Positions 1 through 44,854 of a DNA stretch of 44,854 nt are shown here, piece by piece. The stretch comes from Hungatella sp. (lineage in GTDB: Bacteria > Bacillota > Clostridia > Lachnospirales > Lachnospiraceae). The notes under the pieces are model-generated. The model did not search any database. It saw only the letters and a list, made by a program, of their open reading frames with translations, and was not told the DNA's origin. Each line of letters starts with the position of its first letter. Within the stretch, counting starts at the first letter, position 1. The stretch is taken from NCBI GenBank assembly GCA_022796015.1, contig JAAWHU010000023.1, positions 1 to 44,854 of the forward strand, written 5' to 3'. Both the position numbers and the translations under genes were made by a program.

Positions 1-1
1 A

Positions 2-766
2 CCGTACTGCATAAAAAATAGGAATAAAATCAAAAAACCTCGTAAACTTCGGCGTTTATCAAAGTTTTCCAACTTTATCCCTATTATAACTCCTTCCCCC
101 TTTATCTTCTTCCCCTCCGCCATCACCAACTCCATAGCCATCCTCCTTCTTCCCACGGTTGCGGAGGCTCAGGCAGGCGGCAATGAATCCCGCATCGCCC
201 AGGCCATCTCGATCTCCCTGCGTTACAGCTTATATATGGGAATTTTGTGTATCGGAGTCTTCACTTTATTCGGTGCGGAATTAGGCGTCGGCGTATTCAA
301 GGATCCCTCTGCCGGTACCTTCATGCAGATTCTCGCGTGGCTGTGTCCTTTTTTGTATCTGGTTACCACCATGGGAAGTATCCTTAATGGACTGGGAAAA
401 ACTACAACTACCTTTCTCCAAAATATCACCGCCCTGGTCCTGCGCCTGGCTTTTGTTCTCATAGGCATTCCGCGCTTCGGCATTATGGCCTATCTTTGGG
501 GGATGTTAGCCAGCGAGCTTTTACTTGCATTTCTTCATCTGACTTCCCTTAAACGCCTGGTATCCTTTTCCTGGGACGCAATAGAGATGATCGTAAAGCC
601 GGCGGCCCTTCTGATCATCTCTATAGGAATTTATTATGCCTTATTTTCTTTTTGGGATGGGTTTGACAGTTTGGGGCTTTTTGTGTCCACTGCCCTGCAT
701 ATCGGAGTCCTGTCCATATGCTACGGAGGGCTTCTGGCTGTGTTTCATCTGGCCAAAGGGAAATAG
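2..766 (+). CDS. Polysaccharide biosynthesis / SpoVB-like flippase, 3' part
   Basis: This is the C-terminal part of a multi-spanning flippase of the MVF/MOP superfamily (stage V sporulation protein B-like), which moves lipid-linked polysaccharide or peptidoglycan precursors across the membrane. From about base 101 the frame gives family-typical sequence: FFPSAITNSIAILLLPTVAEAQA, then a cytoplasmic loop and about five hydrophobic helices ending at a TAG at 764-766. The frame stays open to the left edge. However, the residues encoded by bases 2-100 are basic and polar (KNRNKIKKPRKLRR) and do not look like the preceding helix of this family, so the 5' part may be rearranged, frameshifted or mis-assembled. 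The first in-frame ATG is at 236, which lies inside the conserved region and is unlikely to be the real start. The next gene is convergent. A weak hairpin (784-790 with 809-815) lies just downstream. Confidence 0.6.
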   Translation, partial: PYCIKNRNKIKKPRKLRRLSKFSNFIPIITPSPFIFFPSAITNSIAILLLPTVAEAQAGGNESRIAQAISISLRYSLYMGILCIGVFTLFGAELGVGVFKDPSAGTFMQILAWLCPFLYLVTTMGSILNGLGKTTTTFLQNITALVLRLAFVLIGIPRFGIMAYLWGMLASELLLAFLHLTSLKRLVSFSWDAIEMIVKPAALLIISIGIYYALFSFWDGFDSLGLFVSTALHIGVLSICYGGLLAVFHLAKGK

Positions 767-907
767 ATTCTATACAAACGTCTGGCTGGAACATTCTTAT
801 AATGGGTATCCAGCCTGATTGTCTTTGCGCCGGAATTTTTACAAAAATCAATCCCAAATCCCACCAGCTTTTCTTCAAATCCACATACCCCTCCCCGGTA
901 AGCACAA

Positions 908-1888
908 TCATTTTCCCTTGTTCCATTCCTTCTCCCTGTTTATGACATCCAAAACCTCCATCACCGCCAGGCTGTGCTCCATCATCTCATAGCAGGCCTT
1001 GTAATCCCCCGCGTGAAACTGCCTGGCAAACTCTGCAATCTCTGATTTCAGCCGCCCTCTCTCCGGATTCTCTGCCAATACCTCTGTCATGCCATCCATA
1101 TAAAGGACCGCCTGTGACGCGGAGCTGACCGGCCCCTCCATCTTAATCCATCCCTTTTCCCCCTGTACCATACAGAAATTATCACCGTTACAGTCCATAG
1201 CCGCCGTACAGATCACCTGAAATCCAGGGTACTTGAGAACAACCGTGCCCGAGGTATCCACGCCGTTGAATCCTCCGGATGCAGGGAAATACTCTGCCTT
1301 CTCCGGTTTTCCAAAAAGCCACACTGCAAAATGAAGATTGTACACATTCACATCATACAAGCTTCCCCCAGCACACTCCGGGTCAAGAACCGGCCGGATT
1401 ATCCCCCTTAGATACTCCTCGTAGGCCTTCCCGGTACGGCAGTAACTGCACTGCACCAGACGAACAGGGCCCAGTCTGCCCATATGTTTTTTCACAGCCG
1501 GCACCAGGGGGCCGTAGGGCAGCTTAAATGCCTCCCACAAGAAGAGTCCTTGTGTGCGGGCCAGATCAGCCAGTTCCCTTGCTTCCTCCCATGTCACAGT
1601 CAGGGGTTTCTCGCAGATCACATGCTTTCCGGCCCGCAGCGCCTGCCTGGCATAGGGATAATGCTGACTATTAATAAGACCCACATAAACCGTATCCATG
1701 TCCTCACAGTTTAAAAATTCTCCATAATCCGTATAAAGCTTCATTCCGTAGGCCAAGGCCAGCTCCTCACCCTTTTTCCGGCTTTGTTCCCGCACACAGA
1801 CAGCCATCGTCTCGACATGTTCCACCTCAGCCCCATCTTTTAAGAATCTCTTTACAATATTTCCGTTTCCCACCACACCGATTCTCAT
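908..1888 (-). CDS. Gfo/Idh/MocA family NAD(P)-dependent oxidoreductase
   Basis: This 326-residue cytoplasmic oxidoreductase probably acts on a sugar, inositol or related polyol. The N-terminus MRIGVVGNGNIVKRF is the Rossmann nucleotide-binding segment. CEKPLTV, at about residue 95, is the family's hallmark with the catalytic lysine, and the C-terminal half has the usual alpha/beta substrate domain. The start is set at 1888, where AAAGGAGG lies 8 nt upstream of the ATG. A longer open frame exists to 1951 but has no better ribosome site. The gene lies 72 nt downstream of a MATE exporter on the same strand and is probably cotranscribed with it. The substrate cannot be inferred from sequence or neighbours. 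Confidence 0.88.
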   Translation of the reverse strand: MRIGVVGNGNIVKRFLKDGAEVEHVETMAVCVREQSRKKGEELALAYGMKLYTDYGEFLNCEDMDTVYVGLINSQHYPYARQALRAGKHVICEKPLTVTWEEARELADLARTQGLFLWEAFKLPYGPLVPAVKKHMGRLGPVRLVQCSYCRTGKAYEEYLRGIIRPVLDPECAGGSLYDVNVYNLHFAVWLFGKPEKAEYFPASGGFNGVDTSGTVVLKYPGFQVICTAAMDCNGDNFCMVQGEKGWIKMEGPVSSASQAVLYMDGMTEVLAENPERGRLKSEIAEFARQFHAGDYKACYEMMEHSLAVMEVLDVINREKEWNKGK

Positions 1889-1960
1889 GGACAAACCTCC
1901 TTTGTCTTTTCTTTGTTCTTTCTCTTTCCCCGCGCGGACAGGAGAACACACAGGGTATCC

Positions 1961-3346
1961 TCAGATAATATTGAATTTCTTCCAAGTGCCCCTGACAAAA
2001 CGGAGCCAGAAAATCACTGCCCGAATCCCCCAGTCCAGACACATGGCCAGAGCCACGCCGATCACGCCCATATTCATCTTTACGGCAAAGATAATCGAGA
2101 ACAGCACCCGGCCGGCCACAGTTGATAACAGGCTGATGTACATAGTGAATTTCACGTCCCCCGCCGCACGGAGACCGTTGGAGAGAGCGCCGGATAAAGG
2201 ATAGCAGACCGCATTGAACACATTGTGAATCACAATGAGAACCACCACCAGGCTCTCTGCTTCCTCCGACAAGGCATATCCCTTTAACACCAGAGGCGAC
2301 ACGGCCAGAATCAGGCCGTTCCACAGGATGGAGGCTGCAAATGTCATCTTAAGCAGCTTCCTCATATAATACTCTGCCGCCTCCTTATCCCCTGCCCCCA
2401 TACACTGTCCCGTCACCGTGACAAATGCCAGACCCATGGCAGTTCCCATAAGGGCAGCCACAGACCAAAAGCTCTGGGCCACGCCGTTGGCCGCGATCTG
2501 GGCCGTGCCGAATAAGGCGGTAATACTGCTTAAAGCCACCTTTGCAAGCTGGAATAATCCGTTTTCAATTCCGTTGGGAATGGCAACGCCCAGGATTCTG
2601 CGGACCATAGCCCCATCCAGGGAAAAAATATGCCTCCTCTCCAAAAAGATCACGTTGGCTTTGTTAAAACACATCCAGGTAATGACCACTGCCGAGAAAA
2701 CCCTGGCAATAAGAGATGGATAAGCCACTCCCGCCACTCCCCCATGGAGCAGGAATACCCCTATGGCATTGCCCGCTACATTGATCCCGTTGGATGCCGC
2801 AGAAAGGTACATGGTCACCTTGGTTTTTCCCATGCTGCGGTACATGGCAGCTCCTGCGTTGTATACTGCCAGAGCCGGGTAGGAATAAGCCGATATCCGA
2901 AGGTAGGTAGTGCAGGCCTCCATAACATCCGGCTCCACCTCGCCAAAAAGCAGTCTTAAAAGCCTGGGGCTGAAAATCAGAACAAAGCCGGTGATAATCA
3001 GCGAAAATACCCCCGATGCCATGAGAAGCTGTCCCCCGGACAGATTGCCGTTTGCTCTGTCCCGGCTTCCGATATACTGGCTCACCACAATGGCGCCTCC
3101 GGCAGCCACGGCGGAAAACAGATAGATAAATATGGTGTTGAACATATTGACCAGAGATACCCCGGAGACTGCTGCCTCCCCTGCATAGCTGACCATAAAA
3201 GTATCCGCCACACCCACCAGAACTGCCAGAAGCTGCTCCATAAACAGAGGCACAATAAGGTTTTTCAGATCCATGTCGGAAAATATTTTTCTCTCTTCCG
3301 GAATCCCTTTCCCGGGCTCCATAAGCCTTGCGGTTCTCTCCTTCAT
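1961..3346 (-). CDS. MATE family efflux transporter
   Basis: This multidrug and toxin extrusion family membrane protein of about 461 residues exports cationic or aromatic compounds by sodium or proton antiport. It has the family's twelve-helix pattern in two bundles. The first helix region carries IVPLFMEQLLAVLVGVADTFMVSYAG, followed by VSQYIGSRD, and a matching second-half segment has IPNGIENGLFQLAKV. Two start codons lie 6 nt apart. GAGGG sits only 1 nt before the ATG at 3352 but 7 nt before the ATG at 3346, so the inner one is preferred. It is one of three complete MATE genes in this window; each sits in a different operon. The substrate is unknown. Confidence 0.92.
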   Translation of the reverse strand: MKERTARLMEPGKGIPEERKIFSDMDLKNLIVPLFMEQLLAVLVGVADTFMVSYAGEAAVSGVSLVNMFNTIFIYLFSAVAAGGAIVVSQYIGSRDRANGNLSGGQLLMASGVFSLIITGFVLIFSPRLLRLLFGEVEPDVMEACTTYLRISAYSYPALAVYNAGAAMYRSMGKTKVTMYLSAASNGINVAGNAIGVFLLHGGVAGVAYPSLIARVFSAVVITWMCFNKANVIFLERRHIFSLDGAMVRRILGVAIPNGIENGLFQLAKVALSSITALFGTAQIAANGVAQSFWSVAALMGTAMGLAFVTVTGQCMGAGDKEAAEYYMRKLLKMTFAASILWNGLILAVSPLVLKGYALSEEAESLVVVLIVIHNVFNAVCYPLSGALSNGLRAAGDVKFTMYISLLSTVAGRVLFSIIFAVKMNMGVIGVALAMCLDWGIRAVIFWLRFVRGTWKKFNII

Positions 3347-3384
3347 CTTCATTCCCTCACATTCTTTATTAGTTACCTATTCTG

Positions 3385-3414
3385 ATTATAATGCAGGGGA
3401 ACTTCTATGTCCAA
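3385..3414 (-). promoter_or_regulatory. Sigma-A type promoter for the MATE-oxidoreductase pair
   Basis: On the minus strand TTGGAC (3409-3414) and TATAAT (3385-3390) are separated by 18 nt. They lie about 40 nt upstream of the MATE start. The -10 is perfect and the -35 is imperfect. Confidence 0.55.
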
Positions 3415-3482
3415 TACTCCGTTTTTATCTATAACCTATGCCTCAAAAACATAAGAGGACGTCAAAGACATCCTCTCTGTGC

Positions 3483-4601
3483 TTATCTGTCATAATGTGC
3501 GGAAACATCCTGCAGATGTTTGATAATGGGCAGATGCTGAGGACAGATGCTTTCACACTGCCCGCATCCAATGCAGTCGCCGGCTTTTCCGAATTTACCT
3601 GCCAGCTGCTTGTAGTTCGTCTGGTTGGCTGTCCACCCCTTGTCTTCTGCCTCCCTCATATCTTCGTTATAAAGAGAAAAATACTGAGGAATTGCGATCT
3701 TTGCAGGACAGCCGTCTGTGCAGTAAGAACACCCTGTACAGGGCACTGCCGTGGCTTCGTTAATCATATCTGCAGCTTTTCTGACAAGCTCTTTCTCCTG
3801 CTCGCCGAAGGGTTTAAAATCCTCCATATAACTCACATTATCCATAAGCTGCTCCACGTTGCTCATGCCTGACAATACCATCATAACATTGTCCAAAGAA
3901 GCGGCAAACCGCACCGCCCAGGATGGCACTGACATTTCGGGGTCATAGTCCTTAAAAAGCTTGTCAACCCTTTGAGGAACCGATGCCAAGGTGCCTCCTT
4001 TTACCGGCTCCATGACAATGACGGGTACTCCATGCTTTACTGCGGTCTCATAACATTTGCGGGACTGAATCCAGGGACTTTCCCAGTCAAGGTAGTTGAT
4101 CTGAAGCTGTACAAATTCCATATCCGGGTGCGCCGTCAGGATCTTATCCAAAAGCTCTGCATTGTCATGGAAGGAAAAACCAATATGCTTTACAAGTCCC
4201 TGGCTCTTTTTCTCTCTCAGCCAGTTAAAACAGTCAAACTCCTCATACTTCCCATAGCTGCTCTCGGAAATTCCATGAAGCAAATAATAATCAAAATATT
4301 CAACGCCTGTTTTCTCCCTCTGTTCGTCAAACACCTTGTCACGATCCTCCAGACTGTTAAAAAATCCCGAATGAAGTTTCGTAGCCAGAGTGTAAGCCTC
4401 TCTGGGATAACGGTCTACCAGAGCCGTCTTTGCCGTATTCTCACTATTAAATCCACAGTACATCCATGCCGTGTCAAAATAGGTAAATCCCCTCTCAAGG
4501 AAAAGATCCACCATCCTCTTTACCTGCTCCACATCAACACTTGCCGCATCCGCTTTGTCTAACAGCGGCAGCCTCATCAGTCCGAATCCTAATTTTTTCA
4601 T
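3483..4601 (-). CDS. Aldo/keto reductase with C-terminal 4Fe-4S ferredoxin-like domain
   Basis: This predicted cytoplasmic oxidoreductase of about 372 residues joins an aldo/keto reductase TIM barrel to an iron-sulfur tail. The barrel shows MKKLGFGLMRLP at the start, YFDTAWMY (the Asp and Tyr of the catalytic tetrad), ATKLH (Lys) and YLLHG (His). The tail has two cysteine clusters, CTGCSYCTDGCP and CIGCGQCESICP, each able to bind a 4Fe-4S cluster. This arrangement is common in anaerobic Firmicutes. The electron partner and substrate are not known. AAGGAG lies 3 nt before the ATG at 4607 and 9 nt before the ATG at 4601. The second gives a protein starting exactly at the conserved MKKLGFG and was chosen; the first remains possible. 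Confidence 0.9.
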   Translation of the reverse strand: MKKLGFGLMRLPLLDKADAASVDVEQVKRMVDLFLERGFTYFDTAWMYCGFNSENTAKTALVDRYPREAYTLATKLHSGFFNSLEDRDKVFDEQREKTGVEYFDYYLLHGISESSYGKYEEFDCFNWLREKKSQGLVKHIGFSFHDNAELLDKILTAHPDMEFVQLQINYLDWESPWIQSRKCYETAVKHGVPVIVMEPVKGGTLASVPQRVDKLFKDYDPEMSVPSWAVRFAASLDNVMMVLSGMSNVEQLMDNVSYMEDFKPFGEQEKELVRKAADMINEATAVPCTGCSYCTDGCPAKIAIPQYFSLYNEDMREAEDKGWTANQTNYKQLAGKFGKAGDCIGCGQCESICPQHLPIIKHLQDVSAHYDR

Positions 4602-4641
4602 ATCCATTGTCTCCTTCTTTCTTTTTCAGTACTTCTTAAAG

Positions 4642-4680
4642 TAATTGCGAAACTTAAAGCCTGGCTGAATATTCTGATCA
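4642..4680. repeat. Half copy of a REP-like palindromic repeat
   Basis: The plus strand here reads AATTGCGAAA, then CTTAAAG and TGGCTGAAT. The minus strand of the full palindrome at 24108-24174 reads GATTGCGAAA, then GTTAAAA and TGGCTGAAT in the same order and spacing. The two stretches are clearly related. Only one arm is recognisable here, in the intergenic gap upstream of the aldo/keto reductase. Confidence 0.5.
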
Positions 4681-4731
4681 TATCTTACAGGAAAAGACAT
4701 TTGCACCATGGAAATGAGACGACTTTCCCAA

Positions 4732-5310
4732 TCACCTGTCCATGTTCTGCCTTATCACCTCTTTTAAAGTAAATCTCCCTTCCTCATATTCATAGGCAAA
4801 TATGCAGCAGTTGCCCAATCCCTTTTTCAATTCCTCCATGGGATCCTGAATCCCTCTTAAGAAATTAAAGCATGCCCCGCTGTGGGATACTGCAAGGACA
4901 CAGGTATGACCATCCTGTTCCATGACCTCCGAGAGAGTCTTGGTCATCCGGTCTCTGACCTCGTCGGAGGATTCCCCTCCAAACTGAAGATAATAGGTAA
5001 CGCATTCTTCCGGAGTCTTACAGTTCAGGCGCTCGCTCTCCCCCTCCAGTTCCCCGTAGAACATCTCCTTCAGCCCCTTTAATCTGGTATAGGGCATGTC
5101 GGTAACCAGTTCCAGGGTGTCGCTGCATCGTTCGCTGGTGGAACAGCAGGCATAATCAAAGACAATGCCCCGCTCTTTAAAATATCTGCCTGCACGGACA
5201 GCCTGCTGCCTTCCCTTCTGGGTGAGAGGGGAATCACACCATCCCTGTATCCTTTTCTGTACGTTAAACATGGTCTCCCCATGGCGCATCAGATATAACG
5301 TCCTCTTCAT
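4732..5310 (-). CDS. Histidine phosphatase family protein (phosphoglycerate mutase-like)
   Basis: This 192-residue member of the branch-1 histidine phosphatase superfamily is cytoplasmic. The N-terminal YLMRHGET places the phospho-accepting histidine at residue 10, followed by NVQKRIQGWCDSPLT. FYGELEGES supplies the acidic residue, and a second conserved histidine lies in AVSHSG in the C-terminal third. These residues fit a phosphatase or mutase acting on small phosphorylated metabolites; the substrate cannot be told. GGGAGGA lies 5 nt upstream of the ATG. The gene has its own promoter at 5348-5376 and is divergent from the chemotaxis gene. Confidence 0.9.
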   Translation of the reverse strand: MKRTLYLMRHGETMFNVQKRIQGWCDSPLTQKGRQQAVRAGRYFKERGIVFDYACCSTSERCSDTLELVTDMPYTRLKGLKEMFYGELEGESERLNCKTPEECVTYYLQFGGESSDEVRDRMTKTLSEVMEQDGHTCVLAVSHSGACFNFLRGIQDPMEELKKGLGNCCIFAYEYEEGRFTLKEVIRQNMDR

Positions 5311-5347
5311 GCTCTTCCTCCCACTGATCTGATTTTTTTATAGAACT

Positions 5348-5376
5348 ATCATAATTTATAGAGCCCCTTCTGTCAA
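5348..5376 (-). promoter_or_regulatory. Strong promoter for the histidine phosphatase gene
   Basis: On the minus strand a perfect TTGACA (5371-5376) is followed after 17 nt by TATGAT (5348-5353). The site lies about 40 nt upstream of the ATG at 5310. Confidence 0.7.
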
Positions 5377-5463
5377 ATGCCTGTATCATATGTCAGGTCA
5401 TGCCTTTTAGGCATTAGCTTCCTCCCGACAGCCTGGGGAAAATTTTTCCCCTTATTCCGACTC

Positions 5464-5492
5464 TTGAAAAATAGGGTAAATTATGCTAAAAT
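5464..5492 (+). promoter_or_regulatory. Promoter for the chemotaxis receptor gene
   Basis: TTGAAA (5464-5469) is followed after 17 nt by TAAAAT (5487-5492), giving a leader of about 50 nt before the ATG at 5553. It looks like a housekeeping sigma-A site. No SigD-type flagellar promoter is evident. Confidence 0.6.
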
Positions 5493-5552
5493 TGTTTTCG
5501 CAATACAAGAAAATTCATCTAAATATCTATTCTTTATTGCAGGAGGGGTCGT

Positions 5553-7577
5553 ATGAAATTTCTAGCCAATCAAAAGCTTGCCACGCGCATCAGCATCATT
5601 ACCACAGTCATTACATTTACCGGGCTCTTGCTTCTCTGGTTCATTGTATCCAGCCGCGTTGCTTCCATGGTTGAAAACAACATAACCAACCAGATGATCG
5701 ATGCTGTGGAATCCAGAGCTTCTATTATCAATGATTATGTAGCTTCCGCAGAGGAATACATGACCGCCTTTGCCTTAGGCAGCGAGGTGCGTGATCTTCT
5801 GGCCAATCCTGAGGATCCGGTTCTGTTAGAAAAAGGCCAGCAATATACAGAGGACTTTGCCGCTGTCAAGGGAATCTTCGAGGGATTATATATAGGAACT
5901 CCCTCTACCTATGTTCTGACTCATACCTCCCAAAGCGCCATTGGGATAACCACTCGTTCCGGCGAATCATTGGAGGTATTCTCTAATACAATTCTGGCCC
6001 GGCCCCAGCTGACCAATCTGGGAATTATGAAATCTCCGGGAAGCGGAAGCATGATTATTTCCATGTACTACCCGATTTTTAATGGCCAGACATGCATGGG
6101 CTTCGTGGGGGCTGGCGTCTATGCAAGCCGGTTAATGGATGTACTGCTGGGTCTGGATATTGAAGGTCTTCCTAACAGTGAATATATCTTTTTAAATGTA
6201 GCTTCCGGAACATACCTCTATCATCAGGATGAAGCTCTGTTAAATACAGAGACCACAGACAGCGGTTATCTGGAAATCCTCAATCGGATCAGAAACGAGG
6301 GTTCTACACAAGCAGGCACCTATTCCTACCGGGACGAAAACGGAATTACTCAGCTGGTAGTCTACAAATATCTGAAAGATCGGGACTGGGTCTTCATGGT
6401 GCGCGACACTGCGGCGGAAGTTTATAAGGGAGTGGTGTCCGTGCGTATTACAGTGGCTGTTTTGTGCGCCCTTGTAGGAATATTTATTATAGTTGTCACC
6501 GTGGTGATCCTGCAGCGTCAGGGAAGAGAGCTTATGGTTATGGAAAATGCCATCCGGCGTCTGGGCAATCTGGAGCTTTCCGCCGACCAGGAGTTGGAAG
6601 CATTTTACGGAAGGACAGATGAGATCGGCATGATCGCACAGACCATCCATCATGTCTGCAGCTGCCTCCAGAGAACCATCGATGATATCGGCCGAATCTT
6701 AGGTGAGATGGCAAAAGGCAATATTGCCGTGGATGTTGTGAAAAATGAATCCTACTATATCGGTGATTTCAAAATCCTGGCGGAAAGCCTCAAAAGCATC
6801 CGCACCCATCTCACAAATGTTATGCGTGAAATCAGCCATATCGCCAATCAGGTAAACAGCAGCGCCAACCAGGTTTCCTCAGGCGCCCAGGCCCTGTCTC
6901 AGGGAACGGTGCAGCAGAAAGAGTCCATCAACGGGCTGGCCGACAATATCACGGATATTACGGCCCAGATTCAAAGCAGCACTGCCCGCTGCAGCAATGC
7001 CACGGACTTAGTTGACAAAGCCACAGGGTATGCTGTGGAGGCTGATGCCAAGATGGAACAATTAGTCACTGCCACCAGGAATATTGATCAGTCCTCCGCC
7101 CAGATCGGCAGTATCATAAAAACCATTGAGGATATTGCATTTCAGACCAATATCCTTGCACTGAATGCGTCTGTGGAGGCAGCCCGGGCGGGAGCTGCCG
7201 GAAAAGGGTTCGCAGTCGTATCAGATGAGGTTAAGAATCTTGCCGCCAAGTCTGACGAGGCCGCAAAAAATACAAGCATGCTCATCGGCCGCTCGATTCA
7301 GGACGTGAGAACAGGCACAGAGTCTACCAACCTTGCCATCTCCGCTATGCAGGTCATCAACGAATGCATCCAGTCTATTAAGCAATTAATGGATGAGATT
7401 GCCCTTGCCAGCGTCCAGCAGTCAGAGATGATTGTGTCTGTGGAGGACAGGATCAAGGAGGTTTCCAGAGTAACGGAAGTCAACTCTGCCGCCGCAGAGG
7501 AAAGTGCGGCAGTCTCTAATGAATTGTCTGACCAGGCAAGAACCCTTAACCGCCTTCTCAGTCAGTTTTATGTCTAA
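5553..7577 (+). CDS. Methyl-accepting chemotaxis protein
   Basis: This 674-residue transmembrane chemoreceptor should pass extracellular ligand signals to CheA/CheW. A first membrane helix at about residues 12-33 is followed by an extracellular sensor of about 260 residues that looks like a dCache-type domain (YVLTHTSQSAIG, MIISMYYPIFNGQTCMGFVGAGVYA). A second helix lies at about 295-318, then a HAMP-like linker, and a long coiled-coil signalling domain. The receptor hairpin tip is intact: NILALNASVEAARAGAAGKGFAVVSDEVKNLA, around residues 530-560. There is no C-terminal CheR-binding pentapeptide. AGGAGG lies 7 nt before the ATG. No other chemotaxis gene is in view, so this is an orphan receptor. 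The ligand is unknown. Confidence 0.95.
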   Translation: MKFLANQKLATRISIITTVITFTGLLLLWFIVSSRVASMVENNITNQMIDAVESRASIINDYVASAEEYMTAFALGSEVRDLLANPEDPVLLEKGQQYTEDFAAVKGIFEGLYIGTPSTYVLTHTSQSAIGITTRSGESLEVFSNTILARPQLTNLGIMKSPGSGSMIISMYYPIFNGQTCMGFVGAGVYASRLMDVLLGLDIEGLPNSEYIFLNVASGTYLYHQDEALLNTETTDSGYLEILNRIRNEGSTQAGTYSYRDENGITQLVVYKYLKDRDWVFMVRDTAAEVYKGVVSVRITVAVLCALVGIFIIVVTVVILQRQGRELMVMENAIRRLGNLELSADQELEAFYGRTDEIGMIAQTIHHVCSCLQRTIDDIGRILGEMAKGNIAVDVVKNESYYIGDFKILAESLKSIRTHLTNVMREISHIANQVNSSANQVSSGAQALSQGTVQQKESINGLADNITDITAQIQSSTARCSNATDLVDKATGYAVEADAKMEQLVTATRNIDQSSAQIGSIIKTIEDIAFQTNILALNASVEAARAGAAGKGFAVVSDEVKNLAAKSDEAAKNTSMLIGRSIQDVRTGTESTNLAISAMQVINECIQSIKQLMDEIALASVQQSEMIVSVEDRIKEVSRVTEVNSAAAEESAAVSNELSDQARTLNRLLSQFYV

Positions 7578-7628
7578 AGCTTCTGGCAGGATAATGTGAT
7601 TCCCTTGCTGAAAACGCACTAAACTTAA

Positions 7629-7670
7629 AGTCCCGTCAGACCACCGGTACCCGGTGAATCTGACGGGACT
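7629..7670. terminator. Strong intergenic hairpin between convergent genes
   Basis: AGTCCCGTCAGA (7629-7640) pairs perfectly with TCTGACGGGACT (7659-7670), and the loop extends the stem with CACCGG/CCGGTG. It lies between the chemotaxis gene and the convergent lipoprotein gene, which fits a bidirectional terminator. The U-tract is weak on both strands. Confidence 0.7.
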
Positions 7671-7696
7671 GAGCCTTTGTCCCCCTAAGAAAAAAG

Positions 7697-8503
7697 CTAC
7701 TTATCGTTAATGGGCGCACTGATACTCGTCTCATAGGGAATCTCTTCCTCTGTTTCTTCCCCACTCTCCTGGGATTTCACCTTTTTGTGACTGGTTGTCA
7801 TGGATACTACGATTTTTTTGTCATCTAAAAGAAACCTGACACGGTCTTCTATGGACCTTTTGTCCATCTCCGGTTCCAGCTCATAATCAAAGGTATAAAC
7901 CCAGACCTCTTCTTCCCAGCTGTCTTTTTCCCGGTAGTAAATCCTGGCGTTGCGGCCCGGAATTTTTAAGAGGCCAAACCATTTCTCACTTTCCCTCTGT
8001 CCGCAGTCATAAAAATAGCACCTGTCCCTCTCGGAAGTCAGAAACAGTTCGTCCTCCGCCAGCTCCTTCTGAAACAGGATTTCCCCTGTCTCCATGTCTG
8101 CTAACATCAGGATACTCTCCGTAAGATCACCGCTGATATATCCGTTGTAATGAGGAGAATTCCAGTTCTCCGTGACGATCCATATATACTCATCCCAGGC
8201 CGCCTCTCCCCGCAATACGGAGTAACCTGCCTCGGGATATTCATATATCATCTGACTGTCCTCACCAAGAATCTGAAGGTCATATCTGCGTGTTTTCTTA
8301 AAATTCTCGGATTTCTCCGCCTGAAGCCGGTAGGATGTCCCCTCCACCGGGGACGTCTCGTCCCAAGTATAGCAATCCCTGGAATAACCGGAGGGGTAGC
8401 AAATCTCAATGACCGCCGAACCGCCTCCATTATGAAAATCACAGCCTGCAAAAAGGGACAGAGCCATCAAAAAACCTGCTGCCATTGCACCCTTTTTCCC
8501 CAT
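7697..8503 (-). CDS. Putative lipoprotein, function unknown
   Basis: This 268-residue predicted exported lipoprotein has no family I recognise. The N-terminus MGKKGAMAAGFLMALSLFAGC is a lipoprotein signal with a lipobox-like FAGC and the acylated cysteine at residue 21. The rest is hydrophilic with many Trp, Tyr and acidic residues (WIVTENWNSPHYNGY, ILMLADMETGEILFQKEL). The LADMETGEILFQ stretch resembles a beta-propeller blade, but that is only an impression. The C-terminal 40 residues are charged and probably disordered. The gene starts 38 nt after the preceding lipoprotein gene and should share its promoter. GGGAGGG lies 6 nt upstream of the ATG. Confidence 0.75.
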   Translation of the reverse strand: MGKKGAMAAGFLMALSLFAGCDFHNGGGSAVIEICYPSGYSRDCYTWDETSPVEGTSYRLQAEKSENFKKTRRYDLQILGEDSQMIYEYPEAGYSVLRGEAAWDEYIWIVTENWNSPHYNGYISGDLTESILMLADMETGEILFQKELAEDELFLTSERDRCYFYDCGQRESEKWFGLLKIPGRNARIYYREKDSWEEEVWVYTFDYELEPEMDKRSIEDRVRFLLDDKKIVVSMTTSHKKVKSQESGEETEEEIPYETSISAPINDK

Positions 8504-8541
8504 AGTCTTCCCTCCCCCACCATCTTTTCCACAGTACTTCT

Positions 8542-9675
8542 CTAATCCACCATAAAATCAAAACCGCCTTCGTGAATTCCATAGTAAGTAAAAAAGATAT
8601 ATTGCTTATCTGCGGTCCTCTTACAGTTGGCCTCATACTGCCACCATCTGCCATCCTGCAGATGCTGGATGAAGACACGGCCCTTTTTACCAGACTGCTG
8701 TACGGGGATATAGACCGTAATTTCACCGGGATGGCCGGATTCTACGGAATATACCCAGGAGCCCGGCTTTCTGTCCGTCTCCCCCAGGTCCATCCATTCC
8801 CTTTCTCCTACATTGACCGCGAGATCAAGCCCCTCCTCTTTGTCAATACAGGAGAAGATCATGCCATAACATTCCTGCTGCTCAAAAGCCTTTGCCCTCA
8901 TGCGGTCCTTCTCAAAGGCAGCATAGGAACGAATATACCATCCGTCATTACAGATATCGAAATCCAGGATTCCCCCTCTGCCATAGGTATGGTCATAGCC
9001 TTTTAAGTAGTCCTCCCTGCTTTTGTAGGAGATGAGGACAATCTTGGCCCCCCAATCCACGGCCCATTTTTTAAGCAATGAGGCGGCATCCGGGTTCTCT
9101 TCCTCCAGCCCTCTTAAATCCTGATCCATACAGTCGTCGATTCTTATGTTGGAAGGGCAACGACAAAGAAGCTCCTCAAAGGAGCCGGACTCATAAAATT
9201 CCCCTATAAGATTCTTCTTGTGACAGAGTGGGAAAGACATGTCCGGCTTTAAAGGCTCTGTGTACTCCAAGTAAATATCGTAGAGCCCATACCCTAAAAG
9301 AGCCTCAAAGTATTCCCCGGCTTCTTTCACAATCATCTCATACTGATAATCGTCTTTTCCCTGGGCTCCAGGCTCCTCCCCGCTTATATGTACCTGAAAG
9401 GTTTTTCCCTCATAGCTCATGTCTGCCAGCACATATCCGTTGGCCCATGGAACCAGATCTCCATCGTCACATTCCATGCAGAGCCGAATCCCCTCTGTCT
9501 CCGGTTCAAACCCATATTTTCCTCTGATATAGTTTTCTGCATTTTCTCTGCCCTGGATTTCGATTGCCTTCATGCGGTCCTTTTCTTCTTTTGTATAACC
9601 GCAGCCCCACAAAAGGATCGCCATAAGGAGACAGGCAGCCCCCAAAACCCACGGGCCAAAAGAGTGGCGCTCCAT
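8542..9675 (-). CDS. Putative lipoprotein, function unknown
   Basis: This predicted lipoprotein of about 377 residues has no recognised family. The signal WVLGAACLLMAILLWGC ends in a lipobox-like LLWGC with the modified cysteine at residue 25. The mature part is rich in Cys, Asp, Glu and Tyr, and includes a charged segment (YTKEEKDRMKAIEIQGRENAENYIRGKYGFEPETEG) and a Trp-rich C-terminus. An upstream in-frame ATG at 9717 is ruled out because it lies inside the -10 box of a promoter. The ATG at 9675 has GGGAGG 4 nt upstream. The gene lies just downstream of gtfB on the same strand but has its own promoter, so membership of the accessory Sec locus is unproven. Confidence 0.75.
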   Translation of the reverse strand: MERHSFGPWVLGAACLLMAILLWGCGYTKEEKDRMKAIEIQGRENAENYIRGKYGFEPETEGIRLCMECDDGDLVPWANGYVLADMSYEGKTFQVHISGEEPGAQGKDDYQYEMIVKEAGEYFEALLGYGLYDIYLEYTEPLKPDMSFPLCHKKNLIGEFYESGSFEELLCRCPSNIRIDDCMDQDLRGLEEENPDAASLLKKWAVDWGAKIVLISYKSREDYLKGYDHTYGRGGILDFDICNDGWYIRSYAAFEKDRMRAKAFEQQECYGMIFSCIDKEEGLDLAVNVGEREWMDLGETDRKPGSWVYSVESGHPGEITVYIPVQQSGKKGRVFIQHLQDGRWWQYEANCKRTADKQYIFFTYYGIHEGGFDFMVD

Positions 9676-9715
9676 GGTTCCTCCCGTCTTGTTCCCTATA
9701 GGAATATCTGGCTCC

Positions 9716-9744
9716 ATTATAGCAGACTCTTCTTTTCTTTACAA
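9716..9744 (-). promoter_or_regulatory. Promoter for the lipoprotein pair
   Basis: On the minus strand TTGTAA (9739-9744) and an extended -10 TGCTATAAT (TATAAT at 9716-9721) are 17 nt apart. The site sits between the gtfB stop and the lipoprotein genes. It shows that they can be transcribed independently of the accessory Sec operon, and it decides the start codon of the first lipoprotein. Confidence 0.7.
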
Positions 9745-9753
9745 TTCCCGGGG

Positions 9754-11127
9754 CTAAAAACTTGTATCCAGACACCTGATATAGGCCCCTGGCGTTTCTG
9801 CAAAGGCTCGATTCCGCTGCTTTTCAAGTCCTGCCGCCATAACCGTTTCATCCTCCATGGCCCCTCTGATATGAGAGATCATCCTGTCAGGGGCATGGGA
9901 AGGATAGATGGATTCCTCTGCCACATATTCCTGATTATGAAGTGTTCCCTGAAACGCGAATATAAGGTGATTATGCAGAAATGCCTGATACACTGCCGAT
10001 ACGATCTCCGACCCCTTATTGATATCCAAATAATAATCACATGTCTCAAAAAGTTCATCTAAAACATTCATTTTTACCGCCGGATAGAGACTTACATTCT
10101 CATAAGACCCTATGCTCATCAGTTTTGACGACATTTCCGTAAGGGCAGCAATATGAAAATGCATCTGAGGAAGCGCCTCTATAAGTTTGCGGCAATGTTC
10201 GATGTCATCGGAGTTGGTGCAGATTAACGCCTTAGGCATATGGCTGTTTTCTTTTTTAAAGGGATAGATAAATCCCAGCTTTCCAACGATATCCGGAGAT
10301 GCTCCCAGCTTAAGGAGCTTGTCATAGGAGCTTTGCTTCTGAACCATAATCTTTGACGTGCGGCCGGCTCCTCCCTTGAGGATGATCTGCATGTTGCCGG
10401 GAATCTCATTGTCAACAGGCTCCTGCCAGAACAGCACATCCCTCTTTCCCATGGCAGTGGCAGGAAGGCTCTGAGACACAAAGAAAGGCGTGGACAAGGA
10501 GTTAAAAAAGATACGCTTCTGATCGAAACCTGCCTTTTCCAGAAAATAGCGCACAAACTCTGTCTTGGAAGAGAAAAACCTCACCTTGGGCCCATCATTT
10601 AAAATAATGTTCCGGGTGACAAAATTTTCCATGATGATTTCCTGACCTGTCCCGGAGAAATAGGTCTTATTGACCTTCTGTCCCTTTGCGTTGAAAATGG
10701 TCCTGGCATACAATGCGCCGTACCGGTTGTAGTGGTCGCTGGAACGCACCACCCCCCTTTCATCATACCAGTCCACCACCTTTACCAGACGTCTGTGTCC
10801 TGGCTTTGCATAAAAGATCTTTCCCCTGACTCTGTAAAGGTGGTGAATCTCCCCTCCCCGGTTATTCCCGCTGATCTCCCAGTACTTTGGCACGGTGATC
10901 TGATTAAAATATCTTGGACGCCCCGGTATCCCCTTCACACCCTGAAAGCTGCCGAGAAAAAAACCGTATACCGACATTACGTCCGCCGGAAGAAAGCCAT
11001 CATCCTCAATGACTGCTGCCGGACATTGACAGCCCGCCTGTTCAAAAGAGGCATGAAGATTCTGGCTGTCCTGGGAATAGTCGTCAAAAAGCAGTATTAT
11101 ATCATCTGGTCTATTAAATCCGCCCAT
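9754..11127 (-). CDS. gtfB: Accessory Sec system glycosylation chaperone GtfB
   Basis: This 457-residue protein is the non-catalytic partner of GtfA. In streptococci the GtfA-GtfB complex adds the first GlcNAc to Ser/Thr of serine-rich repeat adhesins in the cytoplasm, with GtfB binding the substrate. The assignment rests on its position directly after gtfA and on sequence: an N-terminal beta-rich region (RYFNQITVPKYWEI, GKIFYAKPGHRRLVKVVDWYDERG, YARTIFNAKGQKVNKTYF) and a C-terminal glycosyltransferase-like half (MPKALICTNSDDIEHCRKLIEALPQMHFHIAALTEMSSKL) that lacks a catalytic EX7E motif. The gene overlaps the end of gtfA by 31 nt, with GGAGG 10 nt before the ATG, which suggests translational coupling. 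It is the last gene of the operon. Confidence 0.88.
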   Translation of the reverse strand: MGGFNRPDDIILLFDDYSQDSQNLHASFEQAGCQCPAAVIEDDGFLPADVMSVYGFFLGSFQGVKGIPGRPRYFNQITVPKYWEISGNNRGGEIHHLYRVRGKIFYAKPGHRRLVKVVDWYDERGVVRSSDHYNRYGALYARTIFNAKGQKVNKTYFSGTGQEIIMENFVTRNIILNDGPKVRFFSSKTEFVRYFLEKAGFDQKRIFFNSLSTPFFVSQSLPATAMGKRDVLFWQEPVDNEIPGNMQIILKGGAGRTSKIMVQKQSSYDKLLKLGASPDIVGKLGFIYPFKKENSHMPKALICTNSDDIEHCRKLIEALPQMHFHIAALTEMSSKLMSIGSYENVSLYPAVKMNVLDELFETCDYYLDINKGSEIVSAVYQAFLHNHLIFAFQGTLHNQEYVAEESIYPSHAPDRMISHIRGAMEDETVMAAGLEKQRNRAFAETPGAYIRCLDTSF

Positions 11128-12596
11128 CTCTTTTCCACCTCCACAGTAAGATAATTCTGAGCCTTTTCATAGGAATGCAGGTGCATGTTCTCTATGTCGG
11201 CTTCTGTAAACAGCCGGATGATACAGGCTGTCAGCTGTTCAACCCTTTCTCTTTTCTCCATCTTGCTATTTACGGCAATCTTGTATCCGTTCTCGTTGTC
11301 GTCGATAAAGTTCTGATTGCCGTAGCGGACGTCAAAGCCGATGATGGGAAGTCCGGATCCTACAGCCTCCATAAGTGTCAGGCCGAATCCCTCACTGGTA
11401 GAACCGGACACATAGGCCTCATAGTTCTTATATACCTCCGTCAGATTCTGCTGCCCCCGAAGCCGCACATAATCCCGGCAGCCGTACTGGTCAATCAGTT
11501 CCGTCAGCCGTTGTTCCTCCCCTCCCTTTCCGTAGATATCCAATGTAATATCCGGTATTCTCTCTTTTGCCGCCGCAACTGCCTCGATAATCCAGTCCAC
11601 ATGTTTTTCACCTGCCAGTCTTGATGCGGTAATCAGGGAATGGGGAGTTCTCCCATTCTGGGGATATTTCAGCTGGTCCAGACTTCCCACAGGGATGGTC
11701 ACAATCCCAGGCGCCGCGCCTATGTAATGCTCAAACTGCTCTTTCAGCAGATCTTTCTGAGCGTCGGTAGCCGTTATGTAGAAGTCTACCCGGTTATGCT
11801 GGGAAAACGCATATTCATAGTAGTTATTCCACAGAATATAGTCCTCATTCGTACTGCCCTCGCTGAAATGATCTGCGTGAATCGGCATGACAATATGGGC
11901 AGAGCCTGCATTCTGCATGATGGACTGCCCGATCCCCGTAGTTCTGTCTACGATGACAATATCCTTCTCTGTCAGGCCAAGGCAGGACACCATATACCCT
12001 ACCAGTTCCTCCTTGGAACACAAAAGTCTGTCGGGAAACTGATACATAACCACATCCCCATCAATGATCTCTTCGTAGGCTGTGGTACCATCCTCGTTGA
12101 AGAACCGGCGCTGATACAGATGAGCCTGCTTGTCAAGAGGTCCGTAATACTCCGAATAAATCCTGCAGTACGTAAAATAATCCTTTCTGATCAGACATCC
12201 TCCTGCAACCATCTCCACCCGGTGAACAAGGTCGCCGGTGTCGTCAACCAGGTAAACCGTATAGTAAATGTTGGTGTCTGTAAAGGTATACTTTGCCTTA
12301 GCGCCATCTCTTGAAAAGGTAAAATTCTTGTTTCCGAAAGTCTTTTGCAGATCACCCAGAGTATAGGACACCGGCGCCGTTTTACAATCCGTAAAAAATG
12401 TGTAGAGCCAGATAATCTCCGAATCCTCAAACCCGATGTTGGCAGTCATATGCTGAATGTTATCTCTCGGAAACATATCCGTAAAGATAAATTTTGCCTC
12501 CCTGCCGATTCTGCGCAGAGCCTTCGCCCTGTAGGCCTGGGCATACTCTACTCCGCTGCTGGCCCAGCCAATTCCCAAATTAAAATTGTAAATCAT
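11097..12596 (-). CDS. gtfA: Accessory Sec system glycosyltransferase GtfA
   Basis: This 499-residue GT4-type glycosyltransferase starts O-GlcNAc modification of the serine-rich repeat protein before export. The N-terminus MIYNFNLGIGWASSGVEYAQAYRAKALRRIG is characteristic of GtfA. It is followed by the beta-meander insert that contacts GtfB. The C-terminal Rossmann half carries RLAGEKHVDWIIEAV and the EX7E signature in SEGFGLTLMEAVGSGLPIIGFD. AGGAGG lies 4 nt before the ATG. The gene begins 8 nt after the secA2 stop and overlaps gtfB. No further glycosyltransferase (Gtf3, Gly or Nss type) is present, so only the core sugar-adding pair is encoded here. Confidence 0.93.
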   Translation of the reverse strand: MIYNFNLGIGWASSGVEYAQAYRAKALRRIGREAKFIFTDMFPRDNIQHMTANIGFEDSEIIWLYTFFTDCKTAPVSYTLGDLQKTFGNKNFTFSRDGAKAKYTFTDTNIYYTVYLVDDTGDLVHRVEMVAGGCLIRKDYFTYCRIYSEYYGPLDKQAHLYQRRFFNEDGTTAYEEIIDGDVVMYQFPDRLLCSKEELVGYMVSCLGLTEKDIVIVDRTTGIGQSIMQNAGSAHIVMPIHADHFSEGSTNEDYILWNNYYEYAFSQHNRVDFYITATDAQKDLLKEQFEHYIGAAPGIVTIPVGSLDQLKYPQNGRTPHSLITASRLAGEKHVDWIIEAVAAAKERIPDITLDIYGKGGEEQRLTELIDQYGCRDYVRLRGQQNLTEVYKNYEAYVSGSTSEGFGLTLMEAVGSGLPIIGFDVRYGNQNFIDDNENGYKIAVNSKMEKRERVEQLTACIIRLFTEADIENMHLHSYEKAQNYLTVEVEKRWADLIDQMI

Positions 12597-12604
12597 ATCT
12601 CCTC

Positions 12605-14941
12605 CTATGGAAGCAAAATGTGAAGCCTGTTGTCTGCATCAATATATAGATTGCTGAGAAGGATATTTCTCATTATATTGTTTAAAATCCGATGCTCCAT
12701 CTTTCGGAATGCTTCCAACGCATCCTTCTGAAACTCAAATACGGGATTTCTCTGGGCAGAGGCCCTTCCCATCACTGCCATCTGCATCTGCCAAAGATAA
12801 TCTACCTGCTCCACCCATGCATCATCAATGGCACTCAGAGCCGCTTTTCGCATAAAATCATTCATGCGCTTTTTGCTTCCTGCTTTCTTCTCCTGTTCTT
12901 TCAACCCCTGCTCTACCCGCCTCATCAGGTATATCTCCACGGCCCTGGGGTCATTAAGGGCAATCCTGCTTTCCTCCTGGTCTACATGATAAGAAATGTG
13001 ATCTAAAATATACCGTCTGAGAGAGGGCATATCCAAAGAACCTTCTCTGGCCAAAAAATCTACAATATTACCTATGGCGATGGTTCTCAGCTTCCTCTTA
13101 TCCATCCCCTCTCCGTCAAGAAGCTGATCTCTGGTGGCATAGATCAATTCCCTCTGCTTCTGCATGACCTGATCGTATTCCATAGCCCGTTTCCTAGAGG
13201 CAACCGCCTGCTCCTCCCCGATTCTCTGGGCATTGTTGATCATCTTTTTCAGCCTGGTTCTGGTAATAAATGCTTTTCCCTCTGCATATTTATCAATGTC
13301 TTTCTCCCGGTTCGCCATAACGATCTCATCCTGGAGAGACACAAAGAAACGGCTGAAACCCGGGTCTCCCTGCCTTCCGGCCCGCCCCCGTGCCTGGCGT
13401 TCCTGCCTTGTGTTGGCCATGCGTCCGATTCCGATGACTGCAAGGCCTCCTAACTCCTTCACCCCTTCTCCCAGGCGAATATCCGTCCCCCTTCCGGCCA
13501 TGGCTGTGGCTACTGTCACCGCATTCATCTGTCCTGCCTCTTTTATAATATCCGCCTCCCAAAATGCATTGTTGGCATTGAGCACATTGTGAGGGATTTT
13601 CTCCTGAACCAGCTGTCTGGATACCGCCTCTGTCTCCCGAATGGTGCTGACTACAATAAGCACCGGCTGCCCTTTTTTATGGACCGTTACCGCCTCCTCA
13701 ATGGCAGCCTGAAACTGCCCGGCAGCATTTTTGTAGTAGGAGTCTTTCCAATCCTTTCTCTGTACGGGGCAGTTGGGCGGAATCACCACCACCTCCGTGT
13801 GATAGACGCTTCTAAGCTCCTCTGCCGCATCTGCTATGGTGCCGCTCATGCCGGACATTTTAGGAAAAAGGAGAAAAAAACTTTGATAGGTAATGGATGC
13901 CACAGAACGGTTCTCCTGGGTTAGCTTCAGCTTTTCCTTTACCTCCAGCGCCTGATGCTGCCCGCCCCGAAGCTTGACTCCCGGCAGCATACGGCCCGAT
14001 CTCCCGTCCAGAAGCTGCAGCTCTCCCCCCGGTGTGATCATATACTCTTTCTCTTTTTTAAACAGAGTATGGGCTCTGAGGGCCAAAACCACGTGCCTGT
14101 TGATCTCAAAAAATTCTTCCCCATAGAAATTGTCAATCTGGAAAAATTTCTCTGCATACTCCACACCTGCCTCCGTGAGCCATACCTTGTTCTCCTCCTT
14201 CTCATAGTCCCGCTCCTCCATGAGGGTAGTGACAAAAAAATCTGCCAGCTCATAGAGATTAGACTGAACCCTGGGCGCCCCGGAGATCACAAGAGGAGTC
14301 TGGGCACTATCCAGAAGGACGGAGTCCGCCTCGTCAATAATCACATAATTAAACGCTCTCATGAACCGTTCCGATGCCGTGGATACCAGATTGTTAAGGA
14401 GATAGTCAAAGCCCAGGACACTGTGGGTGGTATAGACAATATCCGCCCTATAGATCCTCTTTTTCTCCTTGTTGGTCATCTGTACCTCTGGCTTGGAACT
14501 GACCCCTACGGCACAGGTAATTCCCATAAAATCATAGACCTGCCCCATCTCCTGGGCGTCCCTTATTGCCAGATACTCATTGGTGGTTACCAGTATCGTG
14601 CTTTTTCCTGAAAGAGCATTGAGATACAGAGGCAGGGTGGCCGCCAGGGTCTTTCCTTCCCCTGTATTCATCTCCGCCAACATCCCCTTGTGAAGGGCAA
14701 TGCCCCCCAATATCTGCGCGTCATAGGGAAACTTTCCCAACACCCGGCGGTCCGCCTCGCATATGGCTGCAAATGCCTCCGGAAGAAGATCATCAAGGCT
14801 CTCCCCCTGTGTCAGGCGTTCCCTGAACTTGACTGTCAGCCGGGACAGCTCCTTGTCCGGCAGTTCTTCCATCCTCTTCCTGTACCCCTTGACACCATGC
14901 AATAATTTTTTCAGTCCTTTTAGATTTTTAGTCTGTCCCAT
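12605..14941 (-). CDS. secA2: Accessory Sec translocase ATPase SecA2
   Basis: This 778-residue motor ATPase should drive export of the glycosylated adhesin through SecY2. Walker A is MNTGEGKT at residues 91-98, the Walker B/DEAD box is VIIDEADSVLLDSAQTPLVISG, and the second motor domain has AGRGTDIRLGEGVKELGGLAVIG and QARGRAGRQGDPG. It is shorter than housekeeping SecA. The C-terminus ends soon after the helical wing (NLYIDADNRLHILLP) and lacks the CxCxSGxxxxxCH zinc motif that binds SecB/ribosomes, as expected for SecA2 of the SecA2/SecY2 type. The gene overlaps asp3 by 14 nt and is followed 8 nt later by gtfA. Confidence 0.95.
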   Translation of the reverse strand: MGQTKNLKGLKKLLHGVKGYRKRMEELPDKELSRLTVKFRERLTQGESLDDLLPEAFAAICEADRRVLGKFPYDAQILGGIALHKGMLAEMNTGEGKTLAATLPLYLNALSGKSTILVTTNEYLAIRDAQEMGQVYDFMGITCAVGVSSKPEVQMTNKEKKRIYRADIVYTTHSVLGFDYLLNNLVSTASERFMRAFNYVIIDEADSVLLDSAQTPLVISGAPRVQSNLYELADFFVTTLMEERDYEKEENKVWLTEAGVEYAEKFFQIDNFYGEEFFEINRHVVLALRAHTLFKKEKEYMITPGGELQLLDGRSGRMLPGVKLRGGQHQALEVKEKLKLTQENRSVASITYQSFFLLFPKMSGMSGTIADAAEELRSVYHTEVVVIPPNCPVQRKDWKDSYYKNAAGQFQAAIEEAVTVHKKGQPVLIVVSTIRETEAVSRQLVQEKIPHNVLNANNAFWEADIIKEAGQMNAVTVATAMAGRGTDIRLGEGVKELGGLAVIGIGRMANTRQERQARGRAGRQGDPGFSRFFVSLQDEIVMANREKDIDKYAEGKAFITRTRLKKMINNAQRIGEEQAVASRKRAMEYDQVMQKQRELIYATRDQLLDGEGMDKRKLRTIAIGNIVDFLAREGSLDMPSLRRYILDHISYHVDQEESRIALNDPRAVEIYLMRRVEQGLKEQEKKAGSKKRMNDFMRKAALSAIDDAWVEQVDYLWQMQMAVMGRASAQRNPVFEFQKDALEAFRKMEHRILNNIMRNILLSNLYIDADNRLHILLP

Positions 14942-15374
14942 TGGTCAATTCCCGAATCACGATTGAATGAAAATGGAATGCTCTGACTCCACCATTAACC
15001 AGCTGCATACAGTAACTATAGGTTTTAAGAGGGCACCGGAAGCCGGCTGTTTTATCCCTCACTGCAATGCTTCCTGCCTCCTCCCCATATTTGTCATAAA
15101 ACACCAGACGAACCAGGCAGCACTCTGCAGGAGGGGTATCAATGTTGACGATAATCTCATAATCCCCTTCCCCATCGATCATGGGAAGGGCAGGTTCAAT
15201 TTTTTTAATCTGATAATTTGTTTTGGAATACCACTGCCTGATAATGGTTCCCGGAGCCATGAGAGAATTCTTAAATTCCACATGGTCTTTTCGATGACAG
15301 ATGATCTCGGAGCCATACAGGTAGGTATCCGTACAGTATTCATCCCAATAGATGTTCCAGCTTTGTCCTGCCAT
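14928..15374 (-). CDS. asp3: Accessory Sec system protein Asp3
   Basis: This 148-residue small cytoplasmic protein is assigned to the Asp3 family, which joins Asp1 and Asp2 in a complex that binds the adhesin and helps hand it to SecA2. It is mostly beta-stranded (NIYWDEYCTDTYLYGSEIICHRKDHVEFKNSLMAPGTIIRQWYSKTNYQ; YEIIVNIDTPPAECCLVRLVFYDKYGEEAG; HFHSIVIREL), matching the carbohydrate-binding-like fold known for Asp3. The start codon follows the asp2 stop codon directly (TAA-ATG), and the 3' end overlaps secA2 by 14 nt. Family assignment relies on size, fold pattern and locus order. Confidence 0.85.
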   Translation of the reverse strand: MAGQSWNIYWDEYCTDTYLYGSEIICHRKDHVEFKNSLMAPGTIIRQWYSKTNYQIKKIEPALPMIDGEGDYEIIVNIDTPPAECCLVRLVFYDKYGEEAGSIAVRDKTAGFRCPLKTYSYCMQLVNGGVRAFHFHSIVIRELTNGTD

Positions 15375-16889
15375 TTATTTTTTGATCCTTCTGTGAAAAT
15401 CTTCTGTTAGTATTTTTTCAAACTGGCTGGAAAACCAGCTGACAATGCCTCCTGTATTGTCATTGTGCCTGCCGTGGATTCCCTTTCCGTACACCTGAAC
15501 TCCTGCCGAGTGAAGATGGGACAGCAGCATACTGTAAGCAGAGGCATCATAATCATCTTCTATCATGTAAGAGATGATGAACTTAGAAGCACTCCAATCA
15601 GCATGATCGAATTTATCCCAGAATCTGGCGTTTAATTCCTCTATGGCCTCCTGGTTCTCTCTCCTGCACAGATACTTAAGAATATCCAGGGACGTGGGAA
15701 ATCCGCCTGGACGAACCATTTTTTCTCCCGCAGCCACTGTTCCGATACTGGCCAGAGGTTTACCCAGAATCATGGCATGAGGCCCCAGATCACATCCGTA
15801 ATACAGAGCGCCGAAGGTTCCCATGGAAAGTCCTGACAGAATGACCTGATCCCCAGTAAAGCCCAGCTCCTTCATATAACCCCGGATTGCCTCCACAATC
15901 ATTTTCTCATATTCCTCTGAGCCCATGTAGAAGCATCCCCCCTCCAGCCGGGCTTCCGCCACCAGCAAAAAGGGACATCCCATGGACCTCATAAGATTAT
16001 AGCCCTCAAAGCCTTCCCTGGTCTTATACCCGGAAAAATAAACATTGAAAGGCGGCTTCATGTCTCCCGGGTCAAAGTAACAGAACAATTCTTCCCTGTC
16101 CGACGTCACGTACCGCTCCCCTCCAGGCAGAAAATGTCCGTGTCCCCTTCTGGAATACCGGTCATGAAGAGTGATAATCTCCAGTTTTCCTGTTCCTTTT
16201 GCAAAAAGAGAGACAAAAAGATTCCCCCTGGTTCCAGGATTTTCAATTTGAACCATGTGTTCCAGATCTTCCTCGGAAAACTTCCATTTCTTTTGTACAT
16301 TGGAGATGGTTCCTGCGGCAAATAGAGTCACAGAAAGAGAGAGCTCCACATCCTTATCTTTTTTGTATTCCAGCCAAAGATCAAGACACTGCCCCTGTTC
16401 CAGGGGAATATTGTTTCTCCAGAAAACAATCTGATTTTGTTCATTTCCAAAATCCCCTTCCAGACATACGCTGTAGCCGCCCTTCCAGCGGATGCTGCCG
16501 GAAAAATCCCGAACGATTGCCAGATTCCTCAGATTGAATTTCTCCCCGTAGGGTTTGGGAAAATAATTTCTCGCCTCCCAAAGAAGAAATTTCTGAATAT
16601 CCGCCTCCTCCATGTTTTTCCCTTTTCTGCTGTTATACAGCCTTGCCATGTCTCCTTCCATCTTAACGTTTTCGGTCACAAACAAGGTATATGCTTTTGT
16701 TCCCTGATAAAGAAATTCGATCTCCTCACGGGATGGCGTCCTGTCCAGAAAAATAATATCATAGGGTGGATCCGGAACTTCCTCCAATGTCTCCCTGTAT
16801 TGAAAATCCAGAATCTTCGGCAATGTATAGAGCTTTCTCCAATCCCTGTTTCCCAACTGCAATACCCTTATCTTATCCAATCCGATCAA
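15375..16889 (-). CDS. asp2: Accessory Sec system protein Asp2 (alpha/beta hydrolase, putative O-acetyltransferase)
   Basis: This 504-residue protein has an N-terminal beta-rich region and a C-terminal alpha/beta hydrolase-like domain. In Streptococcus gordonii, Asp2 acetylates GlcNAc on the adhesin and is also needed for export. Here the nucleophile elbow is VILSGLSMGTFGALYYG with the serine at residue 355, and a likely catalytic histidine lies in GIHGRHNDNTGG near the end. The N-terminal part carries LQLGNRDWRKLYTLPKILDFQY and a jelly-roll-like stretch. The gene overlaps the end of asp1 by 17 nt and abuts asp3. An intact Ser/His pair suggests the enzyme is active, which is inference. Confidence 0.9.
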   Translation of the reverse strand: MIGLDKIRVLQLGNRDWRKLYTLPKILDFQYRETLEEVPDPPYDIIFLDRTPSREEIEFLYQGTKAYTLFVTENVKMEGDMARLYNSRKGKNMEEADIQKFLLWEARNYFPKPYGEKFNLRNLAIVRDFSGSIRWKGGYSVCLEGDFGNEQNQIVFWRNNIPLEQGQCLDLWLEYKKDKDVELSLSVTLFAAGTISNVQKKWKFSEEDLEHMVQIENPGTRGNLFVSLFAKGTGKLEIITLHDRYSRRGHGHFLPGGERYVTSDREELFCYFDPGDMKPPFNVYFSGYKTREGFEGYNLMRSMGCPFLLVAEARLEGGCFYMGSEEYEKMIVEAIRGYMKELGFTGDQVILSGLSMGTFGALYYGCDLGPHAMILGKPLASIGTVAAGEKMVRPGGFPTSLDILKYLCRRENQEAIEELNARFWDKFDHADWSASKFIISYMIEDDYDASAYSMLLSHLHSAGVQVYGKGIHGRHNDNTGGIVSWFSSQFEKILTEDFHRRIKK

Positions 16890-18408
16890 TAACCTCTTTC
16901 CATCGTTCTATCAATACCTGGGCCGTATATCTTTTGCCGATCTCGTAGGAAGCAATCATGGCGTCATTCCAGTTGGAAAGACCATCAAGATAATAATCCA
17001 GCATCTCCTTTAGTCCCCCCATATCCTGCAGAACCATTCCGTTTTTCCCATGTTCTACAAACTGAGTCTGTGTACACACAATCTGGGGAATCCCTGTGCT
17101 TAAAGCCATGATCTGCAGATACAGCTCAGGAATATCCCCCATATCCACGATGATTTTCTGCTCCCTCATACATCGGCTGACAGACAGTTCATCCACACAC
17201 TGCTCCACCCGAAAAAACTTACTCAGCATCCTATCCGGCTCTTCTGTCTCCAGATATGCCCTGGCCTGTTCCAGAAGCCGGCTCTGCCTGGCCGGACTGC
17301 CGTTGCGGGTAAACAGGTGGATCCGGGCATTGGGGTTAACTAACACATAGGATTCCAGACAGCGTATCAGTCTGCCGAAGGTTTCTTTCTTCAGCCCATC
17401 CGCCGGAACCAGAATTTTTTGGACATTCAGCTGTCTGCTGATGCCGAAATCCGTTCTGGTATCATAGGGCGGTATATCTGTTATATTAGAAAGGGGAATG
17501 CCTGACTGCTTTTTCAGATTTTCCGAGTTTTCCCTGGAATCCGTGACAATATAAGCAGCCTGTCCTATCATTTCCCTATGGTTTAACTTATTGTCCCAAT
17601 GGTATCTGTCTCCAAAAAAAGACAGGATTATGTTTCTCCCCTTCAGCACCTGTCCCAGAAGACCGGCATGGTGATTGTCCATGGCAGCACAGAAAATATC
17701 CCTTCTGTCTGTCAATTCCAGATAGGAGGCGAAAACCTCACTGATAACCTGATCTATGGAATCATAACAGGTTCTGGAAAAAGGAAGGAGCGTTTCAAAT
17801 CCCGCCCCTGCAAGAAGGTAGGAGGATGCCTTGGGATTGACCTCCACATGTCCGTCCTGTTCATAGCATCTTAGCTTCCAGGTTCCGTTTTCCATAAGAT
17901 AATCCTGAAAAAGAGGTTTTTCGTCCTCATAGACAATGGTGCTGGAGATAAAGCCCCTGTCATCATAGATATTGCGGCGGTAGACCTTCCCGCCTCTGTA
18001 AATGCTGATCTCAATGGGATTTCCGTCTTCCCCGAACTCAACCTGGGCATACTTCTCCCCCTTCTGCAAAGCCACCACCACAAATGGGGTATACTGAAAT
18101 TCCGTGTGGGGAGGCCATTTCATATTGTGAAAAGACAGCACTACTGCTTTTTTTCTCCTGACCTCCTGAATGGTGTCAAAACACGACCAATAGGGAGCGC
18201 GGTACACTCCCTGTCTGTGAAGAAAATGTCTGAAATTAGGGGAAAAGCCCAGAAGCAGGATTTGATAGGGATATGCTCTGCTGCGGTGAAAAAGCTGCAC
18301 CTGTTTTACCGTGTCGTCAAATTCCGTATACATGCGCCGCACACGCCAGTACTGCTCATTCTCGCACCATTTACCCTGCTGATACCATGCCGGTATAAAG
18401 TGTAACAT
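16873..18408 (-). CDS. asp1: Accessory Sec system protein Asp1
   Basis: This 511-residue member of the Asp1 family resembles a glycosyltransferase-B fold without activity and forms a complex with Asp2 and Asp3. The N-terminus MLHFIPAWYQQGKWCENEQYWRVRR is typical of the family. The middle is beta-rich (YRRNIYDDRGFISSTIVYEDEKPLFQDYL), and the C-terminal half is Rossmann-like, with VDMGDIPELYLQIMALSTGIPQIVCTQTQFVEHGKNG, which resembles a GT-B donor site. It starts 8 nt after secY2 and overlaps asp2. The run of overlaps points to one transcript for secY2 through gtfB. Confidence 0.92.
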   Translation of the reverse strand: MLHFIPAWYQQGKWCENEQYWRVRRMYTEFDDTVKQVQLFHRSRAYPYQILLLGFSPNFRHFLHRQGVYRAPYWSCFDTIQEVRRKKAVVLSFHNMKWPPHTEFQYTPFVVVALQKGEKYAQVEFGEDGNPIEISIYRGGKVYRRNIYDDRGFISSTIVYEDEKPLFQDYLMENGTWKLRCYEQDGHVEVNPKASSYLLAGAGFETLLPFSRTCYDSIDQVISEVFASYLELTDRRDIFCAAMDNHHAGLLGQVLKGRNIILSFFGDRYHWDNKLNHREMIGQAAYIVTDSRENSENLKKQSGIPLSNITDIPPYDTRTDFGISRQLNVQKILVPADGLKKETFGRLIRCLESYVLVNPNARIHLFTRNGSPARQSRLLEQARAYLETEEPDRMLSKFFRVEQCVDELSVSRCMREQKIIVDMGDIPELYLQIMALSTGIPQIVCTQTQFVEHGKNGMVLQDMGGLKEMLDYYLDGLSNWNDAMIASYEIGKRYTAQVLIERWKEVIDRIG

Positions 18409-18416
18409 TGCTCCTC

Positions 18417-19625
18417 CTAAATAAATGGTTTATACGAGTCATAACTTTTAACTGCCAGAAATTCTTGATATAGATTGTACCAAATACTTGTCATCATCAT
18501 AATGGAAGCAGGAAACATAACCAGGCTTTTGTCCACGGTTCCTTTCAGCTGCAAAAACATAGGAATCCCCAGACATATGCTCATTACCGTGGCGCTTGCA
18601 AAACCAATTCTGCAGATCTGGCCGGACAGATACCGTCTGGTATCACGCCCCGCATGAAGGTTCATAATGCTGTCTCCGCTTTTTAAAAACTGATCCGCAA
18701 TATCACTCGGGCTAATGAAGATCATAGAAAAACTAATCGTAAGCACATAGAGAATCAAAATATACACCACAATTCCAAGTGGTTTTATGAGAGTCAGGTT
18801 CTCCTTCCACCATGCCACATCGGTATTGTCCGGGAAAAGAAGGCTGAGTCCCAGAACCAGAAACTGGGGAACCATGAAAAAGGCTGTGGAGAACATGACA
18901 GGCATGACTCCCATAGGGTTCATCTTAATGGCAAGATAATTCTTGTCCCCATAGATATTGTGTATGGAAATACGCTGAACCGGAATCCGTTTTTCCCCGC
19001 TCTCCATGACAATCATAATTACCATAACGACTGCGGCTATTCCCAAAGGCAGGGCCAGTCTGGACAAAGAATTGCGGCTTAAGGTTCCCAGGATTCCATC
19101 CAGAATATTCACATAGATCAATGCGGTCTGCCCTCCAAGGCCGTATCTCTTATTGCGGGAAGACAGCCACAAAATTATCATCACTCCTGTCACCATCTCT
19201 ATGGCGGCCATTCCTTTCAGAAAGGGAACTGCGGCTGCCGAAACCTGGCGGAACTTTAATTCATGGACATGAAGGACGGCCTGAACAGAAGCAAAAGCCA
19301 GTGTCATGCCCATCTGCATCCTGCCCGTCTTTCCGGGTGATATTCTGACTCTGGAGCCCGCATTTTTACAGGATACCATAATCTGAACAAGAATAGAGGA
19401 GATCATGTAGGGCGATATTCCCAGGGCAAACAAGGAATACCGGTTCACATCTCCGCTGATAGTCTGAACAAGCAGGATCTGGGCATTGCCGGACATATCT
19501 GCATAAGCCGATATATCAACGCCGTAAAGAGGCACTGCTCTCCCTGCCAGATACACTAAAATAATGATGGCAGTGTACAATAGCTTGTCTGTGATTAACC
19601 TGCCTCTTTTTTCTGTCTGTCCCAT
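18417..19625 (-). CDS. secY2: Accessory Sec translocase channel SecY2
   Basis: This 402-residue integral membrane protein forms the accessory translocation pore. It has about ten hydrophobic segments in the SecY arrangement: KLLYTAIIILVYLAGRAVPLYGVD as helix 1, the plug region, FALGISPYMISSILVQIM as helix 2, the cytoplasmic loop ISIHNIYGDKNYLAIKMNPMGVMPVMFSTAFFMVPQFLVLGLSL, and FISPSDIADQFLKSGDSIMNLHAG before the last helices. It is shorter than housekeeping SecY (about 430) and more divergent, as is normal for SecY2. No SecE2/SecG2 (Asp4/Asp5) genes are found in the locus, so it may use the general SecE/SecG or work alone. It lies 348 nt downstream of the adhesin gene and 8 nt upstream of asp1. 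Confidence 0.93.
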   Translation of the reverse strand: MGQTEKRGRLITDKLLYTAIIILVYLAGRAVPLYGVDISAYADMSGNAQILLVQTISGDVNRYSLFALGISPYMISSILVQIMVSCKNAGSRVRISPGKTGRMQMGMTLAFASVQAVLHVHELKFRQVSAAAVPFLKGMAAIEMVTGVMIILWLSSRNKRYGLGGQTALIYVNILDGILGTLSRNSLSRLALPLGIAAVVMVIMIVMESGEKRIPVQRISIHNIYGDKNYLAIKMNPMGVMPVMFSTAFFMVPQFLVLGLSLLFPDNTDVAWWKENLTLIKPLGIVVYILILYVLTISFSMIFISPSDIADQFLKSGDSIMNLHAGRDTRRYLSGQICRIGFASATVMSICLGIPMFLQLKGTVDKSLVMFPASIMMMTSIWYNLYQEFLAVKSYDSYKPFI

Positions 19626-19644
19626 GTCTTTCTCCTGGACTAAA

Positions 19645-19757
19645 ACTAGTGACTGCTGCGGTTTAACCTTGTGGGGTCAACCTGCAGCCAGTATGCCATC
19701 TGCTTCCTATGGGATAAAACTTCGTAGGATATTTACCTATAGGGAGGCAGTACTAGT
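19645..19757. repeat. ACTAGT-bounded unit next to the palindromic element
   Basis: This 113-nt stretch starts and ends with ACTAGT. Its ends are roughly inverted: ACTAGT-G-ACTGC on the left and GCAGT-ACTAGT on the right. It contains CCTATGGG and CCTATAGG. It shares its right boundary with the 167-nt palindrome. ACTAGTGAC at 19645 recurs at 19913, so the two units together are flanked by a 9-bp direct repeat. I see no gene in it. Confidence 0.45.
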
Positions 19758-19918
19758 GTGCTGACACGTTCATTTTCAGCTAAATGACGCCGAATGAATT
19801 TTCAGTCTGCAAGGCGGCTGAACGAGGCGATGCGGTGGCATCGTTGAGTAAGGCCAACGCGGCAGATGGAAATTCAGGCAAGTCATTTGGCGAAATGTGA
19901 ACGTGTCAGTATACTAGT
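19752..19918. repeat. 167-nt imperfect palindrome with 21-bp terminal inverted repeats (MITE-like)
   Basis: The terminal 21 nt at 19752-19772 and 19898-19918 are inverted copies with two mismatches, each containing CTGACACGTTCA. Similarity continues inward: CTAAATGAC pairs with GTCATTTGG, the GAATTTTC/GAAATTC region pairs, and GGCGATGC/GCATCGTT closes a short loop GGTG. The whole element can fold as one long hairpin. It has no coding capacity. The form resembles a non-autonomous miniature element or a large REP-type repeat. It lies between the adhesin gene and secY2. Confidence 0.75.
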
Positions 19919-19945
19919 GACCACCTCTTAAAAGAGATGGCCACT
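19916..19945. terminator. Hairpin just downstream of the adhesin gene
   Basis: AGTGACCACCTCTT (19916-19929) pairs with AAGAGATGGCCACT (19932-19945) across a 2-nt loop, with two G-U-type mismatches. It lies 29 nt past the adhesin stop on the minus strand. There is no U-tract, so it could reduce read-through into secY2 or protect the 3' end rather than act as a full terminator. Confidence 0.45.
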
Positions 19946-19973
19946 AATGTCATGGTAAGGTATTTCTGAAGTT

Positions 19974-22900
19974 TTATTTATTGCCTTTGTCGGTTACGGC
20001 TTCCTTCTCGGCAAAAATTCCTTTTTTGTTCTTTTTGTCGTAAGCTGTCTTGCCTGTAGCCGCAGCGATAATGGGAACAATCCACCACCAGAAGCCGTGG
20101 GCACTGCTTTCTTCTCCTGTGGCCTGATCTGCCATCTCCATGGCGGCAAGGGGAACTTTCTCGTCCTCAACTACGGCAAGGACTTCTTTCTCATCCATTA
20201 CTGCAAGGGGAACCTCTTCATCCTCAATCTTCGCCAAGATGGAACCGTCATGTGTCTCTGCTCTTCCGAGACTTCCATTATCCTCCTGAATGTCCGCAGA
20301 ATGAGAAACCGTCGGTGCCGGTTCTGGGTTTTCATACCGTCTTGCTGTAACAAGGGGTACTTCCCTGTCTTCAATGGTTACCAGATTCTCTGGAGTCTCC
20401 TCTACAGGAGCCTCTTCTAACGGAGTATCCTCATCGGGAACTTCTGTTGTGGTAGTATCGCCTGCCGGCTCGTTGTCACCTGCCGGAGTGTCATATCCTC
20501 CGTCATCGTCTCCTGTACCACCTCCGGTGCCTCCTCCTGGGGTGGTATCTGGAGCAGAAGTACTTTCGCTGGCTGACGTGCTTTCGCTGGCGCTTTCACT
20601 TTCTGAAGTTGAAGTACTGGTGGATTCGCTGGCATCTGTACTGGTGCTGGCGGATTCACTGGCAACGGCACTCTCAGACTCGCTGGCAGCTGTGCTGGTG
20701 CTGGCAGATTCACTGGAAGCAATGCTCTCAGACTCGCTGGCAGCTGTGCTGGTGCTGGCAGATTCGCTGGCGGCTGTGCTCTCGGATTCACTGGCTACAG
20801 TGCTTTCGGACTCACTCTTGGAGGTGCTTGCACTCTCGGATTCGCTCTTAGAGGTACTTGCACTTTCGGATTCGCTCTTGCTGGTGCTTGCACTCTCGGA
20901 TTCGCTCTTGCTGGTGCTTGCACTTTCAGATTCGCTCTTGGAGGTACTTGCACTTTCGGATTCACTCTTGCTGGTGCTTGCGCTCTCGGATTCACTCTTA
21001 CTGGTGCTTGCACTCTCAGACTCGCTCTTGGAGGTGCTTGCGCTCTCGGACTCACTCTTGGAGGTACTTGCGCTCTCGGATTCACTCTTGGAGGTACTTG
21101 CACTCTCGGATTCGCTCTTGCTGGTGCTTGCACTTTCAGATTCGCTCTTGGAGGTACTTGCACTTTCGGATTCACTCTTGCTGATGCTTGCACTCTCGGA
21201 TTCACTCTTGCTGGTGCTTGCACTTTCAGATTCACTCTTGCTGGTGCTTGCACTCTCGGATTCACTCTTACTGGTGCTTGCACTCTCGGATTCACTCTTG
21301 CTGGTGCTTGCACTCTCAGATTCACTCTTGGAGGTACTTGCACTCTCAGACTCACTCTTGGAGGTACTTGCACTCTCAGATTCACTCTTGCTGGTGCTTG
21401 CACTTTCAGATTCGCTCTTGCTGGTGCTTGCACTCTCAGACTCACTCTTGGAGGTGCTTGCACTCTCAGATTCACTCTTGGAAGTACTTGCACTCTCGGA
21501 TTCACTCTTGGAGGTACTTGCGCTCTCAGATTCACTCTTGCTGGTACTTGCACTTTCAGACTCACTCTTGGAGGTACTTGCACTCTCGCTCACAGAAGCG
21601 CTTATACTCGCAGACTCAAAACTGCTGGTACTTCTCGACGTACTTTCAGCATCACTAATACTCAATGATTCACTGGTGCTTTCAGAAATTACTGCACTTT
21701 CAGATGCACTGGCCTCCGCAGAAATACTTGCAGAATTACTTTGAGCTTCTGAAATACTTTGAGATGTTCTCTCAGATTCAGAAATATTCTCTGACAATTC
21801 CTCTGAGACTCGTGCACTTTCGCTTTCACTATCAACGATACTTTGACTAAGACTTTCTGCTTCTTTCTTTGAATCACTCTCACTGGCCTCCAGAGACTCT
21901 CTTTTTGCCTCTGACTCCGCATCACTTACAGAAGCACTGTTTTCAATATACTCTGACAAAGATGAGGAATTATACTCACTGATTTCCGAATTTCTTGAAG
22001 ACTCAGAGTTATATGTACTTTCTGCTAAACTCTGCTGCTCCTCGGCGGAAGTAAGTTCACTGCGCTTATTATGGTAATCATCTGCGCCGGAATTAAATTC
22101 TGCCTCTTCAAAATATTTGTCACCTTTTGATCCATATGTAAATTTGCCGTTTTCATCGCCTTCAGCAAACTTTGGTCTGCCGAATAAATCATATCCACTA
22201 AATACTTTTCTAGAAATAGTGATACCTGCCACCTCGCTAAATCGGTCAGTATCAATCCTCTCTCCATTAGCATTTACAAGAACATAATCAAAATATGCTG
22301 TCTGAGCTTTACCATGACTATCTGTATATTCTACTTTTACATAGTTTCCGTCACCTTTACCCTGAACCCATTTGCTGGTTTCAATGGACTTAACCCCATC
22401 CTCCTGATACAATTTATACTGAATCAGCTGATTGGCCAAATCATTTGCAGCACTCCAGTATTCCTCTGTTGCTTTCTCCCCTTGTACATCTCCAACCTTA
22501 TCCTGCACATCAGAAATCTTGTCCAGCAATTCCTCAAGGAAATCATCCTGATCAAACGCTTCCGAAGTACTTTCAAGCACACTCTGTGCAATAGAAACAG
22601 ATTCGCTTGTAGATAACAATTCATTGGAAGCCAAAACTGCACTGTCAGACAAGCTTGCCTTTTCTGACTCCAAAGCGTCTGAAGCAGACTCTGACAATGA
22701 TGCCTCTGACAATGCCGCATCTGATAGCGCCGCGCTGGCAGAATCTGAAGCGGACACTGCACTTTCGGATACAGATTCCAGCTCTGTGCTGGCGGATGCT
22801 GACTCTTCAGCTATGCTGGCGGACTCGCTGGCTGCCGACTCACTGGCGGACTCACTGGCTGCACTCATGCTGTCTTCTTCTAAGGATGCCGATGTGCTTG

Positions 22901-23954
22901 CAGCATCTGACTCGGACATTATCTCCGAAGTCTGTTCTTTCACAGACTCACTGGCAGACTCTGATTCTTCCGTAAGACTGCCCAGTTCGGATTCTGCCGA
23001 TCCGCTGGCAGAATCTGACATGGATGCTAATTCTTCCTCTGTCAAAGATACGGTATCGCTGCCTGATACACCTGGAGCCAAAGGAATCTCACCCTCTGGT
23101 ATTGCGGATGTGTTCTTGTCACCGGTCTCCTGTCCATTTTCTGGTATTTCTGTTTTATCCTGACTGTCAGCGGGCTTTTCCTCAGACTCAGGAGAATCGG
23201 CCGGTTCTTCTGCCTCTGGCTCCTCTTCCGCCCCATCTGTTTCGTCAGTCACCGGTTCACCGGTTTCTGTTTCGTCTGTTACCGGCTCATCTACCTCCGG
23301 TTTCTCAGTTTCTGTCTCGTCTGTTACCGGCTCATCTACCTCCGGTTTCTCGGTTTCTGTCTCGTCTGTTACCGGCTCATCTACCTCCGGTTTCTCGGTT
23401 TCTGTCTCGTCTGTTACCGGCTCATCTGCCTCCGGTTTCTCGGTTTCTGTCTCGTCTGTTACCGGCTCATCTGCCTCTGGTTTCTCGGTTTCTGTCTCGT
23501 CTGTTACCGGCTCATCTGCCTCCGGTTCGCCGGTTTCTGTCTCATCCGTTACTGGCTCATCTGCCTCCGGTTCGCCGGTTTCTATCTCATCCGTTACCGG
23601 CTCATCTGCCTCCGGTTCGCCGGTTTCTGTCTCATCCGTTACTGGCTCATCTACCTCTGGTTCACTGGTTTCTGTCTCATCGGCCACCGGTTCATTCACG
23701 TCTGGTTCGTCCGCTTCCGTCTCATCTGTTACCGGTTCCTCTGCCTCTGGCTCATCCACCACCGGTTCGTCTACCACTTCCTCGTTGGTTTCCGGCTCTT
23801 CCATATCATCTTCTACAACAATTTCTTCGCTCTCATTCTGACTGTCAAGTTCGGCCGCATATACCACATCCAGATCCGAAAATACTGCCGAACCACCGAT
23901 CACCGTACCGGCTGCCAGAGCACCTTTTAATAAATTATTAACCTTTTTCCTCAT
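19974..23954 (-). CDS. Serine-rich repeat surface glycoprotein (accessory Sec substrate)
   Basis: This 1326-residue predicted adhesin is exported by the adjacent accessory Sec system. Domains in order: a signal peptide (about 1-34, with a glycine-containing core GALAAGTVIGG and possible cleavage near VYAA); an acidic Pro/Thr/Glu region with nine 15-residue repeats at 97-231 (GEPEADEPVTDETET type); a first Ser/Ala-rich stretch (about 310-465); a non-repetitive domain (about 466-640, from DQDDFLEELLDKISDV to YHNKRSELTSAEEQQ) that I do not recognise; a second serine-rich region (about 640-1115) including about 26 copies of SKSESESAST; a Gly/Asp/Pro linker; EDEEVPLA-like repeats; and HGFWWWIVPIIAAATGK with a basic tail. 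There is no KxYKxGKxW signal and no LPxTG. AAAGGAG lies 7 nt before the ATG. The hydrophobic C-terminus is only about 14 residues long. Confidence 0.93.
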   Translation of the reverse strand: MRKKVNNLLKGALAAGTVIGGSAVFSDLDVVYAAELDSQNESEEIVVEDDMEEPETNEEVVDEPVVDEPEAEEPVTDETEADEPDVNEPVADETETSEPEVDEPVTDETETGEPEADEPVTDEIETGEPEADEPVTDETETGEPEADEPVTDETETEKPEADEPVTDETETEKPEADEPVTDETETEKPEVDEPVTDETETEKPEVDEPVTDETETEKPEVDEPVTDETETGEPVTDETDGAEEEPEAEEPADSPESEEKPADSQDKTEIPENGQETGDKNTSAIPEGEIPLAPGVSGSDTVSLTEEELASMSDSASGSAESELGSLTEESESASESVKEQTSEIMSESDAASTSASLEEDSMSAASESASESAASESASIAEESASASTELESVSESAVSASDSASAALSDAALSEASLSESASDALESEKASLSDSAVLASNELLSTSESVSIAQSVLESTSEAFDQDDFLEELLDKISDVQDKVGDVQGEKATEEYWSAANDLANQLIQYKLYQEDGVKSIETSKWVQGKGDGNYVKVEYTDSHGKAQTAYFDYVLVNANGERIDTDRFSEVAGITISRKVFSGYDLFGRPKFAEGDENGKFTYGSKGDKYFEEAEFNSGADDYHNKRSELTSAEEQQSLAESTYNSESSRNSEISEYNSSSLSEYIENSASVSDAESEAKRESLEASESDSKKEAESLSQSIVDSESESARVSEELSENISESERTSQSISEAQSNSASISAEASASESAVISESTSESLSISDAESTSRSTSSFESASISASVSESASTSKSESESASTSKSESESASTSKSESESASTSKSESESASTSKSESESASTSKSESESASTSKSESESASTSKSESESASTSKSESESASTSKSESESASTSKSESESASTSKSESESASTSKSESESASISKSESESASTSKSESESASTSKSESESASTSKSESESASTSKSESESASTSKSESESASTSKSESESASTSKSESESASTSKSESESASTSKSESESASTSKSESESASTSKSESESASTSKSESESTVASESESTAASESASTSTAASESESIASSESASTSTAASESESAVASESASTSTDASESTSTSTSESESASESTSASESTSAPDTTPGGGTGGGTGDDDGGYDTPAGDNEPAGDTTTTEVPDEDTPLEEAPVEETPENLVTIEDREVPLVTARRYENPEPAPTVSHSADIQEDNGSLGRAETHDGSILAKIEDEEVPLAVMDEKEVLAVVEDEKVPLAAMEMADQATGEESSAHGFWWWIVPIIAAATGKTAYDKKNKKGIFAEKEAVTDKGNK
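20800..21590 (-). repeat. About 26 tandem 30-bp repeats encoding SKSESESAST
   Basis: A 30-bp period runs through this stretch of the adhesin gene. Nearly all copies encode SKSESESAST. Copies differ mainly at silent positions (for example CTCGGA/TTCAGA, GAGGT/CTGGT) and one copy reads ISK. The serines and threonines are the expected O-glycosylation sites. Repeat number is likely to vary between strains by recombination or slippage. Confidence 0.95.
23262..23666 (-). repeat. Nine tandem 45-bp repeats encoding acidic 15-mers
   Basis: Nine in-frame copies encode (S/G/E)(E/K)PE(A/V)DEPVTDETET at residues 97-231. The copies fall into three blocks (GEPEA, EKPEA, EKPEV), which suggests stepwise duplication. 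The region is strongly acidic and probably extended; degenerate copies flank it on both sides. Confidence 0.95.
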
Positions 23955-24046
23955 CCTTTATCTCCTTTGCCCTTCTAGCTCTTCCCAACACGTCCCGGAA
24001 CTCCTTATGATGCTCAGAAGTCCTCTTTTTAGTTTTCTCAAATCAT

Positions 24047-24052
24047 ATTATA
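24047..24052 (-). promoter_or_regulatory. Extended -10 promoter for the adhesin gene
   Basis: The minus strand reads TGCTATAAT with TATAAT at 24047-24052. This predicts transcription starting about 85 nt upstream of the ATG. No good -35 stands at 17 nt, so the extended -10 must carry the promoter or an activator is needed. Confidence 0.5.
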
Positions 24053-24107
24053 GCAAGGAGGGTATCCTGCAAACTGCCTCATATATAGAATATTTTCCCT
24101 TAATTTT

Positions 24108-24174
24108 ATAGGTGATTGCGAAAATCAAAGCCAGGAAAAGATTCAGCCAATTTTTAACTTTCGCAATCACCTAT
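24108..24174. repeat. REP-like palindrome with perfect 16-bp arms
   Basis: ATAGGTGATTGCGAAA (24108-24123) is the exact inverse of TTTCGCAATCACCTAT (24159-24174). The 35-nt loop contains AAGCCAGG and ATTCAGCCAATTTTTAA. A related single arm occurs at 4642-4680. It could be a dispersed repeat or a structured terminator for either divergent unit's antisense transcript. Confidence 0.7.
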
Positions 24175-24357
24175 TATTTGTCATAATAAAGGAGATAGAG
24201 ATACCCCCCTCCTACCCAACAGGGAAGAACAGGGTACCACGGATTTCTCTGTGCACAAACACCGCAAGAATTATGAAACGGCCTGATACAATATCTGGTA
24301 TTCTTTTAGGTAATTAGAAAAACTGAACATATATTTTCTGTGAAAGGGGGACGAAGG

Positions 24358-25209
24358 ATGGCATATAACCCGATTATAAACATCTCGTCGGTGATTTCAT
24401 ATGTGGAGGCACATTTAAACGAAAAATTAGATTTGGAGACGGTTGCCAATGAAGTACATTACTCAAAGTATCATTTACATCGCATGTTTACCGACACCGT
24501 CGGTATGACCCTCCATGATTATATCCGGCGCAGACAGCTTACGGAGGCGGCAAAGCTCCTTGTGTTCTCACAACAATCCATCCTTGAGATTGCACTGGCT
24601 GCAGGATATGAGAGCCAGCAGGCCTTCACAAGTGTTTTTAAGGCTATGTATAAACAAACACCTTTAGAATACCGAGAGCATGAGGAATTTTATCCTCTTC
24701 AGCTGGAGTTTAAACTGAACCGCAATCCCTCTCCGCCTGATACCATGGTTCAGGCCATAACCTATGGGAAGCCTGAAGATATTCCGGCCTGGATGGAATT
24801 CGTTTCCCTGGTGATTGATGGTTTTCCCTGCCTGGACCGGGCAGAGCATCTCAAACGTCTCAAAATCTATATAGAGCAGAAACAGGCGCTTATTATGCGG
24901 GATAACCATATTATCATCGGCGCCGCCGCATTTTCTTGCGAAAACGGAAGTATCGACTTTTTAGGTGTCCATCCCCAATACCGCCGGCGCGGCATTGCAA
25001 AAGCATTTCTTGATTATATCATGAACAATATTTTTATAAGCAGGGAAATCACCATCACTACCTTCCGGAAAGGCGATCAGGCCGACACAGGCCAGCGCAA
25101 AACCTACGAGAGTCTCGGATTCGCAGAATCTGAGCTTTTAAGAGAATTTGGCTACCCGGTTCAGAGATTGATCCTGCGGCCGGCTCAGGAGGGCATTTCA
25201 AATGAATGA
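24358..25209 (+). CDS. AraC family regulator with C-terminal GNAT domain
   Basis: This protein of about 283 residues has an unusual order. An AraC-type double helix-turn-helix comes first (about residues 8-105: ISYVEAHLNEKLDLETVANEVHYSKYHLHRMFTD and ILEIALAAGYESQQAFTSVFKAMYKQTPLEYR), then a GNAT acetyltransferase-like domain (about 140-270). The latter has the acetyl-CoA-binding motif LGVHPQYRRRGIAKAFLDYIM and YESLGFAE. It probably senses or modifies a small molecule and controls the coupled MATE gene. A GTG at 24340 is in frame, but AAGGGGG lies 7 nt before the ATG at 24358, so the later start is preferred. Its last 8 nt overlap the MATE start. Confidence 0.88.
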   Translation: MAYNPIINISSVISYVEAHLNEKLDLETVANEVHYSKYHLHRMFTDTVGMTLHDYIRRRQLTEAAKLLVFSQQSILEIALAAGYESQQAFTSVFKAMYKQTPLEYREHEEFYPLQLEFKLNRNPSPPDTMVQAITYGKPEDIPAWMEFVSLVIDGFPCLDRAEHLKRLKIYIEQKQALIMRDNHIIIGAAAFSCENGSIDFLGVHPQYRRRGIAKAFLDYIMNNIFISREITITTFRKGDQADTGQRKTYESLGFAESELLREFGYPVQRLILRPAQEGISNE

Positions 25210-26530
25210 CCATACATTAGACCAGGCATGGAGTGGGGCATCGCTCCTTGGCTTTGCATTTCCCACGATTATGATGATGATATTTATGGGACTGTACACA
25301 ATTACAGATACCATATTTGTATCCGCGTTTATCAACACAGATGCCCTTTCCGCTCTGAACATGGTGTGCCCTCTCGTCAACATTACCGTAGGTCTTGGAA
25401 CCATGATTGCGGCCGGCGGCAATGGGATTGTGTCCCGAAAACTAGGAGCCGGACAAATCCAGGAGGCAAAAGAAGATTTCACCCTGCTAATCATGGCGGG
25501 AGCCCTGATAGGATTTGTGATTCTTGCAGCGGGAATTTTATGGATGGATGAGATTATATATGGACTTGGAGCAAGTCAGCTTCTCTTTCCTTATTGCAGA
25601 GATTACTTGGAAGTGTTGTTTTTGTTTATGCCCGCCAATATCATTCAAACCCTATTCTCCAATCTGTTTGTCACTGCCGGAAAGCCCGGCATGGGATTTG
25701 GTCTGTCTGTACTGGCCGGTGTTACCAATATTGTTCTGGATTATGTTTTTATTGTGGTCTGCGGTCTTGGTATCCGGGGCGCGGCCTTAGGAACAGGCTG
25801 CGGTTATTTCGTTCCCGCAGCTGCCGGGACAGCCTTTTTTGCTGGGAGCAACCATACCCTTTCTTTTACAAAACTCAAATGGAGGTGGAAGGTGTTAAGG
25901 GAAAGCTGCATCAACGGTTCTTCAGAAATGATCAGCCAGTTGGCATCAGCCGTGACCACGTTTCTGTTTAATATCACCATGATGGAGCTGCTGGGAGAAA
26001 CGGGAGTTGCAGCTATCACCATTCTCATTTACTCCCAGTTTATGCTGAACACATTATTTATGGGGTTTTCCATGGGAGTTGCCCCCATCATAGGTTTCAA
26101 TTACGGAAGCCAAAACATCAGCCGGCAAAAAAAGGTATTGCAGATTTCCATAGGCTTTATTGCCGCGGCATCACTGCTGGTGTTTGCCGGTTCCATGTGG
26201 GGAGGCCCTTATATTGTAAGGTTATTTGTATCTGACACGTCAGAAGTTTACAAAATTGCGGCTGGAGGGTTTTCCATCTTTTCCTATAGTTTTTTATTCT
26301 GCGGCTTCAATATCTTTATCTCTGCCCTGTTTACGGCCCTGTCAAACGGAATCGTCTCGGCAGCACTCTCATTTATGCGGACCTTCGGGCTTCTGGCCGG
26401 CGGTATCCTTCTGCTGCCTAAGTTCTGGGGCATAAACGGCATATGGCTGGCTGTACCGGCAGCGGAGGGAGTGATGTTTGTTGTATCGGTTCTGTGCCTG
26501 ATCCTCTGTCAAAAAACATATTTCCGCTGA
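25202..26530 (+). CDS. MATE family efflux transporter
   Basis: This 442-residue membrane exporter of the MATE family has twelve hydrophobic segments in two similar halves. Family features include IMMMIFMGLYTITDTIFVSAFINTDALSALNMVCPLVNI near the start, GNGIVSRKLGAGQIQEAKEDF after helix 2, GMGFGLSVLAGVTNIVLDYVFIVVCGLGIRGAALGTG in the middle, and MGVAPIIGFNYGSQN in the second half. It overlaps the AraC-GNAT gene by 8 nt with GGAGGG 8 nt upstream, so the two are translationally coupled. The exporter is probably under that regulator's control. The substrate is unknown. A bidirectional terminator follows. Confidence 0.93.
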   Translation: MNDHTLDQAWSGASLLGFAFPTIMMMIFMGLYTITDTIFVSAFINTDALSALNMVCPLVNITVGLGTMIAAGGNGIVSRKLGAGQIQEAKEDFTLLIMAGALIGFVILAAGILWMDEIIYGLGASQLLFPYCRDYLEVLFLFMPANIIQTLFSNLFVTAGKPGMGFGLSVLAGVTNIVLDYVFIVVCGLGIRGAALGTGCGYFVPAAAGTAFFAGSNHTLSFTKLKWRWKVLRESCINGSSEMISQLASAVTTFLFNITMMELLGETGVAAITILIYSQFMLNTLFMGFSMGVAPIIGFNYGSQNISRQKKVLQISIGFIAAASLLVFAGSMWGGPYIVRLFVSDTSEVYKIAAGGFSIFSYSFLFCGFNIFISALFTALSNGIVSAALSFMRTFGLLAGGILLLPKFWGINGIWLAVPAAEGVMFVVSVLCLILCQKTYFR

Positions 26531-26538
26531 TTCTCAAA

Positions 26539-26580
26539 AAACTGCCTTGCAAATCTGTAGTCAGACCTGCAAGGCAGTTT
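26539..26580. terminator. Bidirectional rho-independent terminator
   Basis: AAACTGCCTTGCA (26539-26551) pairs perfectly with TGCAAGGCAGTTT (26568-26580). On the minus strand the stem is followed by a T run (GTTTTTTGAG). It lies between the plus-strand MATE gene and the minus-strand regulator, which converge here. Confidence 0.85.
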
Positions 26581-26603
26581 CTATGGTATTATTTTGTCAG
26601 CTC

Positions 26604-27870
26604 TCATTTTTTGTACTCTTCCAGCTCTTGGGTCATATCTGCATAATACCAGAGCTTCCCCTTCCCGGAGCTTTTGGCATAAGCCTCTTCCACCCGCTGA
26701 AATATGGTGCTGCAGTATTCCTTTTCCGTCTTTACCAGCATTAAGATAAAGTGTCTGTTTCCGTATCTGGTATAGGCATCTCCTGTCCTGAGGGAACTTC
26801 CGATGGCGGTTTTTAGAATCTGCATCTGCTCTTGAAGGTTTATCTGTCTCGGCGCATCTCTTCCGTCCTGACTCAAGGTAAGGAACATCAGCATGGCGCT
26901 GAAATCATTTCTGGCCTTTGCCCTGACTACCAGATGGCAATAGTCTACAAAACTGGGATAGGTGCAGTAATATGCCCCTTCCACCTTCTCTTCCTTAAAA
27001 ATGGCCTTTCTGATGTCATTCTTCCTGTCCATAAACGCCTTATCCATCCTCCGCCAGCTGCTCAGCTCGCTGGTATCCATTTGGTGGTTTTCATCCAACA
27101 GCTGAAGCTCTTCAAAGCAGCTCTGCAGCTCTGCCGTCGGAGGACTCCCCATCTCTCTGGCATACAATTCCATAGTGTCATTATAAACTTCTAAAGCTTC
27201 CTTATAGCGATATACCTCCAGATTACATCGAATCAGGTAGGTCTGCCAGTTTTCAAAAGGATAGATTGCCGCCGCTCTGGAATAGAGAAGAATCCTGTTT
27301 TTATAGTCTCTTGTTTTCAAAAACTCCTTTTCCAGTTCCCATATGGTGTCCACATAAAGTTCTTTAAAATAATTGCTCTTATGAAAAAACCAGGTATCCG
27401 ACTGATTGGCAGGGAGCAGTTCTCCCGTATATTGGGCATTGGCTCTGGAAAAAAGCTCAACACGTTCTACCCCCCCCCTCACAGGATTTGGCCTCCCGAA
27501 CCAGTTCTTCAAACTCCTTTGTATCAATCTGCAGAGGCACCTGGCATTGGAAACTGCACATTCTGTCGTTAATCGTCACATATTCATCATCAGGAAGGCC
27601 GCCGGAGATCAGCTGTCCTTTCAGACGATAGATCAGATTGTTCAGGTTCTTGTTGCCGTTGGCCGTATCGGCTTTTCCGTTCCACCCATACAGATTATCT
27701 ATGAGTTCTGTTTTTGAGATTCCTCCCTGTGAGGACAGCAGCAGCATCTGAAGAAGGCGGAGGGACTTGGAACTTCCCGCCTTGTGAAAGGTTATGGCTT
27801 CACCGCCATAATACATGGCAAATCCTCCAAGCATCCGGATCTGCAGTACCTTTGAAGACAATTTCATCAC
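26604..27870 (-). pseudogene. BTAD (SARP-like) regulator, frameshifted at a G9 tract
   Basis: Two frames make one regulator of about 420 residues. The first (27870 to 27457) encodes a winged-helix OmpR-type DNA-binding domain (LQIRMLGGFAMYYGGEAITF, SSKSLRLLQMLLLSSQGGISKTELIDNLYG) and runs to a stop just after a run of nine Gs (27470-27478). The other frame continues at once with ERVELFSRANAQYTGELLPANQSDTWF and the TPR-like bacterial transcriptional activator domain (EALEVYNDTMELYAREMGSPPTAELQSCFEEL). Removing one G joins them as CEGGVERVELF. The C-terminal 110 residues look like a degenerate GGDEF domain (LRTGDAYTRYGNRHFILML). It starts at the GTG at 27870 or the ATG at 27867, 12 nt after the hydrolase gene. 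The shift may be phase variation, a fixed mutation or a sequencing error. Confidence 0.85.
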
Positions 27871-27882
27871 CCCTTTAAACCC

Positions 27883-28497
27883 TTATCTCCGAATCTTCAG
27901 AACTGCTGTCTGCTTCTTTGTATCTTTTGTTATTTCCAGCACATGACCGTCATACTCTCTCACATCACTGCACAGCTTTGTAAAGTCCTCCACGGTTCCC
28001 AGAACATCAAAGCCAAATCCCTCTCCCCGGTAATGCATAGGCACTACTACCCGGGGGACAATCTGATCCACCAGCATTTTGGCCTGTTTGGCATCGATGG
28101 TATAGTAGCCGCCCACAGGAATGAGAATCCCGTCCAGGCCTTTCAGCTTATGGAGCTGTTCCGGCTCCAGCTCACAGCCCAGATCTCCCATATGTGCAAT
28201 TCTTACCTCTCCGTCGTCCAGAATATGTATCTTATTGCTTCCCCGAAGTGCTCCTCCTTGATCATCATGCCAGGCAGCAATCACCTCAGTCTTCACCGGC
28301 GGCTCTCCATGGCTCCTTAAAGTGACTCCGCCCCGGAAATTATGGTCAAAATGCTCATGGCTGCACAGCACCTCGTCCGCTGTCTCCCTCACAGGCAGAC
28401 ATCCGGGCACACTGCCATCCTCATATGGGTCAATGACCAGCGTATATCCCCCTGATTCCACTTTAAAACAAGAATGTCCCAGCCAGGTTATCCTCAT
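27883..28497 (-). CDS. MBL-fold metal-dependent hydrolase (UlaG-like)
   Basis: This 204-residue cytoplasmic member of the metallo-beta-lactamase superfamily is close to the UlaG/UPF0173 branch. The zinc-binding motif is CSHEHFDHN at about residue 45-53. The opening MRITWLGHSCFKVESGGYTLVIDPY is typical of the group, and further ligand histidines lie in HMGDLG and PMHYRGEGFGFD. UlaG-like proteins act as lactonases or phosphodiesterases on varied substrates, and the substrate here is not determinable. It has its own promoter at 28532-28560, lies 3' of the uxu operon on the same strand, and is followed 12 nt later by the broken BTAD regulator, so those two are probably cotranscribed. Confidence 0.9.
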   Translation of the reverse strand: MRITWLGHSCFKVESGGYTLVIDPYEDGSVPGCLPVRETADEVLCSHEHFDHNFRGGVTLRSHGEPPVKTEVIAAWHDDQGGALRGSNKIHILDDGEVRIAHMGDLGCELEPEQLHKLKGLDGILIPVGGYYTIDAKQAKMLVDQIVPRVVVPMHYRGEGFGFDVLGTVEDFTKLCSDVREYDGHVLEITKDTKKQTAVLKIRR

Positions 28498-28531
28498 ATT
28501 TCAGCTCCCTCCTTTTTATCTGCTATTTATG

Positions 28532-28560
28532 AGTATAGCCCATTTCCCCAACAAACGCAA
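28532..28560 (-). promoter_or_regulatory. Promoter for the hydrolase-regulator pair
   Basis: On the minus strand TTGCGT (28555-28560) and TATACT (28532-28537) are 17 nt apart. The site begins directly at the stop codon of the upstream GntR gene and lies about 35 nt before the hydrolase ATG. Confidence 0.6.
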
Positions 28561-29235
28561 TCACTTAAAATATCCGGGATATCGTCTCCTGACCTCCTCT
28601 TCATCCACCTTATACCGATTCAGATGCCTGTCCATAAGCTCCTTGGCGGCGGCAGGTTCCTTGTCCCGGACTGCCTCAAAGATCCTCTGATGATCCTCCA
28701 CCAGGCTCTTGTCCTTTATGGTTCCCAGGGCCATGTTTCTGACCCGGTCAAAGTGCACCATCATCCCCTTCATCATTTCATAAGCCTGGAGCTTCCCGGC
28801 AATCTTAAAAAGAAGATAATGAAATTCATCGTCCAGTTCCAGAAGCTTCTCCTTCACCCGGTCCTGCTGGTAGAATCTCTGAAGCTTCACATTGTCCTCC
28901 AGCATCTTTATGGAATCCGGGCCGATTCTTTGACAGGCCGCTTCCACCACTGCCGTCTCCAGCACATTGCGCACAAAGCAGGCCTCCTCCACAAGCTCAT
29001 AATCAATGAGGGAGACCACACTGCCTCTCTGGGGATAGATGGTTATAACCTTTAGCTTTGCCAGCTCCAGAAGGGCTTCCCGGACAGGGGTGCGGGACAG
29101 GGAAAGGCAGGCCGCTACCTCCCTGTCACTGATGCTGCTGCCTGGTTCCAGCTCCAGGCGGATAATATTTTCCTTTATCATCCGGAGTGCATAATCACGG
29201 CTGTTTTCTCTTGCCAGCTGTTCCGTAATATACAT
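28561..29235 (-). CDS. GntR family (FCD) regulator of hexuronate metabolism
   Basis: This 224-residue DNA-binding repressor has the FadR/FCD layout. The N-terminal winged helix (residues about 12-75) has SISDREVAACLSLSRTPVREALLELAKLKVITIYPQRGSVV. The all-helical C-terminal effector domain has the metal-binding pattern with DDEFHYLLFKIAG, EDHQRIFEAVRDKEP and MDRHLNRY. As the last gene of the uxuA-uxuB operon it probably represses its own operon in response to a hexuronate intermediate; that is inference from position. The palindrome ACTAATATATTAGT at the operon promoter is the obvious candidate operator. It starts 44 nt after uxuB. Confidence 0.9.
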   Translation of the reverse strand: MYITEQLARENSRDYALRMIKENIIRLELEPGSSISDREVAACLSLSRTPVREALLELAKLKVITIYPQRGSVVSLIDYELVEEACFVRNVLETAVVEAACQRIGPDSIKMLEDNVKLQRFYQQDRVKEKLLELDDEFHYLLFKIAGKLQAYEMMKGMMVHFDRVRNMALGTIKDKSLVEDHQRIFEAVRDKEPAAAKELMDRHLNRYKVDEEEVRRRYPGYFK

Positions 29236-29279
29236 ATCCTTCCCCCTATTCTCAATGGTACCGCCAAAGCCTTAAGAGC

Positions 29280-30896
29280 CTACTGTCCTGCATATTGTTT
29301 CAGAACCTGGGATACGGCCCCGGGTCCTGCAAGCATCTGGACGAACATGTTCTCTACCTTGGAGGCCAGACCTGCCTCATACAAATCCACACCAAATATC
29401 ACTTTGTTGGAGAGAATGGATTTCAGCTGCCCTCTGTAGGAATCCGGTTCCCCGGCCTTCACATCCTTAAGCTGTTCCTTCAGCTGACTCAGCATAGGGT
29501 CAGGGCTTATGGCCATCTCCTGTCCCTTGTCGTCCACTCCCAGAAGATATCTGAGCCAGCCGGCCAGAACCAGGGGAATACAGGTCATTTTCTCAATATC
29601 CAGGTCTTCCCTTGCCATATATGATTTTATGGTCTCTCCATACCGGACAGCCACCTTCTGGCTGGTATCTGTGGCGATCCTCTGAGGCGTGTCGGGAATA
29701 AAGGGATTGGGCAGCCTCTCGCCGATGACTTCATGGATAAAATCCATAGGATTAATAATCCCCGGATCGGTTACCACAGGCATCCCTTCCTCATAGCCGA
29801 TGTGCTCCACCAGCCTTTTTAGCTCCTGATTCTCCATCTCTGCGGCAATACTCTCATATCCCAGAAGACAGCCGAACACAGCCAGAGCCGTATGAAGGGG
29901 ATTCAGGCATGTGGTAACCTTCATGCGCTCTGTCATGTTCACCGTGTTCCGGGTAGTCATATACACCCCTGCCTTCTCCAGGCACGGCCGGCCGTTGGGG
30001 AACCGGTCCTCCACCACCAGGTACTGGGGAATCTCGGCATTCACAAATGGGGCGATATAGGTGTTTTTACTGGTGATTACGGGAGCCATGTTCTCAATCC
30101 CCTCCTCTGCCAGCTGATCCTCTATAGCCTTTGCCGGCCTCGGAGTGATCTTGTCGATCATGGTCCATGGGAAGGACACCCTGGCCTCGTCCTCCAGGTA
30201 TTCCAAAAATTCTCCCGGAACCAGCCCTCTCTCGTTCCATGCCTTCCCAATGGTTACAATACTTTCTCTCAGCTTCTCGCCGTTGTGGCTGCAGTTATCC
30301 ATACTGACCATGGCTATGGGCGCCGCACCTGCCTTAAACCGGGCAAATAGCAAGGATGCCGCCACACTCATGGCATGGCGCGCCTGATCCGGCCCCTTTT
30401 CCATATCCTCCTGGACTGCCTTCAAAAAGCTGCCTCCCATATCCTTTATGGCATAGCCTTTCTCCGTGATGGTGAAGCTTGCCATCTGCAGGGAAGGATT
30501 GGCAAAGATATGTTTTAAAGCCTGCCACTGCTCCTGATCCTGGCTGTCCGCCCGAATCCCCTGTGAGGTGGAGGCGATCACTTCCTTCTCTGTACCTCCG
30601 TCAGGCCTTAAGCTGACCATCAGGGTCATATTGTCGTAAGGCCGGTAAATCTCATCAATGATATCATAGTCAAAGGTCTCCGCCGCAATAATTCCGCACT
30701 CTGCCAGGCCCTGGTTCAGAAGCCTCTGCTGCAGCCCGGCGATAAAGCCTCTGAAAATATTGCCTGCTCCGAAATGAACCCACACAGGAGTCTTTCGGGT
30801 GGCCTGGCACATAGCCTTCCAGTCATACCGGGGCAGAACCACGCCAGCCCTCTCCCACTCCTCTTTTCTCTCTATTCCTTCATAATTTAATATCAT
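29280..30896 (-). CDS. uxuB: Mannitol dehydrogenase family oxidoreductase, probable fructuronate reductase UxuB
   Basis: This 538-residue NAD-dependent long-chain polyol dehydrogenase probably interconverts D-fructuronate and D-mannonate in hexuronate breakdown. It has the N-terminal Rossmann region (VHFGAGNIFRGFIAGLQQRLL), the segment IAMVSMDNCSHNGEKLRESIV, DKITPRP, and the catalytic-region motif MKVTTCLNPLHTALAVFG with the conserved Lys, Asn and His. The neighbour uxuA makes fructuronate reductase the natural assignment over tagaturonate or mannitol enzymes. AAAGGAG precedes the ATG by about 13 nt. No uronate isomerase (uxaC) or kdgK/kdgA gene is in the window. Confidence 0.9.
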   Translation of the reverse strand: MILNYEGIERKEEWERAGVVLPRYDWKAMCQATRKTPVWVHFGAGNIFRGFIAGLQQRLLNQGLAECGIIAAETFDYDIIDEIYRPYDNMTLMVSLRPDGGTEKEVIASTSQGIRADSQDQEQWQALKHIFANPSLQMASFTITEKGYAIKDMGGSFLKAVQEDMEKGPDQARHAMSVAASLLFARFKAGAAPIAMVSMDNCSHNGEKLRESIVTIGKAWNERGLVPGEFLEYLEDEARVSFPWTMIDKITPRPAKAIEDQLAEEGIENMAPVITSKNTYIAPFVNAEIPQYLVVEDRFPNGRPCLEKAGVYMTTRNTVNMTERMKVTTCLNPLHTALAVFGCLLGYESIAAEMENQELKRLVEHIGYEEGMPVVTDPGIINPMDFIHEVIGERLPNPFIPDTPQRIATDTSQKVAVRYGETIKSYMAREDLDIEKMTCIPLVLAGWLRYLLGVDDKGQEMAISPDPMLSQLKEQLKDVKAGEPDSYRGQLKSILSNKVIFGVDLYEAGLASKVENMFVQMLAGPGAVSQVLKQYAGQ

Positions 30897-30937
30897 GACT
30901 GTCTCTTAACTCCTTTTACTTAGACTTTCGCTGTCAC

Positions 30938-32014
30938 CTAAGACATTTTGTCGATGGCCTCCCAGACGCCGTTAAGGTACGCTGCGCCCAATGCCCGGTC
31001 ATAGAGGCCGTAGCCGGGACGTCCCACCTCATCCCAGATCATTCTCCCGTGGTCAGGACGGACATATACATCCTTGGGGCAGGTGTCATAGACTGCCTTC
31101 ACGATCTCAAACATATCCAAGTCTCCGCAGGAAGACAGATGGGCCGCCTCCCTGAAACAGTGGTGCCCCAGATATTTTACATTGCGGATATGAAGACATG
31201 CAATGCGGTTCTTCTGGCCGAAATGACGGATAATCGCCGGAATATCGTTGTCCGGATTGGAGCCTAAGGAGCCGGTGCACAGGCACAGAGCATTGGCAGG
31301 GGAGTCGTGAAGAGCCACAATCTTGTCAAAATCTTCCTGGCTGTGGGAAATGCGGGGAAGGCCGAAAATCGGCCATGCCGGGTCATCGGGGTGCACCGCC
31401 ATGCGGATCCCCACTTCCTCACATACAGGAATCACTGCATCCAGGAAATACTTGTAATGAGCCCGAAGCATATCGGGAGTAATGCTCTCATACTGCTTTA
31501 AGGTCTTCTCAAGCTCTGCCAAGCGCTCCGGCTCCCAGCCCGGAAGGGTAAAGCCGTTGCTGTCCTTTGCCGTCTTTCTCACAATCTCAAGAGGCGTCAT
31601 GGCGCCCAGCTCCTTCTCGTCGAAATACAGGCTGTTGGAACCATCCTCCTCAATGACACGGGCCAGGTCTGTCCTGAGCCAGTCCAATACCGGCATAAAA
31701 TTGTACACAATCACCTTAATTCCGTACTTTGCCAGGTTCCGGATGGTAGTAATGTAGTTGGCAATGTACTGGTCTCTGGTGGGAAGCCCCATTTTTATAT
31801 CCTCATGGACATTGACACTCTCGATCACCTCGCACTCAAGGCCTGCCTCATGAACCTCATCCACGTATTTTTTAATCTCCTCCTCCGTCCACACTTCCCC
31901 GGCAGCCTTGTAATCAAGAACTCCCATAAGTCCGCTCATACCCGGAATCTGCCTGATCTGCTTTAATGTGATGGAATCACTGTCAGAACCATACCAACGA
32001 AATGTCATTTTCAT
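30938..32014 (-). CDS. uxuA: Mannonate dehydratase UxuA
   Basis: This 358-residue enzyme dehydrates D-mannonate to 2-keto-3-deoxy-D-gluconate in the hexuronate pathway. It has a TIM-barrel fold with divalent metal at the active site. Family features in order: [109 protein letters not shown], and [14 protein letters not shown]. The metal-binding His, Cys and Asp residues are all in place. AAAGGAG lies 9 nt before the ATG. It is the first gene of the operon uxuA-uxuB-gntR, with a clear promoter 50 nt upstream. Confidence 0.96.
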
Positions 32015-32064
32015 AAGCTTCTTCTCCTTTTTTCATAGATGTGCGCCTCAGATGGCTTTATTTT

Positions 32065-32106
32065 AGTATAACCGCTTCTTTTTAGCTAGTCAACTAATAT
32101 ATTAGT
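32065..32106 (-). promoter_or_regulatory. uxu operon promoter with palindromic operator
   Basis: On the minus strand TTGACT (32088-32093) and TATACT (32065-32070) stand 17 nt apart, about 50 nt before uxuA. The 14-bp perfect palindrome ACTAATATATTAGT (32093-32106) touches the -35 box. A second partial inverted repeat, TAGT-TG-ACTA, overlaps the -35. Both fit binding by the operon's own GntR/FCD protein at a place that would block RNA polymerase. Confidence 0.75.
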
Positions 32107-32204
32107 CTTGTTTTCACCAAATTTTTCAAGAAGGGGTTGCCCATCGGGAAAGTTTACGATAGGATATTAAATAGGATTTTTAATTATTGAGAGGAGAATC
32201 CCCT

Positions 32205-33587
32205 ATGCACCATTTACCCCACGCTCATGAGCACCCCAAATCAAAGGCCATGGACATGACAACAGGCTCCATCAGCCGGCTTTTGCTGGCATTTGCCCTT
32301 CCTCTCCTCCTTGGAAATCTGTTTCAGCAGTTATATAATACGGTAGACAGCCTGGTAGTAGGCAATTTTGTAGGGACAGAAGCCTTAGCGGCCGTAGGCT
32401 CCACTACCAGTATCATCAATACGCTGGTAAGCTTTTTTAACGGCGTATCCATTGGGGCCGGCGTAATCATCAGCCAGTATTACGGCGCCCATGACAATAA
32501 CCGTCTTCATCTGGCCATCGAGACTACCATGACCATCACCATCATCTGCAGTGTCATTCTGACGGTGCTGGGATATGCCATGGTTCCCCTTATGCTTCGT
32601 CTCATGTCCACGCCTGAGGACGTGCTGTCAGAGGCCTCCGTCTATCTGCGGATTTATTTTTCCGGAATCTCAGGTCTTTTGGTGTACAACATGGGCAGCG
32701 GAATCCTGAGGGCCGTGGGAGATACCAAGCGCCCTTTAATGTTCCTCTGCTTTTCCAGCATCCTGAATATGGGCCTGGATCTGCTGTTTGTCCTTGGGTT
32801 CCATCTGGGAATCGCAGGCGTGGGCTATGCCACTATTATCTCCCAGTTTCTGTCTGCTATTCTCATACTTCTCCTTCTGTCCAGGAGCAGTGATGTATAC
32901 CATCTGTCCTGGAACGATCTGAAGATAGAAAAAAATATTTTAAAAAGGATTCTTATTGTAGGACTTCCCACAGGGCTTCAGCAGGCTCTCACCTCATTTT
33001 CCAATGTATTTGTCCAGTCCTATATCAACAGCTTCGGTTCCAGCTGTATGGCCGGATGGAGCTGCTACACTAAGATTGACCAGTTTATTATGCTTCCGCT
33101 CAGAAGCATGGGACAGGCGGCCACCACCTTTGTCAGCCAGAATATCGGCGCACGCAATATTTCCAGAGCTAGGAGGGGAACCTTTACGGCCCTTGCCATT
33201 GCGTCTCTCATTACGTTTGCAGGGGCCTCCATGCTGTGGATCTTTGCTCCTCAGATGGTTTACCTCTTTAACCAGGAGCAGATGGTGGTGTACTACGGCG
33301 TGCTGTTCTTAAGGCTGTGTGTGTTCTTCATGCTGTTCAGCTGCGTCAACCAGGTTCTCTCCGGAGCCCTAAGAGGAATCGGCAACGCAAAGGTGCCTAT
33401 GATTATTATGCTGTCCTCTTTTGTGGCCTTCCGCCAGCTCTACCTGTTTACCGCCACCAGGATTTCCAACACCGCCTCCGTAGTAGGGTTCGGATATCCT
33501 GCCGGATGGATCGTCAGCTCCATGCTCATGACCTGCTATTATCTGTTCAGTAAGTGGGAAAAGAAATTGGAGGTTTCGCAGCAGTGA
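32205..33587 (+). CDS. MATE family efflux transporter
   Basis: This 460-residue MATE exporter is of the type most common in gut Clostridia. The short cytoplasmic N-terminus is histidine-rich (MHHLPHAHEHPKSK), which could bind metal but may be incidental. The membrane part has DMTTGSISRLLLAFALPLLLGNLFQQLYNTVDSLVVGNFVG, GAGVIISQYYGAHDN and, in the second half, LPTGLQQALTSFSNVFVQSYIN and GQAATTFVSQNIGARN. GAGGAG lies 8 nt before the ATG at 32205; a TTG at 32187 is in frame but has no ribosome site. It is transcribed alone, divergent from uxuA, and closed by the terminator at 33618-33659. Confidence 0.94.
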   Translation: MHHLPHAHEHPKSKAMDMTTGSISRLLLAFALPLLLGNLFQQLYNTVDSLVVGNFVGTEALAAVGSTTSIINTLVSFFNGVSIGAGVIISQYYGAHDNNRLHLAIETTMTITIICSVILTVLGYAMVPLMLRLMSTPEDVLSEASVYLRIYFSGISGLLVYNMGSGILRAVGDTKRPLMFLCFSSILNMGLDLLFVLGFHLGIAGVGYATIISQFLSAILILLLLSRSSDVYHLSWNDLKIEKNILKRILIVGLPTGLQQALTSFSNVFVQSYINSFGSSCMAGWSCYTKIDQFIMLPLRSMGQAATTFVSQNIGARNISRARRGTFTALAIASLITFAGASMLWIFAPQMVYLFNQEQMVVYYGVLFLRLCVFFMLFSCVNQVLSGALRGIGNAKVPMIIMLSSFVAFRQLYLFTATRISNTASVVGFGYPAGWIVSSMLMTCYYLFSKWEKKLEVSQQ

Positions 33588-33617
33588 TTCGGGTGTCAAA
33601 AGCCCTCCAACCCAAAA

Positions 33618-33659
33618 ATAAGGGGAAAATCCCGGGCCTTACCGGGATTTTCCCCTTAT
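33618..33659. terminator. Bidirectional terminator between MATE gene and tRNA-Arg
   Basis: ATAAGGGGAAAATCCCGG (33618-33635) pairs perfectly with 33642-33659 across a 6-nt loop, an 18-bp stem. On the minus strand it is followed by TATTTTTGG. It can end both the plus-strand MATE transcript and the minus-strand tRNA transcript. Confidence 0.88.
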
Positions 33660-33689
33660 CCATCTCCATAGGCGAAAACACAAAAATAA

Positions 33690-33761
33690 TGCGTCTGAGA
33701 GGAATCGAACCTCCGCACGCGGCTCCGGAGGCCACTGCTCTATCCACTGAGCTACAGACGC
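33690..33761 (-). tRNA. tRNA-Arg (anticodon CCG)
   Basis: The minus strand folds as a cloverleaf. The acceptor arms GCGTCTG and CAGACGC are followed by discriminator A. The D arm is GCTC-AGTGGATA-GAGC. The anticodon arm is GTGGC-CTCCGGA-GCCGC with anticodon CCG. The T arm is GGAGG-TTCGATT-CCTCT. It is 72 nt long and the CCA end is not encoded. It reads CGG arginine codons. Confidence 0.97.
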
Positions 33762-33770
33762 ATCATATAT

Positions 33771-33799
33771 ATAATACTATACTCCTTCCAAAGATGCAA
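33771..33799 (-). promoter_or_regulatory. Promoter for tRNA-Arg
   Basis: On the minus strand TTGCAT (33794-33799) and TATTAT (33771-33776) are 17 nt apart. This puts the transcript start only a few nt before the mature tRNA 5' end. Confidence 0.65.
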
Positions 33800-33817
33800 G
33801 CAGAAATTTAAAAATCA

Positions 33818-33846
33818 TTGCTTTTTACCCCTGCATTTGCTAGAAT
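33818..33846 (+). promoter_or_regulatory. Promoter for the queA-rluF-ligA-metA operon
   Basis: TTGCTT (33818-33823) and TAGAAT (33841-33846) are 17 nt apart, with an upstream extended TG (TGC before TAGAAT). The predicted start near 33853 leaves a leader of about 30 nt before the ATG at 33884. This excludes the longer frame that opens at 33818. Confidence 0.6.
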
Positions 33847-33883
33847 GAATAAGAGTTACCAGGTCATCAGGAGGCAGCGAAAC

Positions 33884-34729
33884 ATGGCAAATCAGAGAAG
33901 AAAGATAAAAGGGCGAAACGACGAGCATGTGCTCATAAGAATCCTGCGCTTCGCGGCGATTCCCCTTATTGTAATTATATTAATCATCATAATCTTATGT
34001 ATGGACCAGCAAGAAGAAGGCCAACAGGGACAGGCCCCGGCCATATCCTCCCAGGACGGTCAGACAGCCCCCGGAGAGCCGGATGAACCGGCAGACCCTG
34101 ATGGTACGGCTTCCCACCCGGATGCAGAGCAATCCCCGGAATCCTACAGCAGCCAAGCCCAGGAACCCCAGGCAGACAGCCAGGTCATGGAGGCAGACCC
34201 TTCCCAGTACCCTTTCCAGCAGGACGCGGTGCTGGAGCTGACCGGCCTTGTCCAGGCATACTGCGAAGCCAAGGAGGAGTGTGACCCCCAGCTTCTTGCA
34301 TGGGTGTTCGGAATCCAGGATTGGTCCGAGGAGGCCATGAATGAGGCAAAGGCCCATATGGAGCTGGTGAAGGCCAGCGTAAAAAGCTATGAGAATATTT
34401 CCTGCTACTCGATTCAAGGGCCGGAACAGGACTCCTATGTGATCTTTCCGTACTATGAGATCCGCTATCGGGAGACGGAGACGCTGATGCCGGCGTTCAG
34501 CTGGGGATACGCCAAAAAGGATGAGACCGGACGCTACTATATGGTACAGGAGACAGACGAGGCGATCAACGACTATATCAGAAAAGCCGGTGATAAGCCG
34601 GAGGTAAAGGCGGTTATGGCCCAGATCCTGGCCCGTCAGCAGGAGGCAATCGCCTCAGATGAAGTATTGCAGAAAATCTATGGAGCCTCCGGCGGATCAG
34701 AAGTCATCATCGGAGGAGTCGGAGGTTGA
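33884..34729 (+). CDS. Membrane-anchored protein of unknown function
   Basis: This protein of about 281 residues has no recognised family. A basic N-terminus ([15 protein letters not shown]) leads to one strongly hydrophobic helix at about residues 22-40 ([17 protein letters not shown]). Next comes an extracellular low-complexity linker of about 80 residues rich in Gln, Glu, Pro, Ser and Asp, then a compact domain of about 150 residues ([89 protein letters not shown]). The last part resembles an NTF2-like or secreted SH3-like fold, which is a guess. AGGAGG lies 9 nt before the ATG. It starts the operon and ends 2 nt before queA. Confidence 0.8.
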
Positions 34730-34731
34730 AT

Positions 34732-35757
34732 ATGAATGTGTCGGAATTTAATTTTGAACTGCCCCAGGAGCTGATCGCCCAGGATCCTTTGGAGGATCGG
34801 GCCTCTTCCAGGCTTCTGGTGTTAAATAAGGCTACGGGAGCCGTGGAACACAAAGGGTTTCGGGAACTTCCCTCCTATCTTCGCAGGGGAGACTGTCTGG
34901 TGATCAATGACACCAAGGTTATCCCTGCCAGGTTATACGGTGTAAAGGAGGATACCAATGCCAAGATCGAAGTCCTTCTGTTAAAGAGAAAAGAACATGA
35001 TATATGGGAAACTCTGGTGAAGCCGGGCAAAAAAGCAAAGCCAGGAACCAGAATCTCCTTTGGGGATGGACTCTTAACCGGAACCGTCACCCATGTGGTG
35101 GAGGAAGGCAACCGCCTTATCCAGTTTTCCTATGAGGGAATCTTTGAAGAGATCCTGGACCGTCTGGGACAGATGCCCCTGCCCCCCTATATTACCCATG
35201 AGCTGGAGGATAAGAACCGGTATCAGACCGTATACGCCAGACATGATGGGTCTGCAGCGGCGCCTACGGCAGGTCTGCATTTTACCAACGAGCTTTTACA
35301 GGAGATTGAGGATATGGGGGTAACCATAGCCCATGTAACCCTTCATGTGGGGCTGGGCACGTTCCGTCCCGTAAAAGCGGAGAACATACTGGATCATCAC
35401 ATGCACTCAGAATTTTATATGGTGGAGGAGGAAGAGGCCAGGAAGATCAACGATGCCAAGAAAAGCGGGGGACGGATCATCTGTGTGGGAACCACCAGCT
35501 GCCGCACCTTGGAATCCGCTGCCGGGGAGGATGGCTTTTTAAAGGCGGGAAGCGGCTGGACGGATATTTTCATCTATCCAGGTTACCGATTTAAAATACT
35601 GGACTGCCTGGTTACGAACTTCCATCTTCCGGAATCCACCCTGGTCATGCTGGTATCGGCTCTGGCAGGCAGAGACCATGTGCTCAATGCTTACGAGGAA
35701 GCCATTAGGCAGAGGTATCGTTTCTTCAGCTTCGGGGATGCCATGTTGATTCATTAG
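34732..35757 (+). CDS. queA: tRNA preQ1(34) S-adenosylmethionine ribosyltransferase-isomerase QueA
   Basis: This 341-residue enzyme transfers and isomerises the ribosyl part of SAM onto preQ1 at the wobble position of tRNAs with GUN anticodons, giving epoxyqueuosine. Conserved parts are present: [106 protein letters not shown] and [28 protein letters not shown]. Full length is normal for the family. A TTG at 34726 is in frame, but GGAGG lies 6 nt before the ATG at 34732. No other queuosine genes (tgt, queG/queH) are in view. Confidence 0.97.
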
Positions 35758-35793
35758 AATATCCCCTCCGTGAACAAGAGGAGAATATAAAAT

Positions 35794-36579
35794 ATGGAAG
35801 AAATCCGTTTGAACAAATACTTAAGCCAGATGGGAATCTGCTCCAGAAGAGAGGCGGACCGGCTCATAGAGTCGGGAAATGTCCTGGTAGATGGACAGAA
35901 GGCTTTTATGGGAATGAAAATCCGGGAGAATCAGCGTGTAACCTGTAACGGCAGATGGGTGGGACAGACTGACCCAGAGCATACATCCGGCGCCGCCAGA
36001 CCAAAGGCGGTGCTTTTGGCTGTCAATAAGCCGAAAGGGGTGGTGTGTACCACCTCAGATAAGGACCGGGCTTTAAATATTGTTCAGATGGTGGATTACC
36101 CTGTCCGGGTATACCCTGTGGGACGTTTGGACAAAGACTCGGAAGGCCTTATTTTCCTGACTAATCAGGGTGAGCTGGTGAATAAGATTATGAGAGGGGC
36201 CGCAGGGCACGAAAAGGAATATGTGGTTCTCATCGACCGCCCTGTCACCCATGACTTTGCCAAGAAAATGGAGGCAGGCATCTATCTAAAGGAGCTTGAT
36301 GTGACCACAAGGCCCTGCCGAGTCTTTCGCTCTGGGGAGAGGGAATTTCATATTATCCTGACTCAGGGGCTGAACCGGCAGATCCGCCGCATGTGTGAGA
36401 CATTGGGCTGCCACGTAAAAAACCTGAAACGAATCCGCATTATGAATGTAACTTTGGGAAGCTTAAAAGCAGGAGCATTCCGCAAGGTAACCCCAAAAGA
36501 GCAGGAAGTCCTGTACCGGCTCCTTGAGGGCCCGGCAGGGAAAGGAGAAGCATCATGGAAGAAAAACTTGGAAGAATGA
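35794..36579 (+). CDS. rluF: 23S rRNA pseudouridine synthase, RluF-like
   Basis: This 261-residue RsuA/RluB/E/F family enzyme isomerises a uridine in 23S rRNA. An N-terminal S4 RNA-binding domain (IRLNKYLSQMGICSRREADRLIESGNVLVDGQ) precedes the catalytic domain with VGRLDKDSEGLIFLTNQGELVNKIMRG, in which Asp113 is the nucleophile, and GLNRQIRRMCETLGCHVKNLKRIRI. The DKDSEGLIFLTN and GHEKEYVV stretches match RluF better than RluB, but the exact target (2604 versus 2605) is inferred. It sits 36 nt after queA and overlaps ligA by 25 nt. Confidence 0.92.
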   Translation: MEEIRLNKYLSQMGICSRREADRLIESGNVLVDGQKAFMGMKIRENQRVTCNGRWVGQTDPEHTSGAARPKAVLLAVNKPKGVVCTTSDKDRALNIVQMVDYPVRVYPVGRLDKDSEGLIFLTNQGELVNKIMRGAAGHEKEYVVLIDRPVTHDFAKKMEAGIYLKELDVTTRPCRVFRSGEREFHIILTQGLNRQIRRMCETLGCHVKNLKRIRIMNVTLGSLKAGAFRKVTPKEQEVLYRLLEGPAGKGEASWKKNLEE

Positions 36580-38528
36580 AGGAGCTCACGGCCCTGCTGT
36601 CCCAGGCGGCCAAGGCCTACTACCAGGAGAGCCGTGAGATCATGAGCAATTTTGAATATGACAGGCTTTACGATGAGCTGTCTAGCCTGGAGCAGGATAC
36701 AGGCATGGTGATGTCAGGAAGCCCTACTCAAAAAGTAGGTTACGAGGTTTTAAGCGAGCTTCCCAAGGAGGCCCACCCGTCCCCTATGCTTTCTCTGGAT
36801 AAGACAAAGGATGTGGAGGCTTTAAAAGAATGGCTTGGAGATCAGAAAGGTCTTCTCTCCTGGAAGTTAGATGGCCTTACCATCGTTCTGACCTATATGG
36901 GCGGAGCTCTTGTAAAGGCAGTAACCCGGGGAAACGGGGAGATCGGAGAGGTTATTACCAGCAACGCCCGGGTATTTGAGAACGTGCCCTTAAAGATCCC
37001 TTACACCGGCACTCTGATCCTGCGCGGGGAGGCCGTGATCAAATATTCTGATTTTGAAAAAATGAATGAGGAAATAGAGGATGCAGACGCCAGATATAAG
37101 AACCCAAGAAATCTGTGCTCCGGTTCCGTGCGCCAGTTAAACAACCAGATCACGGCCCAGAGGCATGTCAATTTTCTGGCATTCGGCCTGGTGCAGGCGG
37201 ATGGCATTGATTTTAACAATTCCCGGGCCAGCCAGTTTTTGTGGCTGAAGTCTCTTGGATTTGATGTTGTGGAGTATAAGGCTGTGACTGTAGACAATAT
37301 GGAAAATACAGTGGCATACTTTGCCCAGGCAGTGGAACGCTATGATATGCCTTCAGACGGGCTGGTGCTGATCTTTGATGATATCGCCTACGGAGAGTCT
37401 TTGGGAAGGACGGCCAAATTCCCCCGCAATTCTATAGCCTTTAAGTGGGCCGACGAGCTTCGTGAGACAACGCTCTCTTATATTGAATGGAGCCCTTCTC
37501 GGACAGGTCTCATTAATCCTGTGGCCGTATTTGAGCCGGTGGAACTGGAGGGAACCACAGTCAGCCGGGCCAGCGTCCACAATATCAGCATTATGGAGTC
37601 TTTGGAATTGGGAATAGGGGACACCATCACCGTGTACAAGGCCAACATGATTATCCCTCAGATCGCTGACAACCTGACGAAAAGCGGAGTAAACGGCATT
37701 CCTGACACCTGCCCGGTGTGCGGCGGCCCCACTCAGATCCGCCAGGTCAATGATGTGAAATCTCTCTACTGCACCAACCCTGACTGCCAGGCCAAGAAGA
37801 TCAAGGGCTTCACCCTTTTTGTAAGCCGGGATGCCCTGAATATCGATGGTCTCTCGGAAGCTACCCTGGAAAAATTCATCGGCTCCGGGTTTATCAAGGA
37901 GCTTGCAGATATTTTCCGCTTGGAGCAGCACAAAGCTGCCATTGTGGAGATGGAGGGATTCGGCCAGAAATCCTATGACAATCTGATGCAGGCTATCCGC
38001 AACGCCTCCCACACCACCCTGATTCGTCTGGTATACGGCCTGGGCGTGGCGGGAATCGGTCTTGCCAACGCCAAGATGCTGTGCCGTCATTTCCACTATG
38101 ATTTTGATGCCATGCGCCATGCCGGCCCTGAGGCTCTCACGGAGGTGGATGGCATCGGGCAGGTTCTGGCTGAAGCCTGGTGCGCCTACTTTGCCCAGGA
38201 AAAAAATCAGGAGATGGTGGACCGCCTTCTGGCCTGCCTCACCATAGAACCGCCTGAGGAGGAGGATGAATCCGGGGAATTTGCCGGAATGACCTTTGTG
38301 ATCACCGGCTCTGTGGAACGGTTTAAAAACCGCAAGGAACTGCAGAATCTCATTGAATCAAAGGGAGGCAAGGCCACTGGTTCCGTAACCTCCAAAACCA
38401 CCTACCTGATCAACAACAATGTAAATTCCGCATCATCAAAGAACAAGAAAGCCAGGGAGCTTGGCATCCCCATTTTGTCGGAGGATGATTTTGTTAAGCT
38501 TCTGGAAGGAGAATACCATGCCCATTAA
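36555..38528 (+). CDS. ligA: NAD-dependent DNA ligase LigA (divergent type)
   Basis: This 657-residue ligase seals nicks in replication and repair using NAD. Domains in order: Ia (LTALLSQAAKAYYQ, SNFEYDRLYDELSSLE), adenylation domain with Lys104 in SWKLDG, OB fold (SPSRTGLINPVAVFEPVELEGTTVSRASVHN), a four-cysteine zinc finger (CPVCGG and CTNPDC), a helix-hairpin-helix region (GIGLANAKML, VDGIGQVLA), and a C-terminal BRCT domain (FAGMTFVITGSVERFKNRKELQNLIESKGGKATGSVTSKTTYLI). It departs from canonical LigA at several active-site-flanking places, for example SWK rather than ExK. The start overlaps rluF, with AAGGAG upstream. The 3' end overlaps metA by 11 nt. Confidence 0.95.
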   Translation: MEEKLGRMKELTALLSQAAKAYYQESREIMSNFEYDRLYDELSSLEQDTGMVMSGSPTQKVGYEVLSELPKEAHPSPMLSLDKTKDVEALKEWLGDQKGLLSWKLDGLTIVLTYMGGALVKAVTRGNGEIGEVITSNARVFENVPLKIPYTGTLILRGEAVIKYSDFEKMNEEIEDADARYKNPRNLCSGSVRQLNNQITAQRHVNFLAFGLVQADGIDFNNSRASQFLWLKSLGFDVVEYKAVTVDNMENTVAYFAQAVERYDMPSDGLVLIFDDIAYGESLGRTAKFPRNSIAFKWADELRETTLSYIEWSPSRTGLINPVAVFEPVELEGTTVSRASVHNISIMESLELGIGDTITVYKANMIIPQIADNLTKSGVNGIPDTCPVCGGPTQIRQVNDVKSLYCTNPDCQAKKIKGFTLFVSRDALNIDGLSEATLEKFIGSGFIKELADIFRLEQHKAAIVEMEGFGQKSYDNLMQAIRNASHTTLIRLVYGLGVAGIGLANAKMLCRHFHYDFDAMRHAGPEALTEVDGIGQVLAEAWCAYFAQEKNQEMVDRLLACLTIEPPEEEDESGEFAGMTFVITGSVERFKNRKELQNLIESKGGKATGSVTSKTTYLINNNVNSASSKNKKARELGIPILSEDDFVKLLEGEYHAH

Positions 38529-39435
38529 AATTCAAAAAGACCTGCCTGCAAAGACCGTGCTGGAATCGGAAAATATTTTCGTCATGGATGAAGACCGGGC
38601 CTTAAGTCAGGATATCCGCCCTCTTGAAATCCTGATCTTAAATCTCATGCCTATTAAGGAGGATACGGAAACCCAGCTCCTTCGGGCTTTGTCCAACACT
38701 CCCCTCCAGATCGACTGCACCTTTCTCATGCTCTCCACCCATGAGTCCAAGAACACCTCGGCCAGTCATCTGAACAAATTTTATGTGCCGTTCTCCGATA
38801 TCCGCATGAATAAATATGATGGTATGATTATCACCGGCGCTCCCGTGGAAATGCTTTCTTTTGAAGAGGTCAACTACTGGGAGGAGCTGTCCATGATTAT
38901 GGAGTGGACCAAAACCCATGTAACCTCCACCCTTCACATCTGCTGGGGCGCCCAGGCCGGCCTGTATTACCATTTCGGGATTCCCAAATACAAGCGGGAG
39001 CAAAAGCTCTCCGGCATCTACAGCCACAGGGTCCTGGACCGGAAGGTTCCTTTGGTAAGAGGCCTTGACGACTACATTATGGCCCCCCACTCCCGGTATA
39101 CGGAAGTGCACAAAAGTGATGTGGCAGAACACAAGGAACTTCAGATCCTGTCGGAATCCAAGGAGGCGGGACTGTTCTTAATCATGAAAAAGGATGGAAG
39201 CCAGATCTTCATTCAGGGACATCCGGAGTATGACCGCATGACCTTAAACAACGAGTATCACAGGGATGTGGCAAAAGGCCTGAATCCCAAGATCCCCTGC
39301 AATTACTATGAGGACAATGACCCGTTCTCCATGCCTGTCCTGTGCTGGCGCAATATGTCCAATACTTTGTACAGCAACTGGCTGAATTACTATGTGTATC
39401 AGGAGACGCCTTACGATCTGTATGGGGGGAGATGA
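38518..39435 (+). CDS. metA: Homoserine O-acetyltransferase, MetA family
   Basis: This 305-residue enzyme acylates L-homoserine at the start of methionine synthesis. The catalytic Cys142 is in HICWGAQAG, and the His/Glu pair lies in QGHPEYDR near residue 235. Residue 111 is glutamate (GAPVE). In this family Glu111 goes with acetyl-CoA use and Gly111 with succinyl-CoA, so acetyltransferase activity is inferred despite the gene name. The start at 38518 follows GGAAGGAG by 6 nt; a longer frame from 38461 lies within ligA and is not used. It is the last gene of the operon and is followed by a hairpin at 39460-39492. Confidence 0.96.
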   Translation: MPIKIQKDLPAKTVLESENIFVMDEDRALSQDIRPLEILILNLMPIKEDTETQLLRALSNTPLQIDCTFLMLSTHESKNTSASHLNKFYVPFSDIRMNKYDGMIITGAPVEMLSFEEVNYWEELSMIMEWTKTHVTSTLHICWGAQAGLYYHFGIPKYKREQKLSGIYSHRVLDRKVPLVRGLDDYIMAPHSRYTEVHKSDVAEHKELQILSESKEAGLFLIMKKDGSQIFIQGHPEYDRMTLNNEYHRDVAKGLNPKIPCNYYEDNDPFSMPVLCWRNMSNTLYSNWLNYYVYQETPYDLYGGR

Positions 39436-39459
39436 AGGACTTTTTGATCAGGTTTGGCA

Positions 39460-39492
39460 GGGGAGGCCTGTCCGGGAAGGACGGACCTCCCC
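39460..39492 (+). terminator. Hairpin after metA
   Basis: GGGGAGGCCTGTCC (39460-39473) pairs with GGACGGACCTCCCC (39479-39492) with two mismatches and a 5-nt loop. It lies 25 nt past the metA stop. The following CGCATTGTCTT is only weakly U-rich. Confidence 0.55.
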
Positions 39493-39551
39493 CGCATTGT
39501 CTTATCTATATTCCACATAAACCCTTTCCGGATTTTGTGCATTTTTTCTCT

Positions 39552-39580
39552 TTGCAAAATACCCCTTCCTCCGCTATAAT
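39552..39580 (+). promoter_or_regulatory. Promoter for the DUF5688 gene
   Basis: TTGCAA (39552-39557) and a perfect TATAAT (39575-39580) are 17 nt apart. They leave a leader of about 120 nt before the ATG at 39709, in which I see no strong structure. Confidence 0.65.
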
Positions 39581-39708
39581 AAAGACACCGTTTTCCGGTA
39601 TTCTGTGTTTCCAAGGCTGATGATCGGCCAGATGCCCACATGCAACAGACTTTGTAGGGTATTATATTCTTGTGCACAGTCTGCATAATCCAAAAAGGAG
39701 GTATACAT

Positions 39709-40659
39709 ATGGTATACGAAACGTTTCAAACAAAGGTAACCGACGCTTTGCAGTCACAGCTGGGAGAGCATTACAAACTGATGCTCCACAAGGTTCCCAA
39801 GAACAACGGTATGGTTCTGGATGGCCTCTCTATTATGAAAAAAAACAACGGCCCTTCCCCTACCATCTATCTTAACAGCTATTATGAGCGGTACCTGGAA
39901 GGAATCCCTTTTGCCTCTATTGTCAAGGAAATTCTTCAGATCTATGAGGAAAACTCATCTTTTGTTTATCCGGATTTTTCCATTCTCAATGATTTTTCCC
40001 TGTTAAAAGAAAAGGTAGTTTACAAATTGATCCACACTGCGTCCAACGAAGACCTGCTTTCCGACATGCCCCACATTGCCTATCTGGATCTCTCCATTGT
40101 CTTCTATCTGTTCCTGGAGAAAAATGAATATGGTCAGATGACTGCCCTGATTCACAATGACCACATGAAAACCTGGAACACCAGCCTTGAAGAACTGTAT
40201 CATCTTGCCTCCGTCAACACCCCAAGACTTTTGCCGCCGGAGCTGAAAAGCATGTCCGAGGTGATGAAATCCATCGCCAAAGAGCATTTGGGCAGGGATT
40301 ACCGCGAAGAATTTATTGACGACCTGCTGTCCGCCCCTGTGGTCTCCCCGCTCTATGTTCTCACCAACTCCTCCGGTATCTGCGGCGCCTGCGCCATCCT
40401 TTACCCCGATAAACTGAAAAACTTCGCCGACCTATTGGAAAAAGATCTGGTGATCCTTCCCTCCAGCATCCACGAAGTTTTACTGATTCCCTATGAAGAC
40501 AAGCTTTCCTTTGACCAGCTTACAGAAATGGTCTCCCACATCAACCGGGCAGAGGTTCCTGTGGAGGACCGCTTATCCGACCAGGTCTATTATTATTCCA
40601 GGACTCTTGGCAGCGTCACCTTTGCCGGAACTGTCAGCCCATCCCACTTGGCCTCCTGA
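39709..40659 (+). CDS. DUF5688 family protein
   Basis: This predicted cytoplasmic protein of 316 residues has unknown function. It resembles the DUF5688 family found mainly in Lachnospiraceae, often in several copies per genome. The characteristic N-terminal part is KVPKNNGMVLDGLSIMKKNNGPSPTIYLNSYYERYLEGIPFASIVKEI. The middle and C-terminal regions (MPHIAYLDLSIVFYLFLEKN, LYVLTNSSGICGACAILYPDKLKNFADLLEKDLVILPSSIHEVLLIP) also fit my recollection of the family. It has no signal peptide or membrane segment. AAAGGAGG lies 7 nt before the ATG. The gene is monocistronic with its own promoter and converges on feoB with a 21-nt gap. Confidence 0.82.
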   Translation: MVYETFQTKVTDALQSQLGEHYKLMLHKVPKNNGMVLDGLSIMKKNNGPSPTIYLNSYYERYLEGIPFASIVKEILQIYEENSSFVYPDFSILNDFSLLKEKVVYKLIHTASNEDLLSDMPHIAYLDLSIVFYLFLEKNEYGQMTALIHNDHMKTWNTSLEELYHLASVNTPRLLPPELKSMSEVMKSIAKEHLGRDYREEFIDDLLSAPVVSPLYVLTNSSGICGACAILYPDKLKNFADLLEKDLVILPSSIHEVLLIPYEDKLSFDQLTEMVSHINRAEVPVEDRLSDQVYYYSRTLGSVTFAGTVSPSHLAS

Positions 40660-40680
40660 TTCCATCTGTTCCTCTGTCCA

Positions 40681-42711
40681 TCATCCCAGAAATATGGTTC
40701 CTGCCTGGTACACAAGAACCGACATCCCCCAGGCCATAAGTATCTGGAACCCTACCATCGCAGCAGTCCATGGAAGGGACCTTGTCTCCCGTTTAATGGT
40801 GGCAATGGCGGCCACACAGGGAGAATATAAAAGACAGAAGATCATAAGGGCATAGGCGTTGACTGCCCCGAAGCCTTGTATGGCCAAAATCTGTGACAGC
40901 TCCATCATACCGGCAGCGGAATTAATATTGTTGATTCCATAAAGCACCGAAAAACTGGACACTACCACTTCCTTGGCGGATAGTCCCGAGATCAGCGCCA
41001 CTGCAATCTGCCAGCTTCCAAGGCCTGCCGGCTTCAGCACCGGAACCAGGAAGCGCCCGATCATTGCGGCATAGCTTCCCGACACATCCTCAACCATTCC
41101 CCCGGGCCCTATGTTCAGCACAAACCACAGCGCAATGGAAGCTATAAAAATAGTGGTTCCTGCTTTTGTCAGATAATCCTCAACCTTCTCCCACACATAG
41201 ATGGCCACAGTCCGTCCATTGGGTGTCTTGTATTCGGGAAGTTCGATCAGCAGCGCATCATCCTCCTCCTCCCCTCCCGCACCTTTATGCACCACATACG
41301 CCACGCCGATGGCTACCAGAAGCCCGATCAGATACAAGGAATATGCCACCAAAAGAGCGTGTTCCCTAAAAAACATGTGGGCAAACAGAACATAGATAGG
41401 AAGCCTGGCAGAGCAGGACATAAAGGGGGTGATGAGGATTGTCCGCCTCCGGTCTCTGTCTGTAGCCAGGGCCCTTGTGGCCATAACCGCCGGTACCGTA
41501 CAGCCGAATCCAAGAAGCATGGGAAGAAATGCCTTCCCGGAAAGTCCCACCTTGCTCATGGTCTCATTCATCACATAGGCCACTCTCGCCATGTATCCGC
41601 TGTCCTCCAAAAAGGCCAGAGCCAGAAAGAGAATGAAAATATTGGGCAGAAAGGTAAGGATCCCGCCGACTCCCGCCACGATTCCATCTACCAGAAGGGA
41701 GATCAGCCAGGGAGAAGCTCCCAAAGCCTTAAGGCCCGCCAAAAATCCCTGTGAAAAATAATCCAAACCGGTCTCAAAATATCCTTTGAGAAAGTCGCCC
41801 ACCGTAAAGGTCAAAAAGAACACCAATGCCATAATGCCGAGAAAAACAGGAATCCCCCACACCGGATGAGTGAGAAGCTCATCAATCCGATCCGTCATGG
41901 CCGCCTGTCTTTCCTTGTTAAACAGGCATTCGTGAATGATTTCTTCTATGTAATCATATTTTTCATTGATAATATCCTTTTCATAGGAGTAGTCCACAAT
42001 GCCTGTAAGGTTAAGGGGGTGATCCTTGTTGACCTCCTCGTCATATTCCAGCATCTTGATGGCATGCCACCGCAAATTGTCCATATTACCGTACCGGTTC
42101 CTCAAGGCGGCTTCCACCTGACCGATCTTAGTCTCCATCTGAGGCGCATAACGGACCACGACTCCCTGGGGCCCTTCCTCATAGTGATGAACCACGGCAT
42201 GCATAAGAACATCCAGCCCGCTGCGTTTTCTTGCAGACACAGGCACCACAGGAATATGGCCCAGCAGCTCCGGAAGACGGTGAAGATCAATCTCCATCCC
42301 CCTCTCCTCCACAATATCCATCATGTTGAGAGCCAGAATAACCGGTTTCTTCAATTCCAAAAGCTGCAGGGTCAGGTACAGATTTCTCTCTAAGGAGGAG
42401 GCATCCACCACATTGATGATTACATCCACTTCTTCATCCTCAATGCACTTTCTGGTGACAATCTCCTCGATGGTGTAGGAAGTGAGGCTGTAAATCCCCG
42501 GCGTGTCGATGACCCTGATGGGACGGCCCTCATAGCTGGTCTCCCCCTCCACCTTTTCCACCGTAACCCCGGGCCAGTTAGCCACTTTTAGCTTGGCGCC
42601 TGTAAATGCATTAAACAGTGTGGTCTTGCCGCAGTTTGGATTGCCCACAAATCCTACGGTGATGGGGCTGTTATCCTTAAGGCCCTGCCTCTTAAGCTCT
42701 CTTTGCATCAT
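40681..42711 (-). CDS. feoB: Ferrous iron transport protein B FeoB
   Basis: This protein of about 676 residues imports Fe2+ across the membrane. The N-terminal G domain has G1 GNPNCGKT (residues 23-30), G2 region NWPGVTVEKVEG, G3 DTPG and G4 NMMD, followed by the helical GDI-type domain. The C-terminal membrane part has two Gate motifs with conserved cysteines (GFGCTVPAVMATRAL and FMSCSARLPIYVLFA; SPCVAAIATIKRE) and about nine helices. AGGAGG lies 6 nt before the ATG at 42711. An in-frame start at 42738 has no ribosome site of this quality. The gene overlaps feoA by 20 nt. No feoC follows. Confidence 0.96.
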   Translation of the reverse strand: MMQRELKRQGLKDNSPITVGFVGNPNCGKTTLFNAFTGAKLKVANWPGVTVEKVEGETSYEGRPIRVIDTPGIYSLTSYTIEEIVTRKCIEDEEVDVIINVVDASSLERNLYLTLQLLELKKPVILALNMMDIVEERGMEIDLHRLPELLGHIPVVPVSARKRSGLDVLMHAVVHHYEEGPQGVVVRYAPQMETKIGQVEAALRNRYGNMDNLRWHAIKMLEYDEEVNKDHPLNLTGIVDYSYEKDIINEKYDYIEEIIHECLFNKERQAAMTDRIDELLTHPVWGIPVFLGIMALVFFLTFTVGDFLKGYFETGLDYFSQGFLAGLKALGASPWLISLLVDGIVAGVGGILTFLPNIFILFLALAFLEDSGYMARVAYVMNETMSKVGLSGKAFLPMLLGFGCTVPAVMATRALATDRDRRRTILITPFMSCSARLPIYVLFAHMFFREHALLVAYSLYLIGLLVAIGVAYVVHKGAGGEEEDDALLIELPEYKTPNGRTVAIYVWEKVEDYLTKAGTTIFIASIALWFVLNIGPGGMVEDVSGSYAAMIGRFLVPVLKPAGLGSWQIAVALISGLSAKEVVVSSFSVLYGINNINSAAGMMELSQILAIQGFGAVNAYALMIFCLLYSPCVAAIATIKRETRSLPWTAAMVGFQILMAWGMSVLVYQAGTIFLG

Positions 42712-42934
42712 GGCCAGCCTCCTCCACCAGGATTCCATCGGAAATTCTCTTTCCCAAAGCCAGCCTGGTTCCCCGTACCTTAATGATCAGACTGCCGCTT
42801 CCCTTTTTATTCAGTATGGTAACCGGGGTTTTCTCATTGACTCCCAGGGCTTCCAACCGTCTGGTAATCTTTTCGTCCACAGTGACCTTAGCCACCTTGT
42901 AGGTACCTCCGATTGCTCCTTCATTTAGTCTCAT
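42692..42934 (-). CDS. feoA: FeoA family protein
   Basis: This small cytoplasmic protein of 80 residues has the SH3-like FeoA fold, needed with FeoB for ferrous iron uptake. Family features are VTVDEKITRRLEALGVNEKTPVTILNKKGSGSLIIKVRGTRLALGKRISDGILVEE. It lies upstream of and overlaps feoB by 20 nt, so the two are translationally coupled. AAGGAG lies 9 nt before the ATG. A promoter with a Fur box stands about 80 nt upstream. Confidence 0.95.
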   Translation of the reverse strand: MRLNEGAIGGTYKVAKVTVDEKITRRLEALGVNEKTPVTILNKKGSGSLIIKVRGTRLALGKRISDGILVEEAGHDAKRA

Positions 42935-42952
42935 GATCTTATGCTCCTTCTG

Positions 42953-42979
42953 TCAGCAGACGTTCTATCCCTCTGCTGA
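42953..42979 (-). promoter_or_regulatory. Leader hairpin of feoA
   Basis: In the minus-strand leader TCAGCAGA and TCTGCTGA (plus coordinates 42972-42979 and 42953-42960) form a perfect 8-bp stem with an 11-nt loop, ending about 6 nt before the AAGGAG ribosome site. Upstream of it lies the repeated stretch TACCCTACCCTAA. It could modulate feoA translation or transcript stability; this is inference. Confidence 0.4.
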
Positions 42980-43011
42980 TAAGTTAGGGTAGGGTAACTC
43001 CCTTTATATGA

Positions 43012-43041
43012 AGCATACTCTAATTGATAATTATTGTCAAT
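43012..43041 (-). promoter_or_regulatory. feoAB promoter with Fur box
   Basis: On the minus strand a perfect TTGACA (43035-43040) and TATGCT (43012-43017) are 17 nt apart. Overlapping the -35 is TGATAATTATTGTCA (plus strand 43025-43039), which matches the 7-1-7 Fur box TGATAATNATTATCA at all but one position. Iron-loaded Fur bound here would block the promoter, giving induction of ferrous uptake on iron starvation. Confidence 0.8.
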
Positions 43042-43068
43042 AAGAAAAATTTCCTAAAATAAATGATT

Positions 43069-44854
43069 TTACTCCAATTCCAGCAGCATTTTTTTCACTT
43101 CCAGCATCCGGTCACGCAGCAGGGCCGCCTCCTCAAAGTTCAGCTCCGCGGCAGCCTTGTGCATCCTCTTCTGCAGTTCCTTCATCAGCTTGTTCAGTTC
43201 CCCTGCATCCATAGACTCAATATCTTTTTCAGTGTCCTTTGGATCCTTCTCTGCCGCCTTGGAGATGGCGATGAGATCTCTCACTGCTTTCTTAATGGTA
43301 GTGGGGGTAATCCCATGCTCTTCATTGTATTGCTGCTGAATCTGGCGGCGCCTTTTTGTCTCTTCTATCGCTTTTCTCATGGAATCCGTAACCACATCTG
43401 CATACATAATCACATGGCCTTCTGCATTGCGGGCCGCCCGGCCTATGGTCTGAATCAGGGAGGTCTCCGAACGCAGGAAGCCTTCTTTGTCAGCATCCAG
43501 AATGGCCACCAGAGAGATCTCCGGGATATCCAGCCCCTCTCTCAAAAGGTTGATTCCCACCAGCACATCGAACACATTGAGACGCATGTCCCGGATAATC
43601 TCGGCCCGCTCCAAGGTGTCAATATCCGAGTGGAGATACTTGACCCGAATCCCCACCTCCCTCATATAGTCCGTAAGATCTTCCGCCATGCGCTTAGTCA
43701 AAGTGGTCACCAGAACCTTATTGCCCTTGTCCGTCTCTTTATTCACCTCTCCTACCAGGTCATCAATCTGGCCTTCCACAGGGCGAACGAAAATCTCCGG
43801 ATCAAGAAGACCTGTAGGCCGGATAATCTGCTCTGTCCTTAAAAGCTCATGACCTGCTTCGTAGTCAGAGGGCGTAGCGGACACAAACATCATCTGGTCA
43901 ATCTTGCTTTCAAATTCGCCGAAATTAAGAGGCCGGTTGTCCAGGGCTGATGGAAGCCGAAAACCATAATCCACCAGGGTCTGCTTCCTGGAGCGGTCGC
44001 CTGCATACATTCCCCTCACCTGAGGCAGAGTGATATGGGACTCGTCGATAATGATGAGAAAATCATCGGGAAAATAATCAATAAGGGTGTAGGGCGGCTC
44101 CCCCGGCTTCCCTCCTGTGAGATGCCTGGAATAGTTCTCGATACCGGAACAAAATCCTGTCTCCCTCATCATCTCCACGTCAAAGTTCGTTCTCTCCGCA
44201 ATCCGCTGGGCTTCCAAAAGCTTGTCCTCGCTTTTGAAACAGGCCACTCTCTCCTTCAGCTCCGCCAGAATATTCTGAGCCGCCTCCTCCATCTTCTCCT
44301 TTGGAACCACATAATGGGAGGCAGGGAAGATGGCAATATGCCCCAGCTGGGCCTTCACCTCTCCTGTCAGGCTGTCGATCTCCATGATCCGCTCCACTTC
44401 ATCGCCGAAAAATTCAATCCTATACGCCTCGTTGCCGGAATACGCCGGATATACCTCCAGAACGTCGCCTCTCACCCGAAAGGTTCCTCTGTGAAAATCC
44501 ATATCATTCCTGTCATACTGAATATCAATGAGCTTATGAATCACCTCATCCCGGTCTTTCTCCATACCCGGCCGCAGGGAAATCACCATCTCCTGATAAT
44601 CAATAGGGCTTCCCAGCCCGTAGATGCAGGACACAGAGGACACAATAACCACATCCTTCCGCTCCGACAGCGCCGCAGTGGCAGAGTGGCGCAGCTTGTC
44701 AATCTCGTCATTGATGGCGGAGTCCTTCTCAATGTAGGTGTCTGTGGAAGGTACATAGGCTTCTGGTTGGTAGTAGTCGTAGTAGGACACAAAATATTCC
44801 ACCGCGTTACTCGGAAAATACTCTTTGAACTCACCATAGAGCTGTGCCGCTAAT
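43069..44854 (-). CDS. uvrB: Excinuclease ABC subunit UvrB, 5'-truncated by window edge
   Basis: This is the C-terminal 595 residues of the DNA damage recognition helicase of nucleotide excision repair. The frame runs off the right edge (the edge encodes [44 protein letters not shown], inside the family's first third). The GTG at 44802 is an internal valine, not a start. Further features are the beta-hairpin region, [35 protein letters not shown], the helicase motifs [18 protein letters not shown] and [38 protein letters not shown], and a C-terminal UVR domain ([24 protein letters not shown]) that binds UvrC or UvrA. The feoA promoter begins only about 28 nt downstream, with no clear terminator between. 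Confidence 0.97.

Follow-up and report, generated by a model that had tools for sequence, protein, structure and literature searches.

We identified a complete accessory Sec system, together with its SRR glycoprotein, in a Clostridia genome. In the window (the whole stretch of DNA analysed here, a contig of 44.9 kb), ORF calls place eight minus-strand genes at 9754–23954, all of them open, in the sequence adhesin, secY2, asp1, asp2, asp3, secA2, gtfA and gtfB. Accessory Sec glycoproteins have been studied as adhesins of streptococci, staphylococci and lactobacilli. What is new here would be a variant of this known system that combines export and glycosylation with sortase-free anchoring. The published accounts consulted, available to us in part, place the complete system only in Bacilli. 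An earlier note on this DNA had proposed a complete locus in a Clostridia genome, and the eight open genes, seven of them with family model matches, bear this out; the end of the locus that it gave, 24052, lies 98 bases too far, the adhesin starting at 23954.

From secY2 to gtfB, adjacent genes overlap or are at most 8 bases apart, and the adhesin gene lies 348 bases upstream of secY2. In an NCBIfam profile search, seven of the eight genes match NCBI accessory Sec models and six exceed the cut-off. Asp1 (16873–18408; 511 amino acids; 405.5 bits against a cut-off of 136.1), Asp2 (15375–16889; 504 amino acids from a TTG start; 503.2 against 210.75) and Asp3 (14928–15374; 148 amino acids; 123.1 against 67.25) exceed the Pfam cut-offs as well. 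The motor ATPase SecA2 (12605–14941; 778 amino acids) reaches 972.7 bits against 930 for TIGR03714, GtfA (11097–12596; 499 amino acids), the O-GlcNAc transferase subunit, 715.5 against 574.6 for TIGR02918, and the glycosylation chaperone GtfB (9754–11127; 457 amino acids) 507.9 against 338.3 for TIGR02919. These profiles uphold the names that the earlier note had given to Asp1, Asp2, Asp3 and SecA2, whereas its SecY2 falls below the cut-offs of both SecY2 models (269.3 of 353 and 239.9 of 249.6 bits). The two are nevertheless the best models for this protein (18417–19625; 402 amino acids), with the SecY model lower at 160.9 of 253.6 bits, and the NCBI cut-off for SecY2 is a naming threshold rather than part of the definition of accessory Sec.

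Phylogenies support this protein as the accessory channel and also place SecA2. In a SecA2 tree of 33 rows, built by a quick method, eight housekeeping SecA proteins of the genus stand apart with support of 100; in a SecY2 tree of 32 rows, eight housekeeping SecY proteins of the genus do so with support of 100/100, and the window SecY2 groups with others of these loci in a branch of 20 rows (support 97/97). The clustering with housekeeping SecA or SecY that the earlier note had named as a refutation is absent for the copies of the genus. The housekeeping SecA frame of the genome is 858 amino acids long, compared with 778 for SecA2. The assembly of this genome lacks a housekeeping SecY, which we read as an assembly gap; one was found in 18 of 26 genomes of the genus. 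A single SecE match was obtained in the genome, and it lies away from the locus. In the trees, the Bacilli forms of SecA2 and SecY2 are separated from those of these loci, and the Asp2 tree likewise sets the loci apart from two staphylococcal rows. We reject a lone transfer into Clostridia because SecA2 and SecY2 of these loci form branches of their own. SecA2-only systems of the Clostridioides difficile or Bacillus anthracis type share with the window a second SecA in a Firmicute, but the window also has SecY2 and Asp1–3, and TIGR03714 is the top-scoring model for its SecA2; the models of the B. anthracis type (647.1 of 1085 bits) and of Listeria (505.2 of 1100 bits) both remain below their cut-offs.

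Key residues are intact, as the earlier note had read them. The Walker A motif and the Walker B Asp-Glu of SecA2, the S355-D445-H475 residues of Asp2 (a predicted O-acetyltransferase), which include the Ser singled out in that note, and the EX7E motif of GtfA at E402 are each conserved in every one of the ten further loci that we compared, including four Bacilli loci. The closest known counterpart is the gspB/hsa–secY2A2 locus of Streptococcus gordonii, in which an SRR adhesin, secY2, asp1–3, secA2, gtfA and gtfB follow in the same order. According to the parts of two accounts available to us, the Asp2 triad there is 362/452/482, from which the window residues are uniformly offset by 7 (PMC5076819, PMC5578698), and the glycine spacing in the signal core is the same (PMC5578698). 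The streptococcal order described in the earlier note therefore holds for the core genes, but nss, gly, asp4 and asp5 of S. gordonii are absent from the locus. The window also differs in its signal peptide (approximately 34 residues, compared with 90 in S. gordonii) and in lacking both an AST-like composition after the signal and an LPxTG motif. Two staphylococcal plasmid loci, L144 (S. pasteuri) and L147 (S. chromogenes), share the order from secY2 to gtfB and, like the window, have no annotated asp4 or asp5, although the gene table for these records has gaps. They differ in that an LPXTG-annotated ORF adjoins secY2, and they are 35–36% (Asp2) and 41% (SecA2) identical to the window.

The same arrangement recurs widely. 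A scan of one genome per species gave 229 places that encode an Asp2 relative, of which 80, mostly from Lachnospiraceae, were kept; the counts below rest on these 80 loci, six from the same genus and the window, less five duplicates (82 distinct loci). Among distinct loci in which all five genes could be read, 68 of 71 preserve the order secY2–asp1–asp2–asp3–secA2, and 59 of 63 preserve it with gtfA and gtfB following.

The adhesin (19974–23954, minus strand; 1,326 amino acids), the predicted export substrate, adjoins secY2 and has the layout of a classical SRRP, with SRR1, a non-repeat region and SRR2; position 23954 is the first in-frame start of its ORF. Behind a short signal peptide (approximately amino acids 1–34; 23853–23954) lies an acidic E/T/P repeat region (amino acids 35–285; 23100–23852) with a 45-bp repeat unit and a D+E fraction of 0.45. 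SRR1 (286–486; 22497–23099; Ser 0.29) and SRR2 (655–1170; 20445–21992; Ser 0.42) flank a central non-repeat domain (487–654; 21993–22496; Ser 0.10), which is a candidate binding region. Repeat analysis found a 30-bp unit within SRR2 in 26 copies (20806–21588), although serine repeats in assemblies of this type may be collapsed. The central domain spans 168 residues, was modelled by AlphaFold2 with pLDDT 73.7 and pTM 0.77, showed no clear match to a known fold and is also found in other accessory Sec adhesins. The C-terminal tail (1240–1326; 19977–20237) carries two VPLA motifs followed by FWWWIVPIIAAATGKTAYDKKNKKG. Three classical SRRP features are missing from the adhesin, which has neither a long signal peptide nor an AST stretch nor LPxTG.

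A 2019 survey gives SRRP signal peptides of 55–101 amino acids in the part available to us (PMC6973325). The N terminus of the window adhesin matches the SRR-adhesin model TIGR04224, although under its cut-off (19.1 of 25 bits). The glycines known from the hydrophobic core of GspB are present, as G16xxxG20G21, with the spacing given for G75/G79/G80 in the accessible portion of PMC5578698. GxxxG is present in the core of all 21 adhesins with a readable signal peptide and is extended to GxxxGG in 17; the 21 rows, which include the near-copies L106 and L109, comprise 20 adhesins beside loci and P0121, which was not placed beside a locus, after 4 of 25 rows were dropped (L071 and L076 because they are not adhesins, L088 and L099 because no signal peptide is seen at the called start). 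GxxxGG occurs in none of 55 control ORFs (signal-like and not Ser-rich, from the same and a few further loci), a set that contains one accessory Sec adhesin, L114, as one of its four GxxxG-only rows. An AST stretch, taken as 30–50% Ala+Ser+Thr following the signal peptide, is absent from the window adhesin (fraction 0.10); a fraction of 0.30 is attained in 10 of the 21 rows, with the signal end misplaced for L046 and slightly so for L081.

A search with regular expressions found no LPxTG or other sortase motif in the window tail. The same is true of 55 of the 60 classified adhesins beside these loci, whose C termini are Trp-rich or otherwise hydrophobic and basic, or else Ser-rich. By a set of regular expressions, the 60 divide into sortase (5), WW (24, including the window), H (13), Ser-rich N (9) and other, O (9), the last holding some differently spaced WW-like tails (L066 and L101). 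Among cultured relatives, strain 1XD42-76 (L110) has the WW type, and Schaedlerella arabinosiphila DSM 106076 (L049) and Acetatifactor muris DSM 23669 (L062) have the H type. Of the 71 distinct secY2-bearing loci, 11 yielded no classified adhesin under this rule; by eye, L073 and L085 have an adhesin-like tail without PxTG, and in L076 and L087 the adhesin sits elsewhere in the locus. On the Asp2 tree the tails are clustered by class: the five classes jointly need 12 changes, compared with 32.1 after shuffling (0 of 200 shuffles were as low). Against this, WW alone still needs 11 (19.0 after shuffling), the ‘other’ class hardly clusters (7 changes; 25 of 500 shuffles as low), and the rows nearest to the window mix two kinds of tail, L037 (WW), L039 (sortase), L042 (WW) and L011 (sortase). 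G003 and G005 each have two accessory Sec adhesins, one with LPKMGD and the other with a WW-type tail. A similar tail and central domain also occur in a protein of L204 that is not Ser-rich and has an ordinary signal peptide, so neither is specific to accessory Sec.

We consider it fairly probable that this Clostridia-branch accessory Sec system glycosylates, acetylates and exports the adhesin, and that a Trp- and Lys-rich membrane tail replaces sortase. By analogy with their families, GtfA and GtfB would add O-GlcNAc to Ser and Thr of SRR1 and SRR2 in the cytoplasm, and Asp2, with its catalytic residues present, may O-acetylate the sugar during export. Asp1, Asp2 and Asp3 together would help to hand the protein to SecA2, and the GxxxGG core would, as judged from GspB, steer the short signal peptide to SecA2/SecY2 rather than to SecA/SecY. 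The conserved tail, which is present where LPxTG is absent, may hold the adhesin at the membrane, a membrane-spanning tail would do likewise in the adhesins of most related loci, and the central domain, from its position between the Ser-rich stretches, may be the ligand-binding part. Expression, glycosylation, export and surface location of the adhesin are predictions from sequence, as is adhesion by the window protein. A broader proposal, which we regard as evenly balanced, is that Clostridia have a long-standing accessory Sec branch of their own, the glycoproteins of which have largely left sortase, with GxxxGG for entry, conserved tails (Trp-rich, H-type or Ser-rich) as an anchor or a new sorting signal, and a shared adhesive central domain.

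The hydrophobic part of the window tail is short and weak (best 17-residue Kyte–Doolittle mean 1.10; 1.04 for one N-type end), and a stable membrane anchor may therefore not hold. Instead, the WW segment and the GKTAYDKK stretch could be a new sorting signal, cut by some enzyme to give a covalent link to the envelope. K63, Y66, D67, K68 and K72, past the hydrophobic part, are invariant in eight aligned rows, which could mean recognition by some enzyme; the clustering of tail classes on the Asp2 tree and an arrangement resembling known sorting signals, with a motif followed by a hydrophobic stretch and a basic tail, point the same way. We nevertheless consider this rather unlikely: a non-systematic look at the loci noticed no recurring candidate enzyme, the H, N and O tails are unlike the WW segment, and a membrane anchor would be the simpler explanation. 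We regard it as quite improbable that a sortase anchors the protein in the ordinary way by means of a degenerate motif, such as QATGE at the usual place. The genome has five sortase matches above the cut-off and two surface proteins with PxTGD, so a sortase is available, yet the adhesin has no motif found by regular expressions, and the corresponding place is not conserved among aligned WW-type tails. In favour of one of the five sortases acting on the tail are a match to the NCBI ‘doubled motif LPXTG anchor’ model just below its cut-off (41.2 of 48 bits), the LPKMGD of same-genus accessory Sec adhesins and the doubled VPLA, which in many further surface proteins of the genus stands ahead of a PxTG-type motif.

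Loss of the anchor by decay, leaving a protein that is merely secreted, has a precedent in SRRPs of lactobacilli and streptococci without an anchor, which the available part of PMC6973325 reads as possible pseudogenes. SssP1 of Streptococcus suis, an SRR protein likewise without LPXTG, lies, as in the window, beside an accessory Sec locus (PMC6973325, seen in part). Those cases, in the same excerpt, are single strains, partly read as pseudogenes, whereas here the motif is missing from most adhesins, largely in favour of a few recurrent tails, and the reading frames of the window locus are uninterrupted; we hold decay to be very improbable. That a Bacilli locus was misplaced into a Clostridia genome by assembly or binning is barely credible, even for an assembly of 163 contigs that is 88.6% complete and 2.6% contaminated. 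The locus is internal to a single contig and is flanked at either end by ordinary genes, the nearest relatives of SecY2, Asp2 and SecA2 come from the same genus and other Lachnospiraceae (58–72% identity), the compared Bacilli loci are only 35–41% identical in Asp2 and SecA2, and the SecA2 and SecY2 trees already count against it.

If the membrane-tail reading of accessory Sec in Clostridia is true, some members of a large group of gut anaerobes, the Lachnospiraceae and their neighbours, display sugar-coated adhesins of the same class by a route with fewer parts and without a sortase step. LPxTG, the AST stretch and a long signal peptide would then characterise the Bacilli branch without being required by the machinery, and the glycine spacing would be the conserved part. 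The two genomes with two distinct copies, one of the sortase type and one without, would make the question testable in a single cell if such a species can be grown.

Genes lie on both sides of the locus within the contig. The flanking housekeeping genes of the earlier note stand in part: UvrB, FeoB, LigA and QueA were recognised by eye, on one flank. Searches with both flanks in 26 genomes of the genus gave scattered matches in 25 and 24 of them, its own included; no insertion site common to the genomes was seen, nor a cleanly empty one, and flanking genes found no consistent neighbour in the stretches of 13 relatives (seven without a match, six with an isolated one). With the adhesin left out, the locus has a G+C fraction of 0.475, compared with 0.494 for the remainder. 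Asp2 relatives occur on 16 plasmids, all from Bacilli and below 40% identity, and in two S. aureus ‘phage’ records; we rejected phage or plasmid carriage of the window copy, to which nothing mobile is linked except a repeated MITE-like element (19752–19918; 37-nt inverted ends, 81%). Lying between the adhesin gene and secY2, this element could make transcription of the two genes independent. A 22-nt inverted repeat (91%) with a 23-nt spacer is located at 24108–24174, approximately 150 bases upstream of the adhesin start.

The window, which is the whole of contig C52 in a genome of 163 contigs (88.6% complete), carries eight open genes on its minus strand: adhesin, secY2, asp1, asp2, asp3, secA2, gtfA and gtfB, in that order. 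NCBI accessory Sec models matched seven of the eight, six above cut-off, bearing out the complete accessory Sec locus claimed in an earlier note. From secY2 to gtfB, adjacent genes overlap or are separated by gaps of at most 8 bases, a spacing that resembles one operon; the adhesin gene lies 348 bases upstream of secY2. The family-model check proposed in that note succeeded outright for Asp1, Asp2, Asp3 and SecA2, which score above the NCBI cut-offs, and in part for SecY2, which matches SecY2 models best but falls below their cut-offs. Pfam assignments agree for Asp1, Asp2, Asp3, GtfA, SecA and SecY; GtfB had no Pfam match.

The residues singled out in the earlier note (the SecA2 Walker motifs, the Asp2 serine and the EX7E motif of GtfA) are all in place. 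Asp2 could be aligned to two solved chains (6oyc_B and 6lnw_B), and its S355, D445 and H475 each fall seven residues before Ser362, Asp452 and His482 of Streptococcus gordonii (excerpts of PMC5578698). These three residues are conserved across ten further loci (locus L146 is gapped directly past the aspartate), and the same ten loci conserve Walker A (TGEGKT) and the Asp-Glu of Walker B in SecA2, as well as EX7E in GtfA.

SecY2 and SecA2 are distinct from the housekeeping Sec proteins, with which, on the sceptical reading, they might have clustered. In a tree of 32 SecY rows, eight SecY of the genus split from SecY2 (support 100/100). The SecY2 of the window groups with those of two other genomes of the genus, G003 and G005 (97/91), within a 20-row branch of these loci (97/97) that also contains Olsenella and Holdemanella. 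Two long-branch Bacilli SecY2 rows attach weakly to the housekeeping side (67/61), a join flagged by the tree program. In a tree of 33 SecA rows built by a quick method, the eight housekeeping SecA are separate (support 100), among them that of the window's own genome, which shares 37.6% identity with the window SecA2. All 21 SecA2 from these loci fall in a single branch (support 100). Housekeeping secY was not found in the window's assembly, in which SecA and SecE are present, and its absence is likely to be an assembly gap. In G016, another genome of the genus, contig C10 encodes both an additional, more divergent SecY and an additional SecA, which may represent contamination or another system.

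The machine is a known one, the branch is undescribed in the literature searched and the substrate is a variant. Excerpts of a 2019 survey of commensal genomes name only Lactobacillales (PMC6973325), and those of a COPD metagenome paper treat Asp1–3 as Streptococcus-specific (PMC7676259). Among the full-text matches listed, in a search outside which most subscription journals lie, we recognised no description of accessory Sec in Lachnospiraceae. Databases already contain such loci, because NCBI models name these genes and a model exists for serine-rich proteins with a name suggesting anaerobes (NF033849, ser_rich_anae_1), against which the window locus scores 70.4 of 650 bits. Two records filed as Staphylococcus aureus phages, OR844989.1 (282,636 bp) and OR849872.1 (8,451 bp), encode Asp2 and are probably host DNA.

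Within the genus, 5 of 26 genomes encode Asp1, counting the window's own, and it is absent from the remaining 35 of the 61 genomes searched; an even sample of the family gave 13 of 397 genomes and 13 of 334 genera. Scanning a single genome per species gave 229 sites encoding an Asp2 relative. Most of the best 80 are labelled Lachnospiraceae; the others include Oscillospiraceae, Eubacteriaceae, Holdemanella porci and one Actinomycetote, Olsenella porci. Among the distinct loci in the set built on these best 80, the order secY2-asp1-asp2-asp3-secA2 holds in 68 of the 71 that show all five genes, and the seven-gene order with gtfA and gtfB in 59 of 63. G003 and G005 each have two loci of different lineages, with SecY2 at 58–62% (near copy) and 37% (distant copy) identity to that of the window. 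The SecY2 of O. porci (L072) lies inside the Clostridia branch, adjoining Pseudoramibacter porci (L092; 100/95), a pairing that suggests transfer between phyla.

Classical serine-rich repeat proteins carry a signal peptide some 90 residues long (55–101 in the 2019 survey), followed by an Ala/Ser/Thr-rich (AST) stretch (excerpts of PMC6973325), whereas the signal peptide of the window adhesin is about 34 residues long, its reading frame offers no possible start further upstream, and the stretch that follows is acidic, with 10% Ala, Ser and Thr. The conserved entry feature lies in the hydrophobic core, where glycines G16, G20 and G21 are spaced as G75, G79 and G80 of GspB, the joint substitution of which reroutes that protein to general Sec (excerpts of PMC5578698). 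Of the 21 adhesins whose signal peptide could be read, every one has GxxxG in this core and 17 have GxxxGG (20 of the 21 adjoin loci; P0121 is a protein without known context). Among 55 control reading frames, signal-like and not serine-rich, GxxxGG occurs in none and GxxxG in four, one of which is the L114 adhesin itself.

SRR1 and SRR2, the two serine-rich stretches, are separated by 168 residues forming a domain that matches nothing in Pfam. Iterated profiles picked out ten stretches with this domain in nine proteins, among them the window adhesin, P0121 and the O. porci adhesin, and also matched the adhesins of L076 and L087 as well as L204 (67.9 bits), all outside the building set. AlphaFold2, given nine rows, predicted a long helix, strands and a closing helix (pLDDT 73.7, pTM 0.77), and this model had no clear match among solved folds. 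The L204 protein (L204:3422-7978, contig C165 of G005) is 1,518 amino acids long, coiled-coil-like and not serine-rich, and combines an ordinary signal peptide with the central domain and a tail shared with accessory Sec adhesins, the WW type.

The window adhesin has no LPxTG and ends in a WW-type tail, FWWWIVPIIAAATGKTAYDKKNKKG. Among 60 adhesins classified from 71 distinct secY2 loci (same set, built on the best 80 of 229), 24 have WW-type tails, 13 H-type, 5 a sortase-type motif, 9 a serine-rich N-type end (best hydrophobic mean 0.22–1.04) and 9 other tails. On the Asp2 tree, all classes together require 12 changes compared with 32.1 when shuffled (0 of 200 shuffles as low); N-type tails form a single branch (support 100) and the H type requires 2 changes. 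Exchange, in addition to inheritance, nevertheless seems to have shaped the distribution of tails, given 11 changes for WW, 7 for 'other' and the intermixing of WW and sortase tails near the window. In both G003 (L011/L012) and G005 (L013/L014), one adhesin has LPKMGD and the other a WW-type tail.

Sortase is not missing from the window's genome, which has five sortase matches and two other surface proteins ending in VPRTGD and LPKTGD. Across the genus, 20 of 23 tail-model hits were inspected, and the WW-type tails among them belong to accessory Sec adhesins and one further G005 protein. We infer that the tail holds the adhesin in the membrane, while leaving room for a conserved tail that is recognised by a sorting enzyme. 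The invariant residues of window-type tails would be compatible with such an enzyme, and the hydrophobic part is short for a membrane segment; the doubled-motif LPXTG anchor model gives the window tail 41.2 of 48 bits, close to its cut-off. With membrane retention as the working reading, and with steps taken over from work on S. gordonii onto features observed here in sequence, GtfA and GtfB would prime the serine-rich stretches with GlcNAc, SecA2 would move the preprotein across via SecY2, Asp2 would acetylate it in the course of export and the tail would remain in the membrane. In the window, no NCBIfam or Pfam family matches the two genes that follow gtfB; relatives include some with glycosyltransferase-like genes downstream and some in which several kilobases separate secA2 from gtfA.

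The adhesin gene and secY2 are separated by a repeat of some 165 bp, bounded by inverted ends of 37 nt (19752-19918), which may influence their co-transcription. Five further copies (91–166 bp) and a 27-bp piece occur elsewhere in the genome (C139, C107, C102, C50 and C18), three of the copies at contig ends. A different short repeat at about 4629-4720 recurs in six other genomic places (80–92 bp, 90–93% identical). Of 26 loci searched, many of which include little DNA ahead of the adhesin, seven have a BTAD/SARP-type regulator gene upstream of it (L043, L048, L049, L094, L106, L109 and L110); L014 has one as well. The window's copy (26604-27870), 2.6 kb upstream of the adhesin, is split between two frames, 27457-27870 and 26604-27527, and the larger piece is 67% identical to the regulator of L043. 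Finally, in both G003 (L011:1101-3110) and contig C41 of the window's genome (L206:33-2050), inverted repeats, a small gene and a surface protein gene come, in that order, after a gene for a tyrosine recombinase. The repeats are 21 nt, 259 apart, and 19 nt, 220 apart, respectively; the small gene of L011 has a weak AP2 match, and that of L206 has a called start overlapping the repeats. The surface protein is an accessory Sec adhesin in G003 and an LPKTGD protein in the window's genome, and the arrangement ahead of it looks like a switchable promoter.
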